Shown here in pieces: positions 1-64,000 of a stretch of DNA of 64,000 nucleotides; within the stretch, counting starts at the first letter, position 1, and every line of letters begins with the position of its first letter. Made by a program: the position numbers and the translations under genes. Below the pieces are notes generated by a model that was given only the letters and a program-made list of their open reading frames with translations, did not search any database and had not been told where the DNA came from. Location of the stretch: the NCBI GenBank assembly GCA_026874595.1, contig CM049315.1:4956664-5020663 (forward strand), given 5' to 3'. The DNA comes from Sipunculus nudus. Lineage: Eukaryota; Annelida; Sipuncula; Golfingiida; Sipunculidae.

Positions 1-2495
1 AGAGACATACAATATTGTAGATAAAACAAATGATCGAGCTATTTCAACCCTTCCATACACTGTCAGTGTACGAGTTTTCCATACATTCAAAGTTTTCTTA
101 ATTCTTTCTTTTATTCTTGTGAAGTTTTGCTCCACAACCATATCTGAATCATAACAAAAGTATATACCCAAAATTCTTATGACATTTACAGTCAAATCTA
201 ACCATCTACATTCTATGGGTTTATCCTGTCTGTTTCTATCTTTGCCTAACCAAGCTGCCTCAGATTTATCGTAATTAACTTTTAAAGAGGAATACTCTGT
301 AAACATGTTGATTAGTTTGATAAGTTCCTTAAATGAATTTACATCATGAATGAAAAAAGTTGTATCATCTGCAAACATACACATTTTAAATTCTGTGTCA
401 TAGACCTTTATTCCTTTGACATTATTATTTGTACGAATCTTATGTACCAATATTTCGACAACAAGTAAAAACAAATAACATGCAAGGGGGTCACCTTGAC
501 GTGTACCCCGTTCTATTAAAAAATACTGAGTAGTAACTCCATTATTAATAACTGCACTTTCCAACTTGTTATACATTGTTTTTACCCATAAAATAAAATT
601 TTCTCCAAATCCAAACCTTTTTAGAACACTAAACATAAATACATGATCTACTGAATCAAAGGCTGCTTCAAAATCCGCTGCAAACATAATACCTGGTACC
701 ATTCTTTGCTTGCAATAACTCAACATATCATCAATGAGTCTGATGGGATCACCAATAAAACGTCCTTTTATAAATGCACTTTGTTCTTGCGAAATTATCT
801 CTGGTAATATTTTCTTCAACCTATTTACCAAAACCCGACTGAGTATTTTACTATCTACATTGATTAAACTTATCGGGCGCCATGACTTAATGAACCTGGA
901 GTCTTTTCCTGGTTTTTCTAATAAAGTGATGATTGCTTGTTTTTGGCTTGCCGTCATTTGACATTCAATAAAATTGTGATTCATACATGATACTAAGTCT
1001 TTTCCAATATCTTGGAAAAAATGGATATAAAATTCTTTACTTAGACCATCATTTCCAGGTGATTTGTTGGATGGCATAGACTTAACAGCATTAAAAATCT
1101 CATTTAGTGTCACTGGACCATCACACATGGATGAATGTTCTTTAGTTAGAGTTGGCATATTAACTTTACTTAAATAATTTTCACATTGTTCTGGTGTGAC
1201 AGTAGAAACCCTTGTAAAACGTTGCATAAAAAATTTCTTATTTCATTTAGAATATCACTTTGGGAGGTTAATACATCATTATTGCTTTTTAGTAATTTTC
1301 GTACTGATGTTTTGCCCTTATTTCTTTTTTCTAAGTTCAGGAAATATGCAGAATTTCTTTCACCATATTCTCTCCACTGTGCTCTTGAGCGAATTATTAT
1401 TCCTTCAGTTATATGATTATACATAGTTTCCACCTCTTGTTTTACTTGTTGATACTCTGTTACTATTGAGTCTCCCGGATGTTCACATAATTTTCTTTCT
1501 AATTCATTCAGTTTACCCTCAAGAGCGGCTTGATTTAATCTTCTTTCCTTAGCTTTTGACTTAGAATATTCTACTGTGAATTGCCTTATTTTGTATTTCA
1601 AAAATTCCCAGCGGCTTGCCGGATTATTATATGAATAAAGTTCTTTCCATGCAAAAATTTTATTTTTTAACTCATTGACATACACTTCATCCTGTAAAAG
1701 AGAATTATTAAATTTCCAATACCCCTTTCCTCTTTTATGTTCATTTAAGACTTGTAACTGTAAATTAATAGCTGAATGGTCTGTACCTACTGAAGGAATA
1801 ATATCGGTAGACTGTACAGATGGCTGAATGTTTTTTGAAATTAAAAAATAATCTAGTCGTCTTTGTGTCAAGGGGAACCATCGCCTCCAGGAATATCTTT
1901 TAACATCAGGATTTCTTATCCTCCATATATCTATGACCTCAAATTCTTCAATGATTGACTGTATTTGCTCAATAGACTTTACTTTCAGTTTTTCACCATC
2001 AGTGTCAATTTTATCCATACAAACATTAAAATCACCCCCTATAATTAGCCTTATGTCAGTATCAAGTACCATCTTTTTTATTTCATTATGCAGCTTTTGG
2101 AAATACTCTACCTGTTCCATTTCTGTGTTTGGTGCATATATATTACATAATAGAGTGTGGCACTCTTGAATAATACATTTTAATAGGATATATCTACCAT
2201 CAGTATCAACTGTTACCTGTTCAAATTTAAAATCTGTTTTCTCTCCAATCATTATCATAACACCTCTGCTTGCTGATGTACCATGTGAAAAATAAACTTG
2301 CCCACGCCACTGCTTAGACCAATTATTCACAATTTTTAAGTCACTGTGTGATTCTTGGATAAACCCAATACCATTTTGACAACCCTGTTTACAGAACCAG
2401 TTAAATATTTTCTTTCTTTTTTCATATTGTCTTAAACCTCTGACATTCAATGACACAATATTAATGATATTATCTGAACAATTATATGATACCAC
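1..2495 (-). pseudogene. LINE ORF2: endonuclease and reverse transcriptase (frameshifted, partial)
   Basis: ORF2 makes the nick and copies the element RNA at the target site. The start used is ATG at 2495. The endonuclease occupies roughly residues 8-245 and keeps its catalytic landmarks: SLNVRGL, QESH, GGDFNVC, RRLDYFLIS and GTDHSA. A linker rich in charged residues follows (QWREYGERNSAYFLNLEKRN). Frame 1 is lost near 1235 in a T run. A second indel near 1205 restores the RT frame, which then reads without a stop to base 1. RT signatures seen in that frame include NKSPGNDG, the SWRPISLINVD block, DFEAAFDSVD (motif A), RGTRQGDPLACYLF (motif B) and the FADD catalytic box near 365. Both indels fall between the two enzymatic domains, so each domain is intact but they are not joined. 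Assignment to the L1/Tx1 group rests on family knowledge. Confidence 0.88.
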
Positions 2496-2930
2496 GATCC
2501 ATTTCTTTCCTTACCATTGTTGCCATTGCACTTGAGAGACCTTCACTTTTTGTGGCATTAATACAGTTACTTGTTACATGAATAAAACACGAGTAGACAG
2601 AGAATTCATTACATGAATAAACACATTGAGACACAACAGACATTCCTGAATAATTTTTTTACCAAAATACCCTTTTGGGCCTACTTGATTTATTTACTAT
2701 AAAAATATTTTCACTCCTTTATTAAACATAAAAGGTTTAAATGAAAAGATGTGTTATCCCACAAATTACATGTAATTCTAAATGCATAAACTGTGGAGAA
2801 TTAAACATACTACAGATACAATATAATTATAGTCTCTTGCATTCCTTTCTCAAATCAGAATGGTGACAAACTATAAACTGATACTAATCTATTTCATAAT
2901 ACATTGTCACTGATTATATTTCTAGTCTGA

Positions 2931-3764
2931 TTAATGATTTGAGAACAGGTTGCCAAGATCATCTCCATAGTTCACTTGTACAATGTTTTCTAAACCTTCT
3001 TTATTCTGAGCAAAAATCTTTCCATCCCAAGACCATACTGCTTTAACTCTCTCATCTTTCTTAACCCTGTTGAATACCTCTAGCATTTCTTTACAAAGGT
3101 CATCAACAATAATGATACCTGTGTTTTTCAGCGCCTTTCTCTCTTTAATAACTGCCATTCTATCATCTCGGCTTTGGAACCGAACAATCATAGATCTTGG
3201 TTTACCTGATTTTTTCTTGCCAACTCTGTGGGCAGCATCAATTGTGTGAACTGGCACATCTACTTTAAGTTTTTCTGATATTAGTTTATGTACATTGGTT
3301 TTACAATTTTCTGCATCATGTTCAGGCAATCCAATAATCTTTAAGTTTGATTTTCGGGAGTACTGCTCATTACTGATGGCATGTTTTCTTGCCTCTTGAG
3401 CTTCCCTATTTGTTTGTACACATTCCATTTTTAAATTTGCATAGTCTTGCTCTAATTGTGACACTTTTGCTGAAAGGGACTCATTTTGTTTTTCCAGTTC
3501 GAAAACCCGTCCTTCCATTTTTTCTACATAAGCATCCAACTGAGTTTTAAATTCTTTTTTCAAGTCATTTTTCAGTTTGTCCAACATTTCACCAAGTTTC
3601 TTTTCACTGACTCCTTTGCCTGACATGGTTGCAGATTTTGTCTCACAAGCACTTAATAACTCTGACTGAAAATATTTTGTTTTCTTAATAGACAATATAG
3701 AAGAGTCTGAGGAGCTGCTTGATAGATTTGATCTTAGACGCTTCCTATCATCAAAGTCTGACAT
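2931..3764 (-). CDS. LINE ORF1 protein (L1-type RNA-binding chaperone)
   Basis: A complete 277-residue ORF starts at ATG 3764 and stops just before 2931. L1-type ORF1 proteins coat the element RNA as trimers and act as nucleic-acid chaperones in the cytoplasmic RNP. The first ~45 residues are serine- and lysine-rich. Residues about 55-130 form a long heptad-like coiled coil (KLGEMLDKLKNDLKKEF, then repeated L/V positions with many E/K/Q). An RRM-like fold follows, with NLKIIGLPEHD near residue 140 and SMIVRFQSRDDR near 190. A small C-terminal domain (TGIIIVDDL onward) ends the protein. No stop or frameshift is visible. It lies upstream of ORF2 on the same strand with a 435-base gap, longer than in mammalian L1. 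Length and domain order fit the family well. Confidence 0.85.
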   Translation of the reverse strand: MSDFDDRKRLRSNLSSSSSDSSILSIKKTKYFQSELLSACETKSATMSGKGVSEKKLGEMLDKLKNDLKKEFKTQLDAYVEKMEGRVFELEKQNESLSAKVSQLEQDYANLKMECVQTNREAQEARKHAISNEQYSRKSNLKIIGLPEHDAENCKTNVHKLISEKLKVDVPVHTIDAAHRVGKKKSGKPRSMIVRFQSRDDRMAVIKERKALKNTGIIIVDDLCKEMLEVFNRVKKDERVKAVWSWDGKIFAQNKEGLENIVQVNYGDDLGNLFSNH

Positions 3765-4303
3765 ACCAATATGTACTCAGAAACATTTAATTATTTCATG
3801 ACAAAATGATTGAGCAGGCCCAAATAAGCTGATAAGTATTACATTATATATAAATACATGTCACAATATTCTAGACAAGCAATAACACAAAAAATAACAA
3901 ACCTGATGGGTCAGCTGGTGTCTTGCCCTGGTGATATTGGAGGGCCTCACTAATAATAAAGTGACTAAAGGGAGTGCACTTGCACTGAACACAAATGAAT
4001 AGAACCAGATTGCCAAAGAGAGTGCACTCGTACCTAGAACAGGTGCATTTTGGAGCCAAAATGGTGGGGCTATTATGTTTGAGAACAGTACTCTTTTGTA
4101 ATTTTATGAATCCAAATATTTCAAAAGTTTTGATTTTTTTCCAAATTAAAACTTTACAAATTTTACAATAATAACATGGTTCATAAGAGGATACAATTAT
4201 TATTATGATTACTTGCCTGGAATGTAGTTAAAGTTAAAGATTTTTGGAGAGCTCCAGACACCCTAGCACATGCTTTCTTGTACCAGCTGACCTCCCTTCT
4301 TTC

Positions 4304-4525
4304 TACATGTGTCGACACAGCGACTTTTAAGACAATCGGAGGGTCATGGGTTCGATTCCCATACCGGATGATCCGACTTTTCTGCGAATTCTTGTGCTAT
4401 ATCTCTATGTAATGGACCAGCATGGTCATTCATGCATCTTTTTAGAATAATATATGATGCACTCCATAAAATAAGGCCATCAGTATATCACTGCTGCATG
4501 CAAAGTCGTTGTGTCGACACATGTA
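4304..4525. repeat. 24-bp inverted repeat enclosing a headless SINE
   Basis: Bases 4304-4327 and 4502-4525 are reverse complements at 23 of 24 positions. Each arm contains the 12-base palindrome TGTGTCGACACA. Between them are about 174 bases that begin with the 3' half of the same tRNA-derived SINE found intact at 4617. The structure resembles a small fold-back or non-autonomous DNA element, but no target-site duplication or transposase is visible. Confidence 0.6.
4329..4410 (+). mobile_element. tRNA-derived SINE, 5'-truncated copy
   Basis: This copy carries the anticodon-arm 3' side, variable loop, a perfect B box (GGTTCGATTCC) and the start of the SINE body (GATCCGACTTTTCTG). It lacks the A box and the whole D arm. 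It matches the complete copy at 4617 base for base over most of the T arm. Without an A box it should not be a good pol III template. Confidence 0.6.
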
Positions 4526-4616
4526 GTATGTATAATACCCTACCGTCCTTCCAGTTACGTCACTGGCTGGTCCCTATAAAAGTGTGCTGTGCTGATATAT
4601 ACAGAGAGATTGCGGA

Positions 4617-4740
4617 TACCTGTTAGCTCAGTGGTAGAGCAGACGGCCTGCAATCGGAGGGTCATGGGTTCGATTCCCATACGGGTTGATCCGACTTTTT
4701 CTGTGCATTCTAGTTCTGTACCACTTGTGACGATGATATA
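4617..4740 (+). mobile_element. tRNA-derived SINE (Ala/Cys-like head)
   Basis: The head folds as a cloverleaf: acceptor 4617-4623 with 4681-4687 (6 of 7 pairs), D arm 4626-4640, T arm 4664-4680 (5 pairs). Pol III signals are the A box TAGCTCAGTGG (4624-4634) and B box GGTTCGATTCC (4667-4677), at normal tRNA spacing. The anticodon arm pairs at only 3 of 5 positions, and position 33 is C, so a working tRNA is unlikely. If read straight, the anticodon is TGC (Ala); a one-base shift gives GCA (Cys). The body after GATCCGACTTTTTCTG is shared with the truncated copy at 4329, which marks this as a dispersed SINE. The 3' end is not defined. Confidence 0.65.
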
Positions 4741-4863
4741 ACCTTACATATTAAAAGTTTCACTGTCAGATTTAAGACGATATCCGAAGCTAATACGCAT
4801 TGACCAGGCCTCCGGTAAAAACTGATAAAATAAATTAATATATCACATCATTGTCTGTTGCCT

Positions 4864-5644
4864 ATATAGTCCATGGGCTAGGAGGGGTCACCGTGCACCC
4901 CCTCTGGGATTTTATGACATAGGTATTTTTAGATTCCCAAGTATGTCCAATTAATGAATTAAGATGGTAACATTGAATATTTTGGGAAGCACTATCCTTT
5001 TAGGCCATTTAAAGACAACCACGTCATTACTCACGACACCCGCGGACAGGTAGCCTGGATAAGGGGGTAGGGGTATGTAAATGCTTATAACTCGCTTAAT
5101 ATTTGACATATTTACTTCAAATAAAGTGCATTATGTTTGCAAATAGTGGGGAAAAGTCACTGTCAACAATAATCATATGATTGTGTTATGTATTTTTGTT
5201 GATTAAGCAATTAATCACTATACTTTTTTAATATCCAAAAAGAAAATTGAATTTAACAGCTTTTTCTTTCATTTTTCACACCAGTTGTTTATTTTCGAGA
5301 TGATGTTGCATTTTTAAATTTCTAGTGCATTAATACATTAGTTCCTGACATTCTTACAAATTCTATTGATAAACTTATGAATTTTTGACCATATACACCT
5401 GCAATGAATGACCCATTGTTAATTCTATTTTATGGAAATACTTGTTTATCAAAAAGATGTGGTGTCCCATTTTCCTCTCCAGATGCATTGATTTTCACTG
5501 TGATGCTTCCTTGATACTATGAATTGAAATTTATCTGGACCTGAAGGTGTTTATTGGTTTAAAAAATAGAAACCCTTTCTTAAGCAATTTTTAATATATA
5601 ATAATTATACAAATATAATCATATTTAAGCTATTATATATGAAC
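4864..5644 (+). repeat. ~760-bp unclassified repeat, unit A of tandem pair
   Basis: The unit opens with AGTCCATGGGCTAGGAGGGG and the quasi-palindrome GGGGTCACCGTGCACCCCC. It is followed by AT-rich sequence with landmarks GGACAGGTAGCC, GGGGTAGGGGTATGTAAATG and GCAATTAATCA. The same landmarks recur in the same order from 5645 (759 bases later) and, on the other strand, at 14.84-13.7 kb. There is no coding frame. No LTR, TIR or pol III box was recognised, so the class is unknown. Confidence 0.75.
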
Positions 5645-5941
5645 GGTCACGATGCCCCCCCCCCTAGGATTTTATGACACAGGTATTTTTAGATCCACAA
5701 ATATGTCCAGTTAATGAATTAACATTTAAACACTGATTATTGAAGGATACACTACCCTTTTAAGCCATTTAAAGACAACTGCGTCATTTTGCACCCACCC
5801 GCAGACAGGTAGCCTTGATAAGGGGGTACGGGTATGTAAATGCTCATAGCTCGCTTAATATTTGACATATTCACTTCAAATAAACTGCATTGTATCTGCA
5901 AATACTTGGGAAATTCACTGATGAAAATAATTTGGTCAGTG

Positions 5942-5994
<53 letters not shown>

Positions 5995-6350
5995 AATTAG
6001 GCAATTAATCATGATATTAATAAATAGCTTGAAAGGATACTGTTTTTAACAGCTTTTTGTAAAAGTTTTCCCAGTGCATAAATACATCAGTTCTTGACAC
6101 TTGAACAGATACTTTAACTAAAATTATGAATAATTGGCCATTTACACACTGAATGACCCTCTGTATATATGATAAATGAGGTGTTCCATTTTCCTGTCGA
6201 GATGTACTTGATTTTCATTGTGTTGCTTCCCTGATACTATAAATAGTTATTTTCCTGAACCTGAATGTGTTTATTGGCTCTAATGATAATAAGAGCCCTC
6301 TCTGAACAATATTTGAAAACAGTATTAATCACAAATAATAATTATGTGAA
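5645..6350 (+). repeat. ~760-bp unclassified repeat, unit B of tandem pair
   Basis: This is a second copy of the unit at 4864, head to tail, starting at GGTCACGATGCC with an 11-C run in place of the hairpin arm. It is more diverged: it contains a (TA)n insertion at 5943-5989 and lacks some internal sequence. Similarity to unit A fades near 6350. Confidence 0.7.
5943..5989. repeat. (TA)n microsatellite
   Basis: About 23 uninterrupted TA units lie inside repeat unit B. The matching position in the other three units has no such expansion. Confidence 0.95.
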
Positions 6351-7546
6351 ATTTCTAATAGACAGAAAATCAATCCGTTATTCTGATCAATCTGAAACAA
6401 TGTGATGAAGTTGTCCACAAAATGGAAGACCAAGTATTAACAATTTACGTACTGTGAAGATTAGTGCATTGAACCTGTATACAGTATACGTAGCGTCTTG
6501 TACCACAATATCAACACAAGGTTTCAAGTCATGTCAAAAGGAGAAAGAACAGGAAGGCATGTGCAACAGTTTCAAATATTATACAAAATTAATAATTACG
6601 GCATATACGGCTTAATAACATTATTTGGTGTTTCTTGATTTTTTAAAGAATTTATTGATTTGAATTTAATATTTTTGTTACGATTATATTGTGATGGAGT
6701 CATTAGTTACCTTTTATATTTAAATGCCTGGCCATGTCGCTTTCAGATTTTCTTGCAAGGAAATGTACTTAAAGGTTTAAATTGTAAACACATCACAGAT
6801 TCTAATCTAAATGTATATTGATGGATCAGAGCGAACACTTTTTATGGTATCTTTTCAATGCGATCGTATGTAATGGAAGGACATTGTATAGGAGTACATG
6901 TATTAACAGCAGTGAGAAAGCAGAGAAGCGGAAGTTTCACATCGACTGTACAATACAGGGAGGGGATCATATCTGTGATATTAATTGGAAAGAATCTAAT
7001 TTTAAAACGTACGTATGATTTCTGATTGTAAAAAATAAGAAAATTTACGAAGTAAACAGAGAGAAGCTAAGGGTTCTTAACAGAAATGGACAAAGCCTGT
7101 GCCTGTGCCCTTATACTGGACACAGTCTAAGGCCACTGATACCATTGAGATGACTACTAAATGTACAATCTCTGACGTCTGCATCCAAGTGTAGTATATA
7201 TTTTTGTCCTACATATTTTATTTCGGTTCAACTCAGCTTCTGTAAAATGGTGTTGTAGACATAAAAAAATTGGCATTTGATTTCACCTGTTAATGGCACC
7301 TTTTCAAAAGAAATGAGCTGTATATATATCATCCGTGAAAATTCGAGAGGACTCATCCTCTAGCTCCTATGCATTTTAGTCTTCAAGTATTCGTTTTTTA
7401 TGATGAGGCATTCTGCAATTTCAATGCCTACTCCTGAAATTATAAAACGGAAGACCATGGATATCATACTGCCTTTAGAAGATAGAGTAAAATAAACCAG
7501 TCATTCGCGTTTATACTCTTTATAAAGACAGACTCTAAGTGTTATA
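6351..7546. other. AT-rich spacer, no feature recognised
   Basis: Only short chance ORFs are present. Somewhere in its last 100 bases this stretch meets the 5' end of the CR1-type LINE, but no boundary motif or target duplication is visible. Confidence 0.5.
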
Positions 7547-8125
7547 ATGTCAGAACGATTCAACATGAATGTGAGAGACTCCTATTCCAGTGTGGCTAAC
7601 CATTTATGTGACAAGAAGATTTCTGTGTTAAGTACTAGTGGGCTCACACTTGATGATGCTTTGTCCAAACTACCAAAAACTGCAAAAGATTTGTCAAATG
7701 ATGATTGTTTAGTGGTTCAAGTAGGCACAAACAACGTTTATCGTGATGACACCCTGACCTTTGTTAACAAATACACTGACATGCTGCAAAACACTAGAAG
7801 CAGCACCAACTGTAAAATTGTCAGTTTGGCAATCCCTAAATATTTACATGACAGCATTGTAAATAGAAAAATTACCATTATAAACAATGAACTGAGAAAG
7901 AGATGTGAATCCCTTGAGAATATCATATTTTGTGACTGCTCACCACCTTTGAAAAGGTCTTACTATCGATATGATGGTATACATTTTAGTAAATTCGGCA
8001 CAATTGCAATGACCGGACAAATTGCCTCTAGCGTTCGATATTTTCAAAAATCGATGTACACTAGTGAAGACAGCCTAATGGAATCTCAAAATTTTCACGG
8101 AGATCAAACAAAAACATCCATATAA
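7547..8125 (+). CDS. LINE ORF1: SGNH/GDSL-hydrolase-like domain (N-terminally incomplete)
   Basis: A 192-residue ORF carries the later blocks of an SGNH (GDSL-type) hydrolase as found in CR1-group ORF1 proteins: the block II glycine region (STSGLTLDD), block III (VVQVGTNN, with the oxyanion Asn) and block V (YDGIHFSKFG, with the catalytic Asp-x-x-His). Block I with the nucleophilic Ser (GDS) should precede residue 1 and is absent. The frame upstream of the ATG hits a stop at 7523. The domain is thus probably inactive here, through 5' truncation or an upstream frameshift. In the family the esterase is thought to help membrane or RNP handling, but its role is poorly known. The stop TAA at 8123-8125 lies eight bases before the open frame of ORF2. 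Confidence 0.75.
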   Translation: MSERFNMNVRDSYSSVANHLCDKKISVLSTSGLTLDDALSKLPKTAKDLSNDDCLVVQVGTNNVYRDDTLTFVNKYTDMLQNTRSSTNCKIVSLAIPKYLHDSIVNRKITIINNELRKRCESLENIIFCDCSPPLKRSYYRYDGIHFSKFGTIAMTGQIASSVRYFQKSMYTSEDSLMESQNFHGDQTKTSI

Positions 8126-8132
8126 CAGATGA

Positions 8133-11100
8133 TTATTTACTAAGGAATTCAGTGGATGTGTACTCCGTCAGGTTATAAGTCCTAACGTTAGTATTACAGA
8201 ACAAACAAGCTCTCACTTATCAGATATTTATCAAGCATTACCTAGCACCAAACCAATTACACCCGATAATGAAATTCCACCCTCTCTTCCTTCTATTTTG
8301 TCTCAAAACCCAAGTATATATTCTGATTTTAAGCAATATCGACTAGCTAACCAGGGTACCATATTAGGTCATCTTAACGTTCGTAGTTTGCTACCCAAAA
8401 TAGAGGAGATTCGCCTCTTGTGTTCTAGTTTAAACCCTCATGTTTTATCATTAACAGAATCATGGTTAGATAACCACGTTTTTGATTCAGAGATACAAAT
8501 TGATGATTATACGATTTTTAGATCAGACAGGAATCGGCATGGCGGAGGAGTTCTCACGTATGTGTTATCGTCGTTAAAACCGGAGTTGGTCACTTTAAAC
8601 TCAAATGTCGTTGAATGTGTATGGGTTAAAATAATTTTGGGGAGAAAACCGGTCTTAATCGGTTCTATATATAGACCGCCTAATTCCAGTTCCAGTTACA
8701 TTGATGAATTACTCGATTTACTTGCTTCTGCCCTTAACTCATTCAAACATGTTGTATTACTTGGCGATTTCAATGTAGACTGCTTACGCTCTGAAACTTA
8801 TATTGCTAGTAAACTGGACTTGCTCGAAAAAATCTTAGGTCTTAAACAACTTGTAACAGAGCCTACTCGTATTACTCAGCTCACCTCTACAATGATCGAC
8901 TTGATATTTTCTTCACATCCTAGCATGCATTCAAATGTGAAAGTTCATCCTTTATGTATAAGTGATCATTTTCTTGTGACTACCGTTTTGAATAGACCAC
9001 CTAGGGTCACAGTTACAAAATCTGGATATTACCGTACCCTTCGTAAATTCAATGAATACAAATTTATCGATGAATTATCGAAATCCAATTTTTTTTCAAG
9101 AATTATGCAACTTTCTGATGTAAACTTAGCCTGGGAAATGTGGCGCTATGAATTTCTGAGAATTTCTAATAACAACGCGCCTTTTATTCGACGTCGCACC
9201 AAAGCTCGCGAAAATAAATGGTTCAATAATGATTTACTTAATGAGATTCACTTGCGTGATTATGCACATCGGAACGCATTAAGAACAAATCACAGTAATG
9301 ACTGGTCTGCGTACCGACATCAGCGAAATTATGTTACAAATCTTATCAGATCCACTCGTAGACAGTATTATGCCACGCTGATACAAAAAAATGGCTCCAA
9401 CCCTGGTTGTGTGTGGAAAGCTTTAAAACACATACTGCCTTCGAAAACCTCCTCGAATAAAGAAAGCGGAAAGATTGACCCTGATAAATTTAACCATTAC
9501 TTTACTTCTGTTGGAAAAAATATTAACGATAAATTTCCGAAAACAATATTTACCTGCGATCATATTGGTAACCCGAATTTGGAATCTTTTGATTTTATTT
9601 CAGTTTCGAGTCAATTTGTTTTATCACAGTTGTTGAAAGTAAACTCCAGTATGAAAGAAGATATACTGGGAATGTCAGGATTTTTCCTTAAGATAGCCGC
9701 ACCTTATATTTCAGCTCCATTAGCCCACATATTTAACATCTCACTTCAAACCGGCGAGTTTCCAGCAGATTGGAAGACCGCTAGGATCACTCCTATATAC
9801 AAAGGATCTGGATGTAAGGATGATCCAAATAACTACCGACCGATCTCAGTTATAGGCCATGTGCCAAAAATAATAGAACAATTCGTTAAATCGCGCCTCA
9901 TTACGTTTTTTGAAAGTAATAATCTGTTTTCGGATAAACAATTCGCTTATCTTCCTAATCGTTCAACTTCATTTGCCTTGCACAGCATAATTGACGAATG
10001 CTTAATCAGTCTTAATAACAATAATGTTACCGCCGCATGTTTCCTCGATGTAAAAAAAGGTTTTGATAGCCTTGATCATACTGTCTTACTTACAAAAATG
10101 AGCGACTATGGCATAAAAGGTGTACCGCTTATGTGGTTCGAAAACTACCTATCTAATCGTAAGCAAGTGGTTTATTCTAATGGATTGCTTTCAGAACCAC
10201 GCACCTTGGACATAGGTACCCCACAGGGCACTGTCCTTGGACCTATATTTTTCCTTTTTAATCTAAATGATCTTCCAATGTTCCTCAGTGAGAAATGCGT
10301 CATTTATGCTGATGATATTTCAATTTATTCTTCAGCGAATTCAGCCGCTAAAGCTATAGAGTCATTACAAGTAAATCTCGAAATTGCACTTAAATGGTTT
10401 AGAGAGAATCGACTGAGTATAAATCCCCAAAAATCATCATTCATACTATTTGGCCCCAAGTCTAAAACCAATGGAAATCAACTGAACATTTCCATGGATA
10501 ACATAACAGTGATGCCGGTTGAACACACAAAGCTTTTAGGTGTTATCATCGACGCTGGTCTTACATGGAAAAAACATATTCAACTGGTGTGCGACAAAAT
10601 AGTATCAAAACTAGGTCTCCTTTTCAGATTAAGTAAAACCTTAGATGTCTTTAGCTTAAACACACTTTACAATGCCTTAATTCAGAGTCACATTGATTAT
10701 TGTATATCTGTCTGGGGTAATTCCTCCAAAACGTATTTATTACAACTCCAAAAACTTCAAAATAGAGCTGCTAGAATCGTTACTAAAACTTATGATACCA
10801 ATATATCCTCTACATCATTGATTGCAACATTGGGTTGGATGAATGTTAAACAGAGATACCAATATTTTGTTTCTTTAATGGTCTTTAAATGTTTGTCTGG
10901 TAATGTCCCTCCCTTTCTTACGCATACGTTCAACCGTGTTAATAGTGCATATAATACTCGTTTTTCTCAGGGCTTCAATTTATCATTACCTAAACCAAAC
11001 AGAGAATCCTTCAAAGCAAGTCTTGCATATGCTGGTCCCATCCACTGGAATTCTTTACCTGTAAGTGTCAAATCTGCAACCAGTCTCTGCCAGTTTAAAT

Positions 11101-11138
11101 CATTGTACAAGCAATTTATGCCATATAATTTTTCATAG
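8133..11138 (+). CDS. LINE ORF2: endonuclease and reverse transcriptase (CR1 group)
   Basis: A single open frame of about 1,000 codons follows the in-frame TGA at 8130. Numbered from 8298, the endonuclease spans residues ~22-235 with GHLNVRSL, LTESWLD, GSIYRPPN, LLGDFNVD and SDHFLV, so all the catalytic positions I can see are kept. The RT spans ~465-720: NYRPISV, FLDVKKGFDSLDH (motif A), GTPQGTVLGPIFFLF (motif B) and YADD at 10304-10315. The C-terminal part has LQKLQNRAARIV and GPIHWNSLP, typical of CR1-group proteins. The frame is uninterrupted, which suggests a recent insertion. Oddity: no in-frame ATG occurs before 8892, inside the endonuclease. Translation would need reinitiation or a non-AUG start, so the 5' coordinate marks the open frame, not a known start. 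Confidence 0.88.
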   Translation, partial: LFTKEFSGCVLRQVISPNVSITEQTSSHLSDIYQALPSTKPITPDNEIPPSLPSILSQNPSIYSDFKQYRLANQGTILGHLNVRSLLPKIEEIRLLCSSLNPHVLSLTESWLDNHVFDSEIQIDDYTIFRSDRNRHGGGVLTYVLSSLKPELVTLNSNVVECVWVKIILGRKPVLIGSIYRPPNSSSSYIDELLDLLASALNSFKHVVLLGDFNVDCLRSETYIASKLDLLEKILGLKQLVTEPTRITQLTSTMIDLIFSSHPSMHSNVKVHPLCISDHFLVTTVLNRPPRVTVTKSGYYRTLRKFNEYKFIDELSKSNFFSRIMQLSDVNLAWEMWRYEFLRISNNNAPFIRRRTKARENKWFNNDLLNEIHLRDYAHRNALRTNHSNDWSAYRHQRNYVTNLIRSTRRQYYATLIQKNGSNPGCVWKALKHILPSKTSSNKESGKIDPDKFNHYFTSVGKNINDKFPKTIFTCDHIGNPNLESFDFISVSSQFVLSQLLKVNSSMKEDILGMSGFFLKIAAPYISAPLAHIFNISLQTGEFPADWKTARITPIYKGSGCKDDPNNYRPISVIGHVPKIIEQFVKSRLITFFESNNLFSDKQFAYLPNRSTSFALHSIIDECLISLNNNNVTAACFLDVKKGFDSLDHTVLLTKMSDYGIKGVPLMWFENYLSNRKQVVYSNGLLSEPRTLDIGTPQGTVLGPIFFLFNLNDLPMFLSEKCVIYADDISIYSSANSAAKAIESLQVNLEIALKWFRENRLSINPQKSSFILFGPKSKTNGNQLNISMDNITVMPVEHTKLLGVIIDAGLTWKKHIQLVCDKIVSKLGLLFRLSKTLDVFSLNTLYNALIQSHIDYCISVWGNSSKTYLLQLQKLQNRAARIVTKTYDTNISSTSLIATLGWMNVKQRYQYFVSLMVFKCLSGNVPPFLTHTFNRVNSAYNTRFSQGFNLSLPKPNRESFKASLAYAGPIHWNSLPVSVKSATSLCQFKSLYKQFMPYNFS

Positions 11139-11418
11139 CTTGTTCACAGGTGCCTTTTCGTCTTTGTATTCATTACCTATATTACTGTGTCATTATGTAA
11201 TATATTTATTTTGAAATCACGATCTTACATGTTTTAATTTTTAGTCAGGCCCCTTATTTAAATTTATTTACTCAATATTCGTGTATATCATTTAAGAAGA
11301 TTTTTTTCTATGATCATTTTAAACCATGTATGTATAACTGTTTTTTATGTATGCATGTATTTTAGTTTCAGTTCTTTCATATTTGCTTTTTTATCTGTGT
11401 ACTTATCTATATCATCTA

Positions 11419-11468
11419 GACCAGGACCCTATTGAAAAACAGCTTTTGCTGAATAGGCTATCCTGGTT
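11419..11468 (+). promoter_or_regulatory. LINE 3' hairpin (probable RT recognition structure)
   Basis: Three nested stems: ACCAGGA (11420-11426) with TCCTGGT (11461-11467), CCTATT (11428-11433) with AATAGG (11452-11457), and CAGC (11440-11443) with GCTG (11448-11451) around a TTTT loop. It sits just before the TAAA tail, where CR1-group elements need a structured 3' end for target-primed reverse transcription. A related sequence occurs at 63.33-63.41 kb on the minus strand. Confidence 0.75.
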
Positions 11469-11510
11469 AAATATGTATTATAAATAAATAAATAAATAAA
11501 TAAATAAATG

Positions 11511-13265
11511 GCGGAGTTGTCATTTGAATCATGTCTACAGCGAGATTAAAATGCCTGCTAACAATTTGGTAAAATATCCCTACCCTTAAACGTACAAATA
11601 AGCGTGAGCATGACACAATTTCATTTCGTTCAATTAATTATGTACACCCGCCTTCCTATGCCAGTTCTCAAAATACGTGTTTTTATGAAGGATCAATAAG
11701 ATTTCAGTCCTTACTTCTTATAAATTTCAACGACCATGCATTTTTTCTTCAAGCTAATGAAAAATGGACCCCTTATTTCTCCCGGAGAGGTCGAGGTTAT
11801 GGAACCCCCTATCTAAATACAATGCTTAATCATTCAAGGCTATGTATACAAACAGGAAGTTAAAGCCTGACATTTTTAAAGCATTCGATTCGACTGTCAG
11901 GAGACATTGTTGAGAATCCGCTTCCTAGTTTATGGCGTAGTTTAATATTATTTAACAGATAGGTTATATAAAAAATGCAAGTGTTTTTTTGCAGTCCCTG
12001 TACAAACATCGGCTAATATGCACACAATGGCTTCTGGGGAGTAATCAATCTTACATATTTTGATCCTATCCTGAAGTATCATTACAATTTTGTTTTCAAA
12101 ATAATATTCAATGCTGATAAAATTACTGAAATCAAATAATATATATGGTCACTGCCGGAATTTCATCTTTGTCTAATCAGTAAAATGGTACAAACAGGTC
12201 AGTACATTCTTGTCAATGCCAGCACGCTTAAACATTCAGTTAGGTTTATTTTTTTAATAGGAACTGAAATTTTTCCTGAATATTTAGATAGGCTTTCTAC
12301 TTTAAAATACTGGCAGCTATAATGTTGCATTAGGTCTCAGCTCGATCCATGTACCAGGATCGAGGTGTCACAGTGGTCTACATCTTCCATGATATTAAAT
12401 GTATTTATAAAAGTGAATCACCATTTTTACTTGAACGACGCTTGTTTACAAGTGGTTATTCACCCTCTTCATCGTCTTTTTTTGATGTCTGCCAGGAATA
12501 TTAACCGGTACCGTGATCAACATAATAGGATCTTGTTTGAAGGAATATTCGGTATTAAGAGATAATATATTTGTCCTAGGAGGGAAAGAGACCATCCTCA
12601 GTCAAAGGTACTAAGAGAAAAGTGCAATTTTCTGAATATGATGAAAGTTTATCCCACTCGCATGCACAGTTGTGACTTATTTTAGCCACTAATGTTCTGG
12701 TAATCTGAGCTCAAATGTGATGCAAGCATCCAGTTGGTGAAAGGTGGATCATTACTCTCAGCTAAAATTAATAAAGTTCCTTGGTTCACGGACCACACAT
12801 CAAATGTTTACAAGGATCCATCACATGTGATCCTTGTTATTGGTAGAGGTTTGCGTGTTATATTCAGTGCTTTTTATATACACTTTATACGAATTGATAC
12901 TTTAAAATAGTAAATGAATAGACAATGTGCAATAAAGACAGACGCTTCAATATGAGGTATTACAAAATGTACATTACTCCGTTTTGAAATTGGCCAAAGG
13001 ATGACCCAATATGACAGACAGGATTTACAAGGTATTAAACTATATAATAAAGGTATAAAATAAAACAATAAAGCAGTAACAGCTAGATTAATAATTATCC
13101 TTAATAATTTAAACTTGCCTAAAAATTGTGGTGGATCCTTTTCCTTATTACTTATTTTACAGGACTGGTGCACTGGCCTAGACTTTTCAGGAATCCCAAA
13201 GTAATTGAATTATCTGGTTATAAAGGACAAATCAGGTCATGAGGACAAAAACCTCACAAATTTCA
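11511..13265. other. AT-rich spacer, no feature recognised
   Basis: Short ORFs only (for example 12365-12565 and 12874-13173), none with a recognisable motif. No repeat shared with the rest of the window was seen. Confidence 0.5.
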
Positions 13266-13280
13266 GGGGGGGGGGGGGGG
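13266..13280. repeat. G15 homopolymer
   Basis: Fifteen consecutive G in AT-rich surroundings. Confidence 0.95.
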
Positions 13281-13689
13281 AGTTAACAAAACACGGGTTA
13301 GTGCTTATACTTGGAGGAAGTTTAATATCCTTATACACTTTTATAATCAAACTGATCTGGATTAAAAGTTTACTGGTGTTTGTATCCTTAGTTTCATAAC
13401 AATAACTATTTATGGTATAAGGGAAGCTTCACGGTGCGGTACATCGAGATAGGAACACACAACACCTCGTATTCATGTTATAGAAAGGGTGATCAAAACA
13501 GAATAACACTTTATCATTAATTGATGTCTGCATAATTTTATTTTTTTTAAATGTTTTCAGGATTGACAAGGGCTGATATATTAATCAACAAGAACTTCAG
13601 AAATGTCAAAATCTCTTGTTAAATTAACAACAGCGAAAAGTTCGAATAAATGCTGTGGAATTTCTTCAGGATGTTTAATTAATATCATA

Positions 13690-14019
13690 ATTAATTTCTT
13701 CATCGCAAAAAATCATGTAAAAATATATATGATTATATCAATCAGTGACTTTTTTCCGACTGTTTGCAAATACAATTGAGTTTATTAGAATTAAATATGT
13801 CAAATATTAAGCGAGCTATAAGCATTTACATACTTCTACCCCCTTATCAAGGCTACCTGTCCGCGGGTGCCGTGCGTAATGACGCGGTAGTATTTAAATG
13901 GACTAAAAAGGGTATTGTCTCCCACAATGATCAGTGTTAAATATCAATTCATTAATTTGGCATATTTGGGGGTCTAAAAATACCTATGTCATAAAATCCC
14001 AGAGGGGGTGCACGGTGAC
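13690..14019 (-). repeat. ~760-bp unclassified repeat, truncated downstream unit
   Basis: On the minus strand it begins with GGTCACCGTGCACCCCC at about 14020 and runs through GGACAGGTAGCC and GGGGTAGAAGTATGTAAATG. Similarity fades near 13690, with weak traces to about 13560. It directly follows the full unit at 14020-14836, with a period of 766 bases. Confidence 0.7.
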
Positions 14020-14836
14020 CCTTCTTATATGATGGCTTAAATGAGAATATTTTTGTATAATTATTATATATTTAAAATGGCTTAAGAAAGGGTTTCTATT
14101 ATTTTAAAACCAATAAACAAATTCAGGTTCAGACAAATAACAATTCATAGTATTAAAGAAGCATCACAGTGAAAATCAATGCATCTGGAGAGGAAAATGG
14201 GACCCCACATCCTTCTGATGAACAAGTATTTCCATAAAATAGAATTAACAATGGGTCATTCATTGCAGGTGTATATGGTCAAAAATTCATAATTTTATCA
14301 ACAGAATTTGTAAGAATGTCAGGAACTAATGTAATAATGCTATAGAAATTTAGAAATGCAAAATCATCTCAATAATAAACAATTGTTGAGAAAAATGAAA
14401 GAAAAAAAAACCCAGTTAAATTCAATTTTCTTTTTAGATATTTAAAATGTATAGTGATTAATTGCTTAATCAACAAAAATACATGACACATTCATATGAT
14501 ATTCCTTGTCAGTGACTTTTCCCCACTATTTGCAAACACAATGCAGTTTATTTAACGTGAATTTGTCAAATAATAAGTGAGTTATAAGCATTTACATACC
14601 CCTACCCCCTTATCAAGGCTACCTGTCCGCAGGTGCCGTGAGTAAAGACGCGGTTGTCTTTAAATGGCCTAAAGGGGTAGTGTATCCCAAAATAATCAAT
14701 GTTAACATCTTAATTCATTAATTGGACATACTTAGGGATCTTAAAATATCTATGCAATAAAATCCCAGAGGGGGTGCACGGTGACCCCTCCTAGCCCATG
14801 GACTAATATAGTAAATGGCACGGATTGAATCCAGAT
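14020..14836 (-). repeat. ~760-bp unclassified repeat, full unit
   Basis: Minus-strand copy that opens with the same AGTCCATGGGCTAGGAGGGG start as the unit at 4864 and carries the same internal landmarks. With the truncated unit at 13690 it forms a second tandem pair, inverted relative to the pair at 4864-6350. Both pairs keep the same outer start and the same unit junction (TTTAAGC..T.ATATA.GAA). Confidence 0.75.
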
Positions 14837-15542
14837 ACAACTATTCATAATTATCAGCATGAATCATCATCTTTTGGTGGAACAGATTTTAACTTTACAC
14901 TCAATCTTCCCCTGCACTCAGCCCTTTGGTGTTAATTAATTAATAGGATTGCTGGGCTGCACATTGTACTGCACTGCTATCCATGTGCTGTGTAATTAGA
15001 GCAAGCTGTGCCAGATGAGTAAAACGACCATAAAACTTGCGGTAACAAGGCCATATAATCATTTGGAATATAGAACGCCTTATTTTGTTATTTATAGTAA
15101 CATAACGTTTTACAGAGACGAGAGTCCCAGAAAACGTAGATTACCAGCCATTACCACTTAATTAAAAGGTAATTACTGCTCTACTGGTAGAGATGAATAT
15201 TCAGTTGGTCTTTAAGGCTAAGAGGCCTGCCAAATCACTCGTTTTTAAAAGATTCACTCTTTTTGAGGATTTACTTAACATGACGCTAATTACTCTTTTC
15301 CAACTATTTTTCTTGTAGCACTGTTTTTTCCAGTGTCTTTCAGTAATGGATATATTATTTCTCTCTTGCCAAATTAGTCAAGTTAGAACGAAAAGGGGAC
15401 AAATCTTTATTCAGTCTGTGATAAAAAAAATGGGGAGTTGTCGCTAATTTTATTTCAAAGGAGGCTACTCTTTCATTCCAGAGCACTTACTCTTTTTTCG
15501 GTCATTTACCTTTGGCAGGTCTACAAAGTGTTGTAGTTGACA
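14837..15542. other. Spacer, no feature recognised
   Basis: AT-rich sequence with no ORF or repeat that I can assign. Confidence 0.5.
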
Positions 15543-15548
15543 ATATAT

Positions 15549-15590
<42 letters not shown>
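15543..15590. repeat. (TA)n tract abutting the 5' LTR
   Basis: A near-perfect TA run ends exactly where the LTR begins. The first T of the LTR terminus TGTTACAGG is not present as such and may have been absorbed by repeat slippage. Confidence 0.9.
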
Positions 15591-15594
<4 letters not shown>

Positions 15595-16379
15595 CAGGTG
15601 CTCATTTTACTGTGTGACACGGGCGTAATTCGTGTTGTGACACCCTCGCCGGGTCGTTTGTTGCATTCTATGTTTAATCCGTACTGGTTGAACTCTCGTT
15701 GTCATGCTAGCTAGGGGCTTTCTCGCATGGTCGTGAGTCACGTGTACACTATGGTGTGTAGAGACACACAGCGATGTTCTTCTAGATGATTCCTGTGGCG
15801 CCTGTTTCCTGTTTTGTGTTAGATCTTCTAGACTGTTCGAGAAGTGGAAAATTCTCGGCTTGGGGTGAAGAGTATATAAAGGGGCTGTATTTTAGAGCCG
15901 GGGGAGAGAGCAGAGAAGATTTCCAGCGGACGCAGAAGCGTGTGTCAGTTTCTGGGACCTTATCCGACAAGTGCGGCAATCATAGATTTTCATTTGGACT
16001 TCAGTTTACTTTCTGGATTTTTACAGGAGCTTTACACTGGACTGTCTTTCTCCGAGAGTATACATTTAAAGAACTTATCGTTGTGACGTTGTTGGTATCC
16101 AGTACTGTGCACATTGTTTAATTTTTCTGTGTGATTGTATTGATTTGTTGTTATACCGCTGTTTTACTGTATAATTGTATTGATTTAGTGTATTGTAATG
16201 TTAGGGTTGTTTTAAGAATAAATTATAGTTATTTGTTAACAAAAAACCACTGACTTCTTTATTCATTCCCCTAGACTTTACACACTGCCTAGTGTTACAG
16301 AATCTGATTTTTTTAATCACCGTTACAGAATTTGTGTTCATCACGCATACGTGATCTGTTTATATAAGGTTCCGTTACA
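15591..16379 (+). repeat. 5' LTR (Ty3/Gypsy)
   Basis: It begins GTTACAGGTGC and ends CCGTTACA, matching the 3' LTR (TGTTACAGG...CCGTAACA). A TATA box (TATATAAAGG) lies near 15873 and a poly(A) signal AATAAA near 16217, so U3, R and U5 are in normal order. It is followed at once by the primer-binding site. Confidence 0.85.
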
Positions 16380-16385
16380 TAAAAT

Positions 16386-16403
16386 TGGGGGCTCGTCCTG
16401 GAT
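16386..16403 (+). promoter_or_regulatory. Primer-binding site, tRNA-Pro-like
   Basis: TGGGGGCTCGTCCTGGAT lies seven bases after the LTR end. It differs by one base from the classic tRNA-Pro primer site of retroelements, which is known from the family and not derived here. It sets the direction of minus-strand DNA synthesis. Confidence 0.7.
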
Positions 16404-16536
16404 GCTTAATAGTTATCAAATTTATTAGGGCTTGACCTGGACATATTGTTTTATCATACATTGTTTTCAAGATTACATATTGTTTACAGTACATTGTTTA
16501 CAGGATTTATCTCGGTTGTTTTTTGTTATTGTTAAC

Positions 16537-18110
16537 ATGGCAGATTTCAAACCTGAGACATTTGTTGACGATCCCAACCCTGATCAACTTGAAGAGTTGT
16601 CAAAAGAACAGTTGTTGCGTTTGGGACAACACTTGGGTCTAAGTTTGAAAAAAATCTTTGAGAAAGCCTGATATCATTGCTAAGATCATGCAAGATCTAG
16701 TTAGCAAAGGTCTAATTAAAGAGATTGAAGTTGAAACATCAAAAAATGACAGCCTTTCTTGCTAATTATAATTGAAAAAGTTAGAAATGCAACATGAGCT
16801 AGCATTAAAACAGTTAGAATTAGAAAAACAAAGAGAAGAGAGGGAATTAGAAAAAACAGAGAGAAGAAAGAGAAAGACTAGAAAAAGAAACAGAAATTGA
16901 GTTAAACCGACTGGAGTTAGAAAGACTTAAAGTAGAACTTAGTCTAAGTGCTGCCCCAACTCACAGTTTTGATGTTACTAAACACATTAGACTTGTCCCA
17001 CCTTTTCAAGAAAAAGAGGCTGATAAATATTTCTTACACTTTGAGAAGGTAGCTGAAAATTTAAAATGGCCTAAGGAAAATTGGACTATGCTGTTCAAAG
17101 TGTATTGACTGGCAAGGCCGGAGAAATTCATACAGAGCTTTCAGTAGAAGCTGCTGCTGACTATGACCTGGTAAAACGGTTAATCCTTAAAGGTTATGAG
17201 TAAGTTCCGGAGGCTTACCGCCAGAAATTCAGAAATTTGGAAAAGCGTAAAGAACAGACCTACGTCGAATTTGCTAGGAAAAAAGAGCAGTTGTTTGATC
17301 GCTGGTGTAGTTCTAAAAATGTAATGAAATATTATGTCAATTTGCGCCAGTTGATTTGGCTTGAAGAATTTAAGCGCTGCAATAACGCAGATGTTAAAAC
17401 GTTTCTTGATGAGAAAAGTCCTGAAACACTTGACATTGCTGCTCAATTAGCTGATGATTGTTCATTGACACACAAAATGTCCTTTACTAGCAAATCAAAG
17501 TAGTCATTCACAAACAAGAATGTAAATCAGTGTTGTCAAAAGAAGTTTAAAGCGCAGTCATCCAGTACTATTAGTCCTGATAGTTCAGCAAAGTCCATTA
17601 CTACACCTCAGCCCACGTCCACTGTGTCCAGGTCCAACAAAGACCAGTCATTTTCAAAGAAAATCTGTAATTACTGCAAGAAGGAAGGTTATCTAATATT
17701 TGACTGCGGGAAACTTGCGAATAAACCAAATAGCAACCTTCTTGGTGTGTTTCAAAATCGATGCATAGCATAGTACAGGAGCCAGGATCTTTTAATGTAA
17801 ATAAGGGGTACAACTCCTTTATTGATTCCAATAAAGAGTTTGATGCTACGGAAGCCCACGTGCATTCTAACTCTAAAGAAGAATCCGTAGCTTGCGGGGT
17901 AAAAACCTCAGTTGATTCCTGCGAGGATTTAAATAAGGCTAGGTCCTTTCAAGACTCCTGCAAGGAGTGTTCTCAAAATGAAGTCCTTTTATGACTCTTG
18001 CGAGAGTATTTCAAATGAGGCCAGGTCCTATTATGACAAACAGGAGTTAGTTTCTGCTGAGGAAAATGCCTCTGTTGACTCCCATGAGGAGTTTGATGAT
18101 AAATAGGATG
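16537..18110 (+). pseudogene. gag polyprotein remnant (Ty3/Gypsy)
   Basis: Gag forms the capsid that packages the element RNA. The start is ATG 16537 (MADFKPETF...). Coding is broken by a stop at 16669 and several later frameshifts, but the pieces follow in order. There is a charged E/K/R-rich helix region (16780-16930). A capsid region follows, with PPFQEKEADKYFLHFEKVA (near 16990) and VPEAYRQKFRNLEKR (near 17205), typical of the SCAN-like gag domain of these elements. Last comes a CCHC zinc knuckle at 17666-17707. In the knuckle the histidine position is tyrosine (C-N-Y-C...G-Y...D-C), so metal binding should be lost. The tail (17760-18110) is a degenerate repeat around D-S-C-E/K motifs. 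It cannot make a full Gag. Confidence 0.8.
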
Positions 18111-18250
18111 TAGATTCATATAAGTATCACTAGCATCTACAGATTATTTTAAAGGTACAGAATAGTCTGGAGCTGCTGAAACTAGTGAACTTCGCAGAAT
18201 TGCTTTCCAATTCTGAATTGAATATTCACACTGAACATTCAATACAAACT

Positions 18251-18270
18251 TTTGTTAATTCTTTAACAAA
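18251..18270. repeat. Short perfect inverted repeat at the inversion breakpoint
   Basis: TTTGTTAA (18251-18258) and TTAACAAA (18263-18270) pair perfectly around four bases. This is exactly where plus-strand element sequence gives way to the minus-strand RT segment. The RT frame on the minus strand is readable up to this hairpin. Confidence 0.7.
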
Positions 18271-19243
18271 TTAATCAAAGGTTTAGCCACAGCAGAAACA
18301 TTTAGACTGTAGTATCCAACCATACCAAGAAAATGCATAATTTGCTTTTTTGTTTTCTGGTCTAGGAAATGCAGAAATAGCACTTATCTTAGCATCAACA
18401 GGTTTTACCTGACCCTGCCCTAAAATATGACCCAAAAATGTTACTTGTGCATGTCAAAACTCAGATTTTACTAAGTTGACGGTCAGACGTGCTTCGCTGA
18501 GTCTTTCGAAGAGGTCGTGAAGAATTTGCAGATGTTTCTCCCAGAAGTCGCAGTATAAGGTCATCAATTTATGCGTCGCAGCCCTGAATGTCCTTGACAA
18601 CCGTATCGATGAGACGCTGGAACATGGCTGGCGAGTTTTTCATGCCAAACGGCATAACTTTATACTGGTACAGTCCTTGCGGCGTCACAAATACGGACAC
18701 TTTTTTCGCTCGTTCTGTCAGCGGAACTTGCCAGAATCCTTTTGCAAGTCAAACTTGGAGACATATCTGGAGCTACAGACTCTATCAATACAATCATCGA
18801 TGCTCGGAATCGGGAACGTGTCAGTCTTGGTGACAGAGTTCAGTTTTCGATAATCTGTGCACATACGGTAACTTCCATCAGGTTTTGGCACAAGAATACA
18901 TGGTGAACTCCAGTTACTGTTACTAAGTTCAATAAAATCATTGTCCAGCAAATATTGAATCTCATCCTGTAGATACTTTTGTTTTTCTGGATTCAGTCTA
19001 TATGGATGTTGCTTGACTGCGATTGCCTCGCCAACATCGACGTCATGGCACAACATACCAGTTAGCGTTGGAATGTCACCAAACAAATGTTCATAATTCC
19101 GCAACAGGTTCTTGAGGTCTTGTTGTTGTTGTGCGGCAACGTATGACAGTTTGCCATCCAGGTTGTTAAGCACGTCTGAGTTCCTTAATTGTACTGTACC
19201 ACACTGAATGACCTCTGCAACTAGGTATTTGGTCGTTACATTG
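18256..19243 (-). pseudogene. Reverse transcriptase segment of the Gypsy element, inverted
   Basis: This is the RT domain that should lie on the plus strand after gag, but it reads on the minus strand. From about 19240 downward it gives the protease-RT linker (CGTVQLRNSDVL), then the RT N-terminus (GEAIAVKQHPYRLNP, NSNWSSPCILVPKPDG, CTDYRKLNSVT, SKFDLQK). After a frameshift near 18735 it continues with QYKVMPFGMKNSPAMFQRL, the active-site region, and the thumb (FLGHILGQGQVKPVDAKI). In the catalytic Y-I-D-D box the tyrosine codon is TAA, so the enzyme is terminated at its active site. Further stops follow. The neighbours on both sides (gag, integrase, LTRs) are plus strand, so the segment was inverted after or during insertion. 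Confidence 0.85.
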
Positions 19244-19246
19244 TTG

Positions 19247-19458
19247 ACAAGAAAGTCAGTGATTTAAATTACATACTGTTGACACCAGATCGCCTAAAGA
19301 AGAAACAACTGTGCCATGTTAACATGTGGAAACCATATTATGAGAGAAATAGCACATCAGATGTTGGACATAATGTTACTGCTGTAAATTGTGTAAACAC
19401 TGACCCTGACCCAGTTGAAGTAGATACTGATTGTAAGTGTGATGTATACAGTAATTAA
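19247..19458 (+). pseudogene. Integrase C-terminus of the Gypsy element
   Basis: Plus-strand frame with KKVSDLNYILLTPDRLKKK followed by QLCHVNMWKPYYER. This is the conserved end of Ty3/Gypsy integrases, which insert the cDNA into the host genome. It stops at TAA 19456. The zinc-binding and catalytic core domains are absent. It joins the inverted RT segment within a few bases at about 19243-19247. Confidence 0.75.
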
Positions 19459-19619
19459 TTCATATATAAGTTATTCATATAACATGAAAAGCTGCACTTG
19501 CAGTAACTGATACGTTTCTTTATCATTTAAATTTAAATTATAGTATATCATGTGAAATATTGTGAATTCTACTATTTCATGATAAGGGAATAAGAAATTA
19601 TATATAAATATATATATAT

Positions 19620-20448
19620 TGTTACAGGTGCCCTTTTTGTTGTGTGACACGGGCGTAACTCGTGTTGTAACGCCCGTGTCTGGCCGCGGATTGCATTCAT
19701 AGTTTAATCCGTACTGGTTGAACTCTCGTTGTCATGCTAGCTTAGGGCTTCTCGCCTGGCAGAGCCGGGTCGGGCTCATGTGAGGACCCTGGTATGTAGA
19801 GACACAGTGATGTTTTTCTAGATAATTCCTGTAACGCGTGTTTACTGTGTATTAGGTAAGATTCTTTAGATGGTTCGAGAAGTGGAAAATTCTCGGCTTG
19901 GGGCGAGAGTTTATAAATAGGGGGCTGAGTTTTAGAGCCGAGAGAGAGGTGAAGAATATTCCGGCGGGCACAGACGTGTTTGTGTCACTTTGTGGGACAT
20001 GTCCGATTATCCAGTAATTTCAGGGATTCTACTATTACTAACTCTGTACAATTTAATGCTGCCTGCCTCACGTTTACTTTCTGGATTGTTACAAGAGCTT
20101 TACATTGGACTTTTAATCTCCGAGAGGCTTGGTGTGGACTTACATCCGGCTTATACATTTTAAACGACCTATCGCTGTGACAGTGGTGGTATCTAGGTAC
20201 TGTGCACTTTGTTTATTTTACTGTGTAATTGTATTGATTAAGCGTATTGTAATGTTTGTTGTTTAAACCAAGAGTTGTTTTAAGAATAAATTATAGTTAT
20301 TTGTTAACAAAAAAACACTGACTTCTTTATTCATTCCCCTAGACATTTTACGCTGCCTAGTGTTACAGAATCTGATTTTTTTTTATCTCCATTAAAAAAA
20401 TTATGTTCATCACGCATACGTGATCTGTTGATATTAGGTTCCGTAACA
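19620..20448 (+). repeat. 3' LTR (Ty3/Gypsy)
   Basis: It begins TGTTACAGG and ends CCGTAACA, with the expected TG...CA termini. It has a TATA-like element (GAGTTTATAAATAG) near 19910 and a poly(A) signal near 20288. The usual polypurine tract before the 3' LTR is not seen; instead an AT tract (TATATAAATATATATAT) precedes it. Confidence 0.85.
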
Positions 20449-22716
20449 CACTGTCATTTGATATACTTCATTCTTATCTATCAGACAACTCCACCAACAA
20501 GCCATTATTTCAACCATAAAATATACCGTATTAAAATGTGTACCGCCCATCCTTAAGTACAGACGATCTAGTTATTTGAGTAAGGCTATGCTGTGTTTGA
20601 GGAAACACAAATCACCCATATAGGAATTCAAATAAAAAAAAAATAATTATGAAAATTATCTCCTGGCTTAAATGTCACTGCATGGAATATAAAATTGTTT
20701 TGATATTGACGTCGCTGTATTTTATTGTCCGGAGCCCATTCTGGATTGATAAGTTTTTGTACGGTTGATATTGACCAGGGTCCGTACCAGACGTGCTTGC
20801 ATCGTTCACGAGACGAGAACACCAGGACCTCGGCAGCCAATCGATCGAGTACGAAAACCTTGACCAACCCATGAAGCGAGTGTGATGTTCACCTCGTCTG
20901 TTTTCTCATGCTCCAATGTACACACCACACCGGTGCAAATCTTTAATGGTTTCAGTTACCCTCGAGGGTCTCGTTTTCTGACAGCAATACTTTATTCGTT
21001 TTTGGCGGCATAATTGATTAGTCATTTTTATGTTTCTATTAGGGAGTAACTGGCGGTGTTGTGTTGTGGATCACAGTGCTGTTACAGTGTTCTGCCAGGA
21101 GCTATAACTAGGTAGGCCTGTTTAACAGACAGCGTCTAGATATAAATTCACCCCGTGATAATACGATAACACAATCCTACAACTTATTATAAACCCCGCC
21201 TGGCGCCAAATATATAATTTGGCTGAAATTCCTATTTAGTGGCAGTTAAAGTGATCAAGACTTGGGCTCTTGCTGCGGTATTATTGAGAGCTGGTGCTTA
21301 GAGATTTCACGAAAAGTGACATATAAAGTATAGATACACTGTAATAAAAAAAAAAAAAAACTCTACTGACAAGAGTCCCGGACGCTGGCATCCATGTTAA
21401 TTTTGAGAGAACTTGTATTAATCATCTGCATTCAGGATATAAGTGGGACAGGACTTGTATTACATGTTATTGGCAAAACAGTGGACAGTCTCAAGTTCTT
21501 TCGATGATGATATTTCAAACATTCATTGCTTAACATGGTTTTGATAAGAACCCCACCCAGGGATATTCCACATAATTATTAATTAGTCTTACGATGCATC
21601 ATTTACAAATATGACATACTGATTATTATTCTCTGTTTCCTGTTGAACCAGATCCGCGGCTTGTTGTTTGATCTGTATGGCCTATATACACTAATCAATA
21701 ATGGGGGAGAGTCACGTGACATACATATCCCATATTGCATCACGTGAATGACGACCTTTTTGAATGTTCATATCGAAATATTGTTATCATGTGGCCTATT
21801 TAAAGAACACTTTAAAGTCACATTAAAAGTTTTCTAATGACAGCATATGTCTATTAAGAAATGGAACACTATTGAAAAACGATACGATTTATGTTACAAA
21901 TGAACCAGTTGGTATGTTTTTGTCATTTTAGGTACATAGAGCCTTTCGACTTTGACTGTTAGATTATGTTATTAATCGTGTATGTTATTTTAGCAGAATT
22001 ACTCTAGCACTACTGATCCGACTTTTTGTTGTGTGGGACGTGAATTAGAGAAAATTCTTTTTCAATCCTTGAAGTTTGGTGAAGGTCTGGACAAATTGAT
22101 TAATGATAACCCGTCAACAACAGACCTGGACCGATAATCATTATTTTCAAGATAACCGTTCAATGACTCGTTTGACAGGTGGTGTCCAAATCTTTTTACT
22201 CGTAGCCATTGATAGCAGGGGGCTCTTTCTCCAGCCAAATACCGAACGGCATACATTTTCAGAGAACAAACATTTAATGCCATGGGGTATGTCTTATGTC
22301 TTTCTAGGGTTACCATGGACACTTGTGTTCATGTCTATAATACAGCCATCCGGGTATGCCAATAAAACACATGTTTATATGTCATAGGCAATGAATGTGT
22401 TACAGATGTCAGCTAGGGCCATTATAATTCGTATATCTTCCTCATGCCGGCAGGCCCAGCTCTGCTTTAATACGCCTGTGATTAAAGTATATAAAGTATA
22501 TGAAAATAAGTCTGAGGCCAGGCCGACCCCGGCTAAGACCTTCAGTGTATGTAATTCATCAATGGGCGATTGACGAAACATGTAGCTCTGAACTTGGTTC
22601 ATGCTAAAACGTTTGTCTCTTAACACAGGACGTGAGCGTGTATTTTTAGCCTAATTATATTATTTAATGGTTACTTTGCCACTTGTAATATTTGTTTTAA
22701 ATATATAATATATCTT

Positions 22717-22719
<3 letters not shown>
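20449..22719. other. Spacer, no feature recognised
   Basis: Short ORFs on both strands with no motif. A 13-base match to the SINE body (TGATCCGACTTTT) lies near 22016, too short to call a copy. A 15-base A run is at about 21347. Confidence 0.5.

Positions 22720-22753
<34 letters not shown>
22720..22753. repeat. (TAA)n microsatellite
   Basis: About eleven TAA units. Confidence 0.95.
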
Positions 22754-22755
<2 letters not shown>

Positions 22756-22965
22756 TGATAAGTATATTTCAGCAGCTTGCAGCAAGTTATAGAAAGAACA
22801 GAAATAGCTTGATATCAGGAGATATGATAAAGGTCAAGTACAAATGCATTTGTGAGAGTATTTAATGATATTTAATCGCATTGGCATTTGATAAACTGAT
22901 ACATTTGAATATTCTTTTAAATGCACGGAGCCGCATTTCAACCCAGACCTTGTTTGATTATATGG

Positions 22966-23739
22966 TGTTACAGGTGCCCTTTTATTGTGTGCAGCGGTCT
23001 TACAGATGATTGTTTTATTGTGCACACGGATGTTCCATGTGTTGTTGGCATTTTGTCTGTGTGCCACGCGTAGCTCGTGTTGTAGCGTCCTCGACAGGCC
23101 GGATGTTGCAGGTCGGTTTAATCCGCATTGGTTGAATCCCTAGCTAAGATACATAGCTGTGTTTTAGAGCCAAGAGAGAGGTGAGAAAATATTCCAGCGG
23201 ACACAGAAGCATGTATCTCAGTTTGTGGGACCTATTCCGACAAATACGGCACTTATAGATTTTCTTTAGACTTACTTCTGGATTTTGTGACGAATCTTAT
23301 TTAGTCTTCAGTTTACTTTCTGGATTGTTACAAGAGCTTTACATTGGACTGTTATTCTCCGAAAGAATTTGTGTGAACTGTTCGTCCGGCTTATACATTT
23401 TAAAGGACCTATCGCTGTGAGAGTGGTGGTATCAAGGTACTGTGCACTTTGTTTATTTTACTGTGGGATTGTATTGATTTGTTGTTACACTGCTGTTCTG
23501 CTGTGTAATTGTATTGATTTAGTGTATTGTAATGTTTATTGTTTAAACCAAGAGTTGTTTTAAGAATAAATTATAGTTATTTGTTAACAGAAAAACACTG
23601 ACTTCTTTATCCATTCCCCTAGACATTTCACGCTGCCTAGAGTTATATAATCTAATCTTTTTTCTAATTTTTATATCTCCATTAAAAAAATTTATGTTCA
23701 TCACGCATACGTGATCTGTTGATATTAGGTTCCGTAACG
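22966..23739 (+). mobile_element. Solo LTR, same Ty3/Gypsy family
   Basis: It begins TGTTACAGGTGCCC and ends CCGTAACG, aligning with the LTRs at 15591 and 19620 over the start, the GAGAGGTGA...TTCCAGCGGACACAG region, the AATAAA and the end. It has lost about 100 bases that carry the TATA box in the other LTRs. The four bases ATGG flank it on both sides (22962-22965 and 23740-23743), fitting a Ty3/Gypsy target-site duplication. No internal element sequence follows, so it is a recombination remnant. Confidence 0.85.
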
Positions 23740-25013
23740 ATGGAATCACATAAAGCTACACCTGGCGGGGTCATAAAGGCGGCTGTACTATATTTAGGCC
23801 CAACTGATGTTAACTCTCCGTAAATAACACGAAAAAATGACCGCAAAACACCAATCAGAAAAGGTTTTACAATCTCTCCACGTTCCGTAAGCGTAATAAA
23901 ATTCGCATATGCTCCTAATTTAGCCTCCATTAAAGATAACTTTATGGTTTCACGCATTTCGTGGGATAAAAAACTCCCCACGGGACTGTAACCAATGTGC
24001 ATTTAATGCTCTCTCCCAGTGAATGGCTTGCGGCATTAGATCAATTGGAACCACATGACAACGTTTCCTCACTGTTTCCTCTTTATTTCCCTGACGTGGC
24101 AGCTGCCTTTATTCAAATTTAATGTTAACAGATAAAAATGGACAAAGTCTTTCAAATATGGATCTATTTTGGGCACTAGCCAAAATGTATGGTTATGTTT
24201 TCAAAACACAAGATAAATTGCTTGATTAATTTTAAAGACGTACGGCAAAACTTGCAGCAATTATCAGTTGCGCACGGATGCCAGTTGTAGGTGGAGTTGG
24301 CCGGCCCCTAAACGACCATAGTAGCCCATAATGTGATTCGCTGCCTTGGTCATTTATAATTTCGCGGAGACATTTATTTAGATTATCACGTCCTGTTTGT
24401 TATGAAATGACTCCCATAAAAAATGAAATCGGACCCTTGGGAATAAGAGAACAATGCATTCATCAAGATCGTAAAATGTCCGCCCGTCTACGCAGCTATT
24501 GTAGAAATCGAACCTCTGTTTCCTTGGTTGAACCGCTGTGTTTTGCATTTTAGATTTTGGCATCCTTGAATGTGATATCTGAACTGCTCCTCATTGATTT
24601 TTGTTCTGTAGTTCCTCTGCTCTAACGTCATGACGCAGTGTCCGTCCGACTGTGTGTCTCTCTTAATTTGAAGCATCTTTTCTAGACAATGAATTCACGG
24701 ATTCTCACATAATCCTGCCTAGCTTTTTACATAAGGTACGTCCAGGGGCTTCAATTTAGGGGGATTGGGATATATATCATTGTCAAAAAAAATTAACATA
24801 TAAAATATATTGATAGCTAGAATTATAGACGTTGTTTCCATTTATGAGTTAACTATAAACTATATTTTTAAATCTGGTTTAGAATTTTATCTTTACTGGA
24901 AACATAATACATTATTTTCTAAAACCTTATATCTAATTGTATATCTAATTGTATATCTTATATCTTTTGTCATTAATCAGAAATTTGACACTAAAGGTGT
25001 TTATATATATATA
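23740..25013. other. Spacer with one unassigned minus-strand ORF
   Basis: A 106-codon minus-strand ORF (24002 down to 23682) reads into the solo LTR. I recognise no domain in it, and the part outside the LTR is about 88 codons. It could be chance or a fragment of an unknown repeat. The rest is AT-rich sequence without features. Confidence 0.4.
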
Positions 25014-25064
25014 CTAGCTGATAAACCCGGTAAACCGGGCTTATTACCGGGGTTGGAGAGATAT
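25014..25064 (+). other. GC-rich hairpin after TA tract (CTAGCTGATAAACCCGG)
   Basis: A TA tract leads into CTAGCTGATAAACCCGG and an ACCCGGTAAACCGGG hairpin, with CCGGGG repeated after it. The block resembles the start of short retroelement 5' regions in animals, from memory only. It is not a hammerhead: the core reads CTGATAA instead of CTGATGA and there is no GAAA. Confidence 0.25.
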
Positions 25065-25976
25065 ATTAACTGAGATGCGGAATGTTGGCTCATTTTTATA
25101 CTTAAAGTTAACAGAAAATATAAGTTTTCAGTGGGAAACTGTCTCAATGAGATATGTATAAATATTTTTCCCCATTTATTTGTGGCGCTGTGCTCGTGGC
25201 AAGAAATTCATACCCCGGTATGTTTACCTTGAAGACCTGGTCAGTGATGATATTTACATTGCGAACCGGAATGAGACGCGGGGGCATTCAGATGTTCGAT
25301 GATATTTGACTGGATTCTATTGTTTGACGTATAAAGATTAGGGTGATGTGAGAAACACATGAAAGATTTATTAAATTTACATTGCAAGGAAACTATTCCT
25401 GAAGAAAGAAACAGAAATATGCGGAAGTGGCAGAAGTGGACCCAACGGGACTCCATGCAGAGGGTCCGTATCCCATTTTTAGCCACCGCAACCTTTTTTT
25501 CATCGTATCAGACAAAATTTGAGGCCTGAAATCCCCGCCACCGTTCCACCCCACCCCTGTTCCTGAAATTGGGACGTTGAATTAGGTTTTGTCATTAATC
25601 CTCCTAGGTTGAACGCTTCATTTCATAAAGCGAGAAACATGTGTTTTTCTCTTTAACTGACCACGCTCGTAGGTGAGAGCCTCGTTCAAATGTAAAGCCA
25701 GACATGCTCAAATCCCTCACTATAAGCAAGTGTTATTCATATGAACAATAGCCCATTATAGAGTTTGAGGTTGAGTGACCACGATGCACGCATTCGGGTC
25801 ATTACTCCGTGCAAGTTAGTAAAAACGGAAAAATCACTAAAAATTATTTATTCTCATATCGCCTGTGTCACTGCGGGGACAATAACCTTTAAAATGATGT
25901 ATGGCACAGTATTGTACACAATGCGAATTTAGAGAACATTGCGAACAAACGTGAACCGTATTCCTTTTATAAGTAT
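25065..25976. other. Spacer, no feature recognised
   Basis: No ORF or repeat that can be assigned. Confidence 0.5.
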
Positions 25977-26009
25977 TATATATATATATATATATATAAA
26001 AGTGTGTGT

Positions 26010-26063
<54 letters not shown>
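25977..26063. repeat. Compound (TA)n microsatellite
   Basis: Two TA runs (25977-25998 and 26011-26063) separated by AAAGTGTGTGTTG. Confidence 0.95.
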
Positions 26064-26067
<4 letters not shown>

Positions 26068-26439
26068 CGATTACCCTCCTACGCATGCGAGTCATCCCTC
26101 CATCCGTGAAGATAAATTGACGTCACTGGGCATGTCCACCAATGTTCTGGATAGGAAGCGCCACCTTCATTTTTCACTTTGTACACCACGTGATTTGTTT
26201 TTCCCGTGAATAATCGGATTTTCTTGATGTTTGCATCTGATGCATTCCTTTTAGTAATGGCCACAATAACCCCGCATAGCTTAACAACACTCAGATATCA
26301 TGGGTGGCTTTGCATTTTCTGGTTTCATAAAGTTTAATCATCAAATTCATCATAGTCAGTCAATACGTCCAAGCGTTCGCACTAACAGCAATGTTCTCCT
26401 GATGTGCGACTTTAAATAAAAGTATATTATAAATGATTG

Positions 26440-26580
26440 AATTAATAAAAATGTGATATATTTATGATAACGAATTATCATTAGGTTATATCATATTTAA
26501 TGCAATATTATCATAATATTATATTTTTTATATTATAATATTATGATATATATTATAATATCATTATATCATAAAACGTT
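26440..26580. repeat. AT-rich palindromic tract
   Basis: A string of ATATTAT/ATAATAT and GATATAAT blocks can fold into several hairpins. There is no GC and no coding frame. Confidence 0.6.
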
Positions 26581-27324
26581 TTTATTGATTCCTATTTGAC
26601 CACTTATTTATTGGACCCTTAAAGAGAAAAACACTATGGGAGAGAATCTAACATTTATATAACAAATGTTTCCTCGATTAAAAAAAAACTTTTAAATTGG
26701 CAATTTTGCCACTGAACAACTTTATGACGATTTTTTGCAAGTTATTAGTATATCTTGGATATAATGAAAACCCTTGTGCTCCAAGGAATCGCATGTCACC
26801 GCGGTGTCATGCATTAAATAGTCGCCGAGTGTACCGCCGACGGGCGTCCGGGACTAGAGTCAGATTCCCGATCAAGTGAGACAAGAAATAAATGGTTTCA
26901 TTATACAAGCAAGGCAGGAACATGTCAAGTGCAGGTGAGGTGATAGCCTTGTGTTTGCTATCCCGGTGTCCTCTGCGGCCCGTCGGAGAATTGCTCATCA
27001 TTTAGTGTCCTTCTTTTGACCCGAGAGCCGGAAAAGTCAGCTATAGATTCGCACATTTGTAAATAAAATAACCGCGGCGTGGCGGGACACAGGCGTTTAC
27101 CTGACACCAGACGTGTCAAGCGCTTCATCAGTGATTTTTCAGGCTGACTGGAACAGAAGAGGTGAGGAAAATACCCGGCGGGCTGGGCAAATATCATCGG
27201 AAGCTCCAGAGAAAAGCACAATTAACGAGGTTGTTATACAACGTAACCAGCGCTAATAAAGCTCCCGGTGAATCGAGAATCCGTTTCACACGCTAAAATG
27301 TCAATATGACCCGATTAATTTTTG
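26581..27324. other. Spacer, no feature recognised
   Basis: A GC-richer patch at 26790-27230 has short overlapping ORFs on both strands but no motif or splice pattern I can defend. Confidence 0.4.
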
Positions 27325-27344
27325 CTTCTCTCTCTCTCTCTATC

Positions 27345-27385
<41 letters not shown>
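27325..27385. repeat. (CT)n microsatellite
   Basis: About 30 CT units with two short interruptions. Confidence 0.95.
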
Positions 27386-27387
<2 letters not shown>

Positions 27388-27714
27388 ACCTTGAAACAAA
27401 CATGAAACTCTGACAGAATGCTTACGTTTAGCGTACAATCGTTCTCTTCCAGACATAACATGTTCATTTGCCTAGAAAGCTCAATATGAGACGAATGCAC
27501 CAAATTGTTCGCGTGAAAACCGGCTTTATTTCAGTTATTTCGAGCTCTCTCTCTATCTTTGAACTAAACATATATTGGTTACACTAATCATTTTCTTGTG
27601 AAAGAGCCCTAAGTCCTCTAAAACTGAACAAAGTCTAAGTCATGCCATTGCATGAAACTGGCTGTGATCCCGTGATTATTAACTTGATCATATCGGTCAT
27701 ATTTTTTATACTGT

Positions 27715-28620
27715 CAAAACAAGCCAGCCTGATTAAACGACGGCGGTAATACGTCAGAGTGAGAGAGTATTTCTGGACATTAGGTAAATGTTTTAAAAAC
27801 TAATTGGTCGGGCAAGCCAATCTCAGAAAAAGACGGTGGTGATAGATCACAGTAAGAGAGGGTTCCTGGACATTAGGTAACTGTAAACAATGATGTGGTC
27901 GAGACAAGCCAATCTGAAAAAAAGACGGGGGTAAAAGGTCAGAGTGAGAGAGGATTTCTGGCTATTAGGTAACTGTATTATCAGTGATGTGGTGGAGATA
28001 ACCAAGTGTGAGAAAAAGACGGTGGTGAAAGGTTAGAGTGAGAGAGGATTTTTGGACATTAGGTAACTGAATTAACAATATTGTGGTCGAGACAAGCAAA
28101 TCTGAGAAAAAGACGGTGGTGATAGGTTAGAGTGAGAGAGGATTTCTGGACATTAGGTAACTGTATTAACTGTGATGTGGTCGAGACAAGCCAATCTCAG
28201 AAAAAAGACGGTGGTGATAGTTAGAATGAGAGAGGATTTCTGGACATTAGGTAATTGTATTAACAATGATGTGGTCGAGACAAGCCAATCTGAGAAAAAA
28301 GACGGTGGTGATAGGTAAGATTGAGATAGGATTTCTGGACATTAGGTAATTGTATTAACAATGATGTAGTCGAGACAAGCCAATCTGAGAAAAAGACGGT
28401 GGTGACAGGTCAGAGTGAGAGAGGATTTCTGGACATAAGGTAACTATATTAACGATGATGAGGTCGAGACAAGCCAGCCTGAGAAAAGACGGTGGTGATA
28501 GGTCAAAGTGAGAGAGGATTTTTGGACATTGGGTAACCGTATTAACAGCGATGTGGTCGAGACAAGCCAGCCTGGGAAAAAGACATCAAGGCTGGTCTCG
28601 ACAACTACATCACTGTCCCT
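27715..28620 (+). repeat. ~94-bp tandem satellite, about nine units
   Basis: The unit marker GACGGTGGTGATAGG recurs at about 27739, 27831, 27925, 28017, 28111, 28207, 28302, 28397 and 28489, giving a period of 92-96 bases. Each unit also carries GAGAGAGGATTTCTGGACAT, GGTAACTGTATTAAC and GTGGTCGAGACAAGCC. The array ends with a partial unit in inverse orientation (28586-28614), which makes a terminal hairpin. No long ORF. Confidence 0.85.
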
Positions 28621-29454
28621 TTATATTAAGTAAAGCATTCTTTTTAAAAAGTTATATTGTTCCTATGTCGGTCTCTGCTCATGATGGTCTCAATTTTTAT
28701 AATCCCAGTATATTCATCCAGTTTATAAAAGCAGCGGCAGACCCCTTAAGGAAAGGATGATTCTTTTTTAAACCACGTTTGGAAGTTAAATTAACATATC
28801 ATGGGTAAATGGTGATGACACACGGTTTAAGTGGCTTTTTTGTATTAAAGATACCTTTGAAAAATTACAATAGTAATGATAGCGTGCTATTGTATTTTCT
28901 CATGGTAAGCCTGTAGAATAGGTATCCTTCGAAGAAACACATTCAACGACGCATGGATCTATTTTAATGTCCACACATTCTTCTGTCAGAAGAGCTCTTG
29001 TCTCTCAAAGTCGTGACCCAGACACTCCAACGTTGCACGAACCTGTGTGGTGGCTTAAAGTACTGCGATGATGTGTGCTCTTAGGTCCGACCAATAGTCC
29101 GGCAATTCGATCATTTTGTTCCACAACCGTTGGACTAATAGGCCATCAGATTAGAGGCTCGAGATGCCAAATAGTAACTACGGTTACACACTGGAGTCGT
29201 TTCAGATCCTCTTTGATTTAACCGCTGCTTTGTACATCAAGCTTTTCGGGGTTTCTCTACCAGGGCTGGCAAGGGGGCAAATTTTTTAATCAAACAGATA
29301 AGAGCCGGATGTTGCGGGTTTAAAACCTGAAGTCTGATGCAAAATGCGATACCACGGTCTCATTGGTCCGATTACAATTCTTTGTATTGTACCAGCTCTG
29401 GTTGTGAAACCCGGGGAATTTTGCTATACAAAACAGCGGTGAAAGTGAAGGAGA
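28621..29454. other. Spacer, no feature recognised
   Basis: AT-rich sequence with no ORF above 70 codons. No similarity to the flanking arrays was noticed. Confidence 0.5.
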
Positions 29455-31408
29455 TATAGAACGGCGGCAGTGTATAACCGCTGTGTGAGGAGTGGCGGCA
29501 GTTTATAACCGCTGTGTGAGGAGTGGCGGCAGTGTATAACCGCTGTGTGAGAGGCAGTGTATAACTGCTGTGTGAGAAGTGGCGGCAGTGTATAACCGCT
29601 GTGTGAGGAGTGGGGGAAGTGTATAACTGCTGGGTGAGGAGTGGCGGCAGTGTATAACCGCTGTGTGAGGAGTGGTGGCAGTGTATAACTGCTATGTGAG
29701 GAGTGGCGGCAGTGTATAACCGCTGTGTGAGGAGTGGCGGCAGTGTATAACCGCTGTGTGAGGAGTGGTGGCAGTGTATAACCGCTGTGTGAGGAGTGGC
29801 GGCAGTGAATAACCGCTGTGTGAGGAGTGGCGGCAGTGTATAACTGCTGGGTGAGGAGTGGCGGCAGTGTATAACCGCTTTGTGAGGAGTGGCGGCAGTG
29901 TATAACTCCTGTGTGAGGAGTGGCGGCAGTGTATAACCGCTGTGTGAGGAGTGCCGGCAGTGTATAACTGCTGTGTGAGAAGTGACGGCAGTGTATAACC
30001 GCTGGGTGAGGAGTGGTGGCAGTGTATAACAGCTTGTTGAGGAGTGGCGGCAGTGTATAACCGCTGTGTGAGGAGTGGTGGCAGTGTATAACTGCTGGGT
30101 GAGGAGTGGTGGCAGTGTATAACCGCTATGTGAGGAATGGTGGCGAGTATAACTGCTGGGTGAGGAGTGGTGGCAGTGTATAACCGCTGTGTGAGAGGTG
30201 GTGAAATTGTATAATTGCTGGGTGAGGAGTTGCGGCAGTGTATAACAGCTTGTTGAGGAGTGGCGGCAGTGTATAACCGCTGGGTGAGGAGTGGTGGCAG
30301 TGTATAACTGCCGGGTGAGGAGTGGTGGCAGTGTATAACTGCTGGGTGGGGAATGGTGGCAGTGTATACCTGCCGGGTGAGGAGTGGTGGCAGTGTGGTG
30401 GCAGTGTATAACTGCTGGGTGAGGAGTGGCGGCAGTGTATAACTGCTGGGTGAGGAGTGGCGGCAGTGTATAACAGCTTGTTGAGGAGTGGCGGCAGTGT
30501 ATAACTGCTGGGTGAGGAGTGGCTGCAGTGTATAACTGCTGGGTGAGGAGTGGCGGCAGTGTATAACAGCTTGTTGAGGAGTGGTGGCAGTGTATAACTG
30601 CTGGGTGGGGAGTGGTGGCAGTGTATAACTGCTGGATGAGGAGTGGTGGCAGTGTATAACTGCTGGGTGAGGAGTGGTGGCAGTGTATAACTGCTGGGTG
30701 AGGAGTGGTGGCAATGTATAACTGCTGGGTGAGGAGTGGTGGCAGTGTATAACTGCTGGGTGAGGAGTGGTGGCAGTATATAACTGCTGGGTGAGGAGTG
30801 GTGGCAGTGTATAACTGCTGGGTGAGGAGTGGCGGCAGTGTATAACAGCTAAGTGAGGAGTGGCGGCAGTGTATAACCGCTGTGTGAGGAGTGGTGGCAG
30901 TGTATAACTGCTGGGTGAGGAGTGGTGGCAGTGTATAACCGCTGTGTGAGGAGTGGTGAAATTGTATAATTGCTGGGTGAGGAGTTGCGGCAGTGTATCA
31001 CGGTTTATTGAGGAGTGGCGGCAGTGTATAACCGCTGGGTGAGGAGTGGTGGCAGTGTATAACTGCTGGGTGAGGAGTGGCGGCAGTGTATAACAGCTTG
31101 TTGAGGAGTGGCGGCAGTGTATAACTGCTGGGTGAGGAGTGGTGGCGGTGTATAACTGCTGGGTGAGGAGAGGCGGCATTGTATAACTGCTGTGTGAGGT
31201 GTGGCGGCAGTGTATAATTGCTGTGTGAGGAGTGGCGGAAGTGTATAAATAATGGGCGAGGAGTGCCGGCAGTGTATAACCGCTATTTGAAAAGTGACGA
31301 CAGTGTATAACTGCTGGGTAAAGAGTGGCGGCAGTGTATAATTGCTGGGTGAGGAGTGGCGGCTGTGTTTAACTGCTGGGAGATTAGTGGCGGCAGTGTA
31401 TAACCGCT
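29455..31408 (+). repeat. 31-bp minisatellite, about 63 units
   Basis: The unit is read as GAGGAGTGGCGGCAGTGTAT plus AACCGCTGTGT. Variants differ mainly at CGG/TGG, CCGC/CTGC and TGTG/GGTG. Some units carry the variants ACAGCTTGTTGAGG or GAAATTGTATAATTG. A stretch of several units is duplicated (30192 and 30950 start the same variant series). A minus-strand frame is open for almost 500 codons with a 31-residue period, which only means that the unit has no stop in any minus frame. The right end is cut by a LINE 3' tail. Confidence 0.9.
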
Positions 31409-33845
31409 GTTTTTTTGTTTTAAATATAACATTTATTTTGACAAAACATAAACAATACCAATACATATACTCAGAAAACATTACAAAGTCAAAGTATTAC
31501 AAAATTAATACATGTATCTTGGAAAAGAGCAGCATTACATGTCAGACAAAATGCAACAATGACAAAATATAAAAAGTGGGAATGGGGGTGGGGGAAATAA
31601 TAAGGAAAAAAAATTACAAAAAGCACATCAAGGGAAAAAATAAAAAAAAAATAAAAAAAAAAAAGATGCATATTCCTATATACATGGATTCACACATATA
31701 TTCTACATATACAAATACATATTATATGCACAGATATCCAAATATAAACCGAGTTAAAATTTAGAGATACCCCATTTTTCATTAAGTACCTCCAGTTCGT
31801 CTTTTTTTCTGCAATATGTTTTTCAATTTCATAAATCTTTTTTGCATAATTGATACCATCCAATGCTCTTGGTTTCACTTCTTTACATCTACATGTATAC
31901 AAGTATTTTTAAAAATGAGCAATATGAGATTTAATATATCATACTCCTTGACATCCAATATCACTAGCTTTAAGTCCAATATTATTGTTTGATCTCTCAT
32001 TTTCTTGTTAAACCAACAGGCTAATTCGGACCAATATCCTTGGGTAATAGGGCATTCCCAAAACAAATGTGTCAATGATTCTCTTCCTTCTTCACAAAAA
32101 GAACAAGTCTCCTTATCTTCGAAACCAATTTTGAATAAAAATGTATTTGTTGTTAATATTCTATGTATCAAATTAAACTGAAGTATCCTTAGGGTTGTAG
32201 ACTGAGTAAGCTTCACTATATGCAAAAAGGAATTAAGGATATATTTTTTTTGAGTCATATTCAATATTTAGGTCGCTTGTCCATTTTCTTAATATTCTTT
32301 CGGGTTCTACATATAAAGGTCTGAACAGTTCATTGTGTGCAATTTTTGTCACTTTTTCCACCTTAAACAATTGGGAAAATTTACTTATATAATTGTCATC
32401 TTCATTTGTATGCAATAAAATTTTTCTTTCCACTCTCTCGGAATCGAATCCAATAATCCTCTGTATTCAAGAATATTAACTTTTTCAACCCTCAGGCAGA
32501 TTTCTTCATATCTAAGAAATTTCTTAATATCATCTCCAGTTAATAAGTCAGTTAAGCAGTAAATTCCTGCATTTATCCAGTATTTATAAAATAATGGTTT
32601 ATTATCCACCCGAACATGTGAGTTCAACCAGATATTCTGATTACCAATTTCTGTTACTCCTTTGACTTGGTCTTTATAATTGTATGCACACAATGATTGT
32701 AGAACATCTTTCCAGAAGGTATTTGTGTTTACATAACTATATCGTACATCCTCTTTGGCCAAATTACATTTAATCCTCTGATCATACTAAGTACGTCTTG
32801 TTTATATTCTTCGGTGTCCAAGCGACTTTCAAAGATGTTATGTAAGTTCTAGGATGGACCATATTAAGGTCTCCATTGTCATATGATGAAATTAAAGATT
32901 TCTTTTTAATTTTATCTGGCTTGTTGGACCATATGAATCTAAACAGTCTCTGTTCAACAATATTTATAAAATCATCATCAGGTGTAGGCAATACTGAAAA
33001 TAAATATGTAAGCTGTGATAACCCAAAAGTTTTAAGAATTGTAATTTTTCCAAAAACACATCTGTTATTTCTTTTTCACTGACTGAAGTATTCATTAACA
33101 TGTTTTGTTCTTTCGAAACTTTTTGCATTGGCTGTACCTGTGCTAGTAATTCTGTGATACTGTGTACATTTCCTTTCGAAAAAATTGTTTCATATAAGTT
33201 TTTAGAGAATTCTTTAGCTGTTTTTATTATTTCCTTTTGAATGTCTGACAATGACCCATCTACAAGCCTTAATTTGTGTATCTTTTTTGCATTGTAGTTT
33301 CTTTTTTCCAAATTGAGTAAATATTTAGTGGACTTCTCACCTTGTTCATGCCATCTTGTTTTACATCGGATTATGGCTCCGTCTGTTTTCTCCTGTATCA
33401 TCTTTTCTAGTTTATCTTTAGTGTTTTGGTATGCTATGTCATCACTACCATTTAACGCTTTCAGGATTTTTAATTTTCTTTCAAGTATTTGTATTTCATT
33501 TTTCCTTTTTCTTGCTTTTTCAATTCCAAATTTAATGCTTTCCCTTCTAATGTACATTTTCATGGTTTCCCACAGCAGCAGAGGGTTTGTTCCCGGATTT
33601 TCTTCAACTGCACCTTAATTGTTTTATTCATAAGTTTTATATAATCATTTTTCTTTTAATAATGAAGAGTTTAATTTCCACAAGCCAGGACCCTTTTGGT
33701 TTACTGAAGTTCGTATGCCTAAAGTTTTTGCACTGTGATCAGATTTGTAGTTTGGCAGGATGTCAGTGTTCACACAGTTATTAATTAGACCTTGTGATAC
33801 CACAAAGAAGTCAAGGCAGCAGTGTACTGGCTGTGGCTGCTTTCT
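31409..33845 (-). mobile_element. Second Tx1/L1-type LINE copy, RT deleted
   Basis: On the minus strand: end of the endonuclease, linker, a jump over the RT, the post-RT region, the cysteine motif, and a 3' UTR ending in an A-rich tail (CAAAAAAACAAAAT at about 31409). Frames are broken several times. The protein differs clearly from the copy at 1-3764, so it is another family of the same clade. It ends exactly at the last unit of the 31-bp minisatellite. Confidence 0.8.
31875..33845 (-). pseudogene. LINE ORF2 remnant with internal RT deletion
   Basis: Endonuclease end: WSRKQPQPVHCCLDFF, then NYKSDHSA and GPGLWKLNSSLLKEK (33830-33650). Linker: TRWHEQGEKSTKYLLNLEKRN (split here only by an internal Met start near 33563). 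The frame reaches EKEITDVF near 33060 and then enters FGKITILKTFGLSQL in another frame. The latter normally lies after the RT, so motifs A to D and the catalytic FADD box are gone. Next come the post-RT FIWSNKPDKIKKKSLI region, a frameshift near 32780, the WKDVLQ region, and near 32080 the cysteine motif CSFCEEGRESLTHLFWECP, intact. It cannot make an active protein. Confidence 0.8.
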
Positions 33846-33936
33846 AGACCAGGACCGATGATAGACAACAGAAAATTGCCTCCTAATTGGCTGGAACGCA
33901 TGGAAGTTACCTTGACATTGACCCACTCACTCCACG

Positions 33937-34360
33937 TAGTGCTGCGTGTCAGTATGTGCCGTGAAAAGTGTGTCGCACGTCCAGTTCCACTGCACAATCC
34001 GTGTCGAGTTGCGTCGAGAAGAAACCGACGCAACCCGACACGCGTTATTATCGCACGACAAATCGAACATGTTCGATCGTGTCGCAAGGCCCGCGACGCT
34101 TCTTGTGTTGTGTGCTTCTCCACGATGTGTCGTGTGAGCTGGTCCACTGCCACGACACAGGCGGACGTCGCGACACACCGGACGTCATCTGTGTCGTAAA
34201 GCGTGTCGAGAGACGTGTCGGGACGCGTGTCGGCTTTGGTGGGTTCACCCCTTAACCGACACAACCAAGTGTCGGTGTGTGTCGTCGATTTCTGTGTCGG
34301 CTTGTGTCGCGCTGTGTCGAGATACGTGTCTGCCTTGGTGGGTTTACCCCTCAAAGGTCT
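33937..34360. repeat. Cluster of GTGTCG/CGACAC motifs, CpG-rich
   Basis: By eye GTGTCG occurs about 13 times and CGACAC four times in some 400 bases. CpG density is far above the surroundings. Two similar hairpins are present: GTGTCGG...CCGACAC at 34228-34263 enclosing GGTGGGTTCACC, and a related CCTTGGTGGGTTTACCCC block at 34337. Short ORFs on both strands run through it but read as repeat translations. It could be the subterminal-repeat region of a non-autonomous DNA transposon; no outer terminal inverted repeat was found. Confidence 0.55.
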
Positions 34361-36164
34361 ACATCTCAAACACGTTGTTCCTTGACTGTTTGACATTGTC
34401 AACCGTTGTTCCGCTGGAAATAACAACAGCAACTAATGCTATTTTTTTTAATTCCTCCTCAAGGCTGATGTTGTTACATTTAGGTTACTCTGTAAAATCA
34501 TCTGTATTATGGACTCTATATACCTTGAAGGTTGTTTATTTCATTCAACCTTTGGAAACACAATGCATGAAAATTTGTCACCTTGCAAAATCGATACATA
34601 TTGTACGACAATTATTGAAATCCTGCACATGGAAAACACATCTTTTATAATTGACTCAATTGAGATGTAGAGGCAACCTTATGGATTTAAATTTTGCGTT
34701 TATTTATGTAACAATATGTAACAGATCGTAATCTGAGGCAGGGCGTCTACCAACACATCTTGAAGCAGGATCACCATTCTCTTTTTTCATCTGGTCGTTT
34801 CGTGACGGTTATTGTAAGGGCTGGGTATCGTTCAGTCTCTTTACTTACAATACGATTAAACAGTATCATGATAATATTTACTTATTTTTTGCTCGCTTGC
34901 GTGATGGAAACATGTTTGTGACGCCGTAACCTGTAGTGTTCGCTTAAGGGTTGGTAGGCACTCGTTCAAATGACTTGCCAAATCTTTCGTTTTTATAAAA
35001 GGTTTCTTTTCCCTTATAATGAGAAGATATTTTGGGATTAAAATCTTGATCTTGTTTTTGGTCTTTACCCCCTCCCCGGGCACTGCGACCTTTTGCATTT
35101 TATTGAGAAGATGAATAGATTTTACTTTAAGCCATGTAGATATACTTTTTTCATATGGGTCCGGGAATGGGAATCCCCTTATCACATTTCCCCTTGTGAT
35201 ATAGGTTATGATTTTCCACCAAGATTTTGAGCACTATTTTCACCTGATACCGAACATGTTGTTCAGAATATGGAGGTAAAAGTCGATCTCGGGCAATTGC
35301 TAAATTTATAAATCGACACAATTTAAATAAATTACAGGTAAAGTAATGGACAAAAATGTTTTTATGTGCCCTTGTTGGATTAAACATGCAATACCTATTT
35401 AAATAGCAGTAATATACAAAGCGAGCATAAATTTCAACAATAAGGAGGACCGTTCGTAATATCCGTTTTTCATCACTTGTTGGAAGCACCGACAAGTGAA
35501 CATTTATTCCTCGTTCAGTCAATAACACGACAATACATGCGACCTTATTTTAAGGGACCTATTCACATACCAGGTATATTAAATATTAAAAAAATATAGT
35601 GTTTCTCCTAAAAAATTAAACAGTATCTGTCAATATTGCGTTCTAAAACCGTGTGATTTCCCCTGCCCATCAGTAAAAATTAGCTTGCACTGGACGCGAT
35701 TAATGGATCAAATCAAACATAGGGCCAACGCAACCTGGTCGCAAATTCACAAATAAATATTTTTCAAGCTTCAAACCTATGTTCAGTTTTTCCTTCATGT
35801 TTTCTACGCTAAAATTATCAAAAGGTCCTTTAATCTGGAAACAAAAAGGAAAAAACCAGGACTGTTCAGCCTGACTGGCAAAATATTGACTAAAAACGAT
35901 TGATCAAACCATTTACTTCTAGTGATACTCCTAATGACTCCACTAGAACAATAATACAGTTAGACCTTTATAATCCAGCGCCATCGGGGATTGGCGCCAA
36001 GGCCTCCTCCAAAAAAAGTGCTATTGATGATGGATTAAGAATGGGCCATACTGCTAACAATAGCAGGTTGTGTTTCGTTGGTCAGCAGCTTTTGCATCGG
36101 TGATAGAAAGGCAGCAGTTAGTGATTCGTTGCTCGTAGGTAAACAGCTTGAGTAATTCGTCAAC
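34361..36164. other. Spacer, no feature recognised
   Basis: Short ORFs only. Near 35955-36036 is a short inverted motif (TAATCCAGCGCC...GGATTA) faintly like a pogo/Tigger terminus, too weak to call. Confidence 0.45.
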
Positions 36165-37435
36165 AGCTCGTGGGCCGTTGGTCATGGGTCAGCTGCTTGT
36201 GTGTCGTTGGTCATGGGTCAGCTGCTTGTGTGTCGTTGGTCATGGGTCAGCTGCTTGTGTGTCGTTGGTCATGGGTCAGCTGCTTGTGTGTCGTTGGTCA
36301 TGGGTCAGCTGCTTGTGTGTCGTTGGTCATGGGTCAGCTGCTTGTGTGTCGTTGGTCATGGGTCAGCTGCTTGTGTGTCGTTGGTCATGGGTCAGCTGCT
36401 TGTGTGTCGTTGGTCATGGGTCAGCTGCTTGTGTGTCGTTGGTCATGGGTCAGCTGCTTGTGTGTCGTTGGTCATGGGTCAGCTGCTTCTGTGTCGTTGG
36501 TCATGGGTCAGCTGCTTGTGTGTCGTTGGTCATGGGTCAGCTGCTTCTGTGTCGTTGGTCATGTGTCAGCTGCTTGTGTGTCGTTGGTCATGGGTCAGCT
36601 GCTTGTGTGTCGTTGGTCATGGGTCAGCTGCTTGTGTGTCGTTGGTCATGGGTCAGCTGCTTGTGTGTCGTTGGTCATGGGTCAGCTGCTTGTGTGTCGT
36701 TGGTCATGGGTCAGCTGCTTGTGTGTCGTTGGTCATGGGTCAGCTGCTTGTGTGTCGTTGGTCAACAGCTCGTGTGTCGTTGGTCATGGGTCAGCTGCTT
36801 GTGTGTCGTTGGTCAACAGCTCGTGTGTCGTTGGTCATGGGTCAGCTGCTTGTGTGTCGTTGGTCAACAGCTCGTGGGTCGTTGGTCATGGGTCAGCTGC
36901 TTGTGTGTCGTTGGCCAACTGCTCGTCGGTTCGTTGGTCAGTCGCTTGTTGGTCGTTGGCCAACAGCTCATGGGTCGATCGTCTTGGGTCAGCAGCTTGT
37001 GGGTTGTTGGTTAACACTTCGTGGGTCATTGCACGTGAGTCAGCAGTTTGTGGGTCGTAGGTCAACAGCTCGTGGGCCGTTGGTCATGGGTCAGTTGCTG
37101 GTTGGTCGTTGGTCACCAGCTGGTGGGTCGTTGCTCATGGGCGAGCAGTCATTAGGTCTTGGGTCGCAGCTTGTGGGTCGTTTGTCAACAGCTCGTGGGC
37201 CGTTGGTCTTGGGTCAGCAGCTTGTGGGTCGTTGGTCAACACTTTGTGGGTCATTGCACGTGGGTCAGCAGCTTGTGGGTCGTTGGTCAACAGCTCGTGG
37301 GCCGTTGGTCATGGGTCAGTTGCTGGTTGGTCGTTGGTCACCAGCTTGTGGGTCGTTGCTCATGGGCGAGCAGTCCGTAGGTCTTGGGTCACAGCTTGTG
37401 TGCCGTTAGTCTTTGGTCGTGGATTAGCAGCTTGG
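36165..37435 (+). repeat. 29-bp minisatellite with degenerate higher-order part
   Basis: Bases 36176-36760 hold about 20 nearly identical 29-base units (CGTTGGTCATGGGTCAGCTG plus CTTGTGTGT). From 36760 units alternate with a shorter variant (GGTCAACAGCTCGTG). From about 37061 a ~225-base composite block is repeated (GTCAACAGCT at 37061 and 37286). All three plus frames are open for hundreds of codons because the unit lacks stops and 29 is not a multiple of three; this is not a gene. Confidence 0.9.
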
Positions 37436-38278
37436 GGTTTTATCTTTTTTTTTATTATAAAATCCTGACTAAATTATTTCTTATTTTTTTTCCAAATGAG
37501 AAAAATGTTCTAATGTAAAAATATGAATATTCATTGGGTTTGTAGATCCTGTATATGGTCGATGTCTTTCGCTGACATGTCTGGCTGTGATAATCTCAGC
37601 TGGGAATATAAATTGTTCTGCCATATTATTGCCTTTTTGCCAATTTTCGCTGGCAAACGTGACGATATTGGACCAGCTAGATGTTAATCTTGTCCCCATC
37701 AAAACAACTGTGCTCAGCTTGCGATCAGAAATTAATTTGGCGGGACTCTGGTATATCACATGATTAAGGCAATATGGTGTGAAACTGAGACCCGGAACAA
37801 AAAGGCAAACCTGGCGAGCGTGCTACACTTGTAACAACGCGATATTGATCTGTATATACAGGGATCTACCAGGGTAACGCGTTGTTTCATCATGCCCATT
37901 TCATACCAACGCCAGTTATTATTATGTTTTTCTTTGAGCGGCTTCTTGTTTGTCTTTTGGAAACACTACCGAAAGGTTATTTTATTAAGTCTTGTCGACG
38001 GTAAGGGTATTCTCAAGAAACATACCTGGATCACCGTGTTTTGTTTTTCAAAGTACTTTGTACCCTTCCAGACAGGACACTTTGTCTTCCCAGGCCGAGT
38101 GTCAGAGAGTCATCCTTATAAACTGGCAGTAGGGTGTAAACTCCCGAACGGGGTTACCGTTTCAACCGCCCGACCTGTTGTGAACCTCCTTTATTTATAT
38201 CTTGTGCCAGTACTAATCTGTGATGCAACCTGCTGTGATGCCAAACATGACAAACTTTTCTTTCAGCTGGTTTTCATG

Positions 38279-38281
<3 letters not shown>
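37436..38281. other. Spacer with unassigned ORF 37892-38281
   Basis: A 129-codon plus-strand ORF (MPISYQRQLLLCF...) with hydrophobic stretches has no recognisable domain. I give it no function and think chance is likely. Confidence 0.35.
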
Positions 38282-38364
<83 letters not shown>

Positions 38365-38367
38365 GGA
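38282..38367. repeat. (TA)n(GA)n compound microsatellite
   Basis: TA run 38282-38326 followed by GA run to 38367. It borders the hammerhead ribozyme on its 3' side (minus-strand sense). Confidence 0.95.
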
Positions 38368-38370
38368 ATC

Positions 38371-38446
38371 AAATTTCGTCAGACATTTTTACTACTACGT
38401 AGTTTCGTGCACTCATCAGGTAAGACTGTCTGGTTGAAGGAAATTT
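38371..38446 (-). ncRNA. Type I hammerhead ribozyme (self-cleaving RNA)
   Basis: Minus-strand RNA, 5' to 3'. Stem I 5' arm is 38432-38420 (CAGACA, GTC, TTAC). The core CTGATGA is at 38419-38413. Stem/loop II is GTGCAC at 38412-38407, very short. GAA follows at 38406-38404. Stem III is the self-complementary ACTACGTAGT at 38403-38394. The cleavage base A is at 38393, giving a GUA triplet. The stem I 3' arm is 38392-38380 (GTAA, AAA, TGTCTG). Stem I thus has perfect 4-bp and 6-bp helices around a 3x3 internal loop, as type I motifs use for loop-loop contacts with stem II. An outer helix AAATTTC/GAAATTT (38446-38440 with 38377-38371) can extend it. All the conserved core bases are present. Such ribozymes are known from Penelope-like elements and retrozymes; no RT or GIY-YIG frame is recognisable here. 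The weak point is the minimal stem II. Confidence 0.8.
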
Positions 38447-38682
38447 TATGTATTGTTGGCCATCATTGGTTACGTAATGGTTATAGGTTATCCGGTACGT
38501 TTGCTGCTCATTATTACTGAACGACAAAGTACAAGATGCTGCTGTCTGGAAAAGGCACAGTTATGGATAAGGGATCAAACGTATATTGTTGTTGTACAAC
38601 AGTTGTCGGTGTCCAGGTGTGGCAGGTGATGTTTTATCAAGGACATTTCCTGATCAGCATTAGAAACGGTTTTATTGTTAAT
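38447..38682. other. Sequence upstream of the ribozyme, unassigned
   Basis: On the minus strand this is the 5' flank of the ribozyme. No coding frame, LTR or pol III box was recognised. Confidence 0.4.
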
Positions 38683-39143
38683 ATTTTTATGAGTGCGGGG
38701 GGATCATTATGTTGATTTTAACGGCATATCAGGATCGAATTGCCCAAAGACATTTTTCGGCCCATCAGGGCTATAATTAATCAACAGGGGTGAGCCAGGC
38801 AAAAACCCCAGAGTGGGCAAGCATTCAAACCACCAAATAACACCGTCTGTTGACATGATTACAAATTCCTAATTAATAACTTTGTGACATAAAGAATAGG
38901 CCTGCTTATTATATTTTTCTTTTCTTTCATTCTTTCGTTCATTATGGTCGAATGAGGTTAACCATGGACAGGCCCCGCATTGTTTGGCGGCTTGAATGCT
39001 TTCCCGCTCTGGGGCTTTTGCCTGGCTTGCCCCTATTTATTAATTATAGCTCTCATCGGCCCCAAAAATGTCTTCGGGCAATTCGATCCTGATATGCCGT
39101 TACAGTCAACATTTTGATTCCACCCCCGGCTCATAATAATAAA
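38683..39143. repeat. Long-armed inverted repeat (fold-back/MITE-like)
   Basis: Left arm 38690-38838 and right arm 38976-39135 are reverse complements with scattered mismatches and small gaps (about four in five bases agree by eye). Shared blocks include ACGGCATATCAGGATCGAAT, GACATTTTT, CTATAATTAAT, GCCAGGCAAAA and GCATTCAA. Both outer ends start TTATGAG. The spacer is about 135 AT-rich bases. No ORF. It is either a fold-back DNA element or two copies of one repeat head to head. Confidence 0.7.
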
Positions 39144-40050
39144 ATCAATATCTAGAATTCTAGAATACGCCGCCTACCTATTGTACTATCATCTTGAAAC
39201 ACCCATATCAACAGAGGAAGTTATCTGCAATACTACGTGCACTCAACCGTCCGCCATTTTGGATGTAACGTATGCTTCTCCTATAGATATCAGCTTTGCT
39301 GTGACGTGGGGAACTATCTCCACCTGAAGGAGCTGATTGTTTACAGTAATTTGCCCTCTTCGCTGATGAGCGGAAACAGTCTCAAAATAAATGATAACCT
39401 GATATTTGCTTGTCTCGCTTATCGGTGCATGCTTCAGTGATAGTTGTTATTACAACAAGCGAAAGAAGAGCGCATCCCTTCTGAAAGATATTTCGAGGAT
39501 TGGACTACAACCTTTGTTAAAACTGACGGTGGTTGCACTCAAACGTTGTCACGCAACTCCACTGCTCGTTTGTCTTTAACTGTCAGGAAAAAGGTTAAGT
39601 GTATCTTATGGGGGTTTCATTTTTTCATTTTCCCCATAAACCCCAAGGAATTGCTAATAGGGGCTACCGAAGCGCCATGTATCAAAGACATCGAAAGTGT
39701 ATTCAGCTCTTTTCATGGAAACCTGGCCCAGTGCGAACTCGGTCTTAGGAAATTCCATTCAAGACGGAGTCGCGCTGACTGGTCCCTGATAATAAGTGGA
39801 AGAAGTCGGTTCATCTAAATAATTATCAGGGATCATGATATAACATAGAAGGACCAGACACAATCACACACCGCTGTATTGTCAGCTAATGGGATTTGTG
39901 TTCTCTGGCGTTAAGCGACTCAGGCCTGTGGGAATTTACAACAAAGTATTTCAATTTGGATATATAAATTTATCTATCGTTTGATATCCTAATCAAAGAC
40001 CAAAGTCTGTTTGTCCTTCTTGTGTCTTTCTATTTTTCGCCCACCCCCAC
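39144..40050. other. Spacer with unassigned ORF 39444-39818
   Basis: A 124-codon plus-strand frame without a recognisable domain spans most of this stretch; chance or a repeat fragment. Nothing else seen. Confidence 0.35.
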
Positions 40051-40082
40051 TTTCTCTCTCCTTCCCTCCCTCCTCTCTCTCT

Positions 40083-40158
<76 letters not shown>
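40051..40158. repeat. (CT)n(AT)n compound microsatellite
   Basis: CT-rich 40051-40120 followed by AT 40121-40158. Frames across it give S-L and Y-I repeats only. Confidence 0.95.
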
Positions 40159-40164
<6 letters not shown>

Positions 40165-42520
40165 CGACCGGGAACAGCATGAAGTGCGCAATATTATGTT
40201 TATTTTAATTTCTGGTTCTGAAGTCAACGCTGTCTATTGAATCACAAAGAGGATGATGATAATACGTTGATGATAATGACTGGTATGTCAACATTATCAA
40301 ACTGTATGACATCTTTCAGTTTTATGAGTTCTTAAACTGGCTGACTGCTTATGTTTATTCCTATTATAATTATTTCATTATTTGTATATCGTGTAAAAAT
40401 ACAAACTATTTACAGGTGCTTGGATCATTAAATCACATTCCATGGGACACCCATACAAAGTTCACCGGCGCATAAATTTAGGCCCACGGTATTAGAGCCA
40501 AAGATTGCTTCAATAAACACCCATTTTTGGCCTGCGGATGATCTCTTCGAAACAAGCTGATTCAACTGATATAAAATATGGGGAGTACGTCATTGATTTT
40601 TAAGCAATGACGCCATGTCTTCCGCTGCTGATAGGTTAGAGAGGTCTCTATTGTCGTCTTCAATGACTTGGGGATATAAAATTTCTGGCTTCGGCGCAGC
40701 ACCAAGGCTAGCGGATAAGAAAATCAACGTGACCGCCGGCGCGAGAGTTGGCTATTAAAGTCGGCTTTATGAAAACGCATGGGGAAGAATTTAAAAAATG
40801 TTTCAGCTTTCATGAAGTTTTTGTCCGAGCTTTTGTACTGGGAACTGTATTGACCCAAGCTGAATAACGTTTTTTTGTCTTTGAAGTAGTTAAGATTAAC
40901 AAATGTCCCGCGTAACCTTGGTACGTACTGAACGTGACAGTGTAACCTCATGTTAATATAGAAACATAACAAGACCGGCCTAGTTCTGTTACGAAGGGAA
41001 ACGCGAAACTTAATCTTCTAAAGGACAAAAGACTGAACAACAAACTAAAAAAAGTTTTTAAATTTATGTCGAAATAATAACTTTAAAAATGATCAATAAA
41101 ATATTTAAATATATGTAAATAATTGTATCTTTGGTATAAATTAACGAAGCCTTTGTCGGGCTTGCTCAATCTGCTTCAGAAGCTCATCTTTCACGGTAGC
41201 TCCACTTCGGCCCTCTGGTATATATATGGGGGTCTATCGAGAGGTCACAGAGCCTTGGTAAGGTTTGACGATAACCGCAATGTAAGGCTTGACGAGGATG
41301 CAACTATTCGGTCTTTTTTGACAACGCCTAATGGCCTACCAGACCGATGCGGAGATATGGTAATGTCCTTTCCAAGGCACCTAAAATATGCGAAAAAAAC
41401 GTTTTATCTCAGCTTATTGGTAAATCCTCTTGAATTTCTGACCACATGAATACAATCATGTATCGCACGAGTAACTGGACGATAGCCAACGAAACACAGG
41501 AAATGATTTGTTGCCATAGAGACGGAGGCGGAATTCTTGTTAATTTGTGAGTTCGCATGTTTTCTTTTGTGTTAAATCATCACTTGTAGCTTAATCTGAA
41601 TATTACCGACTGTCTACCCAGAAATCGATGCAATAGGATGGATGGCCGGTGCAGTGCGTTTTCCGGCATGACTCAGGTAGGCTTACCAGTCCAATATTAA
41701 GACTCAAGGAGGCGTGTATTCACGGCTACTTTCCTGATTGCCGTTACGAATGGCTAAGTATGTGACTTTACTTGAGAAAAGACCGTTAAATTCAGTAAGA
41801 AGCAGTACTGGCCTGATGACATTAGTATTAAATCTTACGAAGTATCAAATCGTCTGAAAAATATGAATACGAATAAATTACTGAAAAATGTGTAATTTGT
41901 TTTGAAAAAAAATTACTACAGTTGTTTCTTCTTCAGGTATGCTATCTACAGCTAGATGGTTAGCTATTTCATTGTATAGAAAATTGATGAGATCATGACA
42001 AAATTTTACTCACCATAATGTCACTATTGTGGCACCTAAACAGAGAAGATCTCTCACATTGTTCTGAAAAAAATGGGGAAACCAACCTAAATAACCATTT
42101 TATGTAATAACATATGAGAATAAGTATGATAAATGTATAAAAAGTCTTCTTTAAAAAAGTACAATACTTTTAAAGTATGTGTATAAAGTAAAAGCAATGA
42201 TAACAGAAGACCCAGGGTTATCTATCTTTATCTAATTGTACGTCATGCATCCAAGACAATGTACCAAAGACAATGATTATCACGTGGTGTTTAAAGGATA
42301 AATATCAAATATATATAAAAGTAAATCACCTTCCATATTGTACATTGTTTTCGTAAGAACCTTTAGCCACGCCAGGAACAGATTTAGAACGGAGCGCGGC
42401 TCTACAACCTCTATGAAGCATAAAAATCAGGCTCAGTACCGAGGAGCACCACCGGACTTTGGATTTTGCACAGTTTTCTTCATTCTTCTGCTTACGAGTT
42501 AGGTATAAATTTAACAAGGA
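40159..42520. other. Spacer, no feature recognised
   Basis: Short ORFs on both strands, the longest being 41123-41449, none with a motif. AT-rich. Confidence 0.45.
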
Positions 42521-42523
42521 GAG

Positions 42524-42536
42524 TGCGCATGCGCGG
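42524..42536. promoter_or_regulatory. NRF-1-type palindrome (TGCGCATGCGC)
   Basis: A perfect GCGCATGCGC palindrome lies in a locally GC-rich patch about 95 bases upstream of an ATG with a 97-106-codon frame. This motif is a common element of CpG-type animal promoters (family knowledge). Whether it drives a host gene or an element is not decided by the sequence. Confidence 0.45.
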
Positions 42537-42628
42537 ACGGTGAGGACACGCTTTGTGAGAGCTCCAGCTCCTTGCGATTCAAAGCAGCAAGATTTAAAGT
42601 CACCATATACGGAATAAACTACAGAAAT

Positions 42629-42949
42629 ATGCCCAGAAGTAAGAGAAATAAAGAGAGCCAGAGAAGCGTAGACCAGTACTTGTCAAAAACAGATAAGGAC
42701 AGCCAACAAGACGACGAACAAGGGATAGCCGAACTAGACATGGCGGCGAGTGACACGTGTACAGACACAGGCACACAAGACGAGACTATGTGCTTATCGT
42801 TGGACAGTCATTTCAGAACTATGGAAGGAAAGATGTGTCAAATGATAAACGATTGCAGAGATACATTACAAAAAGAAATATCAAATTCACAAGCTCCGTG
42901 TACAAGATCCGCCGCTGTAAGCTTTTTATTCATAGAAACCTATATATGA
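42629..42949 (+). CDS. Candidate first exon or LINE ORF1 start, unassigned
   Basis: From ATG 42629 the frame reads MPRSKRNKESQRSVDQYLSK, then a polar, acidic region and a C-terminal segment that begins to look helical (MEGKMCQMINDCRDTLQKEI). It can end at the TGA after 42946, or be spliced at the donor-like CT|GTAAGC at 42918-42919 after SAA. Two readings are possible. One is a host first exon behind the NRF-1-type site. The other is the basic N-terminus plus coiled-coil start of an L1-type ORF1, of which the rest is missing. The short lysine/serine-rich start followed by a coiled coil favours the LINE reading slightly; the promoter-like context favours the host reading. No domain is recognised. 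Confidence 0.35.
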   Translation: MPRSKRNKESQRSVDQYLSKTDKDSQQDDEQGIAELDMAASDTCTDTGTQDETMCLSLDSHFRTMEGKMCQMINDCRDTLQKEISNSQAPCTRSAAVSFLFIETYI

Positions 42950-43714
42950 TTATATAGGCCAAACCAAAAAAAAAACTTTTTGTTCTACGGAAATGGGAAC
43001 AAACAAAAAAATTTTTTACCGTTTTGTTTATACCGGTTGAGACACTATTTGTGGAATTATACCAGCTGCCCTTGAAAATACAAAAAATAGCAGATGTTCT
43101 CGAAATGGTCAACACAAAATTAAGTCCATTTTTCATACCTTTAAAAATTCTTTTCCTGAATGTGTGCCATGTCACAAATCAGGAACATTACCAAGAACTT
43201 GGTCTTCATTGTACGTCCCTTCTGATTTACCGGAGAATGTGGTCGTGCATCCCCTGTCGTGTTTCCAGTACATAATCCACGTTGGTAACAGTTGGTGACC
43301 GGTAGTTGTACCCAGGATATGGCTTGTATCTTGAACAATTGGAAGGAACGTGAATTCTGAATAAACCTGGATAAATCTCTCATTTTCTATGATTCATACT
43401 GTGTCGATTCTCCGTGATCTATTATTATGTTAAATTTAGTAAATGCACTGTAAATAGGGTCTTGTTCACAAAAGTGTGGCTGTTGCGGTTGAACTTCAGA
43501 ATTTCAGATGTACCGAAATGAAATATGAAAATGGGAGTAGTTGTGGTGAACAATGCTATGCCAAACGTCACTGCTGTTTACAACCTGGCTGTTTCAGCAT
43601 CATGAACAACGCACAGGCCTGCCCGAGGTTGATGCCGGAAGAAAAGAGTAAATGCTCAAGAAAAAAGATTTACCTACTTCGAACTGTTTATCTTCACCAC
43701 TTTGGATCCAAGAC

Positions 43715-43718
<4 letters not shown>
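42950..43718. other. Spacer, no feature recognised
   Basis: Overlapping short ORFs, none with a motif. Confidence 0.45.

Positions 43719-43768
<50 letters not shown>
43719..43768. repeat. (TA)n microsatellite
   Basis: About 25 TA units. Confidence 0.95.
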
Positions 43769-43770
<2 letters not shown>

Positions 43771-46700
43771 CTTGAACCTATTGGAATTTATTTGATAGAC
43801 TGTAGAAATATCAAATCTCAGGATTCGTTAATTATAAATTTTTTTTTTCTGAAAAGAGTAAAAAGCACAATTCGCATCATATCAGTAAATCCTGGAAAAA
43901 AATGCATTCATACCCTCCGTTTCCAAAGACAGTTACATGAAAAATAAAAACAACACGAATGGAAACAATCTCCCCTTTTATATTCTCTGAAGTGCTTATA
44001 ACAAAATCCGTGGAAAAGACTTTAATATACTTTGGAATCGCTAAATTACCAATATGCTACCGCTTTGACATATCACTACAGAAAGCTTAGGTCCTTTTGG
44101 TTATGAGTACCAGTGTTGTATTTTGCTCATCGAAAGGCAGAATTAATTACATTTACGAGAATGTGGTATTGTGTTCTCGGAGATCTAAAAGTGTGGACCT
44201 TCTTAAGAAATAGCAAAAGTGTCCCAAGGCGATAGTATTTACTTGCTTCTCGCTAAAGTCTGAAAAGGTCATCGAGAGTACGAAAACGCTCTTTTCCTTA
44301 ATGTTTAGAGAGTCCCCGAGAGGAAACCACTTGTCGCCTTCTAAATGTATACACTCACTTTCATGTGGACAGGTACATAAACAACATTTTGCGAAACTCT
44401 TAAATTCATGCCCAAGCCACAAAGGACATTTTATACGTCCCTTAGTGACAGTTCCGTAAAACTAAGAATTGAAGGTCCGTAGTTTGATTCCAACTGGGAA
44501 CTTACAAGCAATATGGTGAAGACAAAAACATCATGAGATCTGTGTTTTTACAATTGTGACATTTTTTTCTTTTACCAATTATTTGGCTTTATTTTACATA
44601 ACGACATCCTCTAAATGTGCAGATTTTCCTATAATTTACAGCACGAAATTTAATGTTTAACAAATAAATCACATCTGGATCTGACTCTAAGTTTATGGTA
44701 CATGAGCGATAATTTAAGGTAAACGCCACAAACTAAAGAGATGAAAGAAAGATTAGGTCCCGGGATTCGGAATAGAATATAACTTTCAAATGTTTTCATT
44801 TTTAATGATTCTTAATTTTGCGCACAGTGTAATGACTCGTATATCGTCCTAAAAGATTCAACTAAGAAATTTTGCTGATTTTAAAAGGTCACCACATTGG
44901 TTTATCCAGAAGAAAATTAAATTTAGCATCTTTGTGTATATAATGGTGCATTTAACAGTAGCCCTAACGCCTCGTTTAACATTATCCAGTTAACAATCCT
45001 ACTTCGGCAAAGGCGACCCATCACTTGATATTTCTACAGCATCCTATATGTAACAATCAACGCAGATGGATAAAATGGTGCTATCTTGAGTGCTATTTTT
45101 ACTGCAGTGCAAAAATGAATTAGTTAACATCTCCATAAAGTCATGTAGACTAAGTACGGAAATGTGACGACAAACAATAAATATTGACCCATCCCGCTAA
45201 ATTAGCAATCAGGTTATGGTATTTTTAGTGAATCTTTAATGACAACTTTCGACAATATCATCGAGAAAAATTCCTTCAAATCCAATAATTTTATATAACC
45301 TATGTTACACTGTAGTCATTGCTACCTTCATTACTCAAAATTAGACCCTTTAGCCTAATTTAAAATCATCATTAGTTTGGAATACTATTTGTATTTATCC
45401 AGCTTTAGCACTGTATACAACCATTAAACAAGCTCCTTAATTACAAGTGAATACATTATTAATCATTTCAAACATCATAATCATATGAACATGAATGTAT
45501 ATCTATTATAGGTAATTGGTAATAATGAGTAGTATATACTGGTTACCGGGAATAATAATACAAATTTCGCGAGATGTCTTTCTTAATTAAGTATGAATCC
45601 CGCAGGCGAGTTGCTCGGCCTTTGTGACAATGTTACAGCGCAGTGGACATGGTTTTGCCAGCCCGTGGCGGGCATCCATGCCGATTGGGAAATTAATTCG
45701 CGTGGCGGAGAAATACAAACATGACAGTTAAGATGTAATTATACTTATCTTTTGTCTGTATATACAATATATAATAGCACGTAAACAGTTGGTGTATATA
45801 TTTGTGGTAGTATGTATATGTGTTTGTATATATGTAAATATGGATATACATTAAGAGTGAATATGAGCAGGGGTGTATATGTATTTTTAGGTATGTGTAC
45901 GTAGTAAAATGTATGTGGATGGGTATATCTATGTGTTTCTCAAAAACAGAAATATGTTTTACACTGTCGTTGATGATGAAAAAAAAAATACAATAGTAAA
46001 TTGAGATCCAAGACGACAAATATAAGAGGTAGAAAAGGGGAACAAATCATCCTTTAACACATATCACTGAATTCTTCATTATATACAACTTTATATGGAA
46101 CAGCTGAAATGATTTATGATCATGACACACATTGAGATACGGCGTGTGCATGGATGGACTATCCACGAATATGTTGCTAGGCAGAGGAACGCTTGCCAGG
46201 TCACCAATTCCATTTTAATAAATCTATTTCAGTGCATTTTTTTCAATATACCATTTCATTTTATAACAACCTGAGGTCAGCCTTTTTATTCACATTCCCT
46301 CGTCGACCAGTTTTTATTTAATGCATAACATAACCTAGTTGCCACTATGACTTTGTTCCCTTTCTTTTTCCGATTAACCTGTTTTCTTATTATGAAACGC
46401 TAATACCAGAGCTTAATCCATCAACGAAAGGCGAATCAATAACAATGAAAAATGATGGACGCGAGAGAGCCAAGGTACACATATCTGTGATACCTTGAAC
46501 AGAGAAATGACTCATGGAGTTCTAAAACATCTGTGTGTTATGGATATAAGACTGAGACCAGGGTGAACCCTACATATCATGCAAACCTTGTTACCGTCAG
46601 GTTTCAAAACCAACGGCACGACATTAAATTCTTAACAAGTGAGCCAAACCGTGCTGTTCTGTAATGGCTTCGACATTGCATTTCCGGTTCAGCAGGCTCG

Positions 46701-47275
46701 CAGGCGAGACATGGCTGAACGCTCCAAATACCAGCCAAGTTACTGACATTTCAAACTAATAAGTCTTTTCCAGCCTAATGTTACCCAGTCAATCGTGGCA
46801 GGGATCAAAAGACATATCCAAAAAGCAGAAAAAGGAAGTGAAACAATTGGCGTGACGCAAACAGTCATTAAGGTACGTCATTGGTTGAACACAGCTGTAG
46901 CTGGCGCTGTACAAATCAAAGAGGACCGACGGAAAATATGACCCAGTAAGCCTGGAAGTCGGAGCATTAAATATCTCAAGTACCTCTTAACCTGTAGCTT
47001 TATTTCAAATTGGCCCATCTCGGCCCGTATAAGTAGCTATATATCTTCGACGTGGATATCAAATATTTTCCTTCATCGTGTTAACAGGTGTTCTTGTGAG
47101 TCATGTTCGGTAAAGTCTGCTCAAGTTTCCCGGATGCTCAATTTCCGACTTCATAACATGCAGGCTTGTTATCCTGAGCTGTTAACAGCCAAGACTCCCA
47201 GGTCATTAGGTGTAAAGATTCCAAGCTTTCCGCATTCGATGAAACCCCCTGTAATCTGAAACCTGTTTCAAATAA
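43769..47275. other. Long AT-rich spacer, no gene recognised
   Basis: Only short chance ORFs. A TATG/TATA-rich, low-complexity stretch lies at 45760-45960. No transposon, tRNA-like box or tandem array was seen. Confidence 0.5.
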
Positions 47276-47298
47276 CCCCCCCCCCCCCCCCCGGGGGG
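47276..47298. repeat. C17G6 homopolymer pair
   Basis: Seventeen C followed directly by six G. Confidence 0.95.
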
Positions 47299-48593
47299 AA
47301 GCCCCACACGCTCCAGGTCATCCTTCGCTGATTTATATCGATGATAAATACTGATACTTAAACTAATGATATGGTAAATAAAACGCATAAAAGATACAAT
47401 ATGAAAACTACAATTAATAAAATATATAAAGCTGTAATATGATAAATTATTAATTAATTTTTATGATATTGACTATGCACTTCACCAAGGTCCATTACAG
47501 AAGTTGTACAAAGATTCAACCTAATCTGAAAAAAAAATCCCAAAGACAAAAATGACAATGATAAAATAATTTAATAAATAGAAGTTAATCATTTATCAGG
47601 GGATTATCTGAAGTTGTAGGGGGAAGATGAAATCCGATTTCCTGTTAACCACGGGGGCAGTTTGAACCTGATGTCACGGTAGACCTGCACTTTTCAGATT
47701 ACGACAAAAGGATTAAGCTGATTGATAAATTCTTATGTTTCTGTTTCCAAAGTCAAAGAGGTAAGATCTAAAGCTAGAAATAATAAATGGAAGTAAAAAA
47801 ATAAAAAGTCGTCATATGTTAATATAATTGTTAAATTTAGTTAAATTGTTTAAAAAATCAATATTGAAGATATTATTATGGATTAATAATCGTAGACAAA
47901 TAACTTTTTTCCGGGTAATTTTAAAACTGTGAGGTTTAAGATGTAATCAGTTTCAAGGTACACCTGAGAGTTATCGTAACTGATTTCAAGTTACCCCTAG
48001 TAAAATGATGCTGTTGAAATATGTGATCACTACACCTGGTCTACCAACAGGCGAGCAATACCACCATGTACAAAACAACAAAAGACATGTTAAAGTTTCT
48101 TATTTTCCATAGAATCAGTCCTGGTAAATGTCTATGCCAATCATTCTAACCAACTGGATTTATAAACCCGGAATTAGAATTCTGTAGAATCTAGGAGAGA
48201 GAAAGAGAGAGACAGACAGACAGAGACAGAGAGAGAGATGATCAGTGGACCTGTAAAGACCTTCTTTCGCCCTACTGGGGTTGTTGTTTTACCTTAAATA
48301 TTCTTGCTGCCATGACCATCCAATTTCCCTGCGACATTGACTTCGACAAGTGACTCATCATGGAGCCGTCAAGACTTCGGGTCATTTTTTATTAGGGCGC
48401 ACAAACACATTTTTGTGTCCTTAGCACAATTAATGGATAAAAATACTCCTTAGGTCGAACGGGAAATTAATATTGTTATAATATAATTATATATTATATA
48501 TAATATATGATATAAATATAACTTATAATGATTCCAAATTATCACTCAGCTCAAAGGCACTTGCAGTGGCGTATCAAGAAATTCGAGAACGGT
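47299..48593. other. Spacer with GA-rich patch
   Basis: A GAGAGA/GACAGACA tract lies at 48193-48238. Otherwise AT-rich without features. Confidence 0.5.
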
Positions 48594-48610
48594 GGGGGGG
48601 GGGGGGGGGG
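48594..48610. repeat. G17 homopolymer
   Basis: It follows GCAGTGGCGTATCAAGAAAT closely, a phrase that looks like the end of a dispersed repeat. No second copy is in this window. Confidence 0.9.
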
Positions 48611-50657
48611 AGGGCTGATATATACTTGGTTAGCGGTTGATGGGCATTAAGCAATATACATATAAATTTAATATTTCAGCCTATGAAAAATTAAATTTTT
48701 TTTTTATTCCACCTATATGAATAAAATCTAAAGCCATGTTTATTTGGAGAGTTAATTAAAGGTACAAAGGTACACGAGAACGGTACGGTAGGGGGTGTTC
48801 CCCTTCCATTTTGAGAATTTTCTTTTTAAATATGGAATGTAAGGAGGACATTTTTACACGCCTTTCACAAAAATATGAGGATTTTCTGTTCCTCAACTAC
48901 TGTTCTCTTAAATGATTTTGAATAACGTAGTCACACTTCAGAGGTTTGGGGCTCATGTGTGGCCGGCCATAACATTTATATTTCTTCAAAATGTTGGTGT
49001 AATAGAGTGTAATAACTGTTAGACTCCCTCCCTCAGTATAGACACATTTCAGATCTGATCTTAATCAGAGGGCTTTTATTAATATCCTCATCTTTTGAAT
49101 TAGCATATAGATAAATTAATAATTTAATAAATTAATAATATAATTGCTAGGAAATAAAAAAAAAAGATATATTAAAAATGAGAATGAATTACGAAAAGCT
49201 GAGGAAAAGAAATCGATAAAGTGAGTAATGTCACAACTCGGGGTTGGGGGGTTATGGGGAGGGGGGGGGGACGCCGCGGATCCACCCCTGACAATGTTGT
49301 CACTGGGTGAGCGATATTACGAGCATTACTTGGCCCATTCCCCTGTTACCTATCTAACCAGCCTTCCCACTTTTTTTACATGGTTCCCTTACTCTGACTG
49401 TCCATCAACCTATATTTTGCCATAATAACCTCTAAATAAAGCTTAAAACTACTTTTCAATCTCCCCTTTTCAGCCGCTTGCACTCATGCTCTTATTTACT
49501 ACAAGGCGTGAAAGCTGACATAAGCCAACAAGGGTCATGTATGTTAATGAATATTCAAATATCAGGAGTAGCCGGTAACATTGTGCTGATGTCTTCAGAT
49601 AAGCACGGGGATATGAAATCTTATTAGCATACGGGTTCAAGGTATAAAGCTGACCCAATAACTATAACTTAGGGGTGTCCGCAGCCCGAAGATTCACTGT
49701 GCTTAATGCTCAAACAGAAATGATACACTCGGAGAAAAAAATACAAAAGTATTTAAGGATATTGAGTTTTTATGGTTTCCACACACATGGTACCTCACAT
49801 AAGACTTAATGAATTGCAGAATTAAACGGATCGATTTATATTCATCAGGGGAAGTCTAATTTTTTTTGTTACCAAGGTAACTGTAGTGTCTCCGTTTGGT
49901 GATGATCCGCCTGGACGAGGACATAGTCACGACCGCACCAGGGAACCGCATATCAGTCTACCTCGCTTCCTAATATTTCCCCACCTGCTTATGGTGACCC
50001 AGTGTGCTCCGACTCTTAATAGACTGCGTGCACAGAAAATTAAACATGTAGAATGTAGACCCCGGGCTGCACGGCTGGTCTAATCCCAACACTCTCCTGG
50101 GCGGGGGCTGATTCACCAGAACTGGCAGGTACTGGAGATAAAAAGATAAAAATAACATGGGCTCCATCAACTCTGTTTTTCCGCAGTCAGAGGATCAAAA
50201 CTACTAGCTAAACTTAACTCTAGCAGCTAAAATAGAACAATGTTGTTCCCTGATTTTAATAACGTGTTTTTTTTTGCTTTTACTATTGTCCTTAATTTAA
50301 ATCAATGGTTTTAAAATTGTGGTCGTTTTATCCACATATAACCTAGATTAATCTTGGAAATTAATTAATTTCTTTGATAAGTTTTCCACTGCTAGGTAGT
50401 GATAGGTAATATGTTTTATCCTTGGTTGTATGTAATTTTACGCACAAATGTTCGGAACATATTTTGAAGAAATTTGTGGATTTTTAAGGTATAAGGCATT
50501 ATCTTTTAGCTACTTCTGTTTCTGGGTTATTAAGCCTGAAAGACATTACGTCAAGAAAAAAAGAACAAGAAAAGGAAAAAGAAAACATTTAAAACCCCAT
50601 ATATACCCCTGTCAACCAACTCAGGATATATATTTCTAACACATGCGGACAGTAAAT
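48611..50657. other. Spacer with a further G-rich run
   Basis: A G-rich stretch at 49239-49270 (GGGTT, GGGGA, G10) resembles the run at 48594. Short ORFs only. Confidence 0.45.
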
Positions 50658-50680
50658 GGGGGGGGGGGGGGGGGGGGGGG
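50658..50680. repeat. G23 homopolymer
   Basis: The longest uninterrupted G run in the window. Confidence 0.95.
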
Positions 50681-52786
50681 CACACTTGCAAATGTTAACA
50701 AGTGTTTCAGGAGTCAGCCAACTTTATATATAGCTGTCATATGCCGAAGTTTATGGAAGAAAACCAAAAGAGCCGCTTCCATTCGGGTTTAAGTTCTATT
50801 TTCTCGATTGTGGGTTAACGAAGGCGCCTCCTCGCCCTTACCTCATTCGTCCCTGTTCGACTTGTCAGATAAATCAGGTTAAATAAAGTGGCAATAAAAA
50901 TTCATTCAATATCAAGTACCCTTACTATAGCTGAAAAGTCAATAGCAACTTTACGTGACACGTAACACTTACGATGCTGCTATTTTAACATTTAATGAAT
51001 GGCAAATGTGATTTTAGACAGGGGTCTTTTCTTTTTTCTGGAATTAAATCTTTCACTTAGTTTTGGTGATTTTCGCTTAATTTACTCGCTGTTAGTAGCT
51101 ATAGAGTACATTGGCTGCCAGGAAAAGTGGTTGAACACGCGCCTTTCGTATCATGTAACAATACAGACAGGGGGTCAAAGGTCAGAGTGACATGGGATGA
51201 TTCTAGCAGATATATGGCACGAAAGCTGTAAAAGACCAGTTTTTTGGCAGTGGAGAGTGTTGGCAGCTGCTTATCACATGATGACAATTCAAACGACTTA
51301 GCCTGGTCGTAAACAACCCCGGTTTTCTTAAGATCGGTTGCCGGGAAACGGGTGGCTCTTGTTGCATCCATATTCACATCATCTAAGCCGGGACAAAGTA
51401 AAGCCAGGTCCGCGCCACTCTCTTCACAGTTCAACAGGTACTCGCAGTAACTCGTTCATGCGGGGAATGAGCTAATCTGTCACGCGATAAACAAGTTACC
51501 TAACATGTGCAAATTAAAAATAAATTCCCAAAAGTTATATTACAAAAAGCTTCTGTACAATGTACATATTTGTATAGGATTAATTATGTGATGCAGTGAG
51601 CCTTAACAGTGAGATTATCACAGACTATAATTACTCAATTAAAGAAAAGAATTGGTCAGATTTGATTAGTAATGAATTAAGCACTGTCTGGAACGAATTA
51701 ATCAGGTCGCCTTGAGCTTACCAGTGCCCTCGCAATCTGTCTCCTCATATCAAGATATTCAATAATGTTCAATAATAAGGTTTCGTGGTACGTTTCCGTA
51801 AGAAATACGTGTTGTTCTTTTCATTTAAGTATGTTATAGCAATTAAAAAATGTATGAATTGCACATTTCCACATATTTCTATGGAACCTTTTCCCTCAGA
51901 TAAAGAAGTTTTGGATAATTTTTGATTAAATGCTTTAGGTATCGATCACGTATAAGTACATTATTTCTCAACAATTCCCTGAAAACTGAAAGCATGTTTC
52001 GTATTTTAAGTCAAGTCACATTCCATGAATATGATATATAACATGTTTTATCTGTATAAACTCCGCACTTACGGAACCATAAACTTTCTGAATATTGTCT
52101 CTTGTAATCCATATATTGAAATTTAGCTATGTATTTGAATTAAGGTGCCGGTCTCAGTAACGTCTTAGTGCTGCCTAAGGGATCCGTTCTTGTGAAGATT
52201 GAACAGACAGACCACATGTGCTTCAGTGGGTATTCTTCGATATTGTTCCACCGCAATTCGATCCATGAGAAATCTTCATTAATGGAGCTCAATAAATGCA
52301 AAACTCGCCGGACCTATACTTGTCTGTTATCATTAATGAGTTGTGTTCAATGGGAATAAGGTTTCAGCACAACGGAGGCCATAAAAAGGCAGATGGTATT
52401 AATCTGTAACTTTAGGATGAGAAATTTAACTTGACAATAGCTGTATTATCTGGCTCTTGCAGCTTCTCGTGTTGCTTATCAACTGCTGTAGACAAGGGGA
52501 TTTGAAATGGGAAAGGGATTCCTCTCTTAGAGTATTATTCTTTCATGGTGTCTACACCCGCTAGACATAGAAACACCCAGATTAATGTAAAATCTCTATT
52601 AAAGCATGAATATAAGCTGTATCAGAGGATTTGGAAAACTTTTTGTAATATTTCTCCAGGGCAGCATTAATACGATTCTCCCATCGTTCACTGTCTTACC
52701 TCACGCTATAAAAGTTAATGTTTTTTTAAAATCTGCCTTTATGTCTACAGCAACACAGTAATCCTGCATTACTAATCATACACTCG
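50681..52786. other. Spacer, no feature recognised
   Basis: A minus-strand frame at 51434-51099 has balanced composition but no recognisable domain. The rest is AT-rich. Confidence 0.4.
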
Positions 52787-53029
52787 TTACCTCCTGGTAA
52801 CATGGTAAATACTCGTAGACAAGCGGAAAGTAGCGTTATACACGTGGTCACAGATCTGACCCATGGCGAACTGGGGCTCGTTGGAGTAACCCCATTTGTC
52901 CCACTTGGTGACCTTCAACTTTATCTCCAGCCATGACGGTCCCCATGGAGAAAATAAAGAAACGAAGATTTTACCAATAATAATTATAACTAAAAATAAA
53001 AATAAAAAATCCCAAAACAAGACGAACAT
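52787..53029 (-). other. Possible coding exon, unassigned
   Basis: Between about 52960 and 52795 the base composition rises well above the flanks, and a minus-strand frame reads a varied, protein-like sequence (KVTKWDKWGYSNEPQFAMG). A donor-like GGAG|GTAACG lies near 52790. No acceptor or partner exon is evident, and a plus-strand frame is open over the same bases. I do not recognise the protein. Confidence 0.2.
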
Positions 53030-55588
53030 GTGGCGTGAATAATCTTTTACCTCATGCGCTTGTTGGATGGGAAAATGTCAGGGATACAAGACACAGAGGT
53101 ACAGACAGAACCTCCCCATCCTGTTGAAATAAGAACCCGAGCTCAAATTTCCTCCGAACTTCTCCCTTCATTACAAAGGGGACAAAAGCCCCGTCTACTA
53201 TATTATTTTCGTTTTTTCTATTATAAGTAGTGTAATAAAAATGTTGTGATATGACAGTTATTTTACTCAATTTATATATAAATCACATCCATTTACAAAC
53301 GTTAAAAAAATACTATAAACTTACGTTAACGTTGATGGAATTGACACACACACCATATCCTATATTTTTTCAATACGAGGGGCATAATTGAAAGATATCT
53401 AAAGTAAAATATGATGACACTATAAACTTGATGACATAATGTTAACACCACGCTTTTCATGATCCACAAAAGAAAGGATGGACAAAGGTACTTCGGCCCT
53501 CAATCAATAAAGGTGAGACAGACAGGCCCCCCCCCCCCCGTCCCAACGGAAATTAGGCCCATGGTTCACATGACCATCTGAAACTGTTAACGTCTGAATA
53601 GATAACATCAGATGGCTGCATTGCTGTAATTCCTGAACACCAGGTTCTCCACATAATTTTTACTTTCTTCTTCATTGTCATTTTTTGGCCTCCTTTTGGA
53701 CAAAAGCTTAGATTTTTAAGGCAGTTTTACTATCCCCTTATTCATAATCTTTATTTGACACTCTACATTGGATGAGGATCCACATATAATGGTTATATAT
53801 GTTGGTTTACTGCGAAAAGTTATCATCAAACAATCACAAACTCCAGTTGACGTGTGGTTAATGGGGGTTTCGGTTGAGGTTATAACATTTTGTCCTGGAA
53901 GTTCTGGCCGAGGTTAATCGATGATCAATATAATTCTTCATAATTTAATATCCGGTTTGAAAAAAATGGTCTATGTAATTTGTGAAAAAAAGTGAAAGAT
54001 TTGCTAAGATAGAATATTCTATTTCTTGGTGAGTGTTGAAACTATGAATGCAAGCTTAATGTGAGAGGATTGAATACTAATGTTTTAATCAGTATGGTGG
54101 CTCCAAAATCTTCCGTTATCTGTAATGCATAGAAGGATTGCAAGGGAAACTCTTCCTGTTTCGGATCTAGAATCGTCTGTGTACACATAACTTGTATAGT
54201 AATCTTTATATTGTACGCTGTTTGCTTATATGACCACAGATAACCACGTGGTCTAAGCCACAGTGACCATTGTAAACCAAGTTCGTGATCAGTGATTGTC
54301 TGGGCCGCTGTTTAACTTCTAGGAATCGGGTCTCCACGCCATCTGATCACATTTGTTCAGCTAATGTACAAGGAAGAGACAAACTTACAATGTGGTGAGG
54401 TTTGTTTCTTAAATTCCAGGCCACTTCAGTACCATCATATACACGCAAGAAAAAATATAATTTTCGAAATCAAAAGTAAATAGCATGTCTTTTAAACGAT
54501 TGGTTCAATTGAGGGAAGAGGCAGTTAACTTTTTCGCGTCGTATATTTGTATGCCCTATAAATCAATAGACTTTTCTTCAAATGGCCTTGGCCAATGTGA
54601 AGGCGGCGGCTATTTCCTAGAAGACAAGCATGCTGCCAGCATTGCTAAATCAGCCAGGCAGGAAAACGTCCGGAGGAAGTAATGCCAGCAGTACTGGCGA
54701 GTGATGACAGCGGCTTGGCGCTGTTTGTTGGTTCTCTGTAAGGCAGATAATGCGTTCTCGTTCATCAACTTACCCTGTTTTGGAAGGACAAGCTGTTGTG
54801 TCGGCACGCTCAGTAGCGGCAACCAGATAAGGAACATCCACCTTCTTTCTTTTTCTGCAGTCAATGCCAACTTATGGCGACGAGTGGACTGGGATGTACT
54901 TTATTCAAATCGATGCTGCCTACTCCGGTACGGCAAACAAGCTGGATTCAAGATAATTACCTTGCAGGCGTTATTTTTTCTGAATTTAGCGAGTCGGTTG
55001 TTCTTGAGTGTAAACTGGTGTACTGGCATGAAATGTATTGCAAAGGCACAGCCTGAATTGTTGACATAGGGCCTTCATTGGACGGAGGAAAATACATGTC
55101 AGGCTGGTCATGAATAGCTTGCACTATGAAATGTAATGTTGGTTATTAGGTATCTAAATTTTCATCACTGAGGGAGCTATATTTGCCCTTTACCATAAAA
55201 GGTTCATTAAACATTTATAAAAAATAACTTAAGTTAGTAGAAACCGGACATCCATCTACGCTGACGAACCCGGGTTCGATTGCTGCCGCGTTTATGGTTA
55301 TATTGGCTCTCCCTGGGTAATCCGGAGACTAACAAACCCCACTATCTGAACCATGAAAAATGCCTCATATTAATTTAAACTAGTTGTACAATCCATGGAA
55401 AAATTTAATTAATTTTAATTCGTCAGCACGAAAAAAAGTTTTAACTGAGTTAAAATTTACTTAAAATCTAATAATCAGTTTTTTTTCATTCTACTTTATA
55501 CCGCCTATTTAGACACATTGAAATTATGAACCATTTGTAGTAAATTATGGCTTCAGTGCGCAATAACGACGTTTAGGATCTTCGACAA
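53030..55588. other. Spacer with C13 run, no gene recognised
   Basis: C13 at 53527-53539. ORFs at 54485-54682 and 54701-55069 lack motifs. A B-box-like GGGTTCGATTGC near 55270 has no A box at tRNA spacing. Confidence 0.4.
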
Positions 55589-55614
55589 CCCCCCCCCCCC
55601 CCCCCAAAAAAAAA
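55589..55614. repeat. C17A9 homopolymer pair
   Basis: Seventeen C followed by nine A. Confidence 0.95.
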
Positions 55615-57959
55615 GTTTCCTTGAATTTGCCGTTTATGAATAAGAGATATAGTTTACGCTACCCTTTCAGCATCTCCGCGTATGTGCACCGTAAAAGCGT
55701 TTATTTCATCGGCGTGAGCAAATACATATATTGCTCAGGTGCCAGCGCTCTAATCACTCCATCATTCGGTTTGTCAGGCTATTATTATGTCTGAATGAAC
55801 CTTCTGGAGAGCCTAGCATCTTCGATGAAACAGATTCATGCTTTATTGTATCATGCTAAGCGACGGTGGTTTGTAAAATGACGGACGGGCTTGGGATTAC
55901 CGGGTGCCTTCCACTTTACTTTATTTATGGTTGTGTATGGGGTCCATAAATCTGTGAACGGTACCCGGAGATTCTGTAGAAGTCAAAAGCAAAATCAGTC
56001 TGTTGTGAAGTGCAGGGACCAATCGTACATGTTCGGAATGACAAGTGCTCCAGACAGACGATTTTCTCACCCACAGTCTAGCCGTGGACGACTGGAGAAC
56101 AAAACCACCGTCGCCTGCCAATAACTCCCGCGTATACTCGCTGTATGTCTGTACATGTAAATAAGTGTCCTTCTTTGTCTCTGCTTGTCTGTCTGTATGC
56201 CTCTCTGTCCATTTTGCCCGTCTATCTCTTTTTCGATCTGTCTTGTCTCACTCTGTCTCTGTTTCTGTGTGTCTCTCTCTCACACACACAAACACATCCG
56301 TTGTTGAGTAACTCTACAAGTTACTCCAGTCTGTCTCTCTCCGCCAGTCTGTCTCTCAGTTTCTATCTCTATTCTACTCACTTCCTCAGGTATTCCCCCT
56401 CTCTTTCGCTGCCTCTGTCTGTCATCTCGTAGTATGCCTTTCCCGAAAACACATGTGACTCAGAATCTCGATGCGTATCATAATCTGCTGTCTTTTAGTA
56501 CCAACTGGCACTCTTCGGAATTATCATCAATGCTGTCTCTCTCAATCGGTAGATGGATTACACCTGCAGACAATGAGCGACATAGAGCTGTCATTCTGGT
56601 CTGAAAGCCAAGGGCTAGACTCTACAAGGAACTTCTGTCTGCCGACGACGGACCTTTGATCTCACATGCAGCTACTGGTCGACAGTTTTTTGTTGACATT
56701 CATGACACTTTCCTGATGATCACCACGAAAAAGACAAAAGTGATTGGGGAACAAGTTTAAACCAAAGCAATGATCTGGATCGGAGAAGAGGTGTTCGATG
56801 TCACCTTTTCACAAACCATCTTCAGGAATCTCTCTATTGATGCTGAGAAAGACAAGCGTATTACGACGTTTCAAACACTGGGATCCTTTAAAATACCTGA
56901 CCCCTCACGCTCTGTCAGGACGTTTTCGGTAGCTTGGCCATATGCACCGAATGCACGAAGTCCTGGTTTGGTTGTAGGATCCCGCCAGCCAACCACAGCT
57001 GTGACGTTTGTAATTAAGATCAAGAGCACGCCAGCCTTAAGACATATTACTCAGAATTCACCTGCAATAAGGATAGTAGATACTGCCTTTCCAAGGCGGA
57101 ACTAATCATACACCTTAGAATGTAGAAAGACAAAGATATAATTTAATATGGAAGTTGAGGCATTATGATGAAAATATCATATCTTTTTACTCTCAAGGGA
57201 AAACCTCCTCGTAATCGACGATTACCATTAGCGCAATGTCGGAAATACCAGTGGCAGTAGTTTAGGACTTATTGAAAAGGGTATTATTATATATGTCTAC
57301 TACTGAAGGTTATAAATGATATGTGAATACGGTATTTTTAATAATGAATCGCACTTTGAATTCACTTTCGGGATTTTCTTTCACCTGTCGACTATTACAG
57401 AAACATAAAAAGCAAAACAAGTTAAAATATAATGCAAAATTGGAATTTTTGTAGAGAAATGTGCCACAGAAAAAGGCTGAGAAATATAAGTGCATTTTAC
57501 AGATGTGACAGCTGAAAAAAACTGAAAGCAAAAAGTTGCAAGTAGCAAGAACGTGAACGTGGAATGTCAGCCATGCATTTATCTTCAGCGAAACGTACAC
57601 TTCTCCCTTATGAGCACAAATCACACTCTAGACGATTGGCATAATAGCTGTCATTGTCATGAGGCATGCATGTAGAAAAAAAATGCCACGTCAGCCAACC
57701 TTACCTTTATTTTCTTGCCCTGCCCTAAAAGAGCCTCCTTAGCAAGGAGACAGAACATAAACAATTCATGAAGAACATCCGACGAAGAACAGGTCCTCGA
57801 GAACTGCACCTCCATTCTCTATCTACATATTTAAAGCGTCGCCATGTTTTGGAACAAATTGTATTTTGACACCCATGCTTCCGCATAAAGGACGTCGTTG
57901 TTCTAACTGATAAAGCGGTGTTTATTTGGCAGACTCAGTATCAAACTTTTATAAGTTTA
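55615..57959. other. Spacer with CT-rich low-complexity stretch
   Basis: CT/TCTG-rich sequence at 56145-56430, including a short CA run. The 56770-57105 frame (111 codons) is unassigned. Nothing else seen. Confidence 0.45.
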
Positions 57960-58024
57960 TGATTATTGTTATTATGATTTTTAATATTAAATTTTGTCAT
58001 TATTTTTATTGTTTTATTTTTATT

Positions 58025-58091
58025 TTAACTATAATAACATTAATAATAATAATAGTAATAATAATAATGATAATAATGATAATAATAATAG
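58025..58091. repeat. Imperfect (AAT)n/(GATAAT)n microsatellite
   Basis: Runs of TAATAA with GATAAT interruptions. Confidence 0.85.
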
Positions 58092-58394
58092 TTGAGGGTT
58101 CGCGTCCCGTTCTGACGGCCTTCCTCGCTGACAAGCCTGACCAGGGTCTTAACAACAAGGATGCCCTCTCTCCACCAAGGAGTGATAGGTTACTGGTCAT
58201 CGGCGACAGGCAAATGTAGAACAAATAACCTTCTAATGCCGTTAATGTCTGCTTGGGTTGAATGTAAAAAAAATGCAAAGTATAACGTTAAATGGGACTG
58301 ACCCCTTCGATGATATCACATTATAAATCCAACTTTTCACCTTTAATCGCATAGAAGTGTATATAATATTTTCGCTTTATAAATGTCATCTATT

Positions 58395-58535
58395 ACATAA
58401 TATAGTATAATATAATATATTATAATATAACATAACATAACATAATATAATATAACATATTATAATATTATAAAATACAATATCATATCATATCATTTCA
58501 TATCATATCATTTATCATATCATGTCATACCATAT
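58395..58535. repeat. Pentanucleotide tract (ATAAC/ATAAT then ATATC)n
   Basis: The first half is built of ATAAT/ATAAC fives, the second of ATATC/ATTTC fives, suggesting two successive expansions of one 5-base unit. Confidence 0.85.
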
Positions 58536-59970
58536 CATAAAGCGTTATCTGGCAACTGTCCGACAAGACAAACTGCTGGCTAGCAATATCTTTTCCAGCC
58601 TTACCTGATGTTTTTAAGAGGGAATTCTGGTCAATTATAAAACTACGATATCTCGGCTAGATGTATGAAGCATTCAAGAAAATAAATATATTTTAGTAAA
58701 GCAAACAAATGTGTGAGATTTTGGCTAACGTCTTCAACAGACTTTGATTATGACCATGACCTCTCGAACTGGTATGAGTATCTCAAGCACTTTGCTGTTC
58801 ATGTAGACGTGACAATCCGACTCCGTAGGCGATGATAATTGGGCTGGTAAGACCACTTGAGTCGTGATACAAGCAATATCAAGGAATGTTTCGCAGTGGC
58901 TTGTATTCATGCGGTCAAAAATTCAACCAACATGCGGAGGGATTTACCAATATGCTGAGTTAGAACGAAACTTTTCTCGTTCATGTTTGGTGTGTGAGAA
59001 AGTACACTACAAATGCAAACGATGAGTCTGGTTTATGTCAATTGACAGTGAATCTGTAGGCCATGCGGCGTTGTCAGAAATGACGAAAATATTTGCATAC
59101 TCATCTGGCCTTATAATGCGTTCCTCAGACCTAGATGTAAAGGCACCCTGGCAGGTCAGTAATTTGGTCGTGATGTCAGATGGCCGATATGGCGCTACTG
59201 TATATGCGGATAATTGTAGCCTCTAAATTTCTTGTAAAGATAAATAATTGAAGTAAACTTGAGGCCTGTATTTCCAATGTAGAAACTGCACACAGGGAAA
59301 CTGCAGGGTGATCATGTGACCAACTGAAAACGCGATCACACTCTTTTTTAAATATAAAAACCGGTTCAAAGCGCTATGCGAATGCAGGCACTTTCATTAA
59401 TCTGCGGTATCCTAACGACCATTATCTTAAGCCAATCTTAAAACAATTTTCTGAGAGGAAATGTGCAAACGATAAGTTTAGGCAAACGGTTCATTTCAAG
59501 TAATTCTATTAACTTGACATTCCCCAGAGAAATAACATTTTTCATCTAGATTTTCCAGGAGATTATGTATATCAGAGCTCGTTTTGAATGAGGGAGCTGT
59601 CTCTCCTCATTCATACCGTTAAGATATTGTTATAACCAATAACTATATAATCATAATTGCATGTATGGAGGTTTATTTATTACGTGCGAATGCAGGTCTC
59701 CATGTTAAATAGTTATTTCTGTATAATGTTCCAAAGTTTATACCGTAAATTCTACAATAGCTAGGCAAGCGCGTAATTGGGATAGAGAGGGACTGCTTAT
59801 ATGTAAGTCAACACAAGGTTATATAATTTATATACTTGGTTCTGTTACCCCTGTCCGACTCGGGCTTAATCAGCTGGATGCTCCGATGCATTCTTTATCT
59901 TAAAAATGAAAGTAGAACCCTGCTGAAACTAGAATATTAATAGGATGATTGTGCAGGAATTAATGGAGAT
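58536..59970. other. Spacer, no feature recognised
   Basis: No ORF above 65 codons and no repeat assigned. Confidence 0.5.
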
Positions 59971-60137
59971 GGGGGGGGGGGGGGTGGACAGGGGCCTTAA
60001 TCCGTCCATGATTACCTAATCTATTTGCAAGTGCAGGCACGGGTCCAGGATGTTTTGTAGGGAAAGGTCAACGGGTGTAATCATAAAAAAATGTCTAAAA
60101 AATGTCGTTGGTTAAGAGCGGGGGGGGGGGGGGGGGG
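59971..60137. repeat. Two G homopolymers (G14 and G18)
   Basis: G14 at 59971-59984 and G18 at 60120-60137. The second touches the left edge of the 107-bp satellite. Confidence 0.95.
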
Positions 60138-60138
60138 T

Positions 60139-62136
60139 CACACATGTCACCTCACCATGCCAGGACAACCAAACAAAAGTATTCATTGAATACCATATAT
60201 CACCTCACAGACAATTAAACCAACATGGTCGTCAACTAAATACATCACAAATGTCACCTCACCGTGCCAGGATAACCAAACAAAAGTATTCATTGAATAC
60301 CTTATATCACCTCACAGACAATTAAACCAACATGGTCGTCAACTAAATACATCACGAATGTCACCTCACCGTGCCAGGATAACCAAACAAATGTATTTAT
60401 TGAATGTCATGTATCACCTCACAGACACTTAAACCAACATGGTCGTCAACTAAATGCATCACAAATGTCACCTCACCGTGCCAGGATAACCAAACAAAAG
60501 TATTCAATGAATACCATATATCACCTCACAGACAATTAAACCAACATGGTCGTCAACTAAATACATCACATATGTCACCTCACCGTGCCAGGATAACCAA
60601 GCAAATGTATTTATTGAATACCATATATCACCTTACAGACAATTAAACCAACATGGTCGTCAACTAAATACATCACAAATGTCACCTCACCGTGCCGGGA
60701 TAACAAAACAAATGTATTTATTAAATGTCATGTATCACCTCACAGACAATTAAACCAACATGGTCGTCAACTAAATATATCACAAATGTCACCTCACCGT
60801 GCCAGGATAACCAAACAAAAGTATTCATTGAATACCATATATCACCTCACAGACAATTAAACCAACATGGTCATCAACTAAATACATCACACATGTCACC
60901 TCACCGTGCCGGGATAACCTAACAAATGTATTCATTGAATACCATGTATCACCTCACAGACAATTAAACCAACATGGTCGTCAACTAAATACATCACACA
61001 TGTCATCTCACCGTGCCAGGATAACCAAACAAATGTATTCATTGAATACCACGTATCACCTCACAGACAATTAAACCAAAATGGTCATCAACTAAATACA
61101 TCACACATGTCACCTCACCGTGCCAGGATAACCTAACAAATGTATTCATTGAATACCATGTATCACCTCACAGACGATTAAACCAACATGGTCATCAACT
61201 AAATACATCACAAATGTCACCTCACCGTGCCAGGATAACCAAACAAATGTATTCATTGAATACCATGTATCACCTCACAGACAATTAAACCAAAATGGTC
61301 ATCAACTAAATACATCACACATGTCACCTCACCGTGCCAGGATAACCTAACAAATGTATTCATTGAATACCATGTATCACCTCACAGACAATTAAACCAA
61401 CATGGTCATCAACTAAATACATCACACGTCACCTCACCGTGCCAGGATAACCAAACAAATGTATTCATTGAATACCATGTATCACCTCACAGACAATTAA
61501 ACCAAAATGGTCATCAACTAAAAACATCACACATGTCACCTCACCGTGCCAGGATAACCTAACAAATGTATTCATTGAATACCATGTATCACCTCACAGA
61601 CAATTAAACCAACATGGTCATCAACTAAATACATCACACATGTCACCTCACCGTGTCAGGATAACCAAACAAATGTATTCATTGAATACCATGCATCACC
61701 TCACAGACAATTAAACCAAAATGGTCATCAACTAAATACATCACACATGTCATCTCACCGTGCCAGGATAACCTAACAAATGTATTCATTGAATAACATG
61801 TATCACCTCACAGACAATTAAACCAACATGGTCATCAACTAAATACATCACAAATGTCACCTCACCGTGGCAGGATAACCAAACAAATGTATTCATTGAA
61901 TGTCATGTATCACCTCACAAACAATTAAACCAACATGGTCGTCAACTAAATACATCACACATGTCACCTCACCGTGCCAGGATAACCAAACAAATGTATT
62001 CATTGAATACCATGTATCACCTCACAGACAATTAAACCAAAATGGTCATCAACTAAATACATCACACATGTCACCTCACCGTGCCAGGATAACCAAACAA
62101 ATGTATTCATTGAATACCATGTATCACCTCACAGAC
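60139..62136 (+). repeat. 107-bp satellite array, about 19 units, with higher-order structure
   Basis: The unit contains GTCACCTCACCGTGCCAGGA, TAACCAAACAAATGTATTC, CACCTCACAGACAATTAAAC and GGTCATCAACTAAATACATC. Starts fall every 107-108 bases (60145, 60253, 60360, 60467...). In the first part variant units with GAATGTC recur every third unit (ORF starts 60404 and 60725 are 321 apart). From about 61000 to 61850 two unit types alternate four times (ACCAAAC with CCAAAATGG, then ACCTAAC with CCAACATGG). The last unit stops inside CACAGAC and unrelated DNA follows. No protein is expected; frames over it are repeat translations. Confidence 0.92.
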
Positions 62137-63330
62137 TCTACTTTCTGGAAGATCAAAGGAATGAGGACGGGATGAGATATGGAGGCAACGATCATTAAGC
62201 CATCGCGATTTTGTTTTTTTTTTTCTTCATACGAAATTAAATTTTTTTTCTCATATGAAAGGTGTAGCTCGCTCTTCAGGTATACAGTGAATCTCTGATG
62301 TTAAAAGATGAACCATTCTCTCATTAAACCCCGACGGGTCTTATACTGTGAGCATCAAACACTCCGTCATGTCCCTTAAATAATTCTTTGCGCATAACAT
62401 ATACACAACATATAACTACGGTCGATGACATGTTTACTCAGACAACGCGTAAATCTTTGTTCAAATTAAACCAGAGAATAAGATCAGTAAAGTGTTATTA
62501 AAAATGACACATTTTGCCTATTGAATTTTAACGTGCAAAGCAATAAATTTCCATAAATGCATTCTAACTATATTAGCGTTGTGTGTTAATTAATAAAAAG
62601 ACTTGTAGAATATAAACAAGAAAATGGAATAAAAATCAATTAAATATCCCATTTGTTAAAAGAAACAATATTAAATACATTATTTTCTTTCCTCTCAATT
62701 TACTTCAGTCAATATTTCCAGAAAAAAACCTTCTCTATTCCCTCTTGACAAGCAACCATAAAATGTGATTAAGAAAATCACGTAGTTCCAAGAGGCTTAA
62801 TCTTAGTGATAAGAAGAATGTCAAATAAACCGCAATTTGATTTTGGATCAGTAGCTAAGTATAGGCTAATCAGAGATAGGACGGCTTCCCCTAAATGCCG
62901 GGATCATACGCCCACGTGATCTGTATACGCAGGGAGTGTGTGGGCGTTCTTTATCTGAAGAGGCGGCCCGGCCAGCGTCCAATATCTCCGGGTAAACCGC
63001 TCCGTGATGCCATCTACCGAATTATCTCTGGTGAATTGATGACGAGGAAACCTGATCACCTGCAGTGTTACGACCCGATCTGATTTGCATGGAGCCAAGG
63101 CTCTTTTGTAAAGCTAGGGATGCCAAAAGCAGATTTTCTATCAAATCATGGCTGTTTTCTGGGCACGTTACGGTTTGTCTTGGCCCAAGCCTCTGAATTC
63201 GAAACGAAGGGGTCCACATTTCCGTACTCAGTTGGCCTCTCCTGTCTCTTTTTTTGAATTGCAAGTGTATCAGTATGGAGGATGTGGTATCAATAGCCCT
63301 ATTTCTATTTATAAACTAACAAAATTGTAA
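62137..63330. other. Spacer, no feature recognised
   Basis: A GC-richer patch at 62880-63240 has short ORFs on both strands without motifs. Confidence 0.45.
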
Positions 63331-63411
63331 GTTTATTTATTTATTGCAATATTTTTTATCAAGAAAGCCCATCCAGCTTTATGCTGTTTTTCAGTAGGGT
63401 CCTGTTGCAAC
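63331..63411 (-). mobile_element. CR1-type LINE 3' end (second family)
   Basis: Minus strand: CAGGACCCTACTGAAAAACA, then a GCATAAAGC hairpin loop, GGATGGGC, and an AATAAATAAATAAAC tail. The first half matches the 3' hairpin of the LINE at 11419-11468 almost base for base (CAGGACCCTATTGAAAAACA), and the tail is the same TAAA type. Stem complementarity is weaker here. Sequence further upstream on the minus strand (63412-64000) may be 3' UTR of the same copy, but it has no reading frame I can link to a LINE. Confidence 0.55.
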
Positions 63412-64000
63412 TGTACATACAGTATAACAACAGAAGTAGATCATAGAATATATGAGTAGGATATGAATAGGCAATGAGATGAATAAGAACTAAAATGTTT
63501 ATTCTAAGACATAAATGAAATACTAAAATCCTACGTGATATTGTTCACGGATTTCGGCGAAACATGATAAGTAAAAGCAATCATATGTGATACATATACA
63601 TGTATTGTCAAGGATTCAACCCCAGGTCATTCACACAACCCAAAGTTCCTTGCCCCAGGTTCTTTCATGCCCTAATGATATGTTACAGCACAGTATCACA
63701 GTTTCATACAAACCAGATGAAGACAGGATAACAAAAAAAGAACTTTATTAACTGTATTTACAGCTTAATGGTAAAATTAACTATGGGTGTCCTCCCCTCT
63801 CAAAAGGTGACCTCAACTGACGGAAGACCACAATGTGGGTGGAATATTCCAGGAATACCACACTGGAAAGAATGAAAGAAAACGCAATTATTTGATGTTT
63901 TAAGATACTAGTTTTGACTTTGACAAAACTGAATAACATCCAACTTTATTCCATTTGTTACATACGCAACGCAAATTACAACAGCGTCCTATCTATGGGT
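63412..64000. other. Right edge, possibly LINE 3' UTR
   Basis: No ORF, repeat or boundary was recognised. By position it could belong to the minus-strand LINE whose 3' tail is at 63331. Confidence 0.3.

Follow-up and report, generated by a model that had tools for sequence, protein, structure and literature searches.

The type I hammerhead motif on the minus strand at 38380..38432 of the 64,000-nucleotide stretch of Sipunculus nudus DNA analysed here (the window) is, in all probability, the pseudo-LTR (pLTR) hammerhead of a Penelope-like element (PLE), present in the window as a dead, 5'-truncated and partly inverted copy. The first-pass annotation of this DNA had reported a hammerhead without a recognisable host element, which might mark an undescribed non-autonomous element. 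Neither statement held, since the flanks of the motif are the 3' region of a PLE, of which longer and tandem copies carrying an ORF are found in the same genome. A candidate 'orphan' ribozyme is thereby removed and linked to an element of which at least one copy (locus L073) has an open ORF, with near-identical pLTRs.

Read on the minus strand from 38432 to 38380, the motif comprises CAGACA GTC TTAC CTGATGA GTGCAC GAA ACTACGTAGT A GTAA AAA TGTCTG, with CTGATGA at 38419-38413, GTGCAC at 38412-38407, GAA at 38406-38404, ACTACGTAGT at 38403-38394 and A17 at 38393; the cut is predicted between 38393 and 38392. CUGANGA, GAA, helix III, H17 and helix I are all present in type I order, and stem I results from pairing of 38432-38420 with 38392-38380, giving 4+6 bp on either side of a 3x3 internal loop. 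The order of the conserved elements, the architecture of stem I and the assignment to a type I core of the animal retroelement kind had thus been read correctly from the start. Scanned for type I hammerhead structures, the 64-kb window returned these positions as its single match, and 60 Markov shuffles yielded 21 loose matches, none of which combined a stem I of at least 4 with a stem III of at least 3 pairs. One further string, CTGATGAGCGGAAAC near 39369, was rejected: it is core-like, but helix II would be restricted to 3 nt. An additional outer AAATTTC/GAAATTT helix, regarded earlier as possible, does appear in the centroid of the window copy, but its 5' strand AAATTTC is absent from the 17 other copies compared.

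Helix II of the window copy (GTGCAC, 38407..38412, minus strand) falls 10 nt short of the 16-nt form found in related copies and offers room for little beyond one closing pair and a UGCA loop. No stable helix II was obtained for this copy with ViennaRNA: the hammerhead fold reaches -5.2 kcal/mol, 7.8 kcal/mol above an MFE structure of -13.0 kcal/mol that lacks the hammerhead, and 13 of 200 shuffles of the native strand fold equally well or better. The designation as a 'complete' hammerhead had to be dropped on these grounds, while the doubt voiced at the same time about the very short stem II proved justified. Because helix II is shortened, the window copy is probably an impaired one, and efficient cutting by this copy alone is unlikely. 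The Rfam covariance check suggested for the region gave weak agreement below the threshold: searched in 121 nt, RF00163 scored 19.5 bits (E 0.013), compared to a gathering score of 34; a scan of the whole window at gathering gave a tRNA only and no hammerhead. Other copies scored 15.4, 17.2 and 13.8 bits with RF00163, and none of 20 loci gave a hammerhead at gathering. In three longer helix II forms (L041, L038 and a majority string), helix II can extend to 6-8 bp and the hammerhead fold lies 1.8-2.5 kcal/mol above the MFE. L041 and L038 are in addition predicted to dimerise as a double hammerhead sharing a 10-bp helix III, which holds for two of the three forms, the core of L041 being altered by GGA in place of GAA. 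When six copies were folded singly, helix II formed in all six and the full hammerhead was the MFE structure in none. In alignment A1 of 31 copies, one cell changed on both sides, which is no more than in shuffles and stems from a weak test, with a single family and mostly decaying copies, and RNAalifold predicted zero pairs for the same alignment; the structure is therefore argued from the universal core instead. The hammerhead stands partly confirmed: the motif is real in form, and its cut site is a predicted one.

Copies elsewhere in the genome had been proposed as a check, and they were found. A 221-nt query against the 1.43-Gb assembly, for which 40 of 678 first-look candidates were scored, gave at least 102 matches that include many simple repeats; 39 stretches were retrieved for comparison. 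A hammerhead profile run against 45 loci (the window, L009-L047 and five more) produced 53 matches with at least one per locus, a result which is no independent test because these loci had been picked by element match. Besides the window, the motif is thus present at 44 examined places, in the 3' part of the PLE. Approximately full length was reached by 40 of the 53 profile matches, and 25 passed the strict core expression. Among these 25 core-intact copies, a helix II of 16 nt is the commonest (11 copies), followed by 19 nt (six) and 6 nt (three: the window, L021 and L027), with 4, 12, 13, 14 and 18 nt occurring once each; hence, 18 of the 25 have 16-19 nt, and GTGCAC is a minority short form. 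L022 likewise carries GTGCAC, in a changed core. Most simply, the short helix II would be explained by a 10-nt deletion from GTGC[AACATGTTGC]AC. That the window motif resembles a hammerhead by chance, without ever having been a ribozyme, is close to negligible as an explanation: it would fit the sub-gathering Rfam score, the weak fold and the lack of covariation, but not the complete absence of equally strict matches from the 60 shuffles, the strict core kept in 25 of 53 related matches, or the longer forms with their 6-8 bp helix II and small energy gap. As a separate observation, a longer palindrome overwrites the hammerhead core at L023:2491-2572 on the plus strand (TTGTTAGGGC...GCCCTAACAA).

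The host was traced through the sequence upstream of the hammerhead, where homology extends over approximately 250-300 nt in many pairs of copies, 767 nt in L010/L017 and about 990 nt in L048/L051 (longest about 1,000 nt). In L051/L066 and L052/L067, the homologous stretch carries decayed frames resembling the C-terminal part of a Penelope ORF. One L067 frame matched Pfam GIY-YIG at 20.4 bits (E 6.5e-4), which is 2.2 bits short of the cut-off of 22.6, and neither the L066 frames nor the second L067 frame gave a Pfam GIY-YIG match. When the L066 coding region was used as a DNA query and 40 of 233 candidates were scored, copies of about 79% identity were obtained, including a pair separated by 2.66 kb on contig C12 (the L072 locus). 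In element orientation, L072 consists of a hammerhead at 3562-3645, ORF frames at 3757-5899 (one stop, one frameshift) and a second hammerhead at 6227-6310; the two same-strand hammerheads flank the frames at a distance of 2,665 nt and belong to a direct repeat of 99.4% identity. L073 shows the same layout, with a hammerhead at 1295-1379, an open 715-aa frame at 1491-3638 and a hammerhead at 3962-4046, about 2.67 kb from the first, the pLTR copies being 99.4% identical across 487 nt. Direct repeats around an ORF, i.e. pLTRs, are therefore present in both loci, and the tandem arrangement that had been suggested as worth searching for is found in them, with a same-strand hammerhead in each pLTR. 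L074 has a single hammerhead; at L074:3658, the ORF end is fused to the sequence just 3' of the hammerhead, the remaining 3'UTR and the second ribozyme being skipped.

The L073 frame contains TLKDHKPNF, FDVVDFYPS, YRDDGLG, a C-x-C...C...H-C cluster, SYIGLTENSFKSRYANH and CNLCLWEK, which we read as RT-, CCHH- and GIY-YIG-like (C-terminal) motifs of PLEs. In profile searches, one L072 frame matched retron_St85_RT at 16.5 bits (E 0.0039; cut-off 235), Pfam and NCBIfam gave neither an RT nor a GIY-YIG match for the full L073 ORF and the 554-aa L074 frame, Pfam gave no GIY-YIG match for the endonuclease part of L072, phmmer with the full L073 ORF against PDB sequences returned nothing, and a profile comparison with GIY-YIG proteins was not significant. 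Several candidates were set aside, namely PDB matches of an 82-aa frame to influenza hemagglutinin (E 0.057 or worse, taken as chance), sub-threshold Pfam matches to unrelated families, and a genome search with PF01541, which gave 12 matches among 38 candidates, one of them weak and on C7 and the other 11 on small contigs, none of which led to the present PLE. Membership in the PLEs consequently rests mainly on layout, and on this footing the host is very probably a Penelope-like retrotransposon. Alternatively, the motif could belong to a non-LTR retrozyme of the kind known from animals, in which short tandem repeats without coding capacity spread as a ribozyme-made small circular RNA. Retrozymes share with the present family a type I hammerhead in a mobile element as well as AT-richness and dispersal, and they are common in animals according to the available part of PMC7229834. 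The same text, however, describes them as small non-coding tandem repeats, while the window showed no non-coding hammerhead tandem units of 150-450 bp, the hammerheads of L072 and L073 lie about 2.67 kb apart with an ORF in between, and a common 3' region extends upstream for approximately 250 nt in many copies and for about 1,000 nt in the longest. This makes a retrozyme very unlikely.

With a PLE as preferred host, the surroundings of the window motif can be interpreted. Homology to the family covers 38366-39173 in two orientations and holds no ORF. The first piece, 38366..38841 on the minus strand, is a 5'-truncated part of the PLE 3' region corresponding to element positions -534 to about +85, and the second, 38841..39173 on the plus strand, is an inverted part of the same region (element about -681 to -328); identity to L048-L052 is approximately 61-76%. 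Overlapping and opposed, the two pieces form a long inverted repeat. On the minus strand, the element ends in ...GATTCC(CT)n(TA)n as in L009-L013, and the (TA)n(GA)n tract at 38282..38365 has its counterpart in the same arrangement in L009, L010, L011, L012 and L013; from this we infer that (TA)n represents the target and (CT)n a tail expansion. The first-pass annotation had placed the motif between this tract and a long inverted repeat. Both are indeed there; the repeat consists of two opposed PLE 3' pieces, and most of the copies compared are located at (TA)n. At 40053..40164, a (TC)n(TA)n tract mirrors the left one as simple repeat; it was considered as a second PLE end and set aside, as no PLE match was found in 39173-40052 and 39150-40052 is nearly unique (nine matches, i.e. 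itself and eight of 38-175 nt). The window copy is read as a dead product of the PLE insertion process.

The ends of such insertions were compared using a pLTR-end model of 244 positions, in which CTGATGA occupies 87-93 and the cut falls at 126/127, and which matched 63 arms across 48 loci. Most of these loci were retrieved by hammerhead or 3'-region queries, which favours cut-spanning arms and hence biases the sample. Of 63 arm ends, 35 lie at 160-178 near TATAATTATA, 22 at 229-241, past a stretch with a GCTCTGG...CATAGAGC hairpin, and six elsewhere. For 45 of these ends, a (TA)5 lies no more than 60 nt away, compared to a random background of 4.7% (5,000 stretches of 60 nt from the same loci, window excluded); three of the 18 ends without a nearby (TA)5 are upstream pLTRs continuing into the ORF. 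An AT-rich target and 5' truncation, both expected of PLEs, are observed. Two opposed arms occur in 12 of 48 loci, at most 11 of which are independent as L014 and L019 have common flanks, and all 12 combine one short end (160-174) with one long end (229-241). A 'tail' of about 65 nt is consequently confined to one arm in each of these 12 loci, which is a described PLE trait. Palindromic inserts of this type, i.e. (TA)n, two opposed 3' ends and (TA)n, might also be conceived as a non-autonomous MITE-like family spreading alone by means of PLE proteins. Such a family would be in line with the 12 two-arm loci and with the fact that almost nothing separates the arms in some of them (L013, L027, L040), the arms being non-adjacent in L014, L019, L023 and L054. 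Junction positions vary by locus, however, and no junction is common to any two of the 12 apart from L014/L019, which have similar arm starts and flanks in common; moreover, the same arrangement is normal in PLE insertions, as described in the accessible text of PMC3846280. A MITE-like family is therefore very unlikely, and ordinary PLE insertion remains the preferred reading.

Regarding the role of the ribozyme in insertion, 58 arms start before the predicted cut, and 54 of them end at position 160 or beyond, i.e. at least 34 nt past the cut, three of these being upstream pLTRs followed by the ORF (L072, L073, L074). Of the remaining four arms, those of L025, L045 and L046 end at 128 and that of L055 at 134. 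L025, L045 and L046, which have one flank in common and were counted as one event, thus end 2 nt past the cut; after model position 128, they continue into TCACCACAAGAACC, and possibly they represent a copy of cut RNA. As 54 of 58 arms pass at least 34 nt beyond the cut, the inserted RNAs were mostly uncut at that ribozyme; the inserting template is RNA that the 3' ribozyme has left intact, as shown by the ends of the genomic copies. This argues against a simple '3'-end trimming' role for the hammerhead. In the mechanism proposed here, tandem PLE units would be co-transcribed into an RNA carrying one ribozyme per unit, and the hammerhead of each unit could cut, alone or as a dimer via the palindromic helix III, to give unit lengths. 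Uncut RNA would anneal to an opened (TA)n at TATAATTATA, approximately 34-48 nt past the cut, or at the tail about 65 nt further, and reverse transcription from both ends would then lead to truncated or head-to-head insertions. Whereas the anatomy of the insertions is directly visible in the genomic copies, the steps of cutting, priming and two-ended synthesis are ones that we infer from the PAc and Penelope papers.

A different kind of influence may be considered from the starts of the more truncated arm in the two-arm loci, which lie at model positions 33 (L011), 95 (L013), 177 (L014), 180 (L019), 23 (L023), 114 (L026), 107 (L027), 127 (L030), 115 (L037), 95 (L040), 124 (L041) and 140 (L054). 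Seven of the 12 start inside the ribozyme (95, 95, 107, 114, 115, 124, 127), that of L030 exactly at the cut, which is a lead only, since arm starts are approximate local alignment ends and the loci were partly chosen by their ribozyme. The hammerhead might accordingly shape insertion, instead of or besides transcript processing, if its fold stops reverse transcription or cleavage ends the template and thereby sets the start of the shorter inverted arm; we consider this doubtful.

Hammerheads in the pLTRs of PLEs are already known (PMC7761336, PMC6155905 and PMC11167929, each in the portion available), and the PLE hammerheads of Cervera and de la Pena (2014) and Lunse et al. (2017) are summarised in the corresponding passages of PMC7761336 and PMC6155905. 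Their role is 'still a mystery' in the words of one review (PMC7761336, available passages). According to these passages, the known forms are minimal and usually devoid of helix III and loop contacts, with a type I core in tandem pLTRs and a short or palindromic helix III suiting dimers. The present family resembles them in the latter traits and differs from the minimal form in its 16-19 nt helix II in 18 of 25 core-intact copies and the 3x3 internal loop of stem I, its helix III being a 10-nt palindrome (3 bp with an ACGU loop; as a dimer, 10 bp between the two RNAs). With its longer palindromic helices II and III, the family varies the 'minimal' form as it is outlined in the available literature. 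For PAc, an Anolis PLE studied in vitro (PMC11167929, text in part), it is reported that reverse transcription begins internally, at a site linked to the tail, and that RNA which has not been processed serves as main template; a ribozyme assisted by protein is likewise reported for PAc. PAc and the present family have in common a hammerhead near the ORF start, an internal 'tail' start, AT-rich targets and an unprocessed template; unlike in PAc, the target is mostly (TA)n here, and the ribozyme does not overlap the ORF start, its end being separated from the open frame by about 110 nt. For Penelope, inverted pLTRs are described whose orientation is mostly head-to-head and of which one bears a 'tail' (PMC3846280, partial text). 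The endonuclease-containing Penelope elements of Adineta vaga described there likewise show pLTRs, partial tandems, head-to-head inverted pLTRs and a one-arm tail, which measures 31 bp compared to approximately 65 nt in the present family; the word hammerhead is absent from the text of PMC3846280 available. Among the titles and abstracts listed by a literature search, which did not extend to the two primary PLE-hammerhead papers, none names a family of this kind, the family itself being without a searchable name.

Some further features were noted in the window and the assembly. Open frames of 414, 446, 199 and 1001 aa at 1-2510 (minus strand) and 7526-11138 (plus strand) look LINE protein-like by eye, and a 181-aa frame at 18718-19263 (minus strand) resembles a Ty3/Gypsy RT fragment, likewise by eye. 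Large minisatellite arrays are located at 29463-31409, 36176-37411 and 60138-62136, with main periods of 31, 29 (and longer) and 107, respectively. A tRNA-like sequence at 4617-4688 (plus strand; 44.9 bits) could be a gene or the head of a SINE. Of the PF01541 (GIY-YIG) matches mentioned above, nine with 48.6-49.6 bits fall in bacterial UvrC-like frames of 621-637 aa on small contigs in the range from C61 to C89, and these are possibly bacterial contigs within the assembly.
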